64,000 nt of DNA, from contig CM055909.1 of NCBI GenBank assembly GCA_029582155.1, positions 49,912,412 through 49,976,411 of the forward strand, written 5' to 3'. This DNA comes from Panopea generosa (Eukaryota; Mollusca; Bivalvia; Adapedonta; Hiatellidae). The notes under the pieces are model-generated. The model was not told where the DNA came from. It made no database searches and saw only the letters and a list, made by a program, of their open reading frames with translations. Every line of letters starts with the position of its first letter. Positions within the stretch are counted from its first letter, which is position 1. Shown piece by piece: positions 1 through 64,000 of this stretch. A program made the position numbers and the translations under genes.

Positions 1-184
1 ATCCACCACTTTAAACACAGATAATACTCTCCTTTAAATAAGAATTAAGTAACACAAGAAGTAGATATGGACTTAACCAGTTTTGTCCACAATGAAAGTA
101 AGGAACTATAGAAGAAATTCCTTAATGAATGTTAAAAACCAGAAATGTCTGATTATTTTTTTCTGAACTCACTCTATAAAATCC

Positions 185-632
185 TCAGAAAACTATGCTT
201 GATTTTAAAAGCATTTAGCCTACATGTATCTGTGCACTTATAAAATCCTCAGAAAACGAGTTATGGAGTATCCGGCCCTATGGAAATCTGGCCCCGTTAC
301 TAATCCGGCCCCTAGATGAAACGTCCTTGGAATATCCGGCCCCATTTAGCATAGAAAATCCGGCCCCACACTAATTTTAAAAATAATATCAATTATTATT
401 TGGTATTTCTAATGAAATATTGGAAAGTTATTAGATAATTTGAAACACACATATTAATTACAGTGGGATTGTTATTGAAAACTTACTCTTAACGGGAATT
501 ATATAGTGCATTATTATAATAATCAATGATTGTTAATGAAAAGTAACATTTTGGGGGAATGAAATACTTATGATTTATAATTCAATATAATAATTAATTA
601 ATTAATTAATTAATATAATCATAAACAATGTA

Positions 633-723
<91 letters not shown>

Positions 724-1428
724 GGTTATAAGTGAAAAAAAATTGTCATTAATCATTATAATTTGAAAGAAGACAAGTATGCCTGATATAAAAGATTGTG
801 CATGCACTCGATACAATTGTATTGTTATTGTAAATAATGCCCCCACTGGTCTTATTGATATTTATTGCGTGTGTCATCTTCAGTTAGATTGGTTTGTAAA
901 ATGGCATATATGTATGCAAACCTTCAAATGCTTCTTTGTTTTTGAAATCTATAATATGATCGTAATAGATTTGAGATACAAATATTTGCGTACCAACTCT
1001 GTTTATATGTATCGAACAAACGTTGTTTAATTAACTCAAAGGGTATATCTATTTCAAATTGGTATAACCAAATGTTAGGAAAACCAAGGTGATCATGTTA
1101 TTTTTTAATTTGGTCTGCCCATTTGGTTTAATTGAAATTATTATTTTCAAAATCATTTTTTTAACATGATATAAACTTTTTTGGTTAACATATTAATGTC
1201 TATTTTTTTAAGTATGTATTGTTTATGATAAATAACCCTAATATTGCTATTAAAAAAAATAAAAAGTAGGCCCGGATGGACCATGTTAAATGGGGCCGGA
1301 TTCTCCAGGGGCCGGATAATCTTGGGGCCGGATTCTCCATGGCCATTTTGGAGTGGGGCCGGATTTTCCAGGTTCTTCAGAAAACTATGCTTGATTTTAA
1401 AAGCATTTAACCTACATGTATCTGTGCA
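185..1428. mobile_element. Foldback-type element with GGGGCCGGA-rich inverted ends, flanked by ~50-base direct repeats
   Basis: The left part (about 260-375) carries several TCCGGCCCC motifs and the right part (about 1270-1370) carries the same motif inverted, GGGGCCGGA, several times; the reverse complement of the right end aligns with the left end over about 100 bases with gaps. Outside these, a ~50-base stretch beginning CAGAAAACTATGCTTG is present at 185-236 and again at 1378-1428 with one difference. The interior is AT-rich without a convincing gene. I infer a non-autonomous inverted-repeat element; the flanking repeat is too long for an ordinary target-site duplication. Confidence 0.55.
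590..718. repeat. Compound microsatellite (AATT)n, (TGTC)n, (TC)n
   Basis: An AATT run at about 590-616 is followed by TGTC repeats at 632-664 and a long TC run to about 717. Open frames crossing it encode only RE or TDRQ repeats and are not genes. Confidence 0.95.
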
Positions 1429-4400
1429 ATCAAAAGCTTAATTTTGATTGGCTATTTAAATTATTGGTCTTAAACAGTCATCAATCACAAACATTTGCCT
1501 CAGGGCAATGCAGCTGCAGAGAGCCATATATCACACTCTTGTGCTAATGAATGGCAATATAACATAAGATTATGTAATAACTTCCTGTGCTTATTAAGGA
1601 CAGGATACCAAATAATCCTATAGTTACCAAAAACATATAATAAGTAACCCTAGTTACCAAAGGCATATAGTGGGTTACAAATGGACAAAATGCCTGTAAG
1701 AATAACTGATTAACAGTTAGTTACCAAAAGTTACCAAATATTAGCAAGCAACCACAGTTAACCACAGTTACCAAAGACATATAGTGGGTTACAAATGGAC
1801 ATACTTGTGCAGAGGTGCACATTTTGGGCCATATATGAGTGGCACAGGCCCTATCTTGATACAGCGTTTGGATAGCTATACAGTATATAGAAAATAATGG
1901 AAAGGTAGGACACTTCTTAAAGACATATCTGGTGTGAAGGGAGAAACCACAGGACATTTAGTAAGTAAATAAAACCAAGATTTCGGATTAAAGTTTGTCT
2001 CGATATCTTATAAGAAAACATCGAATAAACATATGTTAATTTAGACAGCCGGAATATATTTAGCCACTGAACGGATTTTTGTGAAACTTCAGTAGACCAC
2101 AGTGCTTATTACCTGGATTACTAAACTTAAAGGCAATGTCAAAGGATTTTTATCTTTATCAGTGTTTTCTCCAGAGCGCGTTTCTTGTGTTTGTGACGCA
2201 ATTAAATCTCATTTGATGCAATCAAGTTTGCTCAGTGCGTCCACTAAGACGCAACCTTAAAAATACAGAAATTTAAACTACACAGATTTGTTTCGGCAAG
2301 TGGGTTTCAGAGTTATTATTTTCACACTGCTAGCAGTTTTGACAGATGACGTGGTATGATTCAGGGAAACCCCGGTCACGCGTTTTACTAAATTACGTAA
2401 ACGCTTTAATTGGTTATTAACGCTATATTGATGCAATCGTATGGACAATTATGATCACGTACATAATTTTCCGCGAAGCATATTGTAGTTTAAAGAAAGT
2501 ATCTTTGAAAACAAATGTACACTGCAACAATAGCACTGATATATACTGGTTATACCTATAACTTCACCAGCTATGTAAATGACGACATCAATAATAAAGT
2601 TACTTTATTGTCTTGAATAATCCTTTTAAAAGTTATTTCTTGTAACTATACCTTTGAAAACGATAAACTCATGAAAAGACAGTGGTTAAAAATTTATGTT
2701 ATAAAGTCGGCCATTTTAATTTTTCCTGGTAAACATATTACCGCGAATTGGCCATTCAGACGGTTAGATATGGTGCCATCGGGTAAAATACTGCTACTGG
2801 ATTAAATTTTCAAATAATTTTAAGTAAGTCCTGTATGAAAAATATAATAAAAAATTCAAATCAACATAAACAGTGAGTTTTGTACACTTAATAATTTTTG
2901 CACTGATTCTAGTTTTGTTAAAACGAGGGTACACAAATGTTGACCCTCTCCCAAGAAATCTTACTGGTGTACAGTATTTTAAGTGCACCCATCCATTTCA
3001 ATTGTCACACTGTCCCTAGGTAAGAAATTCTAAGTGCGCATGTGTGAGATAATGCTATTATATGGGCAATCGTGGTAATACGTATATCGCGGTATTAGGT
3101 ATATAAGGGATATACCCAGTTTTAGGTTGTTTGTATATAAAGATGAAATGTGCAGATCGTGAAACTTGTAAAAAAATGTTGTTTAAAATGTACGGACGAT
3201 ACTCTATCTGAAAAACTTTTTATTTTGTTTTCTATAAGGTATCAAGACGTGCATGCACGACATTTTAATACCAGTTTAAACATCGGACAGTCCATGTTTT
3301 ATGACAGTATTCCCAGTTTTGTTAAGTTACCGTTAAAATGTTTTAATATTTTTAAGGTAACATTACTCTAAAATGGGTATGAGCCAGACGAGAAATGCTT
3401 ATATATATGGGAAAATGAAAGTTTTGTTTTCCGAGGAGTATAATGCTTAGTAACGCTAAAGAGGTAGCTCAGCTGAATTATAAAATATTGAAATTAATAA
3501 TTTTAGTGTTTTTCTTTAAAAATAGTTAGAGCAGTTGATGCTTGAGCTGGAGCCATGACATTTGAAAAGTTCATGGCCCTGTGGCCATGATCATAAAAAC
3601 TGTCGTTAGGAAGGAAAAGACAACTAGTTTCTAGTTGTTGTAACTTGTTGGGCCAGAAGTTAAACATTGATTTGGAAGTTAAATTGTTTTGAAGTTGTTT
3701 ACTTCAGTTGCAATTATGATTTTAAAATTTGTGTGAAATAGGAAGTAAAACTGGTTAAGTAAAATATGACATCTTCACCTCTATTTATTCAAGTTGATTA
3801 AGTTTTAAACTAGTCAATGATGACCCCAAGATTTTGAAAATGACCCCGATATTTTTAGTCAGTGGGTCACCAATGACCCCCAAAATTTGGAGCTGGATAA
3901 AACACTGCTTTACTATATATATATATTCATTCAGCCTCAATTCAATTTTTTTTATAATTTATAATATAGCGACTTTTTTCTGACATACTGTCTTAAAATG
4001 TTGTATCAAAGTTTATAAACTATTCTCTAGATTGAATTCTTATCATCAACTGTAAACAGTCATATAAAGTGAACAATTTGCTAATACATGTAGTATACAA
4101 ATTATCTGTTGTTTCAGCTTTAACAGCTTACACTGGGACTGGAGGCCTTTTACAAATGAAGAGATCTTAAAAGACCTCCAAATGGTAATCTAGCTGTAAT
4201 GGTCCAAAATCTGGTGTGCCTCACCAGTGACAATATCTTCGAAAAAAGGTAGGGAAAATTACCGTATTGATTAGTATTCCTGGTATTATAAATGAAATAC
4301 AGTACTGAATTCATTAATAAATTTGCATCTTAAATTTCTCCATTTTATTCAAAACATCGAGGCATTGCATCTTGATAGATAGGTATTTAATTTATTGTTA

Positions 4401-4631
4401 ATCATTTGTTCAATTTAAGAACTGGTAGAAGTCAATATTTTTGCATGATATTTACCTAAGCTATAAGTTAACTGAGTGATATATCAAACTGATATCTTGA
4501 ACTAGCCAAATCAGATAATCAATGTGTTAGATGTGTCCCTTTTTGCTAGATGGACACTTCAAAATGGAACGCTTTATCTGTGGTCACATGTTGTTGTCAG
4601 TCATTTATCGGGTTCTCAGGGTTTGTTTTTT

Positions 4632-4633
<2 letters not shown>
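1429..4633. other. AT-rich spacer, no gene recognised
   Basis: I see no coding exon here. A ~40-base motif (AGTTACCAAAGRCATATAGT followed by GGGTTACAAATGGAC) occurs at about 1651-1686 and 1767-1802, and a stretch near 3070-3115 with CGCGGTATTAGGTATAT resembles one at 48830-48870. A short TA run lies near 3915. Confidence 0.5.

Positions 4634-4664
<31 letters not shown>
4634..4664. repeat. Poly-G tract, 31 bases
   Basis: Uninterrupted G run followed by CGGG. Its length is likely variable and is prone to sequencing error. Confidence 0.9.
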
Positions 4665-5024
4665 CGGGATGGGGATTACAATCTACTACATGTCCAATAT
4701 ATATTTCAAATAGCCAATATGTCTTGTTTTGTGTATGCCCTATTTCAGAAGTTATATTTCAGACCTTGCTGACGTTTTCAGGTAAAAAAAACCAGTGAAA
4801 ACTCATTCATAATTTAAGACTGGAGTATAGCTCAGAATGGCTGAAAAGCCATCTCCTGCAATCTAAATTTCAAAATTTTCCATGATGGAGGCCCCTTGAA
4901 ACAACCTTCTCGTACTCTCCCCCCACTCGCGCCATTGGCGCTCGTTTCTTGCTGGTTTCATTCACAAGTTGGATACTGCTTCTTCATAATTTACTACTTT
5001 GAAACATTTGATAACTGGTTCTAC

Positions 5025-5545
5025 TGGTCAAAGGCCACGGGGCTTATGTCCTGATAAATGGTCTGTCGTCCGTTAACCTTTTTCTTTTAGACATGATAGC
5101 ACCTTCATTAAGGCCTAGAACGTAGATATTTTACATGTAGCATTGAATGGATGTTCCCTAAAAGATTTGTTTAAGTCTGGTCCCTGGAGTAAAATTTGAG
5201 GCTGCCACAAGGGTCACTATTTTACATAGGGAAAATGTTGTAGACGCGATAGCACCTTCATTTTTCATTGATCTTGGACAAGGTCTTGAACCAGCATGAT
5301 TCGACCACAAATGCCCCCACAACAAGGCTTATATAGAGACACAAGGCACATTTTAAGCGAAATTTTAAAATACATACATTTTCTCTGAAAGCTCAAGGCT
5401 TAAATATTTTACGCGTAGCATTGTATGGTGGTCTCCTAAAAGATTTGTTCAAGCGAAACTTACAAAAAACATTTTCTCTGCAATGTACATCTGTCCATTT
5501 GTTGCCAGTAGAGCAATTCAGGTCCTCTTGGGCCCCTTGTTCATT
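5025..5545 (+). mobile_element. Dispersed repeat, copy 1 (second copy at about 14400-14706)
   Basis: The segment begins near GGCTTATGTC and ends GCCAGTAGAGCAATTCAGG. The same ordered blocks occur at 14400-14706, including the phrases on the tail of 'CTTGAACCAGC', 'ACATTTTCTCTGAAAG' and the same terminal block followed by TCCTCTTG. It has no coding capacity and is a non-autonomous interspersed repeat of unknown class. Confidence 0.6.
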
Positions 5546-5689
5546 CATACATTTTATTTTCATATTATAATTTTAGTTTCCTTTTTTATATTTTCGTGGA
5601 AAATGATGATAGGTACAGAAGAGAAAATAAAAAACTATATTTCTTATGACTGAATAGACTTATGTGAATGTATTTGGGGTGATTTATTG

Positions 5690-6045
5690 TTGCTGACATA
5701 ACGGTGAATACCTATGTGTATTTCATGGTTCCCACCCCCATGAGGTCTTAGGGGCGGGGCCAAAACAGTCAAATTCAAGGTAGACTTTAAGAATCGTCTT
5801 ACTATTATAGGAAGCACTCAGAAACAAATTGTGAGCATGATTATTGACGACTATAAGTCCTTTATAAATTTGTATATTTCATGGCCCTGGGTCTCACGGT
5901 TTGGCTCTGGGGGCGGGGCCTACTTTACTAAATCTATATTTATGAGAAATTGACAAAAATCGTTATTTCTTACAACTGAATACACTTATGTGAATGTTTT
6001 TTGGATAATCAGGTGACCGTTAAGGCCCATGGGCCTCTTGTATAT
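5690..6045 (+). mobile_element. Partial copy of the GGTCACCTGA-ended element
   Basis: It shares with 15669-16612 the blocks GGGGCGGGGCCAAAACAGTC, 'GGAAGCACT.AGAAACAAAT' and the end TCAGGTGACCGTTAAGGCCC. Only the right part of the element is present, with two of its internal tandem modules. Confidence 0.65.
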
Positions 6046-6049
6046 ATTA

Positions 6050-6945
6050 TATGTAGTGTGTATACATGCATAAATATTTTTTTTCCAGTGACAAACTGGT
6101 ATGGAACATTGCTGTGAAGTGAGACATGGAATAATATAGCTTAGTTGGAAGAAAAGTAAACCTTGAAATAGATGGTACAGTTATATCCCTTAAACCTGAA
6201 GAGAACAAGTGACAAAATCATACACTGAAGTTCAACATTACATGCTGATGAGATGTCAGTTAAACACATGAACATTTTTCGGAAAAATGTGCTGTTGTCC
6301 CGACTGATATTGCTATGATAATGGAGAAATTAAAGGGAGTTTACAGATTATTTGCTACATATGTTATGAGAAGGAAGTATTTACAAAAAGGAAAATGCAG
6401 ACTAACAACATTGTGATGCTCCTGTTGGAAGACAACAATTACTGTGACTGATTTAAGAATCTAGTATGTAAAAGTGAACCATCAATGAAAGAAATCTGCT
6501 TTCTCATCATGATTGATATAAATGTGCTTAGATTTATTTCATTGTTCATTACTATTCGCTCTCATGAGCCAAAAGATCTTGAGTTATTATGTGATCAGCT
6601 TGTGTCAGTCATATTATTTTATTTGTCTTTCAATCTTTCACCTTTGCTATCTATGGTAGTTTTTGTCTAGAGCATGCAATGAAAGACACAGTATGTTTAC
6701 AAAATAATTTATTATGATGTCTGTCCCATTGAGTACAATGATAAACAGATTTATTTGATAGTTTTAAACAAACTTTAAAAGGATTCATGGAGGGAAGTAA
6801 AAAATAAATGAATACATGAGATAGATGTACAAATAGATTGTTTATATTTGTAATATTTTTGAAATATTAACAGTTACTGTCATACCTTTCTCATAATTTG
6901 TTTGTATGGCATTTTATGCCTTATAAACTCACCTTGCCAAAGGTT
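6050..6945. other. Spacer, no gene recognised
   Basis: AT-rich sequence with only short open frames (61 codons at 6485-6670) lacking recognisable content or a clear exon border pair. Confidence 0.4.
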
Positions 6946-7172
6946 TTAACCCTTTGCTCCATAAGTTTTTCTTGGACTCTCATAATTGAAAGCATTAATT
7001 CACCACATATCAACAATGGGTGAATTATGTTTATATTAACTGACAGAGTAGAAAACAGTGCAGGAAGTGTTCAGATTGCTCGTTATGAGCAATCTGAACT
7101 CTTCCTGCACTGTTTTCAAAAGCCTTATGTGATTGGTGCGGGAAAACGCGTCCCTATGGAGTAAAGGGTTAA
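6946..7172. mobile_element. piggyBac-like MITE with TTAA target sites and internal hairpin
   Basis: TTAA at 6946-6949 and at 7169-7172 bound the element. The termini are inverted: CCCTTTGCTCCATA at 6950 against CCCTTTACTCCATA on the other strand at 7168. Inside is a 31-base stem (7051-7081 against 7087-7117, one mismatch) with a 5-base loop. TTAA targets and a CCCTTTGC terminus are typical of piggyBac-type elements. No transposase is encoded. A decayed relative lies at 63655-63861. Confidence 0.75.
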
Positions 7173-7424
7173 GTGAGCTATAATTCTGATCACTTTTTGT
7201 CCATCTGTCTGTCAACAATTTCTATAAACGACATCTGCGATACCGCTGGGGAGATTTTCACCGAAATAAGTATGAACGCTTCAAGCATTCTTACATCAAG
7301 CTTCTCATGTTTGTTAAAGTTACCGACTGATCTAATGTTAAACATGAGTTTTCATATGTTTAACATATTTTTAAAGCATAAATTAGAACATATGTTAAAC
7401 ATACTTGCATTATTTTCATGAAAA

Positions 7425-7830
7425 ATATACATATTTAAACGTACTTGTATGTTAAACGTGCGTGGTACTATTTCCAAAAAAACATATGTATTCAAACGGA
7501 TGTTAAACGTACGTGGTACTATGTTCATGAAAAACGTACGTATTGGAACATATTATGTTTAACATGTATACGTTAAATGTATGGCCACAAACGTATGTTA
7601 AACGCGCGTGGTACTATTTATATGTAAACATATGTTTTGGCACGTACGTTAAACAGAAACGTATGTTAAACGCGCGTGGTACTATTTATATGTAAACGTA
7701 TGTTTTGGCACGTACGTTAAACATATGTTTAACATACGTTAAACGTATGGCCAGAAACGTATGTTAAACGCGCGTGGTACTGTTTATATGTAAACGTATG
7801 TTTGGCACGTACGTTAAACATAAGTATAAG
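7425..7830. repeat. Palindrome-rich tandem repeat (GTTAAACGCGCGTGGTAC family)
   Basis: About five imperfect units carry the core GTTAAACGCGCGTGGTACTA followed by TATGTAAACGTATG and GCACGTACGTTAAAC. The sub-motifs ACGTACGT, CATATG and GTTTAAC are self-complementary, so single strands can fold repeatedly. No gene is present. Confidence 0.75.
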
Positions 7831-8503
7831 TTTTTTTTCTTAAAGTGCTTTATGAATGTGGGTTCATTCTGCAGGTAGCTATCACGATTCGATCGCAATT
7901 TGTCTGACATTCGAGCTTATAGAAGATTTTATTTCCTCGCCATAGGTCAGTTTGGGTCGAGGCCATCCCAAATGAACCCCAATTAACCGTACAGTTTCAT
8001 ATAAATGTATGCATTAGTCACAAATGACCATGAGCAAACAGATAACAAAATAACAATAATGCAAACATGTGTGTGTTCTTCCTTTATATTTAAATGTATT
8101 CCTGTGTAAAGAAAACATTTCTCCAAATGCTATTATAAGTTAGATATATTTTATACTTTTCAACTTATTCCTTTAGTTTGATTTGCTGTTCAATTTTAAA
8201 TAAACACACAGTTATGTAATTTTAACAACAGGAGAGTGTTGTTAAATTTAAAAAATGAATGCCAAAAGCTTTGAATATATATGTTGCTAAGTTTTTAATC
8301 AGAGTTTTGTTAACATACTTTAATAACTCGACGGTCTTATACATACTGCGGTTTCTTAAAAAATAAGACTTTAAGTACTGACATGTTATGTTATTCAATA
8401 CACTGCATACAAACAAAAGTGAAATTCGTCTTCCAAGATATTACATATTCTGCACTTTCTGTTTTCTCTGGGATCTTTTTTTTTCATCGTCCTGTTTCTA
8501 TTT

Positions 8504-8722
8504 CTAACATATGCGCAGATACTCTACTTTTCTAAATTTTGGAATGTTCACTATTTCTAAATATAACTGAAAATTAAAAGTAGAAAAATGTTGCCGGAAA
8601 AATGTTGCCGGTGAGGAACTATTTAATCGTTCATTCAAATTTTGAATAAAATTGTCTCGTAGTCTTTGTTTAAATGTTGAAAGAAATATATTCATATCAC
8701 CCACTCCGTGCGCTAACCACAC
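8504..8722 (-). pseudogene. LINE (non-LTR retrotransposon) ORF2 C-terminal remnant
   Basis: The 72-residue open frame reads like the region downstream of the reverse transcriptase domain in molluscan non-LTR elements: a W-L-x-H-G-V-G-D start, then FKQRLRDNFIQNLNERLNSS, then an aromatic FNFQLYLEIVNIPKFR block. Only this short piece is open and no reverse-transcriptase catalytic motif lies upstream, so it is a dead fragment. Recognition is by remembered family pattern, not by search. Confidence 0.5.
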
Positions 8723-8867
8723 ATGATAAAATCCTTATTTACATAGTGTATCTCTGACAAGCGAGGCCTAATTAGTAATCATAAAACACTTCAAAGTTGT
8801 ACTATGATGATAAAACTGTGTTTAAAAATATCGTATATCAGAGTAAACGTCGTCGTTAAAAACAGGT

Positions 8868-8972
8868 TGTTACTATAGTTCGACGTTTTGTTACTTAGTT
8901 TGACCTTTTGTTACTATAGTTCGACGTTGTGTTACTTAGTTTGACCTTTTGTTACTATAGTTTGGCGTTTTT
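8868..8972 (+). repeat. Short tandem repeat, ~46-base unit
   Basis: About 2.3 copies alternate TTGTTACTATAGTTCGACG with TTGTTACTTAGTTTGACC. Similar phrases about 'AACGACG' recur near 12310-12410. Confidence 0.75.
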
Positions 8973-9449
8973 AGCACGAAGCTATAACACACCTTACCAA
9001 TCGTACAGCCCGCGTTGTAATACAACATCTACGGCTTAAGGCGGAGGGTTTCCAGTTCTGCAGGCGGCGGAGTCGATTTGAGAATGTTTACGTTAAGTGT
9101 TCAATACTTTAATGAAATGCATTTTACTAAAAAAAAAATTCTAAAATCGGAGAAAGTCATCGGATGATTAGTTAAACAATCCTATAGTTGACGGAAGTTA
9201 AGCTCAATTAGTCATTTAATGAATGTGTAAGATTTTCTAAAGTGGTCTATTTGTTATATTGCATGTATAAAAAGTGCGACGAAAACGATCTACACATTTA
9301 TATCAATATATGTAAGGAGTTTAGCTCAGTTAGCGGAAAACCAAACGGATTGTATGACCATTTTCACAACTTCTAAATATGATAATGTAATTTTCAATGA
9401 ACATCTATTTTCTACGGGCATCAAAGGCTTCTCATGTCAGTCACCAGGC

Positions 9450-9625
9450 TCCGCCTCGACCGAGTTGACCAATGCGCTTTCTCGAGAACACTAGCCTCTC
9501 ACTATTATAATCGTAGGCCTGATCCTAGCTCGGTCCGAAATTTTACGTTATGTTTACCAGTTACCTGCAGAAGGACGCTGGTTCTACTCAGATTCAATTT
9601 TCGCCAATAGAATCAGATACTATAT
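9450..9625 (+). mobile_element. SINE family A, diverged copy
   Basis: It has a tRNA-like head remnant (GACCGAGTTGACCAATGCGC), a CCTAGCTCGGTCC 3' acceptor-like end, and the family body 'CAGAAGGACGCTGGTTCTAC'. The same body is seen in copies at 40818, 45955, 50486 and 59990. Confidence 0.6.
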
Positions 9626-9639
9626 ACATCATTCTACCT

Positions 9640-9935
9640 ACATCTACCCCAATATCATTTTTTTAAATACTGTTCTGTAATGATATGACAAATGATATGT
9701 TATGAGTAAGTCTCTGCCCCATTTCATTGTTGGTACCTGCCTCAGCTTCCAACCCTGTTATGTAATAACTAATCAGTTATGAGTAATAATCTGCTCTGCC
9801 ATTCCAACTTTGTACCTGCGCAAGCCCTAAAACACCTGCCATTACTTCTCTTATTAAAAGATAAAATAACTCTAGTAATGCTCGTCCCCATTTTTACTTA
9901 AGCACCTCCCCGATCCCGTCAAAGGACCACCTTAA
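9640..9935. repeat. Degenerate repeat shared with 13760-14400
   Basis: Phrases such as TGCCCCATTTCA, TTGGTACCTGCC and ATTACT-rich spacers recur here and several times at 13780-14400 and 14700-14860. It is a non-coding decayed array. Confidence 0.5.
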
Positions 9936-10517
9936 CATGGATCAGGAGAATCAGCAGAGTTGAACACATCTCAGCATAAATTCATAGAATGTTTTGTTTT
10001 CTTAACCGAACAACCTAAACATCACTGTTTGTTTTAATTTTCTTTTGATTTATTTTTAAATACTAACAGCCTTTGACGGTATGACGACACATTCCTAGTC
10101 CCCAAAAGGGGTTTGGCATTAACGGAAGACAGACGTGTTTGAAACAGGCATGAAACTCCTTTAAAATACGCGTCTATTTGGATCTCCCATTATAACGGCT
10201 TATTCCCCTTTCTAATTTACTGTTTGCTCAACCCCAACCCTTGCTTCCTACTTCCACATTGATGTATTTACTATTTCACTGATATCAATAATTATTATTT
10301 GAAAGAGATAGAGTGTTTCCATATTATTGATATCAAATACTTTTCAGTGACAATGCACAACTAGTCGAGTTACGTTTTTTTTTGTTTCACTATGTTATTG
10401 AGGTCATAAAAGCAATTTATATTGTCTACATTTTGTTGTTTTAAATCATTCACATATATTGCCGTTATAGACAGTGTCTGATAAATAGAAATAAATAGTA
10501 ATAAAAGTCCTGATTAC

Positions 10518-10944
10518 CCTTTTTAATCAAGGCGTCCAGTATCTTATTGGGAATATTTCCTAACTCTCCATCAGCTGCATCTATATAGGATATACCTTGT
10601 AGGTACTTTGGTACTGTACACGGTTCAAGTTTCAGTGGTATGATAAAATTGCCGCTTTTTATTTTCGAATGCAAAGCAGTTCTGGTTTCATAGTTACAAA
10701 AATTACTTCTCTCATAATCTTTGGACAGCACAATCAAAATATTTTCACTTTTCTCTACTGAAATAGTCATGTTTTCTATTGTACTCGCACCTGGTGTAAA
10801 ATCTCTTTCGTGATAACAGCACTTCACTCCAAGTTCTTCCAGGTTTTCAATAATCAATCTTACTTCTTCTGAATTTTCGGTGGCATAAATAACAAAGAAA
10901 TGATAATCTTTGTCATGCGGTAGTTCGGGTATATCGTCAGACAT
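10518..10944 (-). CDS. TIR-domain protein, first coding exon
   Basis: The ATG at 10944 opens a 142-codon exon that is almost entirely one TIR domain. Box 1 is YHFFVIYA (residues 14-21). The box 2 / BB-loop motif is RDFTPGAS (47-54), followed by ENILIVLSKDYERSNFCNYE (67-86), the usual strand and helix carrying the C-x-x-E motif. Glu86 falls where plant and SARM1-type TIR enzymes have their catalytic glutamate, but NADase activity cannot be claimed. TIR domains act in cytosolic signalling downstream of Toll-like and IL-1 receptors or stand alone. The frame runs on to 10465, but the last 16 residues look like intron; GTAATC after codon 142 is a plausible phase-1 donor. The following exon was not found. 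The gene lies head to head with the cysteine-rich receptor. Confidence 0.85.
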
Positions 10945-11498
10945 TATGTCATTTAGATGAGGTTTTGTATATACAGTTGTAACAGTGTCAGTTTCGTTAA
11001 ACCTCTTTTTTCAGAATAACTCTTTATTTCTAATTTTTTTTATCAAAATCACAATAATCGTTAAAGCAACGTTGTAATCACTATTTTGATTAAAATCATA
11101 ACTACATGTATATCCTTATTCGTAGTTTCGTGCAATATTTTCCATAATCTATTCAATAAACTTAAACCAAAACTCAACACTTTACTTTGAACAGTATGTA
11201 TACACGAGTGCATTTCAATAGACATTGAATTTAACCCTAGCGCGCTGTTTTGAAACTACGCATTCTATATTTTAGATGGAACCTACCATATTAGGGATGA
11301 CAGCACATTTATCTGTTACATAAATCATGCAATACAATAGATTCAACATTAATGTGTTACCTGTGTTGGACGAGTCTAACTGTAATAGCGTATTGGGTTT
11401 ATAATTATACTTGTCGTTAAAGGTATTAATAACATTACATATTATGTCGTTGTTAGTGCAGTGTACAGAGAGCAGCCATTTTGATTTCTTAAAAGAAA
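10945..11498. promoter_or_regulatory. Candidate shared (bidirectional) promoter region
   Basis: The 554 bases separate the start codons of two divergently oriented genes, the TIR gene (minus) and the cysteine-rich receptor (plus). It must hold both 5' untranslated regions and probably both core promoters unless untranslated upstream exons exist. No convincing TATA box at a fixed distance was seen. Confidence 0.4.
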
Positions 11499-11543
11499 AT
11501 GAAGCGTATTGGGATATTTCTGCTCTTAGTGAATTTTGTTTAT
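11499..11543 (+). CDS. Cysteine-rich type I membrane receptor-like protein, exon 1 (signal peptide)
   Basis: ATG at 11499 opens MKRIGIFLLLVNFVY, a typical basic-plus-hydrophobic signal peptide, and ends in phase 0 at a consensus donor GTAAGT (11544-11549). The next exon in the same phase begins at 16928 after a pyrimidine-rich tract ending AAG. Joining them places DLTTACNDSQC directly after the signal peptide, which is where a mature secreted N terminus is expected. The large exon has no usable methionine of its own near its start, which supports this distant first exon. The join is inferred from phase and content, with no transcript evidence. Confidence 0.65.
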
Positions 11544-12467
11544 GTAAGTTAACTTTTAATACTTTTTAACGTTTTAATTTCATTTTTAGCTCGAATTTTT
11601 TAAAAAAATGGAGCTGTTGGTTTTTAAATGTTTTAGGCATGCTCATATATCTCAGTAATCATACAAGAAAGAAACATAAGATGAGTTTTCACTACCATAA
11701 CGGGGACTCAAAAGGCCCAATATCTAAGCAGAGGTACTATAATTAATTAAATAATAAATACAAACAAAAGAGTATGAGATAATAAAAGAAGAAAAATTCA
11801 ATAAATCAATGAAAAAAGTAAGAATCAATGAAAAATAAGTGAAAACTGGTCGTTTGTTGACCGGGGTAAATAATAAAGAAAGGCAATAAATGTCAAAGGT
11901 CAAGTCGCAAAAGGAACCGGAAACTGATTTGTAGCTTCTACCTAAAACGCTTATTGTGTACAAATATCTACAAAAATACACAGCATATTTATATCTTAAA
12001 ATTAATTAACATAATATTATCTGTTTAATGACATGCCCTTTAAGTTTTATATAACACTTTTTCGTTTTAAACTTTATTGCTTTTTCACGTTATTTTTATC
12101 ATTTATTTGTTCAGTAAATAATAAGAGAATATACAATTTGAAAATACTGTTAGTTGAATTACGCCATGATGAAAAACCGATACATGTTACTATTTATATT
12201 AATAAAGTAAAACCGTTTAAATATGTAATTAAATATAAATCTGGTCTTTATATATTTAAAAATATATCATAAAAATTATATTTATTTCACTTTAACTTAT
12301 ATCGCATGTTTGTTTTTACTTTTAGCAACGAAATATAATTTTTGCCTGTAGCGACGTTTTGTGTTACTTTTAACAACGCAAATGTTTCTACCTTTAACGA
12401 CGTTCGTTTTATACAACTATCTACCGCTTAAGTGGTCAATTGTTCAAATTATTTATCCAAGGAAAAT

Positions 12468-13741
12468 CAGTAACTACTAGTCATACTGGGTTATAGATAC
12501 TGTCTCAGTAACTACTAGTCATACTGGGTTTTAGATACTGTTTCAGTAACTACTAGTCATTCTGGGTTATGAATACTGTCTCAGTAACTACTAGACATAC
12601 TGGGTTATAGATTCTGTCTCAGTAACTACTAGTCATACTGGGTTATAGATACTGTCTCAGTAACTACTAGTCATACTGGTTTTTAGATACTGTTTCAGTA
12701 ACTACTAGTCATTCTGGGTTATGAATACTGTCTCAGTAACTACTAGACATACTGGGTTATAGATACTGTCTCAGTAACTACTAATCATTCTGGGTTATAT
12801 ATACTGTCTCAGTAACTACTAGTCATACTGGGTTATAGATACTGTCTCAGTAACTACTAGTCATTCTGGGTTATAGATACTGTCTCAGTAACTACTAGAC
12901 ATACTGGGTTATAGATACTGTCTCAGTAACTACTAGACATACTGGATTTTAGATACTGTCTCAGTAACTACTAGTCATTCTGGGTTATAGATACTGTCTC
13001 AGTAACTACTAGACATACTGGGTTATAGATACTGTCTCAGTAACTACTAGTCATTATGGGATATAGATACTGTCTCAGTAACTACTAGTCATACTGGGTT
13101 ATATATACTGTCTCAGTAACTACTAGTCATTCTGGGTTATATATACTGTCTCAGTAACTACTAGTCATACTGGGTTATAGATACTGTCTCAGTAACTACT
13201 AGTCATTCTGGGTTATATATACTGTCTCAGTAACTACTAGTCATACTGGGTTATATATACTGTCTCAGTAACTACTAGTCATTCTGGGTTATAGATACTG
13301 TCTCAGTAACTACTAGTCATTCTGGGTTATATATACTGTCTCAGTAACTACTAGTCATACTGGGTTATATATACTGTCTCAGTAACTACTAGTCATTCTG
13401 GGTTATATATATACTGTCTCAGTAACTACTAGTCATACTGGGTTATAGATACTGTCTCAGTAACTACTAGTCATACTGGGTTATAGATACTGTCTCAGTA
13501 ACTACTAGTCATACTGGGTTATAGATACAGTCTCAGTAACTACTAGTCATACTGGGTTATATTTACTGTCTCAGTAGCTACTAGTCATACTGGGTTATAG
13601 ATACTGTCTCAGTAACTACTAGTCATTCTGGGTTATAGATACTGTCTCAGTAACTACTAGTCATACTGGGTTATAGAAACTGTCTCAGTAACTACTAGTC
13701 ATTCTGGGTTATAGATACTGTTTCAGTAACTACAAATCATA
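12468..13741 (+). repeat. 38-base minisatellite, ~33 copies, in intron 1 of the cysteine-rich gene
   Basis: The unit begins CAGTAACTACTAGTCATACT and continues GGGTTATAGATACTGTCT. Variants differ mainly at TCATACT/TCATTCT, CTAGTC/CTAGAC and TATAGA/TATATA and are intermixed, indicating repeated local duplications. No open frame of note runs through it. Confidence 0.95.
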
Positions 13742-13759
13742 CTTCAATGAAAGTCACAT

Positions 13760-14400
13760 ACTTTTGTTTTTTATTACAATAAGTACTTCTGGCCCTTTTC
13801 AACTTACCTGTCCAAGAACCCTCCTCCCACGCCATTATTCAAATTTGTTTTGTATCTGCCCCATTTCAACTTTGGTACCTGCCCAAAGCCTCATTCCGAC
13901 CCCTATAGTCGTTATTTATTAAAATAATTGCTCTGTTTTATTTTCTGGGTTATAGAAATTTACCTGTCAGAGGACCCGGCTCTTCACAATACATTCATTT
14001 TATATTAAAATAAATATTAGGCCCAAGTTAACTATAGTATCGCCACCCCATATCATTTTTGTTTAATCTATTTTGTTGATCTTGCTTTGTATTAAAATAA
14101 TTGCACTGCCCTTTTTCAATTGATCTTTTCGAGAGCCAAGATACAATTATTCATCCAAGCTCTGTTTTTTTCTACATGTTTTGTATTAAATAATTATGCT
14201 GCCCCACTTCAACTTTGGTACTGGCCGGAGTTCTTACCCAGACCCCAACTCTATTTCCTTTTAAATCTTGTTTTGTATTAGAATAATTACTATGTACTTT
14301 TTCAACTTACTAGTCGTTGGTCTCTGCCACCGCAATCCGTATATATTTTTTACAACTTAAGTACTGGCTAGGGCCATCTCCCAACCCCATTTTAGCTCTA
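13760..14400. repeat. Decayed ~130-base tandem repeat
   Basis: Four or five poorly conserved units each contain TTTTGTATTAAAATAATT, then a CCCATTTCAACTT-like block, then CCTGTCC/GCCC. Related to 9640-9935. Non-coding intron sequence. Confidence 0.5.
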
Positions 14401-14706
14401 CTGGCCAAAGCCCAGCAGGGCTTATGTCATGGTAAATTGTCCGTCTGTTAACCCTTTTCTTGTAGACGCGAGAAAACCTTCATTTATCATTGAATCTTAA
14501 TCAAACTTTCACAGCATTTATATAATCACAAGATCTCGGATGAGTTCTTGAACCAGCGTGATTAGACCACAAATGCCGCCGCCTGGGGCTTATAAGCACA
14601 TTTTAAGTAAAATTATTAAAAAAACATTTTCTCTGAAAGTTTAAGGCCTTAGTTATTTTACATGTAGTATATGTTGCCAGTAGAGCGATTCAGGTCCTCT
14701 TGTTTA
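14400..14706 (+). mobile_element. Dispersed repeat, copy 2 (see 5025-5545)
   Basis: It contains GGGCTTATGTCATGGTAAAT near its start and ends GCCAGTAGAGCGATTCAGGT, matching the order of blocks at 5025-5545. Confidence 0.6.
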
Positions 14707-15049
14707 AGTTTTACTTTTATATTTAAATAATAACTTTGCCCATTTTCAACTTATCTGTTCGAATACCCCACTCTAATCCGCGCACATTTTTCAGTATTTT
14801 ATTTTATAGGCCCATCCCACCCTCTCTCTCACATCCTCATTTTCCAGTAAGTTAAAATTGTTTTGTACTTTATGCTCGGAAAAAATGAATTCAAAGTATG
14901 TTTTTTGCAAACATAAATCAGTAACATTTCATTTATAAGCACCCTCAAGGGGACTATCGGGACAACGCGCTTTTAATTTTGGACATAATTAAAGTGCCAT
15001 TTGTACCTACTTATCTCACTAATTATGGCTTCACAGCTATTGTCATGAC

Positions 15050-15665
15050 CCTGGCGGCGTCCTCGTCATCCGGATAAAGTTGTATCTTTAGCTCAGACTT
15101 TTCTCTGTTTCTCAACAAACTGCTTATGTTACAGTGACTAAACTTCATAACCACATTTGTATTATGTAATGCAAACAATATAATTATATGGCTAAGGTAC
15201 CGAATTTTCCATACTTTTGGCTCGAAAACCTCAGGTTAAATGTTTTTTTGCTTACCTCATGTTTGATTTTATTTCAATCTATTTTGTTTCTGTAAACTGA
15301 TCACCATCATGTCACCACTGACCTTGCTCTACTTAATGGGCTTTGGGCTCTAGAACTTACGGGTCAACCTTTTTGTTTAGCTCGTGTTTGAAGTTTTTAT
15401 TAATCTATTTTGTTTTTCAGTATTAGGTATTGATTATGTAAACTGATTGCAATCACATCAATGACCTTGACCTACTTAATTGGTTTACATTGTCCGGTTT
15501 AAGTTAATTATGTTTAGCTCAGGCTTTTCTCTGTTATAGTGAATGAACTTCATAAACACATTTATATTATGTTATACAATCGATGTATAAAGCTAAGTTA
15601 CCAAAATCCCCATACTTTGGGCTCGAAAACCTTAAGTTAAAGTTTTTTGTTTAGCTGGTGTTTGA
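15050..15665 (+). repeat. Degenerate tandem repeat, ~200-base units (about three)
   Basis: Recurring phrases are TTTAGCTC, TCTGTTATAGTGAATGAACTTCAT-like blocks (shown at 15115 and 15530), GGGCTCGAAAACCT-like text (15220 and 15620), and ACCTTGACCTACTTAAT (15315 and 15465). Non-coding, intronic. Confidence 0.55.
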
Positions 15666-15668
15666 ATT

Positions 15669-16612
15669 TTTAGGTCACCTGAGACTTTGTCTCAAGGAAC
15701 CTTTGCGATCGCCTTTTGTCCGTCGTCGTGCGTCCGTAAACAATTCACATTTTCGACTTCTCAAAAAACGTCAGCTCAATCATAATGAAATGTTATATGC
15801 GGCTTTGGTACCTAAGTTTGAATAAAAATTGTGAATTGCATGGTCCCCACCAATCTGGGGCCTTGGGGTGGGGCCAAAACAGTCAAATTCAAGGTAAACT
15901 TTAAAAATCTTCTTCTCACTATCGGAAGCACTGGGAAACAAATGGTGAGTATGATTATGGACACATATGGGTCCTTTATTAAAATTTTGAATTGCATGTC
16001 CCTGGGTCTCATGGTTGGGCCCCGGGATGGGGCCTTAAAAATGTAATGCATCCGTAAACAATTCACATTTTCGATTTCTTCTCAAAAACCGTGAGCACAA
16101 TTGTAACGAAATGTTGTATGCAGCTTTGGTACCTACGGGTGAATCAAAATTGTGAATTGTATGGTCCCGATTATGCCCTGGGGTCTTGGGGGCGGGGCTA
16201 AAACAATCGAATTCAATATAAACTTTAAAAAATATTCTTCTTACTATCGGAAGCACTGGGAAACAAATGGTAACCATGATTATGAACACATAGGATTTGC
16301 ATGTCCCTGTCTCACGGTCTGGTCCTTTGGGTGGGGCCTATAAAAATTAAAGGTGACTTTTAAAAAATGTTCTAATTATTATAGGAATCATTTAGAAACA
16401 AATTGTGAGCATGATTATTGACGACTTGGTCCATTATAAAATTTGTGAATTTCGTGTCCCTGGGTCTCACGGTTTGGCCCTGGGGGTGGAGCCTACTTTA
16501 CTAAATCTTTATAAGAGAAATTGACCAAAAAACGTTATTTCTTATGATTTAATAGAATGTTTTTTGGATAATCAGGTGACCGTTAAGGCCCATGGGCCTC
16601 TTGTTTTTAAAT
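15669..16612 (+). mobile_element. GGTCACCTGA-ended non-autonomous element with internal tandem modules
   Basis: The left end AGGTCACCTGAGACTTTGTC and the right end TCAGGTGACCGTTAAGGCCC are inverted over about ten bases. Inside, a ~230-base module (GGGCCAAAACAGTCAAATTC, GGAAGCACTGGGAAACAAAT, then a GGTCTCATGGTTGGGCC-like end) is present three times with decay. Open frames at 15812-16343 on both strands are accidental readings of this module. The element sits in intron 1 of the cysteine-rich gene. Confidence 0.65.
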
Positions 16613-16927
16613 CTATTCGTTTTTCAATAAAAGGTATTGATTATGTAATCTGATCACTATCATTTTGTATGTCGATGGTATGAGAATATAATACATGTTT
16701 AAAAAAACCAACCACATGTGTGATACGAGTCGTTTCTTCAGATGAATGCAGTTATACAATGGGTACACTGTAATGAATAGCTCGGTTGTCTGTCGGTTTG
16801 AGTTAACAATGGTTTGTATAATTATAAATATTTAATTTATAATTTACGTTCTTACCGTGTGACCATAACCACATGCTGTGTTAACTGAAACGATTATTTT
16901 GATAACACTAAACTTTCTCTATTGAAG

Positions 16928-18844
16928 GATCTGACAACTGCCTGTAATGATAGTCAATGTCCGCCACACAAACCATATTGTTCTGACATTGGTTGTTTAC
17001 ATCATTGTCCAGATACTTTCTACATCAATGGAACAACGTGTGTCCCAGAATGCGGTGATATGGTTGTTGTTAACCACCAAACATGCAAATCTGCCTGTCC
17101 TGAAGAATTTAAGTTCATCAGAGAAAACATCAAAACTATTGGAAGAGAAATCTATATTGAGAAAGAATGTATACTTCAATGCTATTTATATGAATATGAA
17201 TACAACGGATTTTGTTTGCGGGAATGTCCACGTAATGCTACGTTCTTAGATGGAAACACGTGTTTTGAAAATTGTCCTGCTGAAAAGAATATTTACGACA
17301 ATTTCACAACCTGGGGTATACAAATTAATTACACTCGCTGCGTAGCTAATTGCCAGTATAAATTCGTTGAAAATGGTAATTGCGTTTCTACTTGTGCGGA
17401 CCATAAAGTAATATTTAATCAATCGTGTGTTGACCAGTGTCCTAATTCCTACCCTTATATATCGGACCAGACCTGCGTTGATACCTGTCCACAAAGTTCA
17501 ATCCATTTTCAAAACGGAACCTGCTACAAACTTTGTCCGTCAGAAAAACCATTTTATTGGAATAATTCGTGTATTCACACATGCCCAGACAACTTCGCAA
17601 TAACAACATATCAGAATGGAGTTTTACACTGTGTAAATGCATGTTCAGATGATCTTTATTTGCTTAACAAAAGCTGTGTGCATACGTGCCCTCCACACAC
17701 GTTTGTTTACGATATTACATGTGTAGCAGTGTGTCCCAAAACCAAGCCGCTTATATATAAGGAAACGATAACGATAATGAAATGTCGAGTTGACTGTCCA
17801 CCAGACATGTATGTAAATAACGGAACATGCGAACACAGTTGTCCAGAATCGTTACTTACATTTAATAAAACGTGTGTACACCAATGTCCATTGTCCCATG
17901 CTCTAATCGAACCAAAACAAATTACAAAATCCATCGGATGGAAGTATGTGCGTAAATCTATAAAAGAATGTGTTGCTAAGTGTGCCACTCAACACGTTTT
18001 ATATAACACCACGTGCATTGATAAATGTCCCGATAACTACAACTACATCTGGAATGGAACGTGTAAAACAGAAAATTGCAAAACCGCATATCGCTATAAT
18101 ACAACTGCTGGAATCAACTGTACCGAGACGTGTCCTGATGGAAGGTATTTGGATGCAAATAAAAACACATGTGTCGAAACGTGCCAAGATAACAATGTGG
18201 TATACAATAAATCATGTGTAGCGAGCTGTCCACATGATACTTCATATATACTACAAAGGAACAATAAAGGACACTGTGTTAAGTCTTGTTATATGTATAT
18301 AGATGAACGTAAATGCGTAAGTTACTGTCCACCAGAACGAAAGTACCATTATAATAAAACGTGTGTGTCGCAATGTCCTGAGGCGGGGCAAATATTAATA
18401 TTCAGAAATAAGCACAATTTAGAATGTCTAACACGTTGCCCAGATAAGTATTTTGTCTACAATGACTCGTGCACTCGCAAGTGTCCTGACAATTTAACAC
18501 ACATCTATAATGGCAAATGCAGTGCTGCATGTCCTTCTTCCATTAGATTCAAAGAACAAGTTGATAGCCATGTTCATTGTTTGGCATCTTGCCCTGGCAA
18601 CAAACTTTTTCAAAAAGGACGGTGTATACCAGAAACTGATTGCAAAGCCATTGCCTTTGACGGACAATGCGTGTCTGAGTGTCCAAACACTCATTTTTTG
18701 CTATTTACGTGTCATCCAAACTGGGTTGCAATATTGCCATCTGTTGTTCTTTTTCTTTGTGCCGGAGCTGCCGTGTTTTCCACCAGACAGTCATTAATAA
18801 AGTATTTCCAAGTTGTCAAAATGATCGTTTTTCTATTGGTAAAG
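16928..18844 (+). CDS. Cysteine-rich type I membrane receptor-like protein, exon 2 (ectodomain and membrane span)
   Basis: This is the main 639-codon exon. About thirty short cysteine modules follow one another, each reading roughly N-x-S/T-C-V-x-x-C-P followed by 12-30 residues, as in furin-like / growth-factor-receptor cysteine-rich repeats. Very many N-x-S/T sites indicate an extracellular, glycosylated protein. At the C-terminal end NWVAILPSVVLFLCAGAAVF is a membrane span followed by basic residues (RQSLIKYFQVVK). The exon begins after an AAG acceptor in phase 0 and ends at AAG/GTAAAT in phase 0. With exons 1 and 3 the protein is about 729 residues: signal peptide, ~600-residue ectodomain, one span, ~95-residue cytoplasmic part. 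No named ligand-binding domain is recognised; the function (recognition or adhesion receptor) is inference. An apparent TTG start at 16922 lies in the intron. Confidence 0.85.
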
Positions 18845-18980
18845 GTAAATATGACATAAATTTTATTATGATATTTGGCATTAACTACAGTTAAGTGTTT
18901 AAAAATATATTAAATGAGCTAATGATGAAATAAAATGGAGATTTCTTTTTAAAATACATTCACGATTGTAGTCTTTTATT

Positions 18981-19450
18981 ACACCCTTTCAAACGAAGTT
19001 TGAATGGACTATATCGGGGTCATTGTGTCGGTTGGTCGGTCTGACGGGCTATTGGTCAGTTGGCCAGCAACTTGTGGAGCGAACTACTTCCACAGTTTTA
19101 AGGTGATTATTCGAAACTTTGCATACATGATCAACATCATGTACAAATGTGCGTGACGCACACTTTATGTCGCTGGCTTAATTCCATGTTAAAAAAAAAT
19201 CCATGCAGAGTTATTGCCCTTGTTACCATATTGTAATTCTTGTGACGCAAACGACTTCACAGTTTTCATGCAATTTGCTTGAAACATTGTATACATAGTC
19301 AACATCAGGTGTAGATGTACATGATCTATGACAATTTTATGACGCTCACTTAATTTCATGTTATTGTTCTAGCACTAAGTGGCATTGTTGTATTTACAGA
19401 ACTGCAATTTGTATGGAGCTAATTCCACAATTTCCACTTTTATTTAAACT
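18981..19450 (+). mobile_element. Dispersed repeat with two internal modules
   Basis: It begins TTCAAACGAAGTTTGAATGG and contains two ~170-base modules (near 19079 and 19253), each with a CACAGTTTT block, a GAAACTTTGCATACAT or GAAACATTGTATACAT block and ATCAACATCA-like text. It lies in intron 2 of the cysteine-rich gene and has no coding capacity. Confidence 0.5.
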
Positions 19451-19547
19451 GAACATTTAAACAATTACTTCTATCGTTATTGCCTCATGAAAATCATTAA
19501 TGCATTTTATATATACAATCTGAATACAAATAAATAAATATTTTCAG

Positions 19548-19775
19548 AAATCTGATTTCAACATAGATGTTTATGAGCGGAAACTTTGTTTGGAAAAATA
19601 CATAAACGAAAGAGAGGATACTGAAGATCACATTAACGATTTGGAACGCAATTCGCGTGAAGAAACCCATATTAGAGAGGAAGACGGAGAGAGAGTTTTT
19701 ATTATAAATACTCCATACGACACGGACGATGCTGAGAATTATGACAATGATGGATTTACGGATACATTTCTGTAG
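19548..19775 (+). CDS. Cysteine-rich type I membrane receptor-like protein, exon 3 (acidic cytoplasmic tail, stop)
   Basis: The exon starts after the acceptor ATATTTTCAG (19538-19547) and runs in phase 0, continuing directly from AAG at the end of exon 2. It encodes 75 residues beginning KSDFNIDVYERKLCLEKY and ending DNDGFTDTFL before TAG (19773-19775). The tail is strongly charged and acidic, with tyrosines in VYER, PYDTDD and NYDNDG that could be phosphorylated; no TIR, death or kinase domain is present. Agreement of phase, the good acceptor and a stop that gives a sensible tail support the join. Confidence 0.7.
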   Translation, partial: KSDFNIDVYERKLCLEKYINEREDTEDHINDLERNSREETHIREEDGERVFIINTPYDTDDAENYDNDGFTDTFL

Positions 19776-20044
19776 CATATCTATATTATGTGATACGTTC
19801 GTAAATCAAGTAAAACTTTAACACAAAAAACACTAGAAATGTTTAATGTATGAATTTGTCTTAACTATAGAAAGTGGCAGCATATGTGACCTTTTATGTT
19901 GCATTATTTCATAATGTTGTAAATATAATATGATTATTGGACGAGTTACAAATTGAGAAATTGAATATATAACTATGCTCTAATTCAAAGACGAATGCTG
20001 TACCGCCCATCAGATATAAAGAAATGCACGAAAGACCAAATATG

Positions 20045-20145
20045 ATGGTTGATGTTGTAGGGTTTGGCGTCGCTTTCAACAATGTTTCAGTAATATTGCG
20101 ACGATGAGACAGTATTCTGAACTTTGTTCAGCGGTCATGAATCTC
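20045..20145 (-). mobile_element. SINE family C, truncated tail
   Basis: The stretch GGCGTCGCTTTCAACAAT and following GCGACGATGAGACAGTATTC match the 3' half of the SINE at 58856-59174. Confidence 0.55.
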
Positions 20146-21087
20146 CCATCACTTCTGAATATGTAGGGAAGTAGTCATTGACTTACAGGGTGTGTCTAAG
20201 TACAGGTTAAGATCCAGATCTTTAAATATATTTTATACAAGTATCAGGTAGAAAATTAGAATTAGAAAATATAACTCCATTAATGTAACTAAACAAAATG
20301 TTTATTTAAGGCTTATTTTTTTTAAATTGTTTTTTTTTTTTTTGCTATTAAATTATCACTTAAGTGTTTAATTGTATTTTGGGCCAGCGACCGATATTAC
20401 TGAATACACATTGCCTATGTCTATGATAACCACCTAGCGACTTAGTGAAATCAAAAAAAATTAAAAAAAAAATTTCAACAACTTTTCTAAGTAATTTTTA
20501 AACATGTTTTGATACCATGTTTATGTTTTAATTAATTTATTGATGTATACAATGTTAGATATTTCCTTAGTCCGTGTGGTTCTGGCTAAGAATAGAATCA
20601 CTGTCGATCTCCGTAGAGTGGTAGGAATCCTCTAAATGGGTGTCCTGTTCATTTCATCATTTTATGTCGTGTTCATTATTGTGGTTAAATTACCAACCCC
20701 TGTGTGTTTCCAGGGTGACATATAAGTGATGACAAGAGGATCGTTCACTGTGGCTCACGCATGTCGTAAGAAGCGACAATTCTGCAGTTTTGCAGGTATC
20801 AAGGTTCTTGGTTCATTCCGCATATTCATTTGTTGATGCTTTTTTTAGCTGTATGTTAATTTGTTGGGATTTTTTGCATGTAGAGTGAACCTGGAATTTT
20901 CCATCTTGGTGGCGTCGAATAACCTATAATGTTTTGGTACGCCGTAAAACCCCTTTCATTCATTCAAATATTTTCTTGTATTTCTTGTCAAAGATGTATT
21001 TTTTTTGGTTTGGTGCCCCCGTTAACCAGAGTTATGTTTCCCAATAATGCCTATTCCAAACCGATAGTCCCTGTTGTCACTACGTAT
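20146..21087. other. Spacer downstream of the cysteine-rich gene
   Basis: No gene recognised. Poly-T near 20328-20343 and poly-A near 20453-20471. The stretch 20700-20900 (GGATCGTTCACTGTGGCTCA, CGCATGTCGTAAGAAGCGAC) looks like a piece of an interspersed repeat because of its short palindromic blocks, but no second copy is in the window. Confidence 0.4.
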
Positions 21088-21596
21088 CATACTGGCATGT
21101 TATGTGATGTCATACTGGCATGTCATGTGATGTCATACTGGCATGTTATGTGATGTCATACTGGCATGTTATGTGATGTCATACTGGCATGTTATGTGAT
21201 GTCATACTGGCATGTCATGTGATGTCATACTGGCATGTTATGTGATGTCATACTGGCATGTCATGTGATGTCATACTTGCATGTCATGTGATGCCATACT
21301 GGCATGTCATGTGATGTCGTACTGGCATGTTATGTTATGTCTTACTTGCATGTCATGTCATGTCATACTGGCATGTCATGTGATGTCGTACTGGCATGTC
21401 ATGTGATGTCGTACTGGTATGTTATGTTATGTCTTACTGGCATGTCAAGTGATGTCATACTGGCATGTCATGTGATGTCATACTGGCATGTCATCAGATG
21501 TCATACTGGCATGTCATGTGAAGTCATACTGGCATGTTAAGTGATGTTATACTGGCATGTTATGTTATGTCATACTGACATGTCATCAGATGTCAT
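21088..21596 (+). repeat. 23-base minisatellite, ~22 copies
   Basis: The unit is CATACTGGCATGTYATGTGA plus TGT. The main variant changes are GTCATG/GTTATG and GATGTCAT/GATGTCGT. The unit length is not a multiple of three; open frames inside are accidental. Confidence 0.95.
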
Positions 21597-22021
21597 AATA
21601 TTGTTATTTTAAAACTTCTCTCCTGATGCAGGAAATGTTAAGTCGAAACGCATTGGAAGTTAAGTTTGTCTTTTCATTTAATAATTTGAATGATAATGTC
21701 TTATCTGTGTCATATTGTGTATGGTCCTGATCTAAAGCAGTCCTCATCTGTGATCCATGCTTTGGTGGAGTTGTCCCTTGAATGCTATGTCTTCTGTTGT
21801 TTATTTATTATTTATTTATGAACGTGGGAACGTTTCAAATATGTATAGTTGATTTTCAGTTTTACAATAAGAAAATGTCACTCCTGAGAGTCAAACTCAC
21901 AGATGCCTGAATACGAAAATCGTTTTAAAACGCCCAAAGCCCAATGACAGACCAACTAAAACACGTGCACATCTTTTGACAGCTTCCGTTTACTGATTAT
22001 ATTTAATTTCAATTAATAGAA

Positions 22022-22215
22022 AAAGCGTGGTCCAGTGGTGGAGCACCAAACCCATGATCGGAGGGTCGTGGGTTCGCTCCTCTGCCACGACTATGTGTGG
22101 TGTCCTTGAGCAAGACACTTTTCCACATATGCTTAGTACTGGTTCTAACCAGGAGGACTTTGAGCGTGATTTACCTAAGTTGTAAGAACTTTCACAATGG
22201 AAGTAAAATAAATAA
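22022..22215 (+). mobile_element. SINE family B, copy 1
   Basis: The tRNA-like head has an A box in GCGTGGTCCAGTGGTGGAGC and a B box in GTGGGTTCGCTCC. The body has CTTGAGCAAGACACTTTTCC, a phrase shared by widespread animal SINE central domains, and the tail ends in AAATAAATAAG. A second copy is at 27420-27610. Confidence 0.75.
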
Positions 22216-22317
22216 GTTTAAACTATAGAAAAAGCATGATAAAAGTGTTATTAAAATAAGAATAATCTAATATAGAAAATCTCAAAAGTTGTAAACCCAA
22301 TTTGTCATTTGGCCTTC

Positions 22318-22880
22318 GATGGGTCTACGTTTTCTGCCTGTATCATCCATTCCGTGCGTTCTCCGTGCGGAGGCAAGAGGCGGCCGTGAGATTTTTGTAC
22401 GGATTCACGGGCGCCGCGGCCTCTACGATTTTGCATAGCGAGAAGTTATACAAATTTTAAAAAATCGTAAGCCCGTAGACATGTCGTAGGTGGCATTGCG
22501 TAATCCCCGCACGACCGTCACGCGGAGGCCGCGCGCTGATCATGCAGAAAACGCAAGATTTTAGGTAGACATTGGTGCCTCAAAAACTGCACGGCGGCTG
22601 CGTGTTCACCACACAATCTCCGCGTAGCCTATGTACGGAAGTCGCACGGGCTCCGCACGATATCCGTGCGGAGGCTGTGGAGACTGAATGGCAACTGCAC
22701 TGAAATTGCAAGATTTTCGTACAATCTCCGCGCAGCCTCTGTACGGCTTTGCCCCGGCCTGCCCCGAGGGCCCGTACGAGAAATCGCACGATGCTCGTAC
22801 TCAATGTGAACGCATACGCCGTAGCCCGTTGCCATCTACAATACCTCAAAAATCGTACGGAAAATCGTAGACCCATTTAT
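22318..22880. mobile_element. GC-rich inverted-repeat element
   Basis: The left end GATGGGTCTACGTTTTC and the right end GAAAATCGTAGACCCATTT (22859-22878) are inverted copies. The interior is unusually GC- and CpG-rich for this window, with many partial repeats of CCGTGCGGAGGC and ACAATCTCCGCG. Several overlapping open frames on both strands lack family content. I infer a non-autonomous DNA element. Confidence 0.55.
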
Positions 22881-23087
22881 CGCACGGTGCCCGGGGCAAA
22901 TGTTCATAGTAGAAATATATCCCTCTTTATATTTAAAAAGTGTGCTATTTTTATAGTGAATTCTTATGTCAACAACCGCCAATTGTTGAGACTGACTTCA
23001 TATTAATGTCAAGATCTAACCCCACCCCAACCCCGGTCAAACAACAACAATGTAAATTTGCGTACATGACGAAGCCATGATGTTGTA

Positions 23088-26000
23088 CTGCATATATATG
23101 GAGTTGTACAATGTTTATATATATGGAGTTTTATTGCGTATATATGGAATTACTGCATATATATGAGGTTTCATATCGTAGATGTGGAGTTGGACCGCGT
23201 ATATACGGAGTTGTACCGCGTATATAAGGAGTTGGATCATGTATATTTGGAGTTGCACTGTGCATATGGAGTTACACTGCGAATATATTGAGTTGCACCG
23301 CGTATATGTGGAATTGCACTGCTTTTATGTGGTATTCCACCGCGTATATGTGGAGTGGCACCGCATATATGTGGAGTTTCACCGCGTATATGTATAGTTT
23401 CAATGCGTATATATGGTGTTATAACACAATAATATAAAGTTGCACCCCGTACATATGGAGTTGCACCGCGTATATATGGAGTTGCACATCGTATATATGG
23501 AGTTGCACCACATACATATGGAGTTGCACTGCATACATATGGGGTTGCATTGCGTATATATAGAGTTTCACTGTGTATATATGGTGTTGTAACACATATA
23601 CATGGAGTTGCACTGGGTAAATATGGAGTTGGGCCGCGTATATATGGAGTTGTAACACGTATATATGATGTTGCACCTCGTACATATGGAGTTGCACCGC
23701 ATACATAGGGGTTGTACCGCGTATATATAGAATTGTATTGCGTATTTATGAATTTGTATTGCTTATATGTGGAGTTGCACTGTGTAAATGTAGAGTTGTA
23801 CTGCGAATATATGGAGATGTACTGAGTATATGTGATGTTGAACTGCGTATATGTGGTGTTGTTCTGCGTTTACATGGAGCTGCACCGCGTATATATGGAG
23901 TTGATCCACGTATATATGGAGTTGTACTGCGTATATGAGGAGTTGGACCACGTATATATGGAGTCGCACCGCGTATATATGGAGTTGCACCATGTATATA
24001 TGATGTTGCACCATGGATTGTGGAGTTGGACCACGTATATGCGAAGTTGCACCACGTATATATGGAGTAACACTGCGTATATATGATGTTGCAACGCATA
24101 GATGTGGAGTTGGACCGCATATATGTGGAGTTGTACCGCGTATATAAGGAGTCGGACCGCGTATATATGGAGTTGCACCATGTATATATGATGTTGCACC
24201 ATGGATTGTGGAGTTGGACCGCGTATATGCGAAGTTGCACCACGTATATATGGAGTTACACTGCGTATATATGATGTTGCAACGCATAGATGTGGAGTTA
24301 GACCGCATATATGTGGAGTTGTACCGCGTATATAAGGAGTCGGACTGCGTATATATGGAGTTTCACCGGGTATATATGATGTTGCACCATATAGATGTGG
24401 AGTTGCACCGCATATATATGGTATTGTACTGCGTATATATGGAGTTGAACCGCTCATATATGATGTTGCACTGCGTAAATGTGGAGTTGGACCGCGCATA
24501 TATGGAGTTGTACCGCATATATAAGTAGTTGGACTGTGTATATATATGGAGTTGCACTGTGTATATGGAGTAACACTGCAAATATATGGTATTACACTGC
24601 ATAAATGTGGAGTTGCACCGCATATACGTGGAGTTGCACCGCATGTATGTGGAGTTGCACTGCGTAAATATGGTGTTAAAACGCGTATACATGGAGTTGC
24701 ACCCTATACATATGGAGTTGCACCACGTACATATGGAGTTGCACATCGTATACATGGAGTTGCACCACATACATATGGGGTTGAACTGCGTATATGTGGA
24801 GTTTCACCGTGTATACATGGTGTTGTAACGCATATACATGGAGTTGCACCACGTATATATGAAGTTGCACAACGTTTATATGAAGTTGTACCACATATAA
24901 AAAGAATTGGACTGCGTGTATATGGAGTTGCACCATGTAGATGTGGAGTTGCACCTCGTACATATGGAGTTGAACCGCGTACATAAGGAGTTGTACCACG
25001 TATATATAGAGTTGTACTGCGTATATATTAAGTTGTACTGTTTATATGTGGAGTTGCACTTTGTAAATGTGGAGTTTTACTGCGAATATATGGAGTTGCA
25101 CTGCATATATGTGGAGTTGCACCACGTATATGTGGTGTTGTACAGCATATTTATGCAGATGCACCGCGCATATGTGGAGTTGCATCGCGTATATACAGAG
25201 TTGCACTGCGAATATGTGGTGTTGTAATGCATATACATTGAGTTGCACTGCATATATATGCAGTTGCACCGCGTATATATTGAGTTGGAATGCATACATA
25301 TTGTGTTGTACCGGGTATATAAGGAGTTGGACTAAATATATATGGAGTTGCACCACGTATATATGGAGTTGCACTGCATATATATGGTGTTGCACCGCGT
25401 AGTAGTGGAGTTGTACTGCGTTTATAAGGAGTTGGACTGTGTATATATGGAGTTGCACCGCGTATATATGGAGTTGCACAGCATATATATGGAGTTGCAC
25501 CGCAGACATATGGGGTTGTAACACATATATATGGAGTTGCACCGCGTATATATGGGGTTGCACCGCAAACATATGGAGTTGCACTGCGTACATATGGAGT
25601 TGCACCGTAGACATATGGGGTTGTACTGCATATATATGGAATTGCACCACGTATATATGGAGTTGCACCGCGTATATATGATGTTGCACCACGTAGGTGT
25701 GGAGTTGCACCACGAATATGTGGAGTTGCACTGCGTATATATGTAGTTTCACCACGTATATATGGTGTTATAACAAGTATATATGGAGTTGCACCCTGTA
25801 CATATGGAGTATATGGAGTTGCACTGCATATATATGGAGTTGCACTGCATATATATGGAGTTGCACAGCGTATATATGGAGTTGCACCGCGTATATATGG
25901 AGTTGCACCATGTATATATGGAGTTGCACCGCGTATATATGGAGTTGCACCGCGTATATATCGAGTTGCACCGCACATATATGGAGTTGTACCGCGTATA

Positions 26001-26234
26001 TATGGAGTTGCTCTGCGTATATATGGAGTTGCACTGTGTGTATATATGGAGCCTATATATGGAGTTGCACCATGTATATATGGAGTTGCACCGCGTATAT
26101 ATCGAGTTGCACCGCATATATATATGGAGTTGCACCGCATATATATGGAGTTGCACCGCGTATATATGGAGTTACACTGCAAATATATGGAGTTGCACTG
26201 TGTGTATATATGGAGCCTATATATGGAGTTGTAC
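23088..26234 (+). repeat. 21-base minisatellite, ~150 copies, open in many frames
   Basis: The unit is GGAGTTGCACCGCGTATATA plus T. Because 21 is divisible by three, and few variants create stops, long open frames exist on both strands reading MELHRVY, GVAPRIY or WSCTAYI (plus) and YAVQLHI, IRGATPY or CNSIYTR (minus), up to 343 codons. They lack splice sites, conserved frame preference or any recognised domain, so I do not call a gene. The 3' part (25430-26200) is the most homogeneous and probably the youngest. Confidence 0.95.
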
Positions 26235-26646
26235 GTTTTACGCGAACTCTTGACGAAATCGTTTGATGTATGTGTATTTTAGCCAATCACAATTAAACAG
26301 TTGTCGACTGGATTTCCAAAATGGTAATTATTTTTCACTTTGGAACGGTCTAACACAATCTCAAAGTATTGCAGGCGAGCAACTCTTCGTTTGTTCTAAG
26401 GGATTAATGTATATATTTAGACATTGTACAGATGTATGTTTTTCAAAAGTTTTCTATTTTTATTGTTTTCAATATGAAGATTGAACATTTGATATTTAAA
26501 TATTCTTTTTGTTGAGTACGATTCTTTCTTTCTCTTCAGACAATAAGGTCAAACTCCGAATTATGCGTTTACTCACCTTTGGCATACCTCAATATTAACT
26601 GAATGAAAGTTATATGTTATAAAAATAGTAGTTGCGTTTTACTGTA
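26235..26646. other. Spacer, no gene recognised
   Basis: AT-rich sequence between the 21-base array and the inverted-repeat transposon; nothing recognised. Confidence 0.4.
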
Positions 26647-26740
26647 ATAAAGTACGGTGTCCCGTTAGGGCCATCGTGCTATCGCTTTGTCAACAAGCAC
26701 ACGCAATGCCACGATAGCACGATGACACGATGGTGATGAC

Positions 26741-26808
26741 GCGATGACACGATGACACGATGGTGATGGTAGCATCGCTCCATCACCATCGTGTCATCGT
26801 GTCATCGC
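26741..26808. repeat. Perfect 29-base hairpin inside the left terminal repeat
   Basis: Arm 26741-26769 (starting GCGATGACACGATGACACGA) is the exact reverse complement of 26780-26808, with a 10-base loop. Outside this the flanks continue to pair imperfectly. Confidence 0.95.
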
Positions 26809-27419
26809 GTCATCGTCATCGTGCTATCGTGTCATCACCATCGTGTCATCGTACCATCACCATCGTGCTATCGTACTATCGTGCCATCACCATCGTGTCA
26901 TCGTGCTATCGTAGCATCGCCTTCCTGTATTTAAGTGGGGTTCTTATAATAGTATCGGAAGGTATAGTTATGTGTTTATATTTAAGTATGTACATGTTAG
27001 TCATTCAACTCGTTTTGTGTTTATGTGTTTAAATATGCATATTACTGCAACTTTGTTCTTTGATGGGAAACTGTGTATAATCTTATTCTCCTCCTCCTCC
27101 TCCTTTTACTTCTTATTCTACTTCTTCTTCTTCTATAACTAGAAATGGAAAATCAAGAGGAACGCTTACTCGTGTACTTTATTTTAACACGACAATGAAT
27201 ATATAATAAAATAATTAATGTATTTAAATGAATTCCAAAGTTTTAGTCTAGTTGTCTAGACGGTATTAGGTTCGGCATGATACTCATGTGTGCCAGCACT
27301 GAACAGTTGTTGAAAACGACAATAAACACCCAACAATACAATACAATGTACATTCAGTCATGTGTCACTTGAACAATGAACTTGTTCACTTTTCTCTTAC
27401 CATTTGATTGTTGAGTTGA

Positions 27420-27610
27420 GTGTTTAGCGTAATTGTTATGCTATCGAGAGCTAGCAGACGATCAGAGTGTCGTGGGTTTGATCCCCCGCCACGGTTATGT
27501 GTGAGACGGACACTATATTCGTATATGCTTAGTACTGTTACTACCCAAGAATACACCGAACGTGATTTATAATAATAACTTGTGTCACATCAATGTGAAA
27601 TAAATACATT
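27420..27610 (+). mobile_element. SINE family B, copy 2
   Basis: Head with GTCGTGGGTTTGATCCCCCG as B box region and body CATATGCTTAGTACTG as in the copy at 22022-22215, ending in AATAAATACATTTAAA. Nested in the 2.8-kb inverted-repeat element. Confidence 0.7.
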
Positions 27611-27689
27611 TAAAGTAAGTGTTAATAGACAATCAGTTAAACTCATTTGTGCAACTAACTGATATCTTTCCAGTTTTACATGGTACAGG

Positions 27690-27815
27690 AAATAATTAAT
27701 TGGGACAACTTGTCTTTTGATGGGACGAGTTGTCTTTAAATAGGGGACAAGTTGTCTCGAAACTTGGGACGAGTTGTCTCAAAATGTGGGACGAGTTGTC
27801 TTTGGGGCGACTTAT
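27690..27815 (+). repeat. GGGACGAGTTGTCT tandem repeat
   Basis: Five or six copies of a ~25-30-base unit with the core GGGACGAGTTGTCT and A/T-rich linkers. Confidence 0.8.
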
Positions 27816-27884
27816 CCATAACACTTTTGAAACAGTGGTAAGAGACGAATTGACAATGAGACTGACATTTTTTTAATAGTCATC

Positions 27885-28010
27885 ACGGAGAATGTGTTGT
27901 ATGTTACTGGCGGGTATTCAAACTCATGACCCCTGGATTGACAGTTAGACACGTAACCAACTGATTGAACAGGGCCCGTCTTTACCATGCATGGCCAATC
28001 CACTTTGAAC
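27885..28010 (-). mobile_element. tRNA-like SINE head, likely family D
   Basis: On the minus strand a head reads GTTGGTTACGTGTCTAACTG followed by the B-box-like GAGTTTGAATACCCGCC. No full body is attached. Confidence 0.4.
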
Positions 28011-28059
28011 AGTGCTCACTAATTCCTAATTGGGTGTTTAACTACCAAAAATAATTTTT

Positions 28060-28250
28060 AATCAACACTCGACTTTCTTGCTCAATACTCAGTTTTCTTA
28101 CTAGACACTCGTCTTTCTCACTCGACACTGAACTTTTTCACTCGACACTCGACATTCTTACTCGACATTAAACTTTCTTTCTCGACACTCGAATTCTTAC
28201 TCGACACTCGACTTTCTAACTCGACATTCAACTTTCTTTTAAGACACTCA
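28060..28250 (+). repeat. CTCGACACTCGACTTTCTTA tandem repeat
   Basis: About seven copies of a ~26-base unit, decaying at both ends. Confidence 0.8.
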
Positions 28251-28259
28251 AAACTCTAC

Positions 28260-28450
28260 CAAAGGTGACATATCGCCCAGCCATAGTCTCTGTGATGATT
28301 GACTGATATACGGCATTGCGCCTTATTGTCATTTGTGTTACATCGCTGATTGAACTGAAAAAGTCATCAGTTACTTGCAGAGATAGGCGTGCTCGAGTAC
28401 TGGTTTGCCTCATAGGATCCCAGGAAAAAGTGTTTAGGTAAACCGGTCGC
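28260..28450 (+). mobile_element. SINE family D, headless copy
   Basis: It shares TGATGATTGACTGATATACG, ATCAGTTACTTGCAGAGATA, GTGCTCGAGTACTGG and CCCAGGAAAAAGTGTTTAGG with the copy at 60783-61060. Confidence 0.6.
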
Positions 28451-28459
28451 CTGAAGGAA

Positions 28460-28596
28460 CGAACAAACGAACGAACGAACGAACGGACGGACGGACGGAC
28501 GGACGGACGGACGGACGGACGGACGGACGGACGGACGGACGGACGATGGAACTAACGAACGAATGAACACATAAACAAACCAAAAAACAAACAAAA

Positions 28597-28642
<46 letters not shown>

Positions 28643-28681
28643 GGACGGACGGACGGACGGACGGACGGACGGACGGGCGGG

Positions 28682-28721
<40 letters not shown>

Positions 28722-28728
28722 CGGACAG
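28460..28728. repeat. Compound microsatellite (GAAC)n-(GGAC)n-(CAGA)n-(GGAC)n-(GGCA)n
   Basis: Tetranucleotide runs that mutate stepwise into one another. Open frames here read PSVRPSVR or PACLPACL and are not genes. Confidence 0.95.
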
Positions 28729-29499
28729 ACCACTACGCATCGGTATTATACACCAACTATTTTATCATTTAAGATTTTGTCTGTTGTTTACCGGATCGAC
28801 ATCAACTTTTTTGTGAATCTGTCGAAAGGACTATAATCATAATATGTACCTTCTCAATAATTTACCATTCACGTAATAACATATTTGAACGCATAAATAA
28901 CTCACATTTAGTGATTATAATATAAAAAGAAAACATATGACTGTGTATCTTATATGAATTTCCCTTTTCAGCAGCATTTGTGTCTCAGGGTTATGTATAA
29001 CCTGACACAAGATAACCCCGAATATTTGAATGCATGATGTGTTCCATTATTATTATTTTTCGCATGTCTTACAGGAAGGCGATGCTACGATAGCACGATG
29101 ACACGATGGTGATGACACGACAGTACGATAGCACGATGGTGATGGTACGATGACACGATGGTGATGGCACGATGACGATGACGCGATGACACGATGGTGA
29201 TGGTACGATGACACGATGGTGATGACACGATGGCACGATGACGATGACGCGATGTAATATCGCATCATCGTCATCGTGTCATCGTAGCATCGCTCCATCA
29301 CCATCGTGTCATCGTATCATCGCGTCATCGTCATCGTGGTATCGTGTCATCACCATCGTGTCATCGTACTATCACCATCGTGTTATCGTACTATCGTGTC
29401 ATCACCATCGTGTCATCGTGCTATCGTGGCATCGCGCATGCTTGTTGACAAAGCGATAGCACGATGGCCCTAACGGAACACCGTAATAAAGCGTTCAGA

Positions 29500-30270
29500 G
29501 ACCAAAACCAAAAGATGAGGATGGCATCCATAATTTTTGTCAACGCGGTCTAGTTCGGATAAGACATCAACGCTTACCTTTTGTGCTGTATCGAATCACC
29601 TGTAGTAATTTGGATAAAATACATTTTATCAATCTAGAAGCAGGCCTGGGCTTAACGCTTTTGTTTTGTAACTAGATACATTATTGTTCATAATCATTGG
29701 ATTTTCTACAGACTAAACCTCACGGCAAATAAATCGAGTATTTTTCTCCTTTTGCTTGTTAATCTACTTTGGCTATCCCTTTTATCAGCCGATAATAGTC
29801 TACAGAACGGACCCAGGTCTCCCGATTGGGTCCGTTAAATAGCACTACATTTGAGCACGTTGATTGGTCAGTTGCTTAAGGGAAACTTTTAATGACGTCA
29901 TAGTTTAGAACGCGTTCAAATACTATTTATTGTGGGACAGGTATACAGTCCACTGCTTTGTTCATTGGGGGTTAACGGACCTGGTTCAGGAGATATCAAG
30001 TACTACCGTGGGCCGAGAAGCAGGACTTTCAGATTCTTTATTTTAATCAGGTACAATATTATTCATAATTACTGTATTCTCAAAGGACCAACTGTTATGA
30101 CCTTTCTCTCGGTTTACACTTGAGCTGTATGTGTCTTCCATATATGTTTTATCACAAGTTACCATAGCATAGATATGCTTTCATATATTTTAGATCTGAT
30201 ACAGTCATATCAGAAGGTTTGTTTGTTTTGAAAAATCACGAATCCAACTTTGCAACGATTGGGCTCTTTG
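29500..30270. other. Spacer downstream of the C4-like gene
   Basis: No gene recognised. GGACCCAGGTCTCCCGATTG near 29811 and GTTAACGGACCTGGTTC near 29970 are inverted relatives and may bound a ~180-base inverted-repeat element. The 3' untranslated region of the C4-like gene presumably lies at the right edge; no canonical AATAAA was seen. Confidence 0.4.
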
Positions 30271-30467
30271 TCACTGTGTACATAGAGCACACACTAATTC
30301 CTGTCCCTGTGCTAGGGGCAGTTTCAATGACCCACTTCTTACTTCAGTTAAATAAAGAAGACTTCCGCTACCATTCTTGTTCCCGCCATTAATTCGTTCA
30401 AGTTCCTGGTCCACACATATGAGTTCTTTTGCGTGATGATGATCTGACTCACTGCCCATCAGATAAC
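30271..30467 (-). CDS. Short-chain collagen C4-like type II membrane protein, exon 6 (C terminus)
   Basis: After the acceptor TTATACCCTACAG the exon starts in phase 1 and encodes GYLMGSESDHHHAKELICVD, then NGG and SGSLLYL, then SGSLKLPLAQGQELVCALCT and a final Q before TGA (30271-30273). The order GYLM ... hCVD ... NGG ... LhYh ... CxxLxCPP-like ... VCxxC is the C-terminal signature of molluscan and cnidarian proteins annotated as short-chain collagen C4-like, although here the usual cysteine of the GSLxCP block is leucine. The exon joins 33961-34080 in phase. Confidence 0.85.
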
Positions 30468-30689
30468 CTGTAGGGTATAATAAAACTGATTGTTGACACG
30501 TTTGTACTCATTTGCCCAATCCCAATAATAAGCTGAACAATTTAGTAAGTGCCTTGTGGTGCCACCGACGTACTATACATGCTGCCGACAACAATCAAAT
30601 TCAGTTACATTTGGTGGGGTTTACGTGTGAGACGAATTATGACAAACGGAATATCGATGTGTACCATTTGGTGAGTCTTGCATTTTGAT

Positions 30690-30860
30690 CATCAATGAAA
30701 TAGTGGAGCCATTTCGAGAAAAGCACCAAACTTGGCACAAACAAAGAACAATGTTAGTTGATTATTTTAACACCGAGACCCACTTTCAAAATGGCAGAAA
30801 ATCCAAGATGGTCGCCAAAATGGCCGCCTTATTTGACAAAATTCATATTTGTCATTATAT
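30690..30860 (+). mobile_element. Interspersed repeat fragment with AAAATCCAAGATGGTCGCCA
   Basis: The phrase AATCCAAGATGGTCGCCAAA is characteristic of dispersed non-coding repeats in marine invertebrates. The 62-codon open frame through it is therefore not called. It lies in the last intron of the C4-like gene. Confidence 0.35.
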
Positions 30861-30869
30861 TTACAGTAG

Positions 30870-31300
30870 TTAATGATATTTGATAGCTATTTATGCCTTA
30901 TGTTATCAAAAAATATGTTTATTTGTTGATTTTAATGCTTTTATTGCGAAAGAATATTTTAAAATATAAAAATATGCAAAATATAGACTTAAAATCTTAA
31001 AAAATAGCAACAATTTCTATAATTTTAATATTCTATTATAATTTTGCCCAATTTTTTCATAAATATTTTACAAAATACTAGAAACACACTTTATAAACAT
31101 ATGAAAATAAAGTTTCTAATGAATTGAACAAAACCTTGTATTGTTTATGCTAAATACGGTGGGTGGGGTAAATCAATATTAAATGTATATAAATACTGAT
31201 GTGACCTTAAATTTACATTCTTTAGCTTACTTTACCTTGTGAATCTAATGAAATGTATTAACGATTCATATTTGAATTAAAAATAAATAAGATGTAATAA

Positions 31301-31355
<55 letters not shown>

Positions 31356-32850
31356 CGTTAAGGGGTTGATTCTAATTGTTTGATGTCTCAAAACTACCAG
31401 TAACAAGTTTTGGTGTATTCATTATTTTATAAATTTATAATTCAAAAGCATCATTAGTTTCATTATTAACTTTTTAACAGAATGCCCAATAATCATAGTT
31501 GTTTAGTCACACGCCAATATGTTGGAAGGATCAGCTATATATTTAAACATTGACAAATGCGCCTTTCTACCTCAATCTGTTCAGTCTGTTCGTCAGTCAG
31601 TAAACATTACAGGGCGTCTGTAAACCTATTCTATCCTGAACACACTACCTTTATTGCTTGTGACCAGCCTCCAACAAATTCAATAAAACTGACCAGGTAC
31701 ATTCAAAGATACTAGCAGTCAGTACTGTTTGGAAAGCTTCGCATTGGGGTGGCTTCTTTGAGCAATCTTGGCAACTGACTTACAGGTCATGACTGCATTA
31801 GTGCTCTGGTAAGGCAGATACTGTATCAGAGGGCCAGGTCATTCCTCAAGGCCATCCAAATAAAAGTAAACATTTCGGCTATCAGGTGAATGCTTGTGCA
31901 TTTCACATACTTATGTAAAATGATTTTGGATTAAGAAACCAAAATACAGATTTTGGCAGCAGTAAACGTTTTTCTTATTTGCATCACCGCAGAATTTGTA
32001 ACTGATCTGTTACCTTTCAGTTTCGTCAGGTCGCTGTAAGAAGGCAACTTTAGCTTTACAAATGACTCTTGTTAAACTTTTACTTTGGTTCTTTGTTGAC
32101 ATTCATGACATGAATTTGGTGGATGAGATAGCAAACCAGTTTGCACATGGCAAAATTGTAGTGAACAATAAACAGATCATTATTTTCTTGAGAACCAGCA
32201 GACCAAACACATGAATAAAATAAAAAGCTAGTAAATGGGATGGCGGGATGCCGACCTAACTTCTCATATGGATGGCATTGGGGATATGGGGAAAGCAGTT
32301 AATGATTTTAGACGACACTGGAAAACGAATTAAAAATGATAGAGAAAATGAGCAAATGTTCGACAACAGAAACAGGTCAAATATGTTAAATGAAGGCCTG
32401 AAGTAGATGGACTTCTTTGTTACTATGGAAATATGGATAATCCATCTGTAAAACACTCTCATAATTCTCTCAATATATTGCACCATATTGCCCCAATAAA
32501 ACTTCATGTGAGTGTTCACTGCTTTAAAGGGGACTCAAGGGGCCAAGTGTTATACTTCCCTTTTGGTTTCAGACAGACGTATTACCTCCCTTTTATATCT
32601 TATACGGTCATTGCGTTTTAAGACATGCTTTTATCTCAGTAAGCACTATCCATTCAGTAACGAAACTTCATCAACTGGTTCACTAACATAAAAATAACTC
32701 AACTCCATTTTGTATTCTGATTTTAGACATAAGTTACGACCAGTTTTGTATTTTTAGTTTAAAGACATGCTTGTATCTCAATAAACTCTTCCCATATATC
32801 AATAACACGTCTAAAATGTCTTTGTTACCATTAAAGAAACTCTAGGGGAC
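30870..32850. other. AT-rich intron sequence with (CA)n tract
   Basis: Nothing coding recognised. A CA run spans about 31302-31347 followed by TATATATA. Confidence 0.5.
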
Positions 32851-32854
32851 CCAT

Positions 32855-33680
32855 GAAATAACTCTCTGCCCATTCTTATCGCATTTTGTCCGTCCGTGAA
32901 CGTTTTTGTTGTGTGCACTCAAGCACCTGCAGTTTTCATTGGCTCTTAACCAAACTTACATAGTAGTTACATAACGATTTGTCCCGGACAGTTTTTGAAC
33001 TGACAAAATCGGATATATTTATCCGAGTTATTGCCCTTGAAACATCAAAATTGCTATATTTGACATGTGTGCACTCTAAAGTCCACATTTTTCATTTGAT
33101 CCTTTCCAAATTTACACGATAGTTATATAACTACAATATCACGGACAAGCTCTTGAACTGACCAAAAGAAATAAATGAATTCGAAGCTATTTCTCTTGAA
33201 TCATAACAAATGACACTATTTGACCTTGTGTGTACTCTAGCACCCGTATTTTCCATTGGAACTTCATCAAACTTTCCTGGTAGGTATATAATCACAATAT
33301 CAGAGTTATGACCCTAGAAACATCAAATATTGCACTATTTGACCTTATGATACGTATAGTACATTCCAATACATCCATTTTCATTTGATCCTCTCCAAAC
33401 TTACGCAGTAGTTATATAACTAAAGTATCTTGGACAAGTATTTGAACTGGCCAAATCCGATGATTACATTCTTGAAACATAAAATAATATGCCCTGTCTG
33501 ACTTATGTGCACTCTACCACCCATATTTTTCCACTGAATCTTGATAAAACGTATGTAATAGTTATATAACTATAATAACTCGGTCAAGTTATTGAACTGG
33601 CCAAATCGGATAAATAATGTCAGAGTTATGGCCCGTAAAACATATAGAATGCACTGGCACTCTAACACCCGCATTTTTAA
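32855..33680 (+). repeat. Decayed tandem repeat, ~150-base units (about five)
   Basis: Each unit has a block like TTTTCATTTGATCCTCTCCA (or CATTGG variants), AAACTTAC...TAGTTATATAACT, 'GGACAAG..TTGAACTG' and 'GAAACAT'. Non-coding, inside the last intron of the C4-like gene. Confidence 0.65.
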
Positions 33681-33764
33681 TTTGATCCTCACCAAACTTA
33701 TTCATTCATGTACATTTAATATTAATTCATTTTTCGCTCGACTGAGAAGAAAGCTCAGAGCTTA

Positions 33765-33885
33765 CATGAACCGCTGTCGATTCCGCTTCTTGGCTAGACC
33801 AGTTGAGAGGCATCGGGTCGATCTGCGGGATTGAACCCGCAACCTCTGGCGAAAGCGGGCAACACTATATCCACTCAACACTACA
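33765..33885 (-). mobile_element. tRNA-like SINE head
   Basis: On the minus strand TTGAGTGGATATAGTGTTGC resembles an A-box region and GCGGGTTCAATCCCGC a B box. The downstream text (ATGCCTCTCAACTGG on minus) is not shared with the other families here. Confidence 0.5.
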
Positions 33886-33960
33886 GTTTCCTTTGAAATT
33901 GTTGTAGGTGCTGTTTTTATACCTATGCTATAACTCAAATGTAATTGATTAATATATTAC

Positions 33961-34080
33961 CAATATATTCCAGAGTCCAGCCAGTGAAGCATTCGGCACG
34001 GCCGGGAACCATCATGTGAGACAATCGTCCCGAAGACTGACATGCGCAGCAGGGTACATAGTGATCGTAAGTGTCCGTAC
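33961..34080 (-). CDS. Short-chain collagen C4-like type II membrane protein, exon 5
   Basis: The 120-base exon begins after the acceptor GATGCTTATTTAG, is phase 1 at both ends, and ends at donor GTAATA (33955-33960). It encodes GTDTYDHYVPCCACQSSGRL, then SHMMVPGRAECFTGWTLEYI. The pattern hxVPCxxC, a basic-S-x-hMhPG/A block, C-Y/F-x-GW and EY is the second cysteine region of C4-like proteins and is followed, as expected, by GYLM in the next exon. A competing plus-strand reading of the same bases was rejected. Confidence 0.85.
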
Positions 34081-34199
34081 CTAAATAAGCATCGTGGAAT
34101 ATTTAACGAGCATCCGATAATACTTAAAACGATTTGGTGCTTATATTCAAGTGTAAAATATATCTATGCATAACATATGGAGTTTAAGATTAATCATGC

Positions 34200-34950
34200 A
34201 AGCTTAAGTAGTATCCACAGGGGCGGATCCATGAGTTCAGTTTAGAGGGTGGGGGTGGGGGCGTATGTAGGGGCGCAACACAAAACCTGAACGGGATTCC
34301 ATGTTTTTTTTCATTTAATTAGAAATATTGTGAATTTTGGGATATGATGGGAGGAGTTTTTTTTTAAAAGGGTAGACCTGCTACTGATTCAGGGTCTTAG
34401 GAACGAATTTTGATATTGGTGCGGCTAAATACATTACAAAACGTGTATTGTTGTAGACTTTAAAAAGAGCAGCACCAGTGGTGACAGTCCATCAGGAATG
34501 TCAAATGTTATCAGCAAATTTAAGATATTTATAAAACGAGAAAATTTGCGAAATTATTGGTGCGGTATGCAAAATTTTGTAACATAGCTTTGAAATAAGC
34601 TAAAAATGTAGACACACTTGAAAAATGTTTGGTGCGGCATGCCACACAGATTATTGATACGGCAATGCCGCACCATGCCGCATTCTTGTCTATCTCTTCA
34701 TATTTACGAAAGTATTCATAGAAACTCGTTCATTGAACTATATAAAATGCTTATTTTATTGTTTTAGTTTCATAATATTTCACTGCAAGCTTATACGATA
34801 CATTGGCATAATAAACATGAAAAAAGCAAATTTGTTGGGACTAAAAGTTGTGTATATAAAAAAAACTCTACTATAACATAACGGCGAAGTAAAAAAATCA
34901 ACTCAGGTTAAGCATGTTTAAATATACTCCCCTTTCATAGTCAATGGTGT
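34200..34950. other. Intron sequence, no gene recognised
   Basis: Contains GC-skewed GGTGGGGGTGGGGGCG near 34248 and a short repeated GGTGCGGCATGCC/GCATGCCGC-like inverted pair near 34630-34685. Nothing coding. Confidence 0.4.
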
Positions 34951-34952
34951 TT

Positions 34953-35270
34953 TTGGAGTAGAGCGTCCGCCTGGTATGCGGAACTTTATTGGTTCGATCC
35001 CTAGTCGAGTCATACCAAAAACTTAAATTGGTACAAGAAGCTTCATTGCTTGGCGCTCAGCATTTATGATAGTTCTATTTCTGTCCAGCCCGGTGTCAGT
35101 ATACTGTGACTGGGTGGGGTATCATACAATGTGTCCACGGCATGATACTCCACTTAGGTAGCGTTTAGTCACACATAGACATTGTCGCGATATACCTGAA
35201 GTATTACTGAAATAATTGCGGTTTGATGCAGAGGATGCGAGGGGAAAATCAACATCAACACTTCAACAAC
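34953..35270 (+). mobile_element. SINE family C, copy 1
   Basis: The tRNA-like head is GTAGAGCGTCCGCCTGGTAT with the B box TTGGTTCGATCCC. The body has AAGCTTCATTGCTTGGCGCT, CGGTGTCAGTATACTGTGAC and GGGTGGGGTATCATAC, matching 58856-59174 on the opposite strand. Confidence 0.75.
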
Positions 35271-36154
35271 AGTAATAAGTGATGGAATATTCAAATACAA
35301 ATTTTGTAAAAGAACTACTAATCACTAAAATTAAATGAAACTTAGCGCTTTTTTAGCCGGGTACACATGACAATGTTGATATCTAAGGATCAGTATGTTT
35401 ATATTATTGTCAAAGAATATACAGGTAGCTTTGATCTATACCCCACAGTTTCAGAGTTATGTCCCTTGAAAGAAATGGACGCAAACGTAAGTTTATTACA
35501 TATACGGAATTACTTAAATATCCATAATCCTTATTTGCATTAATATTTTCAATATAAAACAAATAAAAATGCGTATGATGTGTTTTCCTTGAAACGATTA
35601 GGTATCCCTCTACCCACACATACATTTAGATACAGGCTACCTTGGACTTCTAAAAACTTTTATTGCAATGAAAATGACCATTTTCAATGTTTTGAAAAAA
35701 GTTTCGGAACCAAACATGCAATCATTTATTTGATTATTATTCGCTAATGTCAGTTGGCTTAATAGAAATTGTACCATTAAAGAAAGTTCATATATTCTTT
35801 ACAAAACCCACAGATACGTATATATTTTGTTTCAGTTGTTTTACTTTATTCATTATCCTCTCTCATTAAAATATGTCAAGCCACAAAAAATTACCAGAAG
35901 GTTCTTTTTTCCCCTTTCTTTTTTTTAAGATATTCCGGACAAAAACGCAAAAACACAAAGACATAATAGAATGAGACAGTTGTTTGCAAGTCATTGACGA
36001 GTCATTGTGCGGTGAGATGTTCCTCCTCAACCCACAACACACTCATTAACAGGGACAATTTGGTATCTGGAAAAAATGCCGTGTGATCTCTTAACATAAA
36101 CTAACTACGCTGTACATCATCATAATTATAATGGCTTAGTCATATATATATGAC

Positions 36155-36350
36155 ATTTATACCCGGATCGGTAGCGCGTCTGACTATCAATCCAGGGGTC
36201 GCAAGCTCGAATACCCACAGTCCACAGTCTTCATGATGATTGATATACGAAATTACGTTTATTTGTTTCCCAGGAAAAGAAATGTTATGTTTACTAATCA
36301 TCTTTAGTCCTCGATGGCATAAAATGACGCTAAACATTCAAACAAACAAA
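36155..36350 (+). mobile_element. SINE family D, copy with head
   Basis: Head CCCGGATCGGTAGCGCGTCT with B box GCAAGCTCGAATACCC, body TGATGATTGATATACG and CCCAGGAAAAGAAATG, tail with AAACAAACAAAC. It sits a few bases from exon 4 of the C4-like gene. Confidence 0.65.
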
Positions 36351-36369
36351 CAAACAAAACCTCGATTAC

Positions 36370-36513
36370 CGTTCATCTGATATTTAGTTCTGTAGAGAAC
36401 ACTTCTATCTGGATTATGTTCCACATTGTATTTTCCCCATGTTGGGACCTCTGGAAGGCAAACGGTACTGGTAGTTCCGCCTCGATGCTGCCAATGACCT
36501 CCAGCAGCAAAAC
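36370..36513 (-). CDS. Short-chain collagen C4-like type II membrane protein, exon 4
   Basis: The 144-base exon follows acceptor GTTGTGAATTTTAG and ends at donor GTAATC (36364-36369); both borders are phase 1. It encodes GFAAGGHWQHRGGTTSTVCL, then PEVPTWGKYNVEHNPDRSVL and YRTKYQMN. The GG-H-W/Y-x-H-x-G-G ... hCLP-x-x-P-x-x-x-KY order is the central signature of C4-like proteins. The neighbouring intron on the right holds both 27-base arrays. Confidence 0.85.
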
Positions 36514-36663
36514 CTAAAATTCACAACATGAATTCAGTTTCAGTGCTATTCATTACTCGTCCGTCCGTGAGTCTGTTCGCCCTTACGCAAACGTATTTAA
36601 GTAAAAAAAGTATGCACTGCATTTTAAGTGAACTTCTGGTTGGTTTTCCTGTTTTATGAATTC

Positions 36664-36897
36664 CTGTACAAGTGCACCAGGTTGATTCGCATGTACAAGT
36701 GCACCAGGTTGATTCGCCTGTACAAGTGCACCAGGTTGATTCGCCTGTACAAGTGCACCAGGTTGATTCGCCTGTACAAGTGCACCAGGTTGATTCGCCT
36801 GTACAAGTGCACCAGGTTGATTCGCCTGTACAAGTGCACCAGATTGCTTCGCTTTTACGATTGTACCAGGTTGATTCACCTGTAGAAGTGCACCAGT
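36664..36897 (+). repeat. 27-base minisatellite, block 1 (~8-9 copies)
   Basis: The unit is GTACAAGTGCACCAGGTTGA plus TTCGCCT. The period is a multiple of three, so open frames run through it on both strands. Confidence 0.95.
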
Positions 36898-37134
36898 GAT
36901 AGTATTCACCAACCATTCTTGAGAATATTCTTTAGCTTGAAAATCTACAAATTTCAACCATAAATATCTAGTTTACCATGACAGGCAGAATAATTGTGAG
37001 AGATTATTTAACTATATATTATATGTCCCTACATGCCTGCAAATTTTGACCTCAATAAATTGTCTCTTAGTGTGTTTTTCAAAATTCAATCTTGGGCTTA
37101 AGTTAAGAAGGTTCTTAAGAATGGTTAGGGAATA

Positions 37135-39668
37135 TCACACCAGGTTGCTTCGCCTGTACAAGTACACCAGGTTACATCGCCTGTACAAGTGCACCAGGTT
37201 ATATCGCCTGTACAAGTACACCAGGTTACATCGCCTGTACAAGTACACCAGGTTATATCGCCTGTACAAGTGCACCAGGTTATATCGCCTGTACAAGTAC
37301 ACCAGGTTATATCGCCTGTACAAATGCACCAGGTTATATCGCCTGTACAAGTGCACCAGGTTACATCGCCTGTACAATTACACCAGGTTACATCGCCTGT
37401 ACAAGTGCACCAGGTTATATCGCCTGTACAAGTGCACCAGGTTACATCGCCTGTACAAGTGCACCAGGTTATATCGCCTGTACAAGTGCACCAGGTTATA
37501 TCGCCTGTACAAGTAGACCAGGTTACATCGCCTGTACAAGTGCACCAGGTTATATCGCCTGTACAAGTAGACCAGGTTACATCGCCTGTACAAGTGCACC
37601 AGGTTATATCGCCTGTACAAGTGCACCAGGTTACATCGCCTGTACAAGTGCACCAGGTTACATCGCCTGTACAAGTGCACCAGGTTATATCGCCTGTACA
37701 AGTAGACCAGGTTACATCGCCTGTACAAGTGCACCAGGTTATATCGCCTGTACAAGTGCACCAGGTTACATCGCCTGTACAAGTGCACCAGGTTACATCG
37801 CCTGTACAAGTGCACCAGGTTACATCGCCTGTACAAGTGCACCAGGTCACATCGCCTGTACAAGTGCACCAGGTTATATCGCCTATACAAGTACACCAGG
37901 TTATATCGCCGTGCACCAGGTTACATCGCCTGTACAAGTGCACCAGGTTACATCGCCTGTACAAGTGCACCAGGTTATATCGCCGTGCACCAGGTTACAT
38001 CGCCTGTACAAGTGCACCAGGTTACATCGCCTGTACAAGTAGACCAGGTTATATCACCTGTACACATGCATTACCTGTACAAGTGCACCAGGTTACATCG
38101 CCTGTACTTATGACCAGGTTGCTTCACCTGTACAAGCGCACCAGGTTACTATGCCTGTACAAGTGTACCAGGTTCCTTCACCTGTACACGTGCACCAGGT
38201 TACTATGCCTGTACAAGTGTACCAGGTTCCTTCACCTGTACACGTGCACCAGGTTACTATGCCTGTACAAGTGTACCAGGTTCCTTCACCTGTACACGTG
38301 CAACTAGCTGCTGCGCCTGTACAAGTTCACCAGGTTGATTCGACTGTACAAATGCACCAGTGCACCAGGTTACATCGCTTGTACAAGTAGACCAGGTTAT
38401 ATCGCCTGTACACGTGCATCGCCTGTACAAGTGCACCAGGTTACATCGCCAGTACAAGTGCACCAGGTTATATCGCCTGTACAAGTGCACCAGGTTATAT
38501 CGCCTGTAATAGTGCACCAGGTTACATCGCCTGTACAAGTGCACCAGGTTACATCGCCTGTACAAGTGCACCAGGTTACATCGCCAGTACAAGTGCACCA
38601 GGTTATATCGCCTGTACAAGTGCACCAGGTTATATCGCCTGTACAAGTGCACCAGGTTACATCGCCTGTACAATTACACCAGGTTACATCGCCTGTACAA
38701 GTGCACCAGGTTACATCGCCTGTACAAGTAGACCAGGTTATATCGCCTGTACACGTGCATTGCCTGTACAAGTGCACCAGGTTACATCGCCTGTACTAAT
38801 GACCAGGTTGCTTCACCTGTACAAGTGCACCAGGCTGCTTCGCCATTACAAGTGCACGAGGCTGCTTCGCCTGTACTAGTGCGTCAGACTGCTTCGCCTG
38901 TAATAGTGCATCAGACTGCTTTGACTGTACAAGTGTACCAGGTTCCTTCACCTGTACACGTGCACCAGGTTACTATGCCTGTACAAGTGTACCAGGTTCC
39001 TTCACCTGTACACGTGCAACAGGCTGCTTCGCCTGTTCAAGTGCACCAGGTTACTTCGCCTGTACAAGTGCAACAGGTTACTTCGCCTGTAAAAGTGCAA
39101 CAGGTTCCTTTACTTGTACACGTGCACCAGGCTGCTTCGCCTGAACAAGTGCACCATGCAGCTTCGCCTGTACTAGTGTGCCAGACTGCTTCGCCTGTAC
39201 TAGTGCACCAGACTGCTTCGCTTGTACAGGTGCATCAGGTTCCTTCACCTGTACACGTGCACCAGGTTACTTCGCCTGTATAAATGCACTAGGTTCCTTC
39301 ACCTGTACATGTGCACCAGGCTGATTCGACTGTACAAGTGCACCAGGTTGTTTCGCTTGTACAAGTGCACCAGTTTGCTTCGCATGTACAAGTGTACCAG
39401 GTTCCTTCGCCTGTACACGTGCACCAGGCTGCTTCGCCTGTACAAGTGCACCAGACTGCTTCGACTGTACAGGTGCACCAGGTTGCTTCGCCTGTTCAAG
39501 TGCACCAGACTGCTTCGACTGTACAAGTGCACCAGGTTGCTTCGCCTGTACTAGTGCACCAGGCTGCTTCGACTGAACAAGTGCGCCAGGCTGCTTCGAC
39601 TGTACAAGTGCGTCAGGCTGCTTCGACTGTACAAGTGCGCCAGGCTGCTTCGACTGTACAAGTGTGCA
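37135..39668 (+). repeat. 27-base minisatellite, block 2 (~90 copies)
   Basis: The unit is GTACAAGTGCACCAGGTTAC plus ATCGCCT, with ATA/ACA alternation at its centre. From about 38040 onwards variants shift to GCTTC, CCTTC and ACTTC centres and shorter units intervene. Open frames reach 372 codons (VHQVTSPVQ on plus, VTWCTCTGD on minus) but lie wholly in the intron between exons 3 and 4 of the C4-like gene. Confidence 0.95.
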
Positions 39669-40072
39669 ACAGATATAGATGTGATCTAGCAGTGAATATA
39701 TGATGAAATATGGCTGAAGCAGCAAAAGAGCGTATTTTAGAATTTATAAAAAAAGTATTATTCTCGCGGAAAGATGTTAATTTCATTATCAATGGCAGCG
39801 AGGGCTATATTTATAATGCCTTGCATGGAACCGGTAGCCATCTTGTTTGATTGCAGCCGACAGAAGAGGACCCTCAGCCGCCAAAATTAATGGTCTTATA
39901 AAATGATTAAAGAATAAGCCAATATATATTCTTCATTCACAATAATATTTTTTTATAACATAATATTTTTTTACACAATGTATTTGATGTTTCCATTTTA
40001 TTCTCGTTATAGATCTACATCTATATTTTATTAAATATATTAACATCCTTGGGAGAAATCATTGTCTAAATT

Positions 40073-40172
40073 CATTTCGAATAAGTGATATCACCTATTC
40101 GAAACGAATGAGTGATATCACTCATTCGAATAAGTGATATCACTCATTCGAATGAGTGATATCACTTATTAA
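40073..40172. repeat. Tandem perfect palindromes (GAATGAGTGATATCACTCAT)
   Basis: Four ~22-base units, each self-complementary around GATATC; 40105-40128 is a perfect 24-base palindrome. Confidence 0.95.
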
Positions 40173-40357
40173 GGTTAAATAGTAAAACGGCACCCCATAC
40201 AATTCGCCATCACATGAACATATTTAAGTAAATTATTATTTTACTAGTTCTGTTCAGATTCTTTCCGATCTTCCTCTTTCAATGAAACTGGATATGTCAT
40301 ATATAATATGCCATGTGTTGAAAATGTTGTTTAACACACTCTAACGATATAAATTAC

Positions 40358-40423
40358 CTTTGTAAATAAGAACGGAACCAGTAGAACACGTCGTTCGACC
40401 CCAGCGCGTGTATACATGACCGC
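40358..40423 (-). CDS. Short-chain collagen C4-like type II membrane protein, exon 3
   Basis: The 66-base exon follows acceptor TTGTATCTCAACAG and ends at donor GTAATT (40352-40357), phase 1 at both ends. It encodes GGHVYTRWGRTTCSTGSVLI then YK. The VYTRWGRTTC ... hhYxG motif marks the start of the C4-like globular ectodomain. Confidence 0.85.
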
Positions 40424-40817
40424 CTGTTGAGATACAACAATCTTTAAGTGGTTTATAAGAACCAGCGGAAATTATTCCTAAGATCAGACAAAATATCATT
40501 GAAATTAAAATTTAATCGATGATTAAAAAATATTTGTTTTTAAAATTTCCCTGTGATTAACTTTAGGACGATAGTGTTGTTATCTGGCTATTCGAAAGGA
40601 AATTTAATACTGGGACCCAAATAAATGACATCATTAATATAGAATAGAAACATTCGTGAATATGAATACCCCCGAGCCTCTTACACTTACTACGGGGTGA
40701 ATAAATGGACGCCAATTAGTGGTTGAAGTTAAAATGGGAAAGGGGATTAACACAAAATAACAATATATCTAACTTAATCTATCTCAAAGACTTGCTTTCT
40801 TTGTGTTTCATTTCGGA

Positions 40818-41030
40818 ACATGGTCCTCCGTAGCCGAGTGGTCTAAGGTGCTGTCGTCTAATGACATCTTACCTCTTCGGGTTGAGGTCGTTGGTTCGAA
40901 TCCAGCTCGGTCCAAAAATATTATGTGGAAATGTTTGCCAGATGCTTGCGGAAGGGGAGTGGCTGTACTAAAATCCATTCTGGATATGCCACATATAACC
41001 TGATAAGTGTTAAACCCGGACTCACAATAC
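40818..41030 (+). mobile_element. SINE family A, tRNA-Leu/Ser-like head
   Basis: Head GTAGCCGAGTGGTCTAAGGT, then CTGTCGTCTAATGAC, B box GTTGGTTCGAATCC and GCTCGGTCC. The body CAGATGCTTGCGGAAGG and ACATATAACCTG is shared with the other family A copies. The attached body argues against a functional tRNA gene. Confidence 0.75.
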
Positions 41031-41862
41031 ATAATTTTGTAGTATTCAAATTCAATAACAAGGGAAAATATATGATTTCTAAAATATATAATTGTCAATC
41101 CAGTCTTAACGAGAGTGATGATGTACTGGTGGATAAAGTGTTGGCCACTCACGCCAGGTACCAAACGCTCGATCGAAAGCTGGACGCCATTTGCCTCTAA
41201 AAAAAGACAACTAAAAAAAAATAGTTCGACGGCAACAGTATGCTAGGCACTTGACCCAAAGTACACTAGTACATTGTAATACAATTCGGACAACACATTC
41301 TAAATGTAAATACAGAGGATGATATATCTCGGATTCAATCTTTTTGATTGTGTTATTTTGTGTTGGCTACCAAACAGTAACTCTGATATGTGAATATACG
41401 GCATACCATCAGATGGCGCGCAATGTTATTTTACACCAACGGAAGTGAATGTTTCAGACACACGCTCAATGTACAAAAACAAAAAATTACCATTAAAATA
41501 AATGCACAATTATTTCGAATGAAACTAAAACCTTGAAACCTGTATAACTTATATACATGTCTTCATATATCCATGTGTATCGTTGCTTCTGCACAATATT
41601 GGTTGGAAAAAAAACAGGTAAGAAAGTTTCGTCTTGGGTTATCGTTCTTGTCATATCTAAAATTGATACAATGCCCATAATTGGGTTTAAATGTGTTTAT
41701 AGTACAATTGTATTGAGTTTATATGCTATGAAATGATTTCTCATACATTAATCGAGATATGTAATACCTTGATTCACGCTTTAATGGACTACTGGTATTA
41801 ACTTCATTTGATTGAGAGTTTAGCATAGTATTATATAGAAACAAAAATGCCTTGTGTCTTAC

Positions 41863-41892
41863 CTGCTAGAGATCTTTTATCACGGTTTTGTC
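41863..41892 (-). CDS. Short-chain collagen C4-like protein, exon 2 (30-base mini-exon with furin-type site)
   Basis: The mini-exon lies between acceptor GGTTATTTTTCAG and donor GTAAGA (41857-41862), phase 1 at both ends. With border bases it encodes GQNRDKRSLA. RDKR followed by S fits the furin consensus R-x-K/R-R, placed between the threonine-rich stalk and the C4-like domain, so cleavage could release the ectodomain. The exon is symmetrical and could be skipped without breaking the frame. Confidence 0.7.
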
Positions 41893-41941
41893 CTGAAAAA
41901 TAACCAAACCACGAGTTCCACAAACATTCTCGAATTAACTG

Positions 41942-43520
41942 ACTTTGCCTTGTCATATGCATGAATAGGTATAAAGTGGCGAAGTATGACACTTTGCCTC
42001 GTCATATGCATGAGTAGGTATAAAGTGGCGAAGTATGACACTTTGCCTCGTCATACGCATGAGTAGGTATAAAGTGGCAAAGTGTGACACTTTGCCTCGT
42101 CATACGCATGAGTAGGTATAAAGTGGCCAAGTATGACACTTTGCCTCGCCATACGCATGAGGAGGTATAAAGTGGCGAAGTATGACACTTTGCCTCGCCA
42201 TACGCATGAGTAGGTATAAAGTGGCGAAGTATGACACTTTGCCTTGTCATACGCATGAGTAGGTATAAAGTGGCGAAGTATGACACTTTGCCTCGTCATA
42301 CGCATGAGTAGGTATAAAGTGGCGAAGTATGACACTTTGCCTCGTCATACGCATGAGTAGGTATAAAGTGGCGAAGTATGACACTTTGCCTCGTCATATG
42401 CGAAGTATGACACCTTGCCTCGTCATATGCATGAGTAGGTATAAAGTGGCGAAGTATGACACTTTGCCTCGTCATATGCATGAGTAGGTATAAAGTGGTG
42501 AAGTATGACACTTTGCCTCGTCATATGCATGAGTAGGTATAAAGTGGCGAAGTATGACACTTTGCCTCGTCATATGCATGAGTAGGTATAAAGTGGTGAA
42601 GTATGACACTTTGCCTCGTCATATGCATGAGTAGGTATAAAGTGGCGAAGTATGACACTTTGCCTCGTCATATGCATGAGTAGGTACAAAGTGGTGAAGT
42701 ATGACACTTTGCCTCGTCATATGCACGAGTAGGTATAAAGTGGTAAAGTATGACACTTTGCCTCGCCATACGCATGAGGAGGTATAAAGTGGTAAAGTAT
42801 GACACTTTGCCTCGCCATACGCATGAGAAGGTATAAAGTGGCGAAGTATGACACTTTGCCTCGCCATACGCATGAGTAGGTATAAAGTGGCGAAGTATGA
42901 CACTTTGCCTTGTCATACGCATGAGTAGGTATAAAGTTGCGAAGTATGACACTTTGCCTCGTCATACGCATGAGTAGGTATAAAGTGGCGAAGTATGACA
43001 CTTTGCCTCGTCATACGCATGAGTAGGTATAAAGTGGCGAAGTATGACACTTTGCCTCGTCATACGCATGAGTAGGTATAAAGTGGCGAAGTATGACACT
43101 TTGCCTCGTCATATGCGAAGTATGACACCTTGCCTCGTCATATGCATGAGTAGGTATAAAGTGGCGAAGTATGACACTTTGCCTCGTCATATGCATGAGT
43201 AGGTATAAAGTGGTGAAGTATGACACTTTGCCTCGTCATATGCATGAGTAGGTATAAAGTGGCGAAGTATGACACTTTGCCTCGTCATATGCATGAGTAG
43301 GTACAAAGTGGTGAAGTATGACACTTTGCCTCGTCATATGCACGAGTAGGTATAAAGTGGTAAAGTATGACACTTTGTCTCGTCATATGCATGAGTAGGT
43401 ATAAAGTGGCGAAGTATGACACTTTGCCTCGCCATATGCATGAGTAGGTATAAAGTGGCGAAGTATGACACTTTGCCTCGTCATATGCATGAGTAGGTAT
43501 AAAGTGGCGAAGTATGACAC
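41942..43520 (+). repeat. 49-base minisatellite, ~32 copies, with a higher-order duplication
   Basis: The unit is ATGCATGAGTAGGTATAAAG, then TGGCGAAGTATGACACTTTG, then CCTCGTCAT. A deletion-bearing unit (CATATGCGAAGTATGACACC) occurs at about 42396 and again 715 bases later, with matching neighbours, so a ~0.7-kb block was duplicated as a whole. It lies between exons 1 and 2 of the C4-like gene. Repeated minus-strand frames of 71-94 codons are accidental. Confidence 0.95.
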
Positions 43521-43846
43521 CTGTTAAATCAAACGCCGGACAGCTTTTCTTTTATCTTTAAAATATGACTTCTTTGAGAAAAAAAATGTTTTAAAATGAA
43601 GGAAAATATAGACGAAATAGAAATGCATTATTTTTTTAAACCGTACTTCCGGATAAATCATTAGAACGAAACATTACTTTTGTGTGACCTTAAGATTGAC
43701 CTATTGTCGAGTAGATGACTTTGTTTCGAAAGAGAAACAACACAAAGCCGGATCTCCGACTTAACTGTTAAATAACGCTGGTTCTCCTCTCTGCTATGCA
43801 TAACATTAAACTTGCAGATACGGGGACCAATATATTTTACACATAC

Positions 43847-44594
43847 CAGTTTCTGTAGCATTGTCCTCATTAATCACTTCGTCTGGAGGACTTTCCGTAC
43901 TCAGCGTCCAGTTATCATGTGACGTAGTCCCAATTCCTGTATAACTTGGCATCACAGTTCGGTTTTTTGTTGCTGCAGTTGTTGGTGTTTGAGTTGCAAA
44001 TATTGTTGTTGCTGCAGTTGTTGCTTTGGTAACACTATCATTAATGTTCACTTCTGGTAAGCTGACATCACCTTCTGGTGTGTTACTATGCTCACACAGT
44101 ATTCTCGTTTCTTTAAGTTTGTCAATGGTCAGCCAGCCAACGGAACTTACGGATAATCCACAAACGAATCCAACAAACGTATAAGCTAAAACCGTCTTGC
44201 GAATTTTAAACCGCAGACGCAGTTTTCTGTTGAGTTTTGGAACATCTACCTGTACCGCATCTACCTGAATTGTATCGGCTTCCATGTAAATATTTTCGTC
44301 ATCAGTAATTTCATTAGCAGACGACAGTATGTTGTTACCTGGAGGCGCTGCGTTTTTCTGTGCTGTGTCACGCTTCTTGCTGTTGCATTTGGTCGTCCTG
44401 TCTCCAGTTTCTTTAAACGTCTTTGAATTTCTTAGATGGCAGCTGACTGTCTCAGTTATTTCGGCTGTGCTCGTGTTGCCGTGAGTACCAGAATCCCAAG
44501 CCGATAATGTGTAAATGTTCGACTCTCTTTGTAGTTCAAAAGCAGCATTATTTGTGTTTTTATTTCTAAAATCCCCCATTTGCATGTAACTCAT
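43847..44594 (-). CDS. Short-chain collagen C4-like type II membrane protein, exon 1 (cytoplasmic part, membrane span, stalk)
   Basis: From ATG at 44594 (MSYMQMGDF) the exon encodes 249 codons plus one base. Residues 1-133 are polar and cytoplasmic, ending in the basic stretch KLNRKLRLRFKIRK. Residues 134-157 (TVLAYTFVGFVCGLSVSSVG and following) form one membrane span. Residues 158-249 are a threonine-rich, probably O-glycosylated stalk with N-glycosylation sites. Basic residues before the span and no signal peptide indicate type II topology. The donor GTATGT (43841-43846) is phase 1. With five downstream exons the protein is about 434 residues; ligand and role are unknown. Methionines at residues 4 and 6 are alternative starts. 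Confidence 0.75.
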
Positions 44595-44887
44595 TTTTCA
44601 GATCTCGTCAAATTCAGAACACATTTATTTCACTTGTGTCTGTTAAAAAGAAACGTTACACTTACATTCAGTTTCATGTCATTGTGTGCGACTTCCTTAA
44701 CTGGTAGGTCTTCCGTGTCAATACCACTATTACATCAAATTTACCACAACGTTAGAACGTCAGCTATTAAGGAATATTTATATCTCTTAATAACAACTTT
44801 CAGCTATGGTGTTTATTTAACAATTTTTTCCTATGTTTCGAAATGTTGAAGTTTTTTATTTGATAAGAAAAAGATCAAGCGAGCAAG

Positions 44888-45051
<164 letters not shown>

Positions 45052-45341
45052 TTGTTTCATTTGTAGTCTACATTTCTCATTTGTATTCAGTAACTGTTGA
45101 TTTGTATTGTATATTTTTTATATATTCTATATTTATATATTCATATTGTATCTCTTACATTTGTATTGTAAATTCACAGTAGAATAGATCGAACAATTCA
45201 ATCGATGTTTCGGGAGAGTGTTGTGTAGGGAGACGTTCATGTATGTTCCACCAATGGAACCAAAACTAACCAGTTATCTATGCTATTAATTAAAACGGGT
45301 TAAGACAGCATGTAAGCTGAGATGTTTGTCTCATACAATTT

Positions 45342-45992
45342 CTATATAGAATTTAAACCATTTTTTTTTTTACAATATGCTATGTTTATTTTGTCATATG
45401 GGAGTTGATTTATAGGCATAGTACCACTATTGGGAACAGAAAAAATACTTCCGTGTGTTAGTATCATAATGGCAGTTGAGCATTGTTTCTTCTTATTTAA
45501 ACATGGATTTTCCTTAGTTAAATGCTCTTTTTTATTTGAATGGCATTTTTGGTGTATTTTGAACAGTTCGAAAGCATGGTCATGTATGAATGATGCTTGG
45601 AAATTGGGATATGTGAGTGTAAATGGTACGTGATTTCTGGAGTCTACTTTCACTTTGTCAACAGTATACATACTGAACAGAAAAAATATTTTACGTGATT
45701 CATGACCCCTACTGTTCTTATCATATTTTGGTAGTACAGAGAATGACAAACAACAAAATATAAGTTTCATTTGTGTCTCTCTATTAATGACATTGTTATG
45801 TATTATATCATAAAGAACAATAATCAATAGGAGCTTACACCTTTTATTATAAAAATGTATTCTAGTTCGGTAGCGATACAAATATATGTCCGTTTCCTGG
45901 GTATAATCAGAAATGACTGTTGTGAGTTCAAGCAGTATTGTTCTAAAATGACTGTTGTTGTTGTTTTTAATGGGGTTTAAGGACCTTTTCAA
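45342..45992 (-). other. Unexplained 216-codon open frame
   Basis: In AT-rich DNA a frame this long is unlikely by chance. The translation is basic, low in glycine and has no recognised domain; IMILTHGSIFSVPNSGT near the C-terminal end is its most protein-like part. There is no clear exon border pair. It could be a decayed gene or a repeat. Function unknown. Confidence 0.25.
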
Positions 45993-46205
45993 CGCATTTC
46001 AGGTTATATATAGCATATTTAGTTTTATTGGTAAAGGAAAATCTGACACTGAATCAGACTGAGTACATGTAGAACCACCGTCCTTCTGCAAGTAACTGAT
46101 ACACTTTCTCACATAAAGTTCTTGGAACGAGCGGGACTCGAACCTACTACCCTAGCGTTAAGGGGTAAATGATCATGAGACGGCGCAACGGAAGACCCTT
46201 CGTTC
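45955..46205 (-). mobile_element. SINE family A, minus-strand copy
   Basis: On the minus strand the head is followed by GGTTCGAGTCCCGCTCG, then TTGCAGAAGGACGGTGGTTC and ATGCTATATATAACCTGAAA, the family A order. Confidence 0.7.
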
Positions 46206-46887
46206 GAAAATGTATTACCAATGTTGGTCGTGCTTCATATTTCATTACCCCTTAACAAAACTGAGTCTTCTATTAACCTTCCTTAGACGGGTTCTGTGCT
46301 CCAAATTGATCTTTTTATCAAATATCTATTGGATTGTACATAATACTTCTATATTTTCCCTTTACCAAACAAAGATTGAGTTCATTCAAAACCAGCATTA
46401 TCAAAACCGAATAAAGTACAAAAGGTAAAAACCTAAATTTGTTATGGAGAGCATAAGTGAAATATAAACCATTACAAACAGACATCAAAGTAAAACATGA
46501 TCTATCGTCAAACGACCAACATAGTCAGACTTTGTTTGAACATGCTATTTTGTCATTTTCTTTATTAACGTTCATAGATTTAATACACTATATATTGATT
46601 GTGATATATACACGTTTTAAGATGAGGGCAATTAAAACGTAAAACAATTAATTCAAAATTAAAGCAGCTGGTGAACACAAACGGAATCGCACGTGCATGA
46701 TATAAAGTCTAAATTAATTATCAATTCCAAATGGCATTAAATCAGTCTAATACTGACTACGTTTGAATAAGAAAAATGTTACGTGTGCATCTACTTATTG
46801 TTATGGATGTATCCAGGTTTAAGCTTCGCTTCTGACCGTCCCGAGGGTTGTTTTTCATATTACTTACAGATACGAGAGTGTACTTAC

Positions 46888-47060
46888 GACGATGGCATAC
46901 GTGTGTATCAGAAGTTTTGAGTTTAACATAGTATAGTGTAATATCACCGATGCAGCAACACAAATTGATGAATGTACATTTTTTTTAATTATGAGATAAA
47001 GAAATCGCATATTCGTATCGCGTAGATTGATTATTAATGCATTAAACTCGTTGGACAAAA
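46888..47060 (-). pseudogene. Possible adhesion-GPCR transmembrane-3 exon or remnant
   Basis: The frame contains SSICVAASVILHYTML, in which C, then L-H-Y at +7 to +9, then L at +12 match the spacing at transmembrane helix 3 of adhesion-type receptors (C ... LLHFFFL). A consensus donor GTAAGT (46882-46887) follows in phase 0. The preceding residues do not look like helices 1 and 2 and a lysine lies inside the helix, so it may be decayed. It is in the right place and strand to continue the gene ending at 47228. Confidence 0.3.
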
Positions 47061-47227
47061 AATAGTAAAGATTTGTATTGGCGATTGCAAGCAGCTTGTA
47101 AAGTTCTTAAATGTGACGTGGGATGGCCAAGACCCGTTTGTCTATGCAACCGTTTTAATAGTACATGCATAACTACATACAAATAAAACAAAAAGTGTGT
47201 CGAGCTTTAAACAAAGTTTGCTGGTAC

Positions 47228-47963
47228 CCGACTCATCCAGTTGCAACCAGAAACCAGAATCTTGCAGGCATATTCGGATAGCATCGTTCTTCACGGCGGC
47301 GAATTCATTCCAGTTGTAATATAATCCATTGTTTTTGTTCGAAATGTATGGACGTTTCTCATTATTATTGTATAATTCATATTCCGCCTTGTTCAGCTCG
47401 ACCTGCTCGCAGAAATACAATTTTGTAAGGTCCACAATCTTGAGACTGCCACTGTTGAATCGAGAAACAGGCTTCTTGTAGATGTCTTTTGCAACTTGAT
47501 CCTTGCTGTTCTGTCTTCGTGTACCATTAATTCCACTGGTAAATGTCGACGTTAGATTTGTGTAAAAACTATTAAACTCAACCGCCCACATTTTGGGAAT
47601 CATGTTTTTCACTTCATTTAAAAGCCGGGAATGGGCAATATTTGGTGATGCCTTTTCCAAAGCAACGCCGAACTGCTGGACGGTATCCTTGTTGTCGTTC
47701 ACGTAGTATAACTGTATAGATGTTACTGTCCACGTGTTGGGCCACGGCGATATCAACCACACAATGCTTTGTTGAGAAGTACTAGGCACTGGGCGATTCC
47801 AATTTTTCATTAAACTTGGGTGGAAGAATTGGGTATCTGGAGTGAGTACTAGACTGATAGTATATATGTCAGCAACACTGTTCATTGTCGGGTACTCGCA
47901 AGTTCCATTTGGGTAACGGACTTTCCCTGTAGGACAGAACACCGTACGGCAATTGCTCTCATT
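47228..47963 (-). CDS. Somatomedin-B adhesion-GPCR-like receptor, exon 3 (pre-transmembrane ectodomain)
   Basis: After acceptor GATTTATATATTTCAG the exon encodes NESNCRTVFCPTGKVRYPNG then TCEYP, a cysteine block followed by ~150 residues of mixed ectodomain. It then encodes LYFCEQVELNKAEYEL and ends near NDAIRICLQDSG. The C-R-x-V-x-C-P-x-G-K ... NGTC block and the later hxFCxQVEL ... VRIC block are the order I know from large molluscan adhesion-GPCR-like receptors, just ahead of the seven-helix domain. The open frame continues to a stop at 47142; a phase-1 donor GTACCA at 47227 is a guess, and without it the protein would end in a hydrophobic tail (LDTLFVLFVCSYACTI) at about 600 residues. Confidence 0.65.
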
Positions 47964-48182
47964 CTGAAATATATAAATCTAAATTGTATTTAATTCAGTA
48001 TATACTAGCATATATATAAAGTACAGTGTTTGTTTATTATAGTGAATATATTGAAAGAATCACCAGTACTGGGCTTATGACACACCTTTGTGCTATGCAT
48101 TTTCTTCCCGAAAGTTATCATTGCCAGGTGTCCGGCTGTTAGACATTCGGTACCCCTCAATTTAACTAGCTGTTGATTGAGC

Positions 48183-48265
48183 AACCGGCCGCATCAGAAA
48201 AAAGCCAAGTAATTCCACCGTGATTCGAACCTTTGACCTCCCGCTTCCGATGCGGACGCCTTAAT
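48183..48265 (-). mobile_element. tRNA-like SINE head
   Basis: Minus-strand text AAGGCGTCCGCATCGGAAGC then AGGTTCGAATCACGGTGG is an anticodon-arm-like and B-box-like order. No long body was identified. Confidence 0.45.
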
Positions 48266-50013
48266 TACGGAAGATAGATATATTGTACAGACGTGGATAC
48301 ATTCTAAGCCATAACTTACAGACGAAACATATGCATATATTTGTGTGGTAGCTAATGTAATATGGCGTGATGCTATACGTCTTATTACAGAGTGACGTCA
48401 CTTTTGGTGACAGTAATACAGGGCTTGCCCTAAAAATCTTTTTTAATTTGGCTTCTGAATAGTTTCAAAATGGTTCATAGTAAAAAAGAAGAATAAAGTA
48501 AAGGCTATCCTATCATTTATAGCAATAAAAATTACTGCTTTAATAATTGTATGACGGGTATACAATAATCATGACTACGTTCCCGTAGCAACTAATTCTG
48601 TTTTTTTATTTTGTATGAACACTTTTAAAATGAAATATATATACTGGTCATACCTAATACCGCCAGTCTATTTTTTTTCAACCATGTAAAGATTTGCGTC
48701 AATGACAGTAATAAGGTCACTTAAGTGTACTGAGTAATAAACAGTTGCCGATACGAAATGCAAACAAATGCCGACGCCAACGGAAGTTGAAGCTTTGCAC
48801 ATGTCTTCCCAAATTGTCATTATACGGGGTTTCGCGGTAATAGGTATACCGCGGTATAAGGTATATACTATATATAGTAATCTATATACCATCGACGTAA
48901 CCACTTGTCGAGATGTGAGCGTGGCCAGGATAGCCGATATTATATTAAATGAACAAAAAAGTTGGCGTTCCCATTTCTATCGCTGCGTTAATTCCTTGAA
49001 ATATTGCAAAAAGCCAAAAACTGATATTACTGGAAATACTCCGTTAATGAGATTTGTGAATACAGACTAAGGGGTCTTGTTTGTACGACAAAAACCTGAA
49101 ATACTTGCAAGGATATTAAATTTGAGAGCATTTCAACGTTGAGTATAGTTTCTGGCAAGACTGTCAAGTTTTAAATTTGAAAATTATTTCAAATGTAGTA
49201 GTTGTTTGTGGCGTAAAACCCAAAGGTGTTTTTGTCCTTTGTTAAACTAAAAAGTTAAAACAAAACCCAAAGGTGTTTTTTGGTTTGTCAAACCAAAGGT
49301 TTGCGTGTTCCTTTTCTTGGTAATATTTTGTCAAACTAAATGAAATATAAACGTGTTTCTGGTTATTTTCTGGCAAATTTGTGAAGCCTTATGGTTTGAA
49401 AAGAAATACAAAAGTTGGCATGAAATGCAAGATGATACATATAATTTTGTGGTAAGTTTTTAAGCATCAAAGGCAAACATTGAAGTACAGTGTCGTCGCG
49501 TCAGATGTTGAACTTGTGTTTAGAATGTTATTACTAAATACCGCTATTACGAAATATACTGATGTTATTACATCGGTACCGTGTTTTTTGGCAATAGAAT
49601 AATAAGAAGTATAAGACGAAATCTTGAAATCTTTGAAATGACCCCCCCCCCCCCCACCCCATCCTACTCCAGAGGTCATATACATATATACCAATGAGCG
49701 CCCGCTGCTTCCTAGCATATCACTATATCAGTGGTTGTACAATTCGATTTCTATTCTTTTATGATATGACATTAAAGTATTTGGTTTTCTTTCGAAATGG
49801 ATTTCTATCGATTGATTTCGTTTATCAATATTATAGTTTAGAAAATTGGTGACGATCCGGTTTATTCAAGTGTTGCATTTGCATATGTCTAATAGCCTGT
49901 TATGTTTTGAATATGCAATAGGAGATCGAATTCATTTAATGAAGTTGTCTCGTTAATAAAAATCGTTATTTTTGTTGTTGTTGTTGTTGTTTTTGTTATT
50001 ACTATTATTATTA

Positions 50014-50085
<72 letters not shown>

Positions 50086-50485
50086 CTTTTTATACGTACA
50101 GTGTATTAACATTAATATAATCAATCATTATTTTTAAAAATTTCACATGCGTTTCAACCTTGTTGACTCTCATTTATTAAAACAAGTTGAATGTGAAAAT
50201 TTAGTAGTTTAGTTTTATTTTCTTCGTTATCAACTTTCTTTTGATTATACTTGGTAAAAGTTATTAATATGATTGATCTGTGTCGGTGTCTTTGAAAATA
50301 TTGTAAGCAAAGCGACAAACGTTAAATTTCGGTTGATGTTAAAACTTCTGGTTGAGTTCAAAGATTAAAATACTAAATATTATATGTCGGCTAAGTTAAA
50401 TATTACAGCATTTTCCCGGATAGTGTTAAAAACAGTAAATGTGTGACTGAGGGCATCTAACCAATAATGCAAACTGTTGTTTTTT
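48266..50485. other. Intron/spacer with low-complexity tracts
   Basis: No exon recognised. It holds the CGCGGTAATAGGTATACCGC palindromic stretch at 48833-48852, an AAACCCAAAGGTGTTTTTTG repeat near 49215-49310, a poly-C run at 49641-49657 and a long (TTA)n microsatellite at about 49978-50083. Confidence 0.5.
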
Positions 50486-50718
50486 TTCATAGTTTGAACG
50501 GCATTTAACGTCATTTTCAACATTTAACAGATTATATATGGCATGTCCTATTTAATTGGTGAAGGAAGACCTCAGAAAGAATCTGAGTAGAACCACCGAC
50601 CTTCCGCAAGCTACTGACAAACTTTTGTGAATAGAGTTGTGCTCGAACCTCAGCGGAGAGAGGAAAGTTGTCGTTAGACGACAGCGCTTAAACGATCCGG
50701 CCACGTAGGGCCTGCTTG
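50486..50718 (-). mobile_element. SINE family A, minus-strand copy abutting the 38-base satellite
   Basis: Read on minus: CTACGTGGCCGGATCGTTTA, AGCGCTGTCGTCTAACGAC, then GAGGTTCGAGCACAAC (B box), CTTGCGGAAGGTCGGTGGTT, CTACTCAGATTC and CATGCCATATATAATCTG. It aligns block for block with the copies at 40818 and 59990. Its 5' head is continuous with the first satellite unit. Confidence 0.8.
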
Positions 50719-53700
50719 TTTGTACATTAACGATCCGATCACGTAGGGCCTGCTTGTTTGTACATAAACGATCCTGCCACGTAGGGCCTGCTTGTTTGTA
50801 CATTAACGATCCGGCCACGGAGGGCCTGCTTGTTTGTACATAAACGATCCGACCACGTAGGGCCTGCTTGTTTGTACATTAACGATCCGACCACGTAGGG
50901 CCTGCTTGTTTGTACATTAACGATCCGACCACGGAGGGCCTGCTTGTTTGTACATAAACGATCCTGCCACGTAGGGCCTGCTTGTTTGTACATTAACGAT
51001 CCGGCCACGGAGGGCCTGCTTGTTTGTACATAAACGATCCGACCACGTAGGGCCTGCTTGTTTGTACATAAACGATCCGATCACGGAGGGCCTGCTTATT
51101 TATACATAAACGATCCGGCCACGGAGGGCCTGCTTGTTTGTACATAAACGATCCGACCACGGAGGGCCTGCTTGTTTGTACATTAACGATCCGGCCACGG
51201 AGGGCCTGCTTGTTTGTATATTAACGATCCGACCACGGAGGGCCTGCTTGTTTATACATAACCGATCCTGCCACGTAGGGCCTGCATATTTGTACATAAA
51301 CGATCCGACTACGGAGGGCCTGCTTGTTTGTACATTAACGATCCGGCCACGGAGGGCCTGCTTGTTTGTACATTAACGATCCGACCACGGAGGGCCTGCT
51401 TGTTTGTACATTAACGATCCGGCCACGTAGGGCCTGCTTGTTTGTACATTAACGATCCGACCACGGAGGGCCTGCTTGTTTGTACATTAACGATCCGGCC
51501 ACGTAGGGCCTGCTTGTTTGAACATTAACGATCCGACCACGGAGGGCCTGCTTGTTTGTACATAAACGATCCGATCACGGAGGGCCTGCTTGTTTGTACA
51601 TTAACGATCCGATCACGGAGGCCTGCTTATTTGTACATTAACGATCCGGCCACGTACGGCCTGCTTGTTTGTACATAAACGATCCGATCACGGAGGGCCT
51701 GCTTGTTTGTACATAAACGATCCGACCACGGAGGGCCTGCTTGTTTGTACATTAACGATCCGACCACGGAGGGCCTGCTTGTTAGTACATAAACGATCCG
51801 ACCACGGAGGGCCTGCTTGTTTGTACATAAACGATCCGATCACGGAGGGCCTGCTTGTTTGTACATAAACGATCCGGCCACGGAGGGCCTGCTTGTTTGT
51901 ACATAAACGATCCGATCACGGAGGGCCTGCTTGTTTGTACATAAACGATCCGATCACGGAGGGCATGCTTGTTTGTACATAAACGATCCGGCCACGTAGG
52001 GCCTGCTTGTTGTTACATAAACGATCCGGTCACGGAGGGCCTGCTTGTTTGTACATAAACGATCCGACCACGTAGGGCCTGCTTGTTTGTACATAAACGA
52101 TCCGGCCACGGAGGGCCTGCTTGTTTGTACATTAACGATCCGGCCAGATAGGGCCTGCTTGTTTGTACATAAACGATCCGGCGATGGAGGGCCTGCTTGT
52201 TTGTACATAAACGATTCGATTACGAAGGGTCTGCTTGTTTGTACATAAACGAACCGGCCACGGAGGGCATGCATGTGAATACATAAACGATCCAATCACG
52301 GAGGGCCTGCTTGTTTGTACATAAACGATCCGGACATGGAGTGTTTGTTTGTACATAAACGATCCGGCCACGGAGGGCCTGCTTGTTTGTACATAAACGA
52401 TCCGGCCACGGAGGGCCTGCTTGTTTGTACATAAACGATCCGATCACGAATGGTCTGCTTGTTTGTACATAAACGATCCGGCCACGGAGGGCATGCATGT
52501 GTATACATAAACGGTCCGATCATGGAGGGCCTGCTTGTTTGTACATAAACGATCCGACCACGTAGGGCCTGCTTGTTTGTACATAAACGACCCGGCCACG
52601 GAGGGCATGCATGTGTATACATAAACGATCCGATCACGGAGGGCCTGATTGTTTGTACATAAACGATCCGGACATGGAGGGCCTGCTTGTTTGTACATAA
52701 ATGATCCGGCCACGGAGGGCCTGCTTGTTTGTACATAAACAATCCGATCACGGAGGGCCTGCTTGGTTGTAAATAAACGATCCGGCCACGTAAGGCCTGC
52801 TTGTTTGTACATAAACGATCCGGCCACGGAGGGCCTGCTTGTTTGTACATAAACGATCCGACGGAGGGCCTGCTTGTTTGTACATTAACGATCCGACCAC
52901 GGAGGGCCTGCTTGTTTGTACATTAACGATCCGGCCACGTAGGGCCTGCTTGTTTGAACATTAACGATCCGACCACGGAGGGCCTGCTTGTTTGTACATA
53001 AACGATCCGATCACGGAGGGCCTGCTTGTTTGTACATTAACGATCCGACCACGGAGGGCCTGCTTATTTGTACATTAACGATCCGGCCATGTAGGGCCTG
53101 CTTGTTTGTACATAAACGATTCGATCACGGAGGGCCTGCTTGTTTGTACATAAACGATCCGATCACGGAGGGCCTGCTTGTTTGTACATTAACGATCCGA
53201 CCACGGAGGGCCTGCTTGTTAGTACATAAACGATCCGACCACGGAGGGCCTGCTTGTTTGTACATAAACGATCCGATCACGGAGGGCCTGCTTGTTTGTA
53301 CATAAACGATCCGGCCACGGAGGGCCTGCTTGGCCACGGAGGGCCTGCTTGTTTGTACATAAACGATCCGATCACGGAGGGCCTGCTTGTTTATACATAA
53401 ACGATCCGATCACAGAGGGCATGCTTGTTTGTACATAAACGATCCGGCCACGTAGGGCCTGCTTGTTGTTACATAAACGATCCGATCACGGAGGGCCTGC
53501 TTGTTTGTACATAAACGATCCGACCACGTAGGGCCTGCTTGTTTGTACATAAACGATCCGGCCACGGAGGGCCTGCTTGTTTGTACATTAACGATCCGGC
53601 CACATAGGGCCTGCTTGTTTGTACATAAACGATCCGGCCACGGAGGGCCTGCATGTTTGTACATAAACGATCCGACCACGGAGGGCCTGCTTGTTAGTAC

Positions 53701-54157
53701 ATAACCGATCCGGACATGGAGGGCCTGCATGTTTGTACATAAACGATCCGACCCAGAGGGCCTGCATGTTTGTACATAAACGATCCGACCACGAAGGACC
53801 TGCGTGTTTGTACATAAACGATTCGGACATTGAGGGCCTGCATATTTGTACATTAACGATCTGGCCACGGAGGGCCTGCATGTTTGTACATAAACGATCC
53901 GGTCATGGATAGCCTGCTTGTTTGCACATAAACGATCCACCCAGGGAGGGCCTGCTTGTTTGTACATAAACGATCCGGCCACTGAGGGCCTGCATGTTTA
54001 TTTATAAACGATCCGACCACGGCGGACATGCTTGTTTTTATATAAACGATCCAGCCGCGGAGGGCCTGCATGTACATAGTACATAAACGAACGGGCCTGC
54101 TTGTTTGTACGTTAACGATCCAGCCACTGAGGGACTTCATGTTAGTACATAAACGAT
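50690..54157 (+). repeat. 38-base satellite, ~90 copies, containing a SINE tRNA-head fragment
   Basis: The unit is GTAGGGCCTGCTTGTTTGTA then CATAAACGATCCGGCCAC. The reverse complement of its last part (GTGGCCGGATCGTTTA) is the A-box region of the adjacent family A SINE. Central units are homogeneous; units after 53700 decay. Segments around 51490-52110 recur at about 52930-53560. It lies in the intron between exons 2 and 3 of the GPCR-like gene. Open frames up to 190 codons are accidental. Confidence 0.95.
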
Positions 54158-54299
54158 TTAAATTTCAATAGTTTGCGCAAATGGTATTTTAATATAATTT
54201 GGCATGTCTCGGTTAATGTTTGGACATTTGCCGATGACATTGTTTTATAATTCAGCGGACGTTCAGTTTGACGTTGATATTTCATGAGTGTCAAGCTAG

Positions 54300-54715
54300 T
54301 AGGTAGTTGGCAGTTGGTAGTTGGCAGTTGGATATTCGAATAACCAACTACCGACCAATTCGATTCGTATTCGTTATCATAATGCAGATTAAATTTACAT
54401 ATTTTATTTATGTTTATATGTTTAAAAATATAACCAATTGAAAACTGATATATCTTAATTTGTAGTCCGAATCCCCAATTGACAGCTAATTGGTAGTTGG
54501 CGGTTTAGTTTTCAAGGAATCCTTTCAGGTCAATATACTCATAGTATTGAAGAAACAATGCGGCACTGGTGTTTTTTATTGTTATAAACTCTTTTTCTAA
54601 ATTAATTGATTTGTTAAAAAAATAAAAGCAGCGATTGAAAAAAAAAAGAATCCGAATCCTCAATAGGTAACTGGTCGGTAGTTGGTTATTTCAATATCAA
54701 ACTACAAACTACCTA
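54300..54715. mobile_element. MITE-like element with ~60-base inverted ends
   Basis: The left end TAGGTAGTTGGCAGTTGG ... ATAACCAACTACCGACCA and the reverse complement of the right end TAGGTAGTTTGTAGTTTGAT ... ATAACCAACTACCGACCA match, the left having an extra ~12 bases. The interior is AT-rich and non-coding. Confidence 0.65.
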
Positions 54716-54950
54716 CCAACTTAAAACTCATTGCCATTTCAATGTTTACCGGAAGTTTAAACGTTTACCGGAAGTTTAATAGATGTTTAACATTTTACGT
54801 TTAAGTTTTAACATTTAGCGAAATGTTTAAAAGTTATTGATTTAGACAGCAATTTGACAAGGTGTAATTGATACTTAACTATCGTTGAAAGCATCGTATT
54901 CTTTCGATGGCAGAATTATACCACCATATATGTCTTAACCAATCTCGTAC

Positions 54951-55714
54951 CCTGGTATTTCCTGCCATTTCACACGCAGAGGGTATGCGTTGATGATAAT
55001 TCTGTTTAACAAATACACTTTGCCATTCCGTTAAAAATCTGGTACTTATAAGAAACGAAAATTTTGATTTATCGTTAACAACACGGTCATTGTTAACACC
55101 TTCACAACGAGCCTCGCCCGCTTTAATCTTAGTGTTATCGTCATTACAAAAATGACAGAAATGGCTGAAAAATGTGCCCTTCTTATATGCAGTTAAAATT
55201 CCCTGTGCGCACAAAGTATTCTGTTCTGCAACAGAAGGTAGGTTATCGTCCTCAACATAACTGTAAGTCTTTTGGCATGCTTCTATTGAATTTGGAAAAC
55301 AACGCTCAGATTTGAGATATTCGGGACTTCCGGTATAATTAAAGTTGACTTCACACCCTGAAGAGTCAAAACTGACACCGTGACTATCACAGAGAATCGA
55401 TGCATTCCAATGAATTCCATCGTCGACTTTATGACACTCGGCACATTTGGAATTTTTGTATATTCGACCAGTAGATTTAGAAGAAATGGGATAGAGACTC
55501 CCCCACGGCGCAACTCGTTCATCTTCGCATGCCTTGGTATCACCATCTTCCGTAGGGCACCGAACAATCATGTAGTAGGAGCGGCTGTTATTTTCCGATG
55601 GATTTGTTTCAGAGTATATACATTTATGCGAACTTCTATTAACAACTTTGTTAACGTCTTGCTCTTGGAAACAACAATTCTGGGTCATTCCACATGTGTT
55701 CTCCCACGAACATT
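54951..55714 (-). CDS. Somatomedin-B adhesion-GPCR-like receptor, exon 2 (ectodomain)
   Basis: After acceptor TTTTATATTTCTAG the exon starts in phase 1. With exon 1 it gives PCCGECSWENTCGMTQNCCF, the C-C-G-x-C-S ... C ... C-C spacing of a somatomedin-B-like module. About 220 further residues carry paired cysteines, several N-glycosylation sites and a CHFC motif; the region is extracellular. The open frame runs to a stop at 54879, but the last 24 residues look intronic. Using AGG/GTACGA as donor at 54950, the exon is 764 bases, ends in phase 0 and fits exon 3 exactly. An additional small exon between them cannot be excluded. Confidence 0.75.
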
Positions 55715-55739
55715 CTAGAAATATAAAACTTTAACAAGA

Positions 55740-56760
55740 AAAAGGTCCTTTAACAAGAACAAACAGATTTTGGTTTAGTTATTTTATAGAACGGGGTGGC
55801 TAGAAGGCATGTCTTTTTTTAATTGAAATATATCTAGGCCCAAACATTGTCTTTTATTTTTCATTTCTTTTAAATAAATATTAATAAACTCAAGTTTTTT
55901 AAATATTTTGAATGAAAGATATATATATATATTTCGAAACAGTATTTTAACAAACATATAAACTTCGCACCGAACCATTTTCGTGCGTGCGTGAAATATT
56001 GCTGAACATGACCCTTTTCTGCAAGAGACGGCATTATCTTTTGGATTCGCAAAAACATTAAAAATAAGAACAAATTGAGTTATTTAATGCTGAAAGGCGC
56101 CATTGCTACGGAATAGCTTTGGAATAAGATAGTTGTAATGAAAACAAATCCCAGGGTCCATGCGTTTGGACATAGGTCATCACGTAAGCGCCATCTGCTA
56201 AGGGAGACATGCATGGAAATGCTTCTGGATTGTTTGCAACTAATTCCGCCGTAGCGGACCAAGAGTTAATGCGGTTGGTTTTATTGACTATAACTTATTA
56301 TATTATCGTACCAGCTTGAGGAAACCCGCAAAAGAGGCATGCAATGTTTACAACTTTTGATTACATAATTATTTCCATCAATTTTTTTTTTTAGCGCGAT
56401 GAAGAATACGGTATTTTCTTCAATGTAGAATTATTCCGAGGAAAAAGTTCAGTTCTTTCCCAAAAGAACAATCGACATAAGTGAGCTATTTCAGAGGTTT
56501 CCGTGAGGAGACACACATTTGCTAAGATTACAAACTTCGTATTTTTGTTATTTATATTGATACTATATATCTAAAATAAATAGTGACCCGCCCGCCAGTT
56601 CTACGTTTAGAAATTATGGAACCATTTTCTAAAGTAAACATGATTATAAGCTATATTTACGGAAACCGGTATGGATCGTAATTTCCGATGATAGATAATG
56701 TAGGCCTATATTGATTTAGAAAATTGCATTGGCGAAATAGGGTATCTTGCATTTTTTTAT
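55740..56760. other. Intron sequence, no gene recognised
   Basis: Short open frames only. Located between exons 1 and 2 of the GPCR-like gene. Confidence 0.4.
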
Positions 56761-56789
56761 TCATTTTCTTAATTTATTGGATCATCCAT

Positions 56790-57225
56790 TATCATGAAGA
56801 TTATGTGATGACAACCTGACATAATGCTATGATAACCCAAAATAATTATGAGACAACCCAAAAAAATGTTATGACAACCCAACATAATGATGAGATAACC
56901 CAACAAAATGTTATGACAACCGAACATTATGATGAAACACCAGAACATAATGATGAGACAACCTAACACAATGTTATGACAACCCAACATAATGATGAGA
57001 CAATCCAATATAATGTTATGACAACCCAACATAATGCTAAGTAATATGATAACCGAACATAATGATGAGATAACATAACATAATGATGAGATAACCTAAC
57101 ACAATGTTATGACAACCCAACGTTATGATGAGACAATCGAATATGACAACCAAACACAATGTTCATACGACCTAACACAATGATAGGACAAGCTAACACA
57201 ATAACCTCCTAACCGAAGACAAAGA
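56790..57225 (+). repeat. Degenerate ~20/43-base repeat (ACAACCCAACATAATGATGA)
   Basis: About twenty imperfect units alternate AACATAATGATGAGACAACC and AACACAATGTTATGACAACC. Minus-strand frames read LGCHNI repeats and are not genes. Confidence 0.9.
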
Positions 57226-57417
57226 CACGATAACCAAAGATGATAATACATTGACCAATTAAGATGTCAATGCTGAACATAAAACAGCTCCGGCGTTCCA
57301 TACATTCGCTATATAAATGAATCGTTGGTGACATTTAGATTTATGGCTAGTTACAAGTTACCATTTGTTATAAAGAGGACAAGAGCCGTTGGTTGGACAG
57401 AAAGACAACATTAATTA

Positions 57418-57820
57418 GATACAGTCAAACCTACGTAAGCGACCACTTGTCTTACGCAGCCACATTTTTATATTTCATTTCCATGCGTTCAGAGAATTAA
57501 CCTGTATTAAGCTACAACCTATCTTTAAAGGCCACTTTCTCTTGACTGGCTGCTTGAGAGAGGTTTGGCTGTAAATAACAAGAACAGTTTGATTTGTATA
57601 TTTTTATATATAAATCATGAGCCATTGTCGTTATACAGGCAATTCTATGTTAACGGTCATCTCTTTTTAGCAACCACTTGTCTTAAATAGCAACATCTTA
57701 TATTTACCATTTTTGTAATTTTAGATTTAACCAATATGTAATAAGCAGACACCTGTCTTAATTAAGAGGCCATTTATGCTCTTCCCTTTAGTGACTGCTT
57801 AAAGCAGTGTTGACTGTATA
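57418..57820. mobile_element. Tc1/mariner-type MITE region (CAGTCAAACCT ends)
   Basis: TACAGTCAAACCTACGTAAG at 57420 and AGGTTTGGCTGTA at 57561-57573 are inverted, bounding a ~155-base element. GTGTTGACTGTATA at about 57806 gives a second possible right end. Ends reading CAGTCRAACCT next to TA are typical of mariner-like miniature elements. Confidence 0.55.
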
Positions 57821-58279
57821 TTATAAGTGCAATAAAAATTATGTAATTGAGAAATTAAAAATCTGATTTATTCCGATGCATTATAGACTGAATAGTTTAG
57901 TTTAATTTAATGACTTGTGATACAAATAATATAAACAAATCGTTGACTAAATGAACTTCTGTGAAATGAATCAACTTAATGAGAGTTTTGAGATTTTTTT
58001 TTTCAAATTCTCAATTATATTCAAAGTACCTACATTTGTATACCGGTTTGCCGGTTCCAGTCGTAGATCATTTAAAATTTCATTTACATTTTATGAAAGG
58101 ACGATGGTTCTACTGAGACCATTGTTCACAAGATTGACTTCAATATTCACCAATAAATCGGGCCGCCGGGCCGCCATATTTAGACTGGCCTCTGTTGAAA
58201 ATGAGTACCCCCCCCCAAACCTATTATTTCGGATAAAGAGCAACCAGTTTATTCGCTATAAGCATTCGTATACACATAC

Positions 58280-58496
58280 CTCCACAGCAAGGGATACTGT
58301 CCACATTTTTAAATGCATGGTCGTTCGTCGCGTTTCGTCTGCTATATACACCATCGTGTTGTTGGCATAGTATATCCGTACTGGCCGGTCTTGTCATATT
58401 CAATACAGCTTCCCGTATATGACACAGCGAAATAATGACACATATTTGTAAAACTGCCATGGTAAAGCTGCGTAACATGTGAACAGTTGTATGCAT
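58280..58496 (-). CDS. Somatomedin-B adhesion-GPCR-like receptor, exon 1 (signal peptide)
   Basis: From ATG at 58496 the frame gives MHTTVHMLRSFTMAVLQI followed by a hydrophobic stretch CVIISLCHI. Methionines at 58478 and 58460 are alternative starts, all leaving a usable signal peptide. The exon continues with a short polar region and ends in DSIPCCG plus one base at donor GTATGT (58274-58279), phase 1, matching exon 2. The encoded protein would be a cell-surface receptor. Confidence 0.75.
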
Positions 58497-58543
58497 ATAA
58501 CTTCATCAGCAGTATCCAATTCAATAAAGGCTCATGTGCAATC

Positions 58544-58554
58544 CGTTATATAGT
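58544..58554 (-). promoter_or_regulatory. Candidate TATA box of the GPCR-like gene
   Basis: On the minus strand CTATATAACGG lies about 50-65 bases upstream of the candidate start codons, a position consistent with a short 5' untranslated region. Based on motif and position only. Confidence 0.35.
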
Positions 58555-58679
58555 CGTTTAATTGCTATCCACCAGAGGGCTTTCATTCTATTCTAAGGTT
58601 TATGAATTTTGTGTTTATTATGCACATAAATTAAGTAAAATAAAAGAAAAATCCTTAAAAATTAAAATAGTTTATGCAT

Positions 58680-59620
58680 AACTTTCAAAAACACTTGGCT
58701 CAATTCATCAGCAGGACATGACGACACGTTACGCGTAAGACTCACACCCGTACTCCAAAAGTCAAGGTCACACTTTGAATTTGTTTGACTGTGTGAGATT
58801 TCGTGTCCGGCCTGTAACTTTGTCATGCTTAGGTGGATTTTATAAATACGTGTTATAGTTGTTGTTGTATTATGGTGTTTAGCGTCGCTTTCAACAATTT
58901 TTCAGTCATATCGCGACGGCGTCTTCTTGAGACAGTATTCTAAGCGCTGTCACACTGGAGTATTATGCCGCAGACACATGGTATGATACCCCACCCAGTC
59001 ACATTATACTGACACCGGGCCAACCAGACAAAGAACTCTCCTCTTAATGCTGAGCGTCAAGCGAGGAAGCTCTTAGTTCCATTTTTAAAGTCTTTGGTAT
59101 GACCCGGCCGGGGATTGAACCGACGACCTTCCGCTTGCGAGGCGGACGCTCTATCACTAGACCACGCTGCGGTCATACGTGTTAAAAATGATCAACATAA
59201 TATGATGTCGCGCGTAGCACCCAGAATCAAACTTCAAAGGTCAAGGTCACATGTTAACATGTTGAGTGTGTGAGATTTTATATCCGGTCTGTAGCGTTGT
59301 CATACATGAATGAATTTTAAAACAACTTGGCTCAATTGATCAACATGACACGAAGAAGTGTCGCGTGTAAGACCCAGAATATTTCTAAAAAGGTCAAAAT
59401 CACAATTTCTTATATGGAGGAATTTAACTAGGACCAATTGATCATGATGACATGTCGCACGTAAGACCCAGATTCATACCTTAAAGGTCAAGGTCACACT
59501 TTGAGTTTGTTTGACAACACTTTGAGTCTGTTTGAGATTTAAAATCCGGTCTGTAACTTTGCAATACATGGATGGATTTCAAAAAACACAATTAATCAAC
59601 ATGACATGGCGACAGTTTAG
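58680..59620 (+). repeat. Tandem ~140-170-base repeat (AAGGTCAAGGTCAC family), interrupted by a SINE
   Basis: About four units each carry CTTGGCTCAATT, ATCAACATGACA, CGCGTAAGACCCAGA-like text, AAAGGTCAAGGTCACA and TTTGAGTTTGTTTGA. The SINE at 58856-59174 splits one unit. Confidence 0.75.
58856..59174 (-). mobile_element. SINE family C, full-length copy with target-site duplication
   Basis: ATACGTGTTA flanks it on both sides (58846-58855 and 59175-59184). The minus-strand head TGACCGCAGCGTGGTCTAGT, GATAGAGCGTCCGCCTCGCA and B box GTCGGTTCAATCCCCGG is clearly tRNA-derived; the body matches 34953-35270. Confidence 0.85.
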
Positions 59621-59774
59621 TTGCGTAAATTAATAAATATGTTAAATTGCATATATGTATATAACCGTCATATATCATCAATTTAGTTTTTTTAAATCAT
59701 CTGTTCATGCTCGCCAAAATGACCAGTTCAAAGTGCGAGGATAAATAAAAACTATACAGTCAGGCAGACCATTT

Positions 59775-59800
59775 GGGGGGGGGGGGGGGGGGGGGGGGGG
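59775..59800. repeat. Poly-G tract, 26 bases
   Basis: Uninterrupted G run. Confidence 0.9.
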
Positions 59801-59989
59801 ACATGTAACACTTCCTGTGGCATTTTTTGTTTTTTATTAATATTCAGTTAACATTATAATTGAAAATTACGAATATGCACTATGTAAAATATGAATTTAT
59901 AATATTCAAATATGTATTAAAAAAAATAAATTTGAAAGGGTATATAACATCTGTAAAATGGTTGCTTAGCATCCTGTAAGCGTACTTAA

Positions 59990-60225
59990 GTTCCTCCGTG
60001 GCTGGGTGGTCTTAGGTGCCATCTCAAGATCATTTACCTCTCACCGTTAAGGTCGTAGATTCGAGTCCCGCCCGCTCCAACAACCTTTATGTGAGAAAGT
60101 TTCCAGTTTCTTGCGGAAGGACAGTGGTTCTACTCAGTGTAAATCAGTCTGAGGTGTTCCTCCACCAGTAAAACTGGTATGCCATATATAACCTGAAATG
60201 TGTTGGAAATGGGGTTAAACCCCAC
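59990..60225 (+). mobile_element. SINE family A, copy
   Basis: Head CCTCCGTGGCTGGGTGGTCT, B box GTAGATTCGAGTCCCGCC, body TTCTTGCGGAAGGACAGTGG, TTCTACTCAG and ATGCCATATATAACCTGAAA. Confidence 0.8.
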
Positions 60226-60782
60226 ATAACCTCACCCCGCCCCCACAAAAAACAACAAAAAAAACACCTCAAACCACAAATCATATCTCCATTTTGCGGG
60301 GGAATTTAAGTAGTTTGAGATAACCAGAAGTTTGAGATACTCAATAGTTTGAGACAACCATATCCGAGTTTGAAATAGTCGACTGTACTATGATTATGGT
60401 ACATGCACATGCATTTGATTCACAACACAATTGTAAAAAATACAGTGGGCTCTTGCTATCTCAAAGTCCAGGTTTCTAAGAAAATATGTAACATGTAATT
60501 TAAAAATAAAGTTTTATAGTAAAACAAATAATGGGACCCTTTACTTTAAAATATTCCGTAGTTTCACATAACAGAGATGATGAGAGTCAACTCTAGTAAT
60601 TTCTCATAAAATAAGCAGCAATTTATTTGGAATTGATTTAAAAGCAACTTTTTATATCACTTCTTCAAAGTACTATGATGAAAGCTTCTTGTTATACCGT
60701 AAATAGTGATGTTCTCGTATGATCCATATAAACTCTATTTCAGAGATTTTAATTAGACGTTCAATTTCATTTTTTTAGAAAC

Positions 60783-61060
60783 AACCCAAGTAAGCTGAGT
60801 CCGGCTATCAAACCTGAGATCGCAAGTTTGAATCCCCCTGCTCAGCAAGTCTCTTTGATGATTGATATATGACATGGTGTCTCAATGTCATTCGTCTCCA
60901 ACTGCTGATTCATGAAGGAAAATTATCAGTTACTTGTGGAGATGGATGTGCTCGAGTACTGGATAACCTACTAATATCCCAGGAAAGAGTGCTTAGGTTA
61001 GCTGATCGTCTGTTGGCCCCCAATGGCACTAAATTGCAGCTAAATATTCAAAATCAAGCA
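60783..61060 (+). mobile_element. SINE family D, longest copy
   Basis: The head AGTAAGCTGAGTCCGGCTAT with B-box-like GCAAGTTTGAATCCCCC is followed by TGATGATTGATATATGACAT, ATCAGTTACTTGTGGAGATG, GTGCTCGAGTACTGG and a TGGCACTAAATTGCAGCTAA tail. Confidence 0.7.
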
Positions 61061-63650
61061 TGATTTGTCTAAAAGCTTGTTTAAATAATTGATTTAAAAG
61101 ATCCAACTAAAAAATTCCCCACATTTGAGTACGTTCCAAACAACTACTAAGGCACCATTTGCAGACGGCACTCTATGTTAATATAGACCATGGTAATTTT
61201 GTACATGGAGAAATCAGCTTCAAATAATCTGTCCTGTTGGTATTAATTTATACTTGTAACCTTTACGTGTAGATATACGTAACATCCAAACTGAACATTC
61301 AATCCTGTTGCTGGCAAGATGAAGTATTAAAGACAAGTTAAATTTCATAATTTTTATTTCATATTCTAGTATTTTATCCTTCATATTCATGGTTTGGATA
61401 TACAATTACATCAGAACAGTCTTTGTTTTGGATGATCTTTAGGTATTTTAAACTTTTTTCTCTGTCATATATAACTTACATACAAATTCTCATTTTGGAC
61501 ACCAGCATACATGTATGAGTCTATTTTGAAATAAATTGATGCAAAAGAAAAGAAAGGGGGCCCCAGTATATTTCGAATATGTAAGTAACACCTAGAATAT
61601 AACTTGTGGCCTAAAATGAGGTTGAAACTTGTTGGCTTTCTGACCCAGCCTAGCATAATGTCTGTTTTTCATTCTCTGCATAGCACCCAGATCTTTCACT
61701 CTTCTCTCTGCAATAGGACCTGGAATGAGGAAATTAACAATGAATACACAGTGAGCCAATTATTGGCCGTCACAGTATCTTTTTCCAAAAGTTTTAGCTT
61801 AAAGTACATATATTGACTGTTTTAAGCAACAGGTTGTCATACAATTATTTTTGTCTCACTCCAATCTTTGATATACTGTGAAATCATTAATATTCGTGGG
61901 GTACTTATTTTCCTTGATTTCATTGGGAGCCTAGACAACGAGACAACCATGTTAATGCTATATGTAATGCTGTCCATATGAATAACCTCTGTTTTCATAT
62001 GCCTACATGCATCACATCGTGGTAAATAATCCATCCTTGATTTATATACTTTCTTAAGTCACATTGCATCAATATTTACACTGATGATTTTGTAAATAGT
62101 GTAAGAATGTTTTGAACTCATCTTCTTTAAATCTCTGTCCGTCCGCTTTCAGACATGTGTGTGTAGCGAGATATGTTATATTTACTGTACTGCGCATGTA
62201 TTTCAATCAAATGTCAGAGGTGCTTAAAATAGAAGTCACCTTATTATCAAATTGAAACAGTTTGAAACAATGTGACGTATTTTTACACTAAGAATACGCC
62301 TACGGTAAACATTGTAAAAAAAGTGTAAAATTCTAGTGAAGTTATATCTTTTATTTAAAGGTGTTTTCTTTTATATTTTTTTATTTTATTGTTTCTTTTC
62401 ATGATTAAATATATGGTGATAAATTTTAATGAATAAAACAAAAACATCTATTAAAAGACGTAGCACATTGATTTGTACAGTTCATTATCACAGTCACGTG
62501 ATGTAGCACTATTGTTATTTACAGCAGGCCTACCTTCTGAAACCCTTTCTGGATTAGATCTCATACTTCTTCTTTCTTCTCCTCTCATTTGCATAACAAT
62601 TAGTTCAAGATCATACTTGTATATTAGAATACTAATTGGCTTGTGTCAATTGGTAACAGGTTGGTGAAACTGGCAACAGGTTCCACCCACACTATGTGAT
62701 GTCAATTTAGCTGTAATTTTTTGGGGGAAATTGGTTTTCAACGAATTTTAGTCCCCATGAAAATAAATGATTTCACAGAACCCAAAATACACAGTTATAT
62801 TTGTGGAACTATCAAATATAGTCATAAAACCATGTGTGCATTCAGTAACTGCAGTGCTTGATTTCAACTTATTGATTATTAATAGCCCTAATGCGGAGTT
62901 TTTGTGAATGATTCATAAGTCCGTTTTGTACATAGAAACCAGCACTGGGTGTTGTACGCTGGAAGCTTGCACTTTATCTGTTAGTTAATGTTATCTTTAT
63001 CAATACTAACCATTTTCAATTAAGTGTTTTCTTTAAAAATCAACACACAACTTCTGAGTTTATTCCTTTATATGTGTTTCAGAACATGACTCAAATGTGG
63101 ATTGTTAGACAGTTTTGAAGCAGTCTAATTACACTGTAATTTACTTCCTATTCAGTGGACAATCTCGCATTTATTCTATTTTAAATTACTGCCAAATCAT
63201 TAAGTGCTTTTACTTGATAAATGTACAAACTTTTTATATCACCAAAAGATACAAGGAATCATTTTCATCGGTTGAAAGCAATCATATGTATTCATTGTTA
63301 CTAAAAATAGAAACAGAAATAGAAATGTTTTATTATATTTTTTTTATTCTCCTCGTATGGTGAGTATGGTGTGTCCATCTAAATCTGTTTCTAGAAAATA
63401 ACACAACAGTTACTGAAGGGACTCCAACAACACTTGGAATATGTATACCGGTAGTTAATGTGCCAAAACTCTATCATATATAATGACATAATTAACTCCA
63501 CTTCTGTGCCCTATTTTTGTTTCACAGGAGTATATCTTCAACATTATGGAAAATAGGTTAGCTGCTCAATCAAACTGTTGTTTGGGAAGCATCAATCAGT
63601 TCAGCCTGCATCCTTTTTTTTTTTAAACTGTTATGACAGATTCAAATCAA
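61061..63650. other. AT-rich spacer, no gene recognised
   Basis: Only open frames of 60-82 codons without recognisable content or matched exon borders. Confidence 0.4.
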
Positions 63651-63654
63651 TGTT

Positions 63655-63861
63655 TTAGCCCTTTTTCCTCATATGGACACCTGTTAACACCTCTAGTATA
63701 GAAAGCTTTTGAAAACCGTGTAGAACCAGTTCTGATTGCTCGTAACGAGGTTCTGCACTGTTTTCTGCTCTATCAGAATAAATGGGTAAAATGTGTCTAT
63801 TCATGGAAATTGACTGAGTTTGGAAGAGTCCAGTTAAAATGAATATGGAGTAAAGAGTTAA
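63655..63861. mobile_element. Decayed relative of the piggyBac-like MITE
   Basis: TTAG at 63655 and TTAA at 63858 bound it. The right end on the other strand reads CTCTTTACTCCATATTC, and the interior has TTCTGATTGCTCGTAACGAG and CTGCACTGTTTTCTGCTCT, cognate with the hairpin at 7051-7117. Confidence 0.55.
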
Positions 63862-64000
63862 AGCTTTTTTTCAGATAAAGAGAATGGTGAGAGGTCAGGC
63901 GTAATTAAGAATTTTCCATTATAATAGATATAGCATGTTTTAAACTGTTTGAGCAGGTCAAAATAATTGTTTGTCAATTATTAAATAACCTTCACTAAAA

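What the first reader, a model, noticed from the sequence alone, without database searches (positions are those of the whole stretch)
50486..54157. A 3.5-kb satellite that appears to have grown out of the tRNA head of a SINE
Seen: a minus-strand SINE (50486-50718) whose head reads CTACGTGGCCGGATCGTTTA is directly continuous with the 38-base array, and every array unit contains that same head segment (GTGGCCGGATCGTTTA on minus) joined to GTACAAACAAGCAGGCCCT-like flank. The same SINE at 40818 and 59990 has no array. Inference: replication slippage or unequal exchange amplified the SINE 5' end plus adjacent host sequence into a satellite, leaving ~90 A-box-like copies in a receptor-gene intron.
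Basis: partly seen in the sequence, partly recalled or inferred. Interest (0 to 1): 0.7.

Follow-up and report, generated by a model that had tools for sequence, protein, structure and literature searches.

The report
Minisatellite grown from a SINE head
A short mobile element in this genome appears to have seeded a 3.5-kb tandem repeat from its own front end, a known route to new repeats, seen here with the likely parent element still attached.

Summary
A 38-bp unit repeats about 91 times at 50689-54157. The array shares bases with a minus-strand SINE: the SINE's first 24 nt (50712-50689) are also the last 24 nt of the last unit. In that register 0 of 20,000 shuffled units match two independent SINE heads as well; with free placement 3 of 1000 do. 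The unit's other 14 bases were found in this window only inside the array. This supports local amplification of SINE head plus neighbouring sequence.

Three points fail or stay open. The 'A boxes' match no better than shuffled units, and the units lack a B box. By unit size this is a minisatellite. Whether it is the founder locus is untested: the genome search did not complete in eight tries.

New details: the far edge is decayed and the SINE edge is not; blocks inside the array are duplicated.

SINE-derived satellites with a SINE at one end are published (PMC10702118), as is a SINE-related satellite in a limpet (PMC11121367). Verdict: real, a new member of a known kind, modest interest.

The parts
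50500..50712 (-). Likely parent SINE copy: tRNA-like head, central domain, 3' tail; an A-rich stretch continues to about 50480
   Evidence: nhmmer with a model from two other copies only, E 1.7e-32; 28-29% different from those copies
50689..50712 (-). 24-nt segment that is both the SINE 5' end and the end of the last array unit
   Evidence: Unit table, SINE start, register test 0 of 20,000 shuffles
50713..50726 (-). 14-nt non-SINE part of the unit (SINE-proximal copy); inferred 5' flank of the insertion
   Evidence: These 14 nt plus 2: 85 matches with up to 3 mismatches in the window, all inside the array; 0.81 expected by chance
50689..54157 (-). 38-bp minisatellite array, about 91 units
   Evidence: TRF, wrap-around unit alignment
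50745..51069 (-). Five-unit (190-bp) duplication at the SINE end: 135 bp repeated exactly, starting at 50745 and 50935
   Evidence: Exact-repeat scan
51264..52196 (-). First copy of a ~930-bp (about 25-unit) block duplicated inside the array
   Evidence: 903 of 953 aligned columns identical to 52703-53652; score 757 against at most 692 in 63 other block pairs
52703..53652 (-). Second copy of the duplicated block
   Evidence: exact stretches of 184, 169 and 117 bp at spacings 1436-1456
53664..54157 (-). Decayed far edge of the array, ending in an 8-nt partial unit (54150-54157)
   Evidence: 3.5 rare changes per unit (10 gapless units) against 0.31 (13 units) in the SINE-side seventh; outermost 8 gapless units against first 8, p = 0.0006

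Best explanation
A tRNA-headed SINE inserted here on the minus strand. Later a 38-bp stretch crossing its 5' boundary (14 bp of adjoining sequence plus the first 24 nt of the SINE head) was duplicated in tandem. It then expanded to about 91 copies by slippage and unequal exchange, leaving the rest of the SINE attached at one end. Shown: the shared, in-register head; the 14 bp found only in the array within this window; a decayed far edge and an undecayed SINE edge; block duplications. Inferred: that the 14 bp is the original flank; that the first duplication used the 8-nt word ATCGTTTA, present at both ends; that turnover reaches up to the SINE-side end; that the array has no function of its own.
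For: The last unit's head is the SINE's only head. In-register similarity of the unit to two independent SINE heads: 0 of 20,000 shuffles. At unit column 21, 60 of 84 units have C, the base of both independent SINE heads, while the attached SINE has A, shared by 21 units; this suits copies taken from the SINE followed by exchange with it. Four SINE copies differ by 26-34% from each other, while units differ by 10.6% on average and 18% within the 11 far-edge units; the array looks younger, though exchange also keeps units alike. Decay at the far edge only. Block duplications. Neither of the two other copies with a clear head carries an array.
Against: No target-site duplication could be fixed: the best flank match (score 24) is reached by 159 of 5000 shuffles and 49 of 5000 real pairs, so the 14 bp cannot be proved to be flank. 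Free-placement similarity is only moderate, 3 of 1000. The last 10 nt of the array-side head match each independent head at only 6 of 10 positions (counted from the heads printed). Far-edge units are not closer to the SINE family than the rest, rho -0.10, p 0.37. The SINE-side units are not significantly cleaner than the interior (p 0.10), and a middle stretch is also diverged (2.17 rare changes per unit). The 8-nt word is partly circular: any array with a fractional copy shows it. No other locus could be examined.
Confidence: 0.75

Rival explanations
1. The array travelled: a few head-plus-14-bp units formed at another locus or in a SINE source copy, were retrotransposed or copied here with the SINE, and then expanded.
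For: A weak flank similarity would, if it were a real target-site duplication, enclose array and SINE together. Published SINE-derived satellites occur at many loci within one genome (PMC10702118, discussion).
Against: That similarity is not convincing. The other SINE copies in this window have no such 5' extension: the unit start was found only in the array.
Confidence: 0.15
2. The array was there first and the SINE inserted into or beside it.
For: SINEs do insert into satellite monomers: RUDI splits a DTHS3 monomer in Donax trunculus (PMC5139131, passages).
Against: An inserted SINE would bring its own head next to an array unit. Here there is one head and it is both. No unit-like sequence lies on the SINE's other side, 50300-50688: 295 of 300 shuffles score as well. 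The array is less diverged than the SINE family, though homogenisation can also cause this.
Confidence: 0.04
3. The similarity between unit and SINE head is coincidental.
For: With free placement 3 of 1000 shuffled units match as well.
Against: In the register set by the SINE body, 0 of 20,000 shuffles reach the observed match, and array and SINE overlap by the same 24 bases.
Confidence: 0.02
4. The units were selected and kept as Pol III A-box or factor-binding sites acting on the host gene.
For: The unit does derive from the A-box end of a tRNA-like head.
Against: The A-box match is no better than in shuffles and there is no B box in the units. The attached SINE keeps 10 of 11 B-box bases, but its A box scores 10 of 12, as most units do.
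Confidence: 0.04

Closest known systems
SINE-derived satellites (sSats) of squamate reptiles (PMC10702118: abstract, passages and discussion seen)
   Same: Tandem units made of part of a tRNA-headed SINE; mostly a longer terminal unit continuing to the SINE's end at one side; some units carry extra sequence of unknown origin (44 nt in one whiptail variant); partial homogenisation.
   Different: The main snake unit (67 nt) covers the 3' part of the head with the B box plus body; here it is the 5' end of the head plus 14 bp outside the SINE. Those occur at many loci; here one locus is known. A different animal group, by inference only.
PcH-sat of the limpet Patella caerulea (PMC11121367: abstract and discussion seen)
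   Same: A tandem repeat in a mollusc that shares sequence with a SINE; its SINE segment lacks both promoter boxes.
   Different: 179-bp unit with 118 bp similar to Nin-SINE, about 10% of the genome and pericentromeric; no parent copy attached to an array is described in the parts I saw.
Hydromantes Hy/Pol III and Xenopus laevis Satellite 1 (table rows in PMC9659126, passages; original papers not seen)
   Same: Listed as tandem repeats from the tRNA-related region of SINE-like elements.
   Different: PMC10702118 judges the published SINE-satellite examples it examined inconclusive, among them a Xenopus repeat called OAX. In the present locus the SINE itself is attached.
Polar human minisatellites such as MS32 (recalled, no call)
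   Same: The two ends of the array behave differently.
   Different: Here polarity is read from one sequence only, not from alleles.

Membership tests
SINE-derived satellite (sSat) | Unit contains part of an identifiable SINE | tested here: met
   24 of 38 bp; 0 of 20,000 shuffles in register, 3 of 1000 with free placement
SINE-derived satellite (sSat) | Terminal unit extends into the SINE up to its terminus | tested here: met
   SINE 50712-50500 continues from the last unit 50689-50726
SINE-derived satellite (sSat) | Recurs at several loci in the genome | not testable with these tools
   The own-genome search did not complete
Minisatellite | Tandem unit of roughly 10-100 bp, array of 0.5 to tens of kb (recalled definition) | tested here: met
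   38 bp x 91.2 copies at 50689-54157, 3469 bp
Classical satellite DNA | Long arrays in heterochromatin | tested here: inconclusive
   3.5 kb in a window with two ORFs that encode recognisable domains; chromosomal position unknown
tRNA-derived SINE (the parent) | tRNA-like head with A and B boxes | tested here: inconclusive
   Copy at 40822: tRNA covariance match 18.8 bits, below the gathering score of 29, E 0.074, with an insert where a long variable arm would be; B box 11 of 11, A box 11 of 12. Array-side copy: B box 10 of 11, A box 10 of 12
tRNA-derived SINE (the parent) | Dispersed copies sharing head, body and tail | tested here: met
   Model from two copies finds three further ones at E below 1e-14, at 46197-45969 (head truncated), 50712-50500 and 9450-9599
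tRNA-derived SINE (the parent) | Flanking target-site duplication | tested here: inconclusive
   Best flank match reached by 159 of 5000 shuffles and 49 of 5000 real pairs
RUDI / V-SINE, MetaSINE, Nin-SINE | Family-specific central domain | not testable with these tools

The most novel reading that the evidence does not exclude
This is the founder locus of a SINE-seeded tandem repeat: one insertion created an 8-nt direct repeat across its own 5' boundary, and the array still turns over at the SINE end, so the full path from single insertion to array could be read from one locus.
Probability: 0.3. Interest if true: 0.55.

Novelty: new member of a known kind. Interest (0 to 1): 0.33.

Why it matters
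It is a clear single-locus case in which the unit boundary can be placed against the likely parent SINE: the repeat takes the 5' end of the tRNA-like head and crosses into sequence not seen in the other copies. That makes the first step of array birth (which boundary, which short repeat) testable by looking at the orthologous locus in relatives. It does not change how satellite origin from SINEs is understood.

Tried and rejected
Target-site duplication: the best match between the far flank and the SINE 3' end was scored and is not convincing (159 of 5000 shuffles, 49 of 5000 real pairs). A second, degraded SINE tail at the far flank: with three scoring schemes 309, 443 and 578 of 1000 shuffles score as well; rejected. 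Further decayed units beyond the far edge: 409, 63 and 169 of 500 shuffles for flanks of 40, 80 and 160 bp; rejected. Far-edge units nearer to the SINE family: no trend, rho -0.10, p 0.37; 12 of 52 rare head changes go to a base of the other SINEs where 6.7 to 7.8 are expected; not claimed. A-box function: rejected. Higher-order periodicity by lag alone: the best value, 0.152 at lag 38, lies below the largest of 300 shuffled orders, 0.163; the block duplications rest on exact stretches and the block alignment instead. Public collections: 0 exact matches for a 28-base stretch of the unit in viral contigs and genome contigs and 0 for a SINE core pattern in viral contigs; these collections hold viral and prokaryote sequence, so this says little. 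Host gene: of seven long ORFs scanned, two have Pfam matches and neither flanks the array; a repeat scan of one ORF found nothing and a sequence search against solved structures gave only two weak hits, E 0.07.

Full report
What is there. On the minus strand, 50689-54157 holds a 38-bp tandem repeat, 91.2 copies by Tandem Repeats Finder. A wrap-around alignment gives 93 rows: an 8-bp partial unit at the far (5') edge and 92 others, 84 of them gapless 38-mers; two of the other rows are pieces of one irregular stretch. The consensus on minus is a 14-nt part, TGTACAAACAAGCA, followed by a 24-nt part, GGCCCTCCGTGGTCGGATCGTTTA. The array is richer in G+C than the window, 51% against 37%.

The SINE. 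A profile built only from the copies at 40822 and 59990 returns eight hits at E up to 1: its two sources; three others below 1e-14, among them 50712-50500 on minus at 1.7e-32; and three weaker ones (4.5e-5, 0.013 and 0.079). The copy at 40822 matches the tRNA covariance model at 18.8 bits, below the gathering score of 29, with an insert where a long variable arm would lie, and has a perfect B box. I call the head tRNA-like on that basis; its resemblance to a class II tRNA such as tRNA-Leu is recalled, not tested. The array-side copy differs from the two model copies by 28-29%.

The junction. The SINE begins at 50712 and the last array unit spans 50689-50726. The unit's 24-nt part and the SINE's first 24 nt are therefore the same bases, and there is no second head. 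The unit head in its C form matches the independent heads at 18 and 17 of 24 positions (T form 17 and 16). No shuffle of 20,000 reaches the sum of 35 in that register, while with free placement 3 of 1000 reach 18. Five other array units of the window reach 15 or 16 of 24. The strength of the case lies in the register, not in raw similarity. The 14-nt part plus 2 nt occurs 85 times with up to 3 mismatches, all inside the array.

History of the array. Leaving out the four common polymorphic columns, rare changes average 3.5 per unit in the far seventh and 0.31 in the SINE-side seventh; a middle stretch (52175-52671) is also raised, at 2.17. The outermost eight gapless far units carry 2-6 each and the first eight at the SINE 0-1 (p 0.0006). 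The far edge differs from the interior (p 4e-5) but the SINE edge does not (p 0.10), and without the 11 gapless units beyond 53620 the trend with position is not significant (p 0.087). So the far edge is decayed and the SINE edge is not; a continuous gradient is not shown. A five-unit duplication with a 135-bp exact match lies at the SINE end. A ~930-bp block, 51264-52196, recurs at 52703-53652 with 903 of 953 columns identical, score 757 against at most 692 in 63 other pairs. I read these as marks of unequal exchange. At column 21, 60 of 84 units have the base of both independent SINE heads where the attached SINE has another; 21 units share the changed base, 11 of them among the 30 nearest the SINE. 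I read this as exchange between the SINE's own head and its neighbours.

Birth. At the far edge the array starts with ATCGTTTA followed by the 14-nt part; at the SINE edge the last ATCGTTTA is followed by the SINE body. If the edges are original, the founder had two copies of this 8-mer 38 bp apart across the SINE 5' boundary, a fitting substrate for a first slippage duplication. Such a pair occurs at 1 of 14,354 positions in three mostly unique stretches of the window. This is inference: any array with a fractional copy shows the same end pattern, and a decayed edge may not be original. No target-site duplication could be fixed.

Function. The 84 full-length units score 9-11 of 12 on a generic A box, as shuffled units do, and 7-8 of 11 on a B box, no better than shuffles. 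The attached SINE keeps 10 of 11 B-box bases; its A box scores 10 of 12, the same as the copy at 59990 and most units. There is no evidence that the copies are used. The two long minus-strand ORFs on either side, 54879-55730 and 47142-47978, have no Pfam match, so an intron is plausible but not shown.

Known relatives. Squamate SINE-derived satellites mostly have the same layout, a tandem part with a longer terminal unit running to the SINE's end, and some include sequence of unknown origin (PMC10702118; abstract, passages and discussion). The limpet PcH-sat has 118 bp similar to Nin-SINE (PMC11121367; abstract and discussion). A review table lists two amphibian repeats from tRNA-related regions of SINE-like elements (PMC9659126; passages). 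A 2025 review names SINEs among the sources of satellites (PMC12692304; passages). I therefore call this a new member of a known kind. I did not come across this particular unit in print, but my eight paper searches were by topic, not by sequence. That the species is a mollusc is a guess from the look of the SINE and genes; it was not tested.

Limits. The own-genome search did not answer in eight tries. Every statement about 'founder' or 'only here' is limited to this 64-kb window.

Noticed in passing
window 12467-13743, 21087-21597, 23118-26215, 36663-36896 with 37138-39664, 41942-43520: The window holds several other minisatellites (units 38, 23, 21, 27 and 49 bp). The other 38-bp unit looks unrelated in sequence by eye. 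The two 27-bp arrays appear to share a unit, with about 240 bp between them.
   Followed up: no
window 54284-54731: A ~450-bp stretch just beyond the array's far edge with diverged inverted repeats (48 nt at 85%, 32 nt at 81% complementary), possibly a small inverted-repeat element.
   Followed up: no
window 59105-59166, minus strand: A tRNA-like sequence exactly at Rfam's gathering score (29 bits), not called by ARAGORN and weakly matched by the SINE model (59142-59085, E 0.079); perhaps the head of another SINE.
   Followed up: no
window 45969-46197 minus; 9450-9599 plus; 40248-40333 plus: Further copies or fragments of the same SINE family not mentioned in the finding (E 1.8e-40, 2.2e-15, 4.5e-5); the match of the first starts at model position 20, so the 5' part of its head is missing.
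   Followed up: partly
window 10465-11007 minus; 16889-18856 plus: A TIR-domain ORF and a 656-aa Furin-like cysteine-rich ORF (Pfam E 9.6e-20 and 9.7e-23).
   Followed up: no
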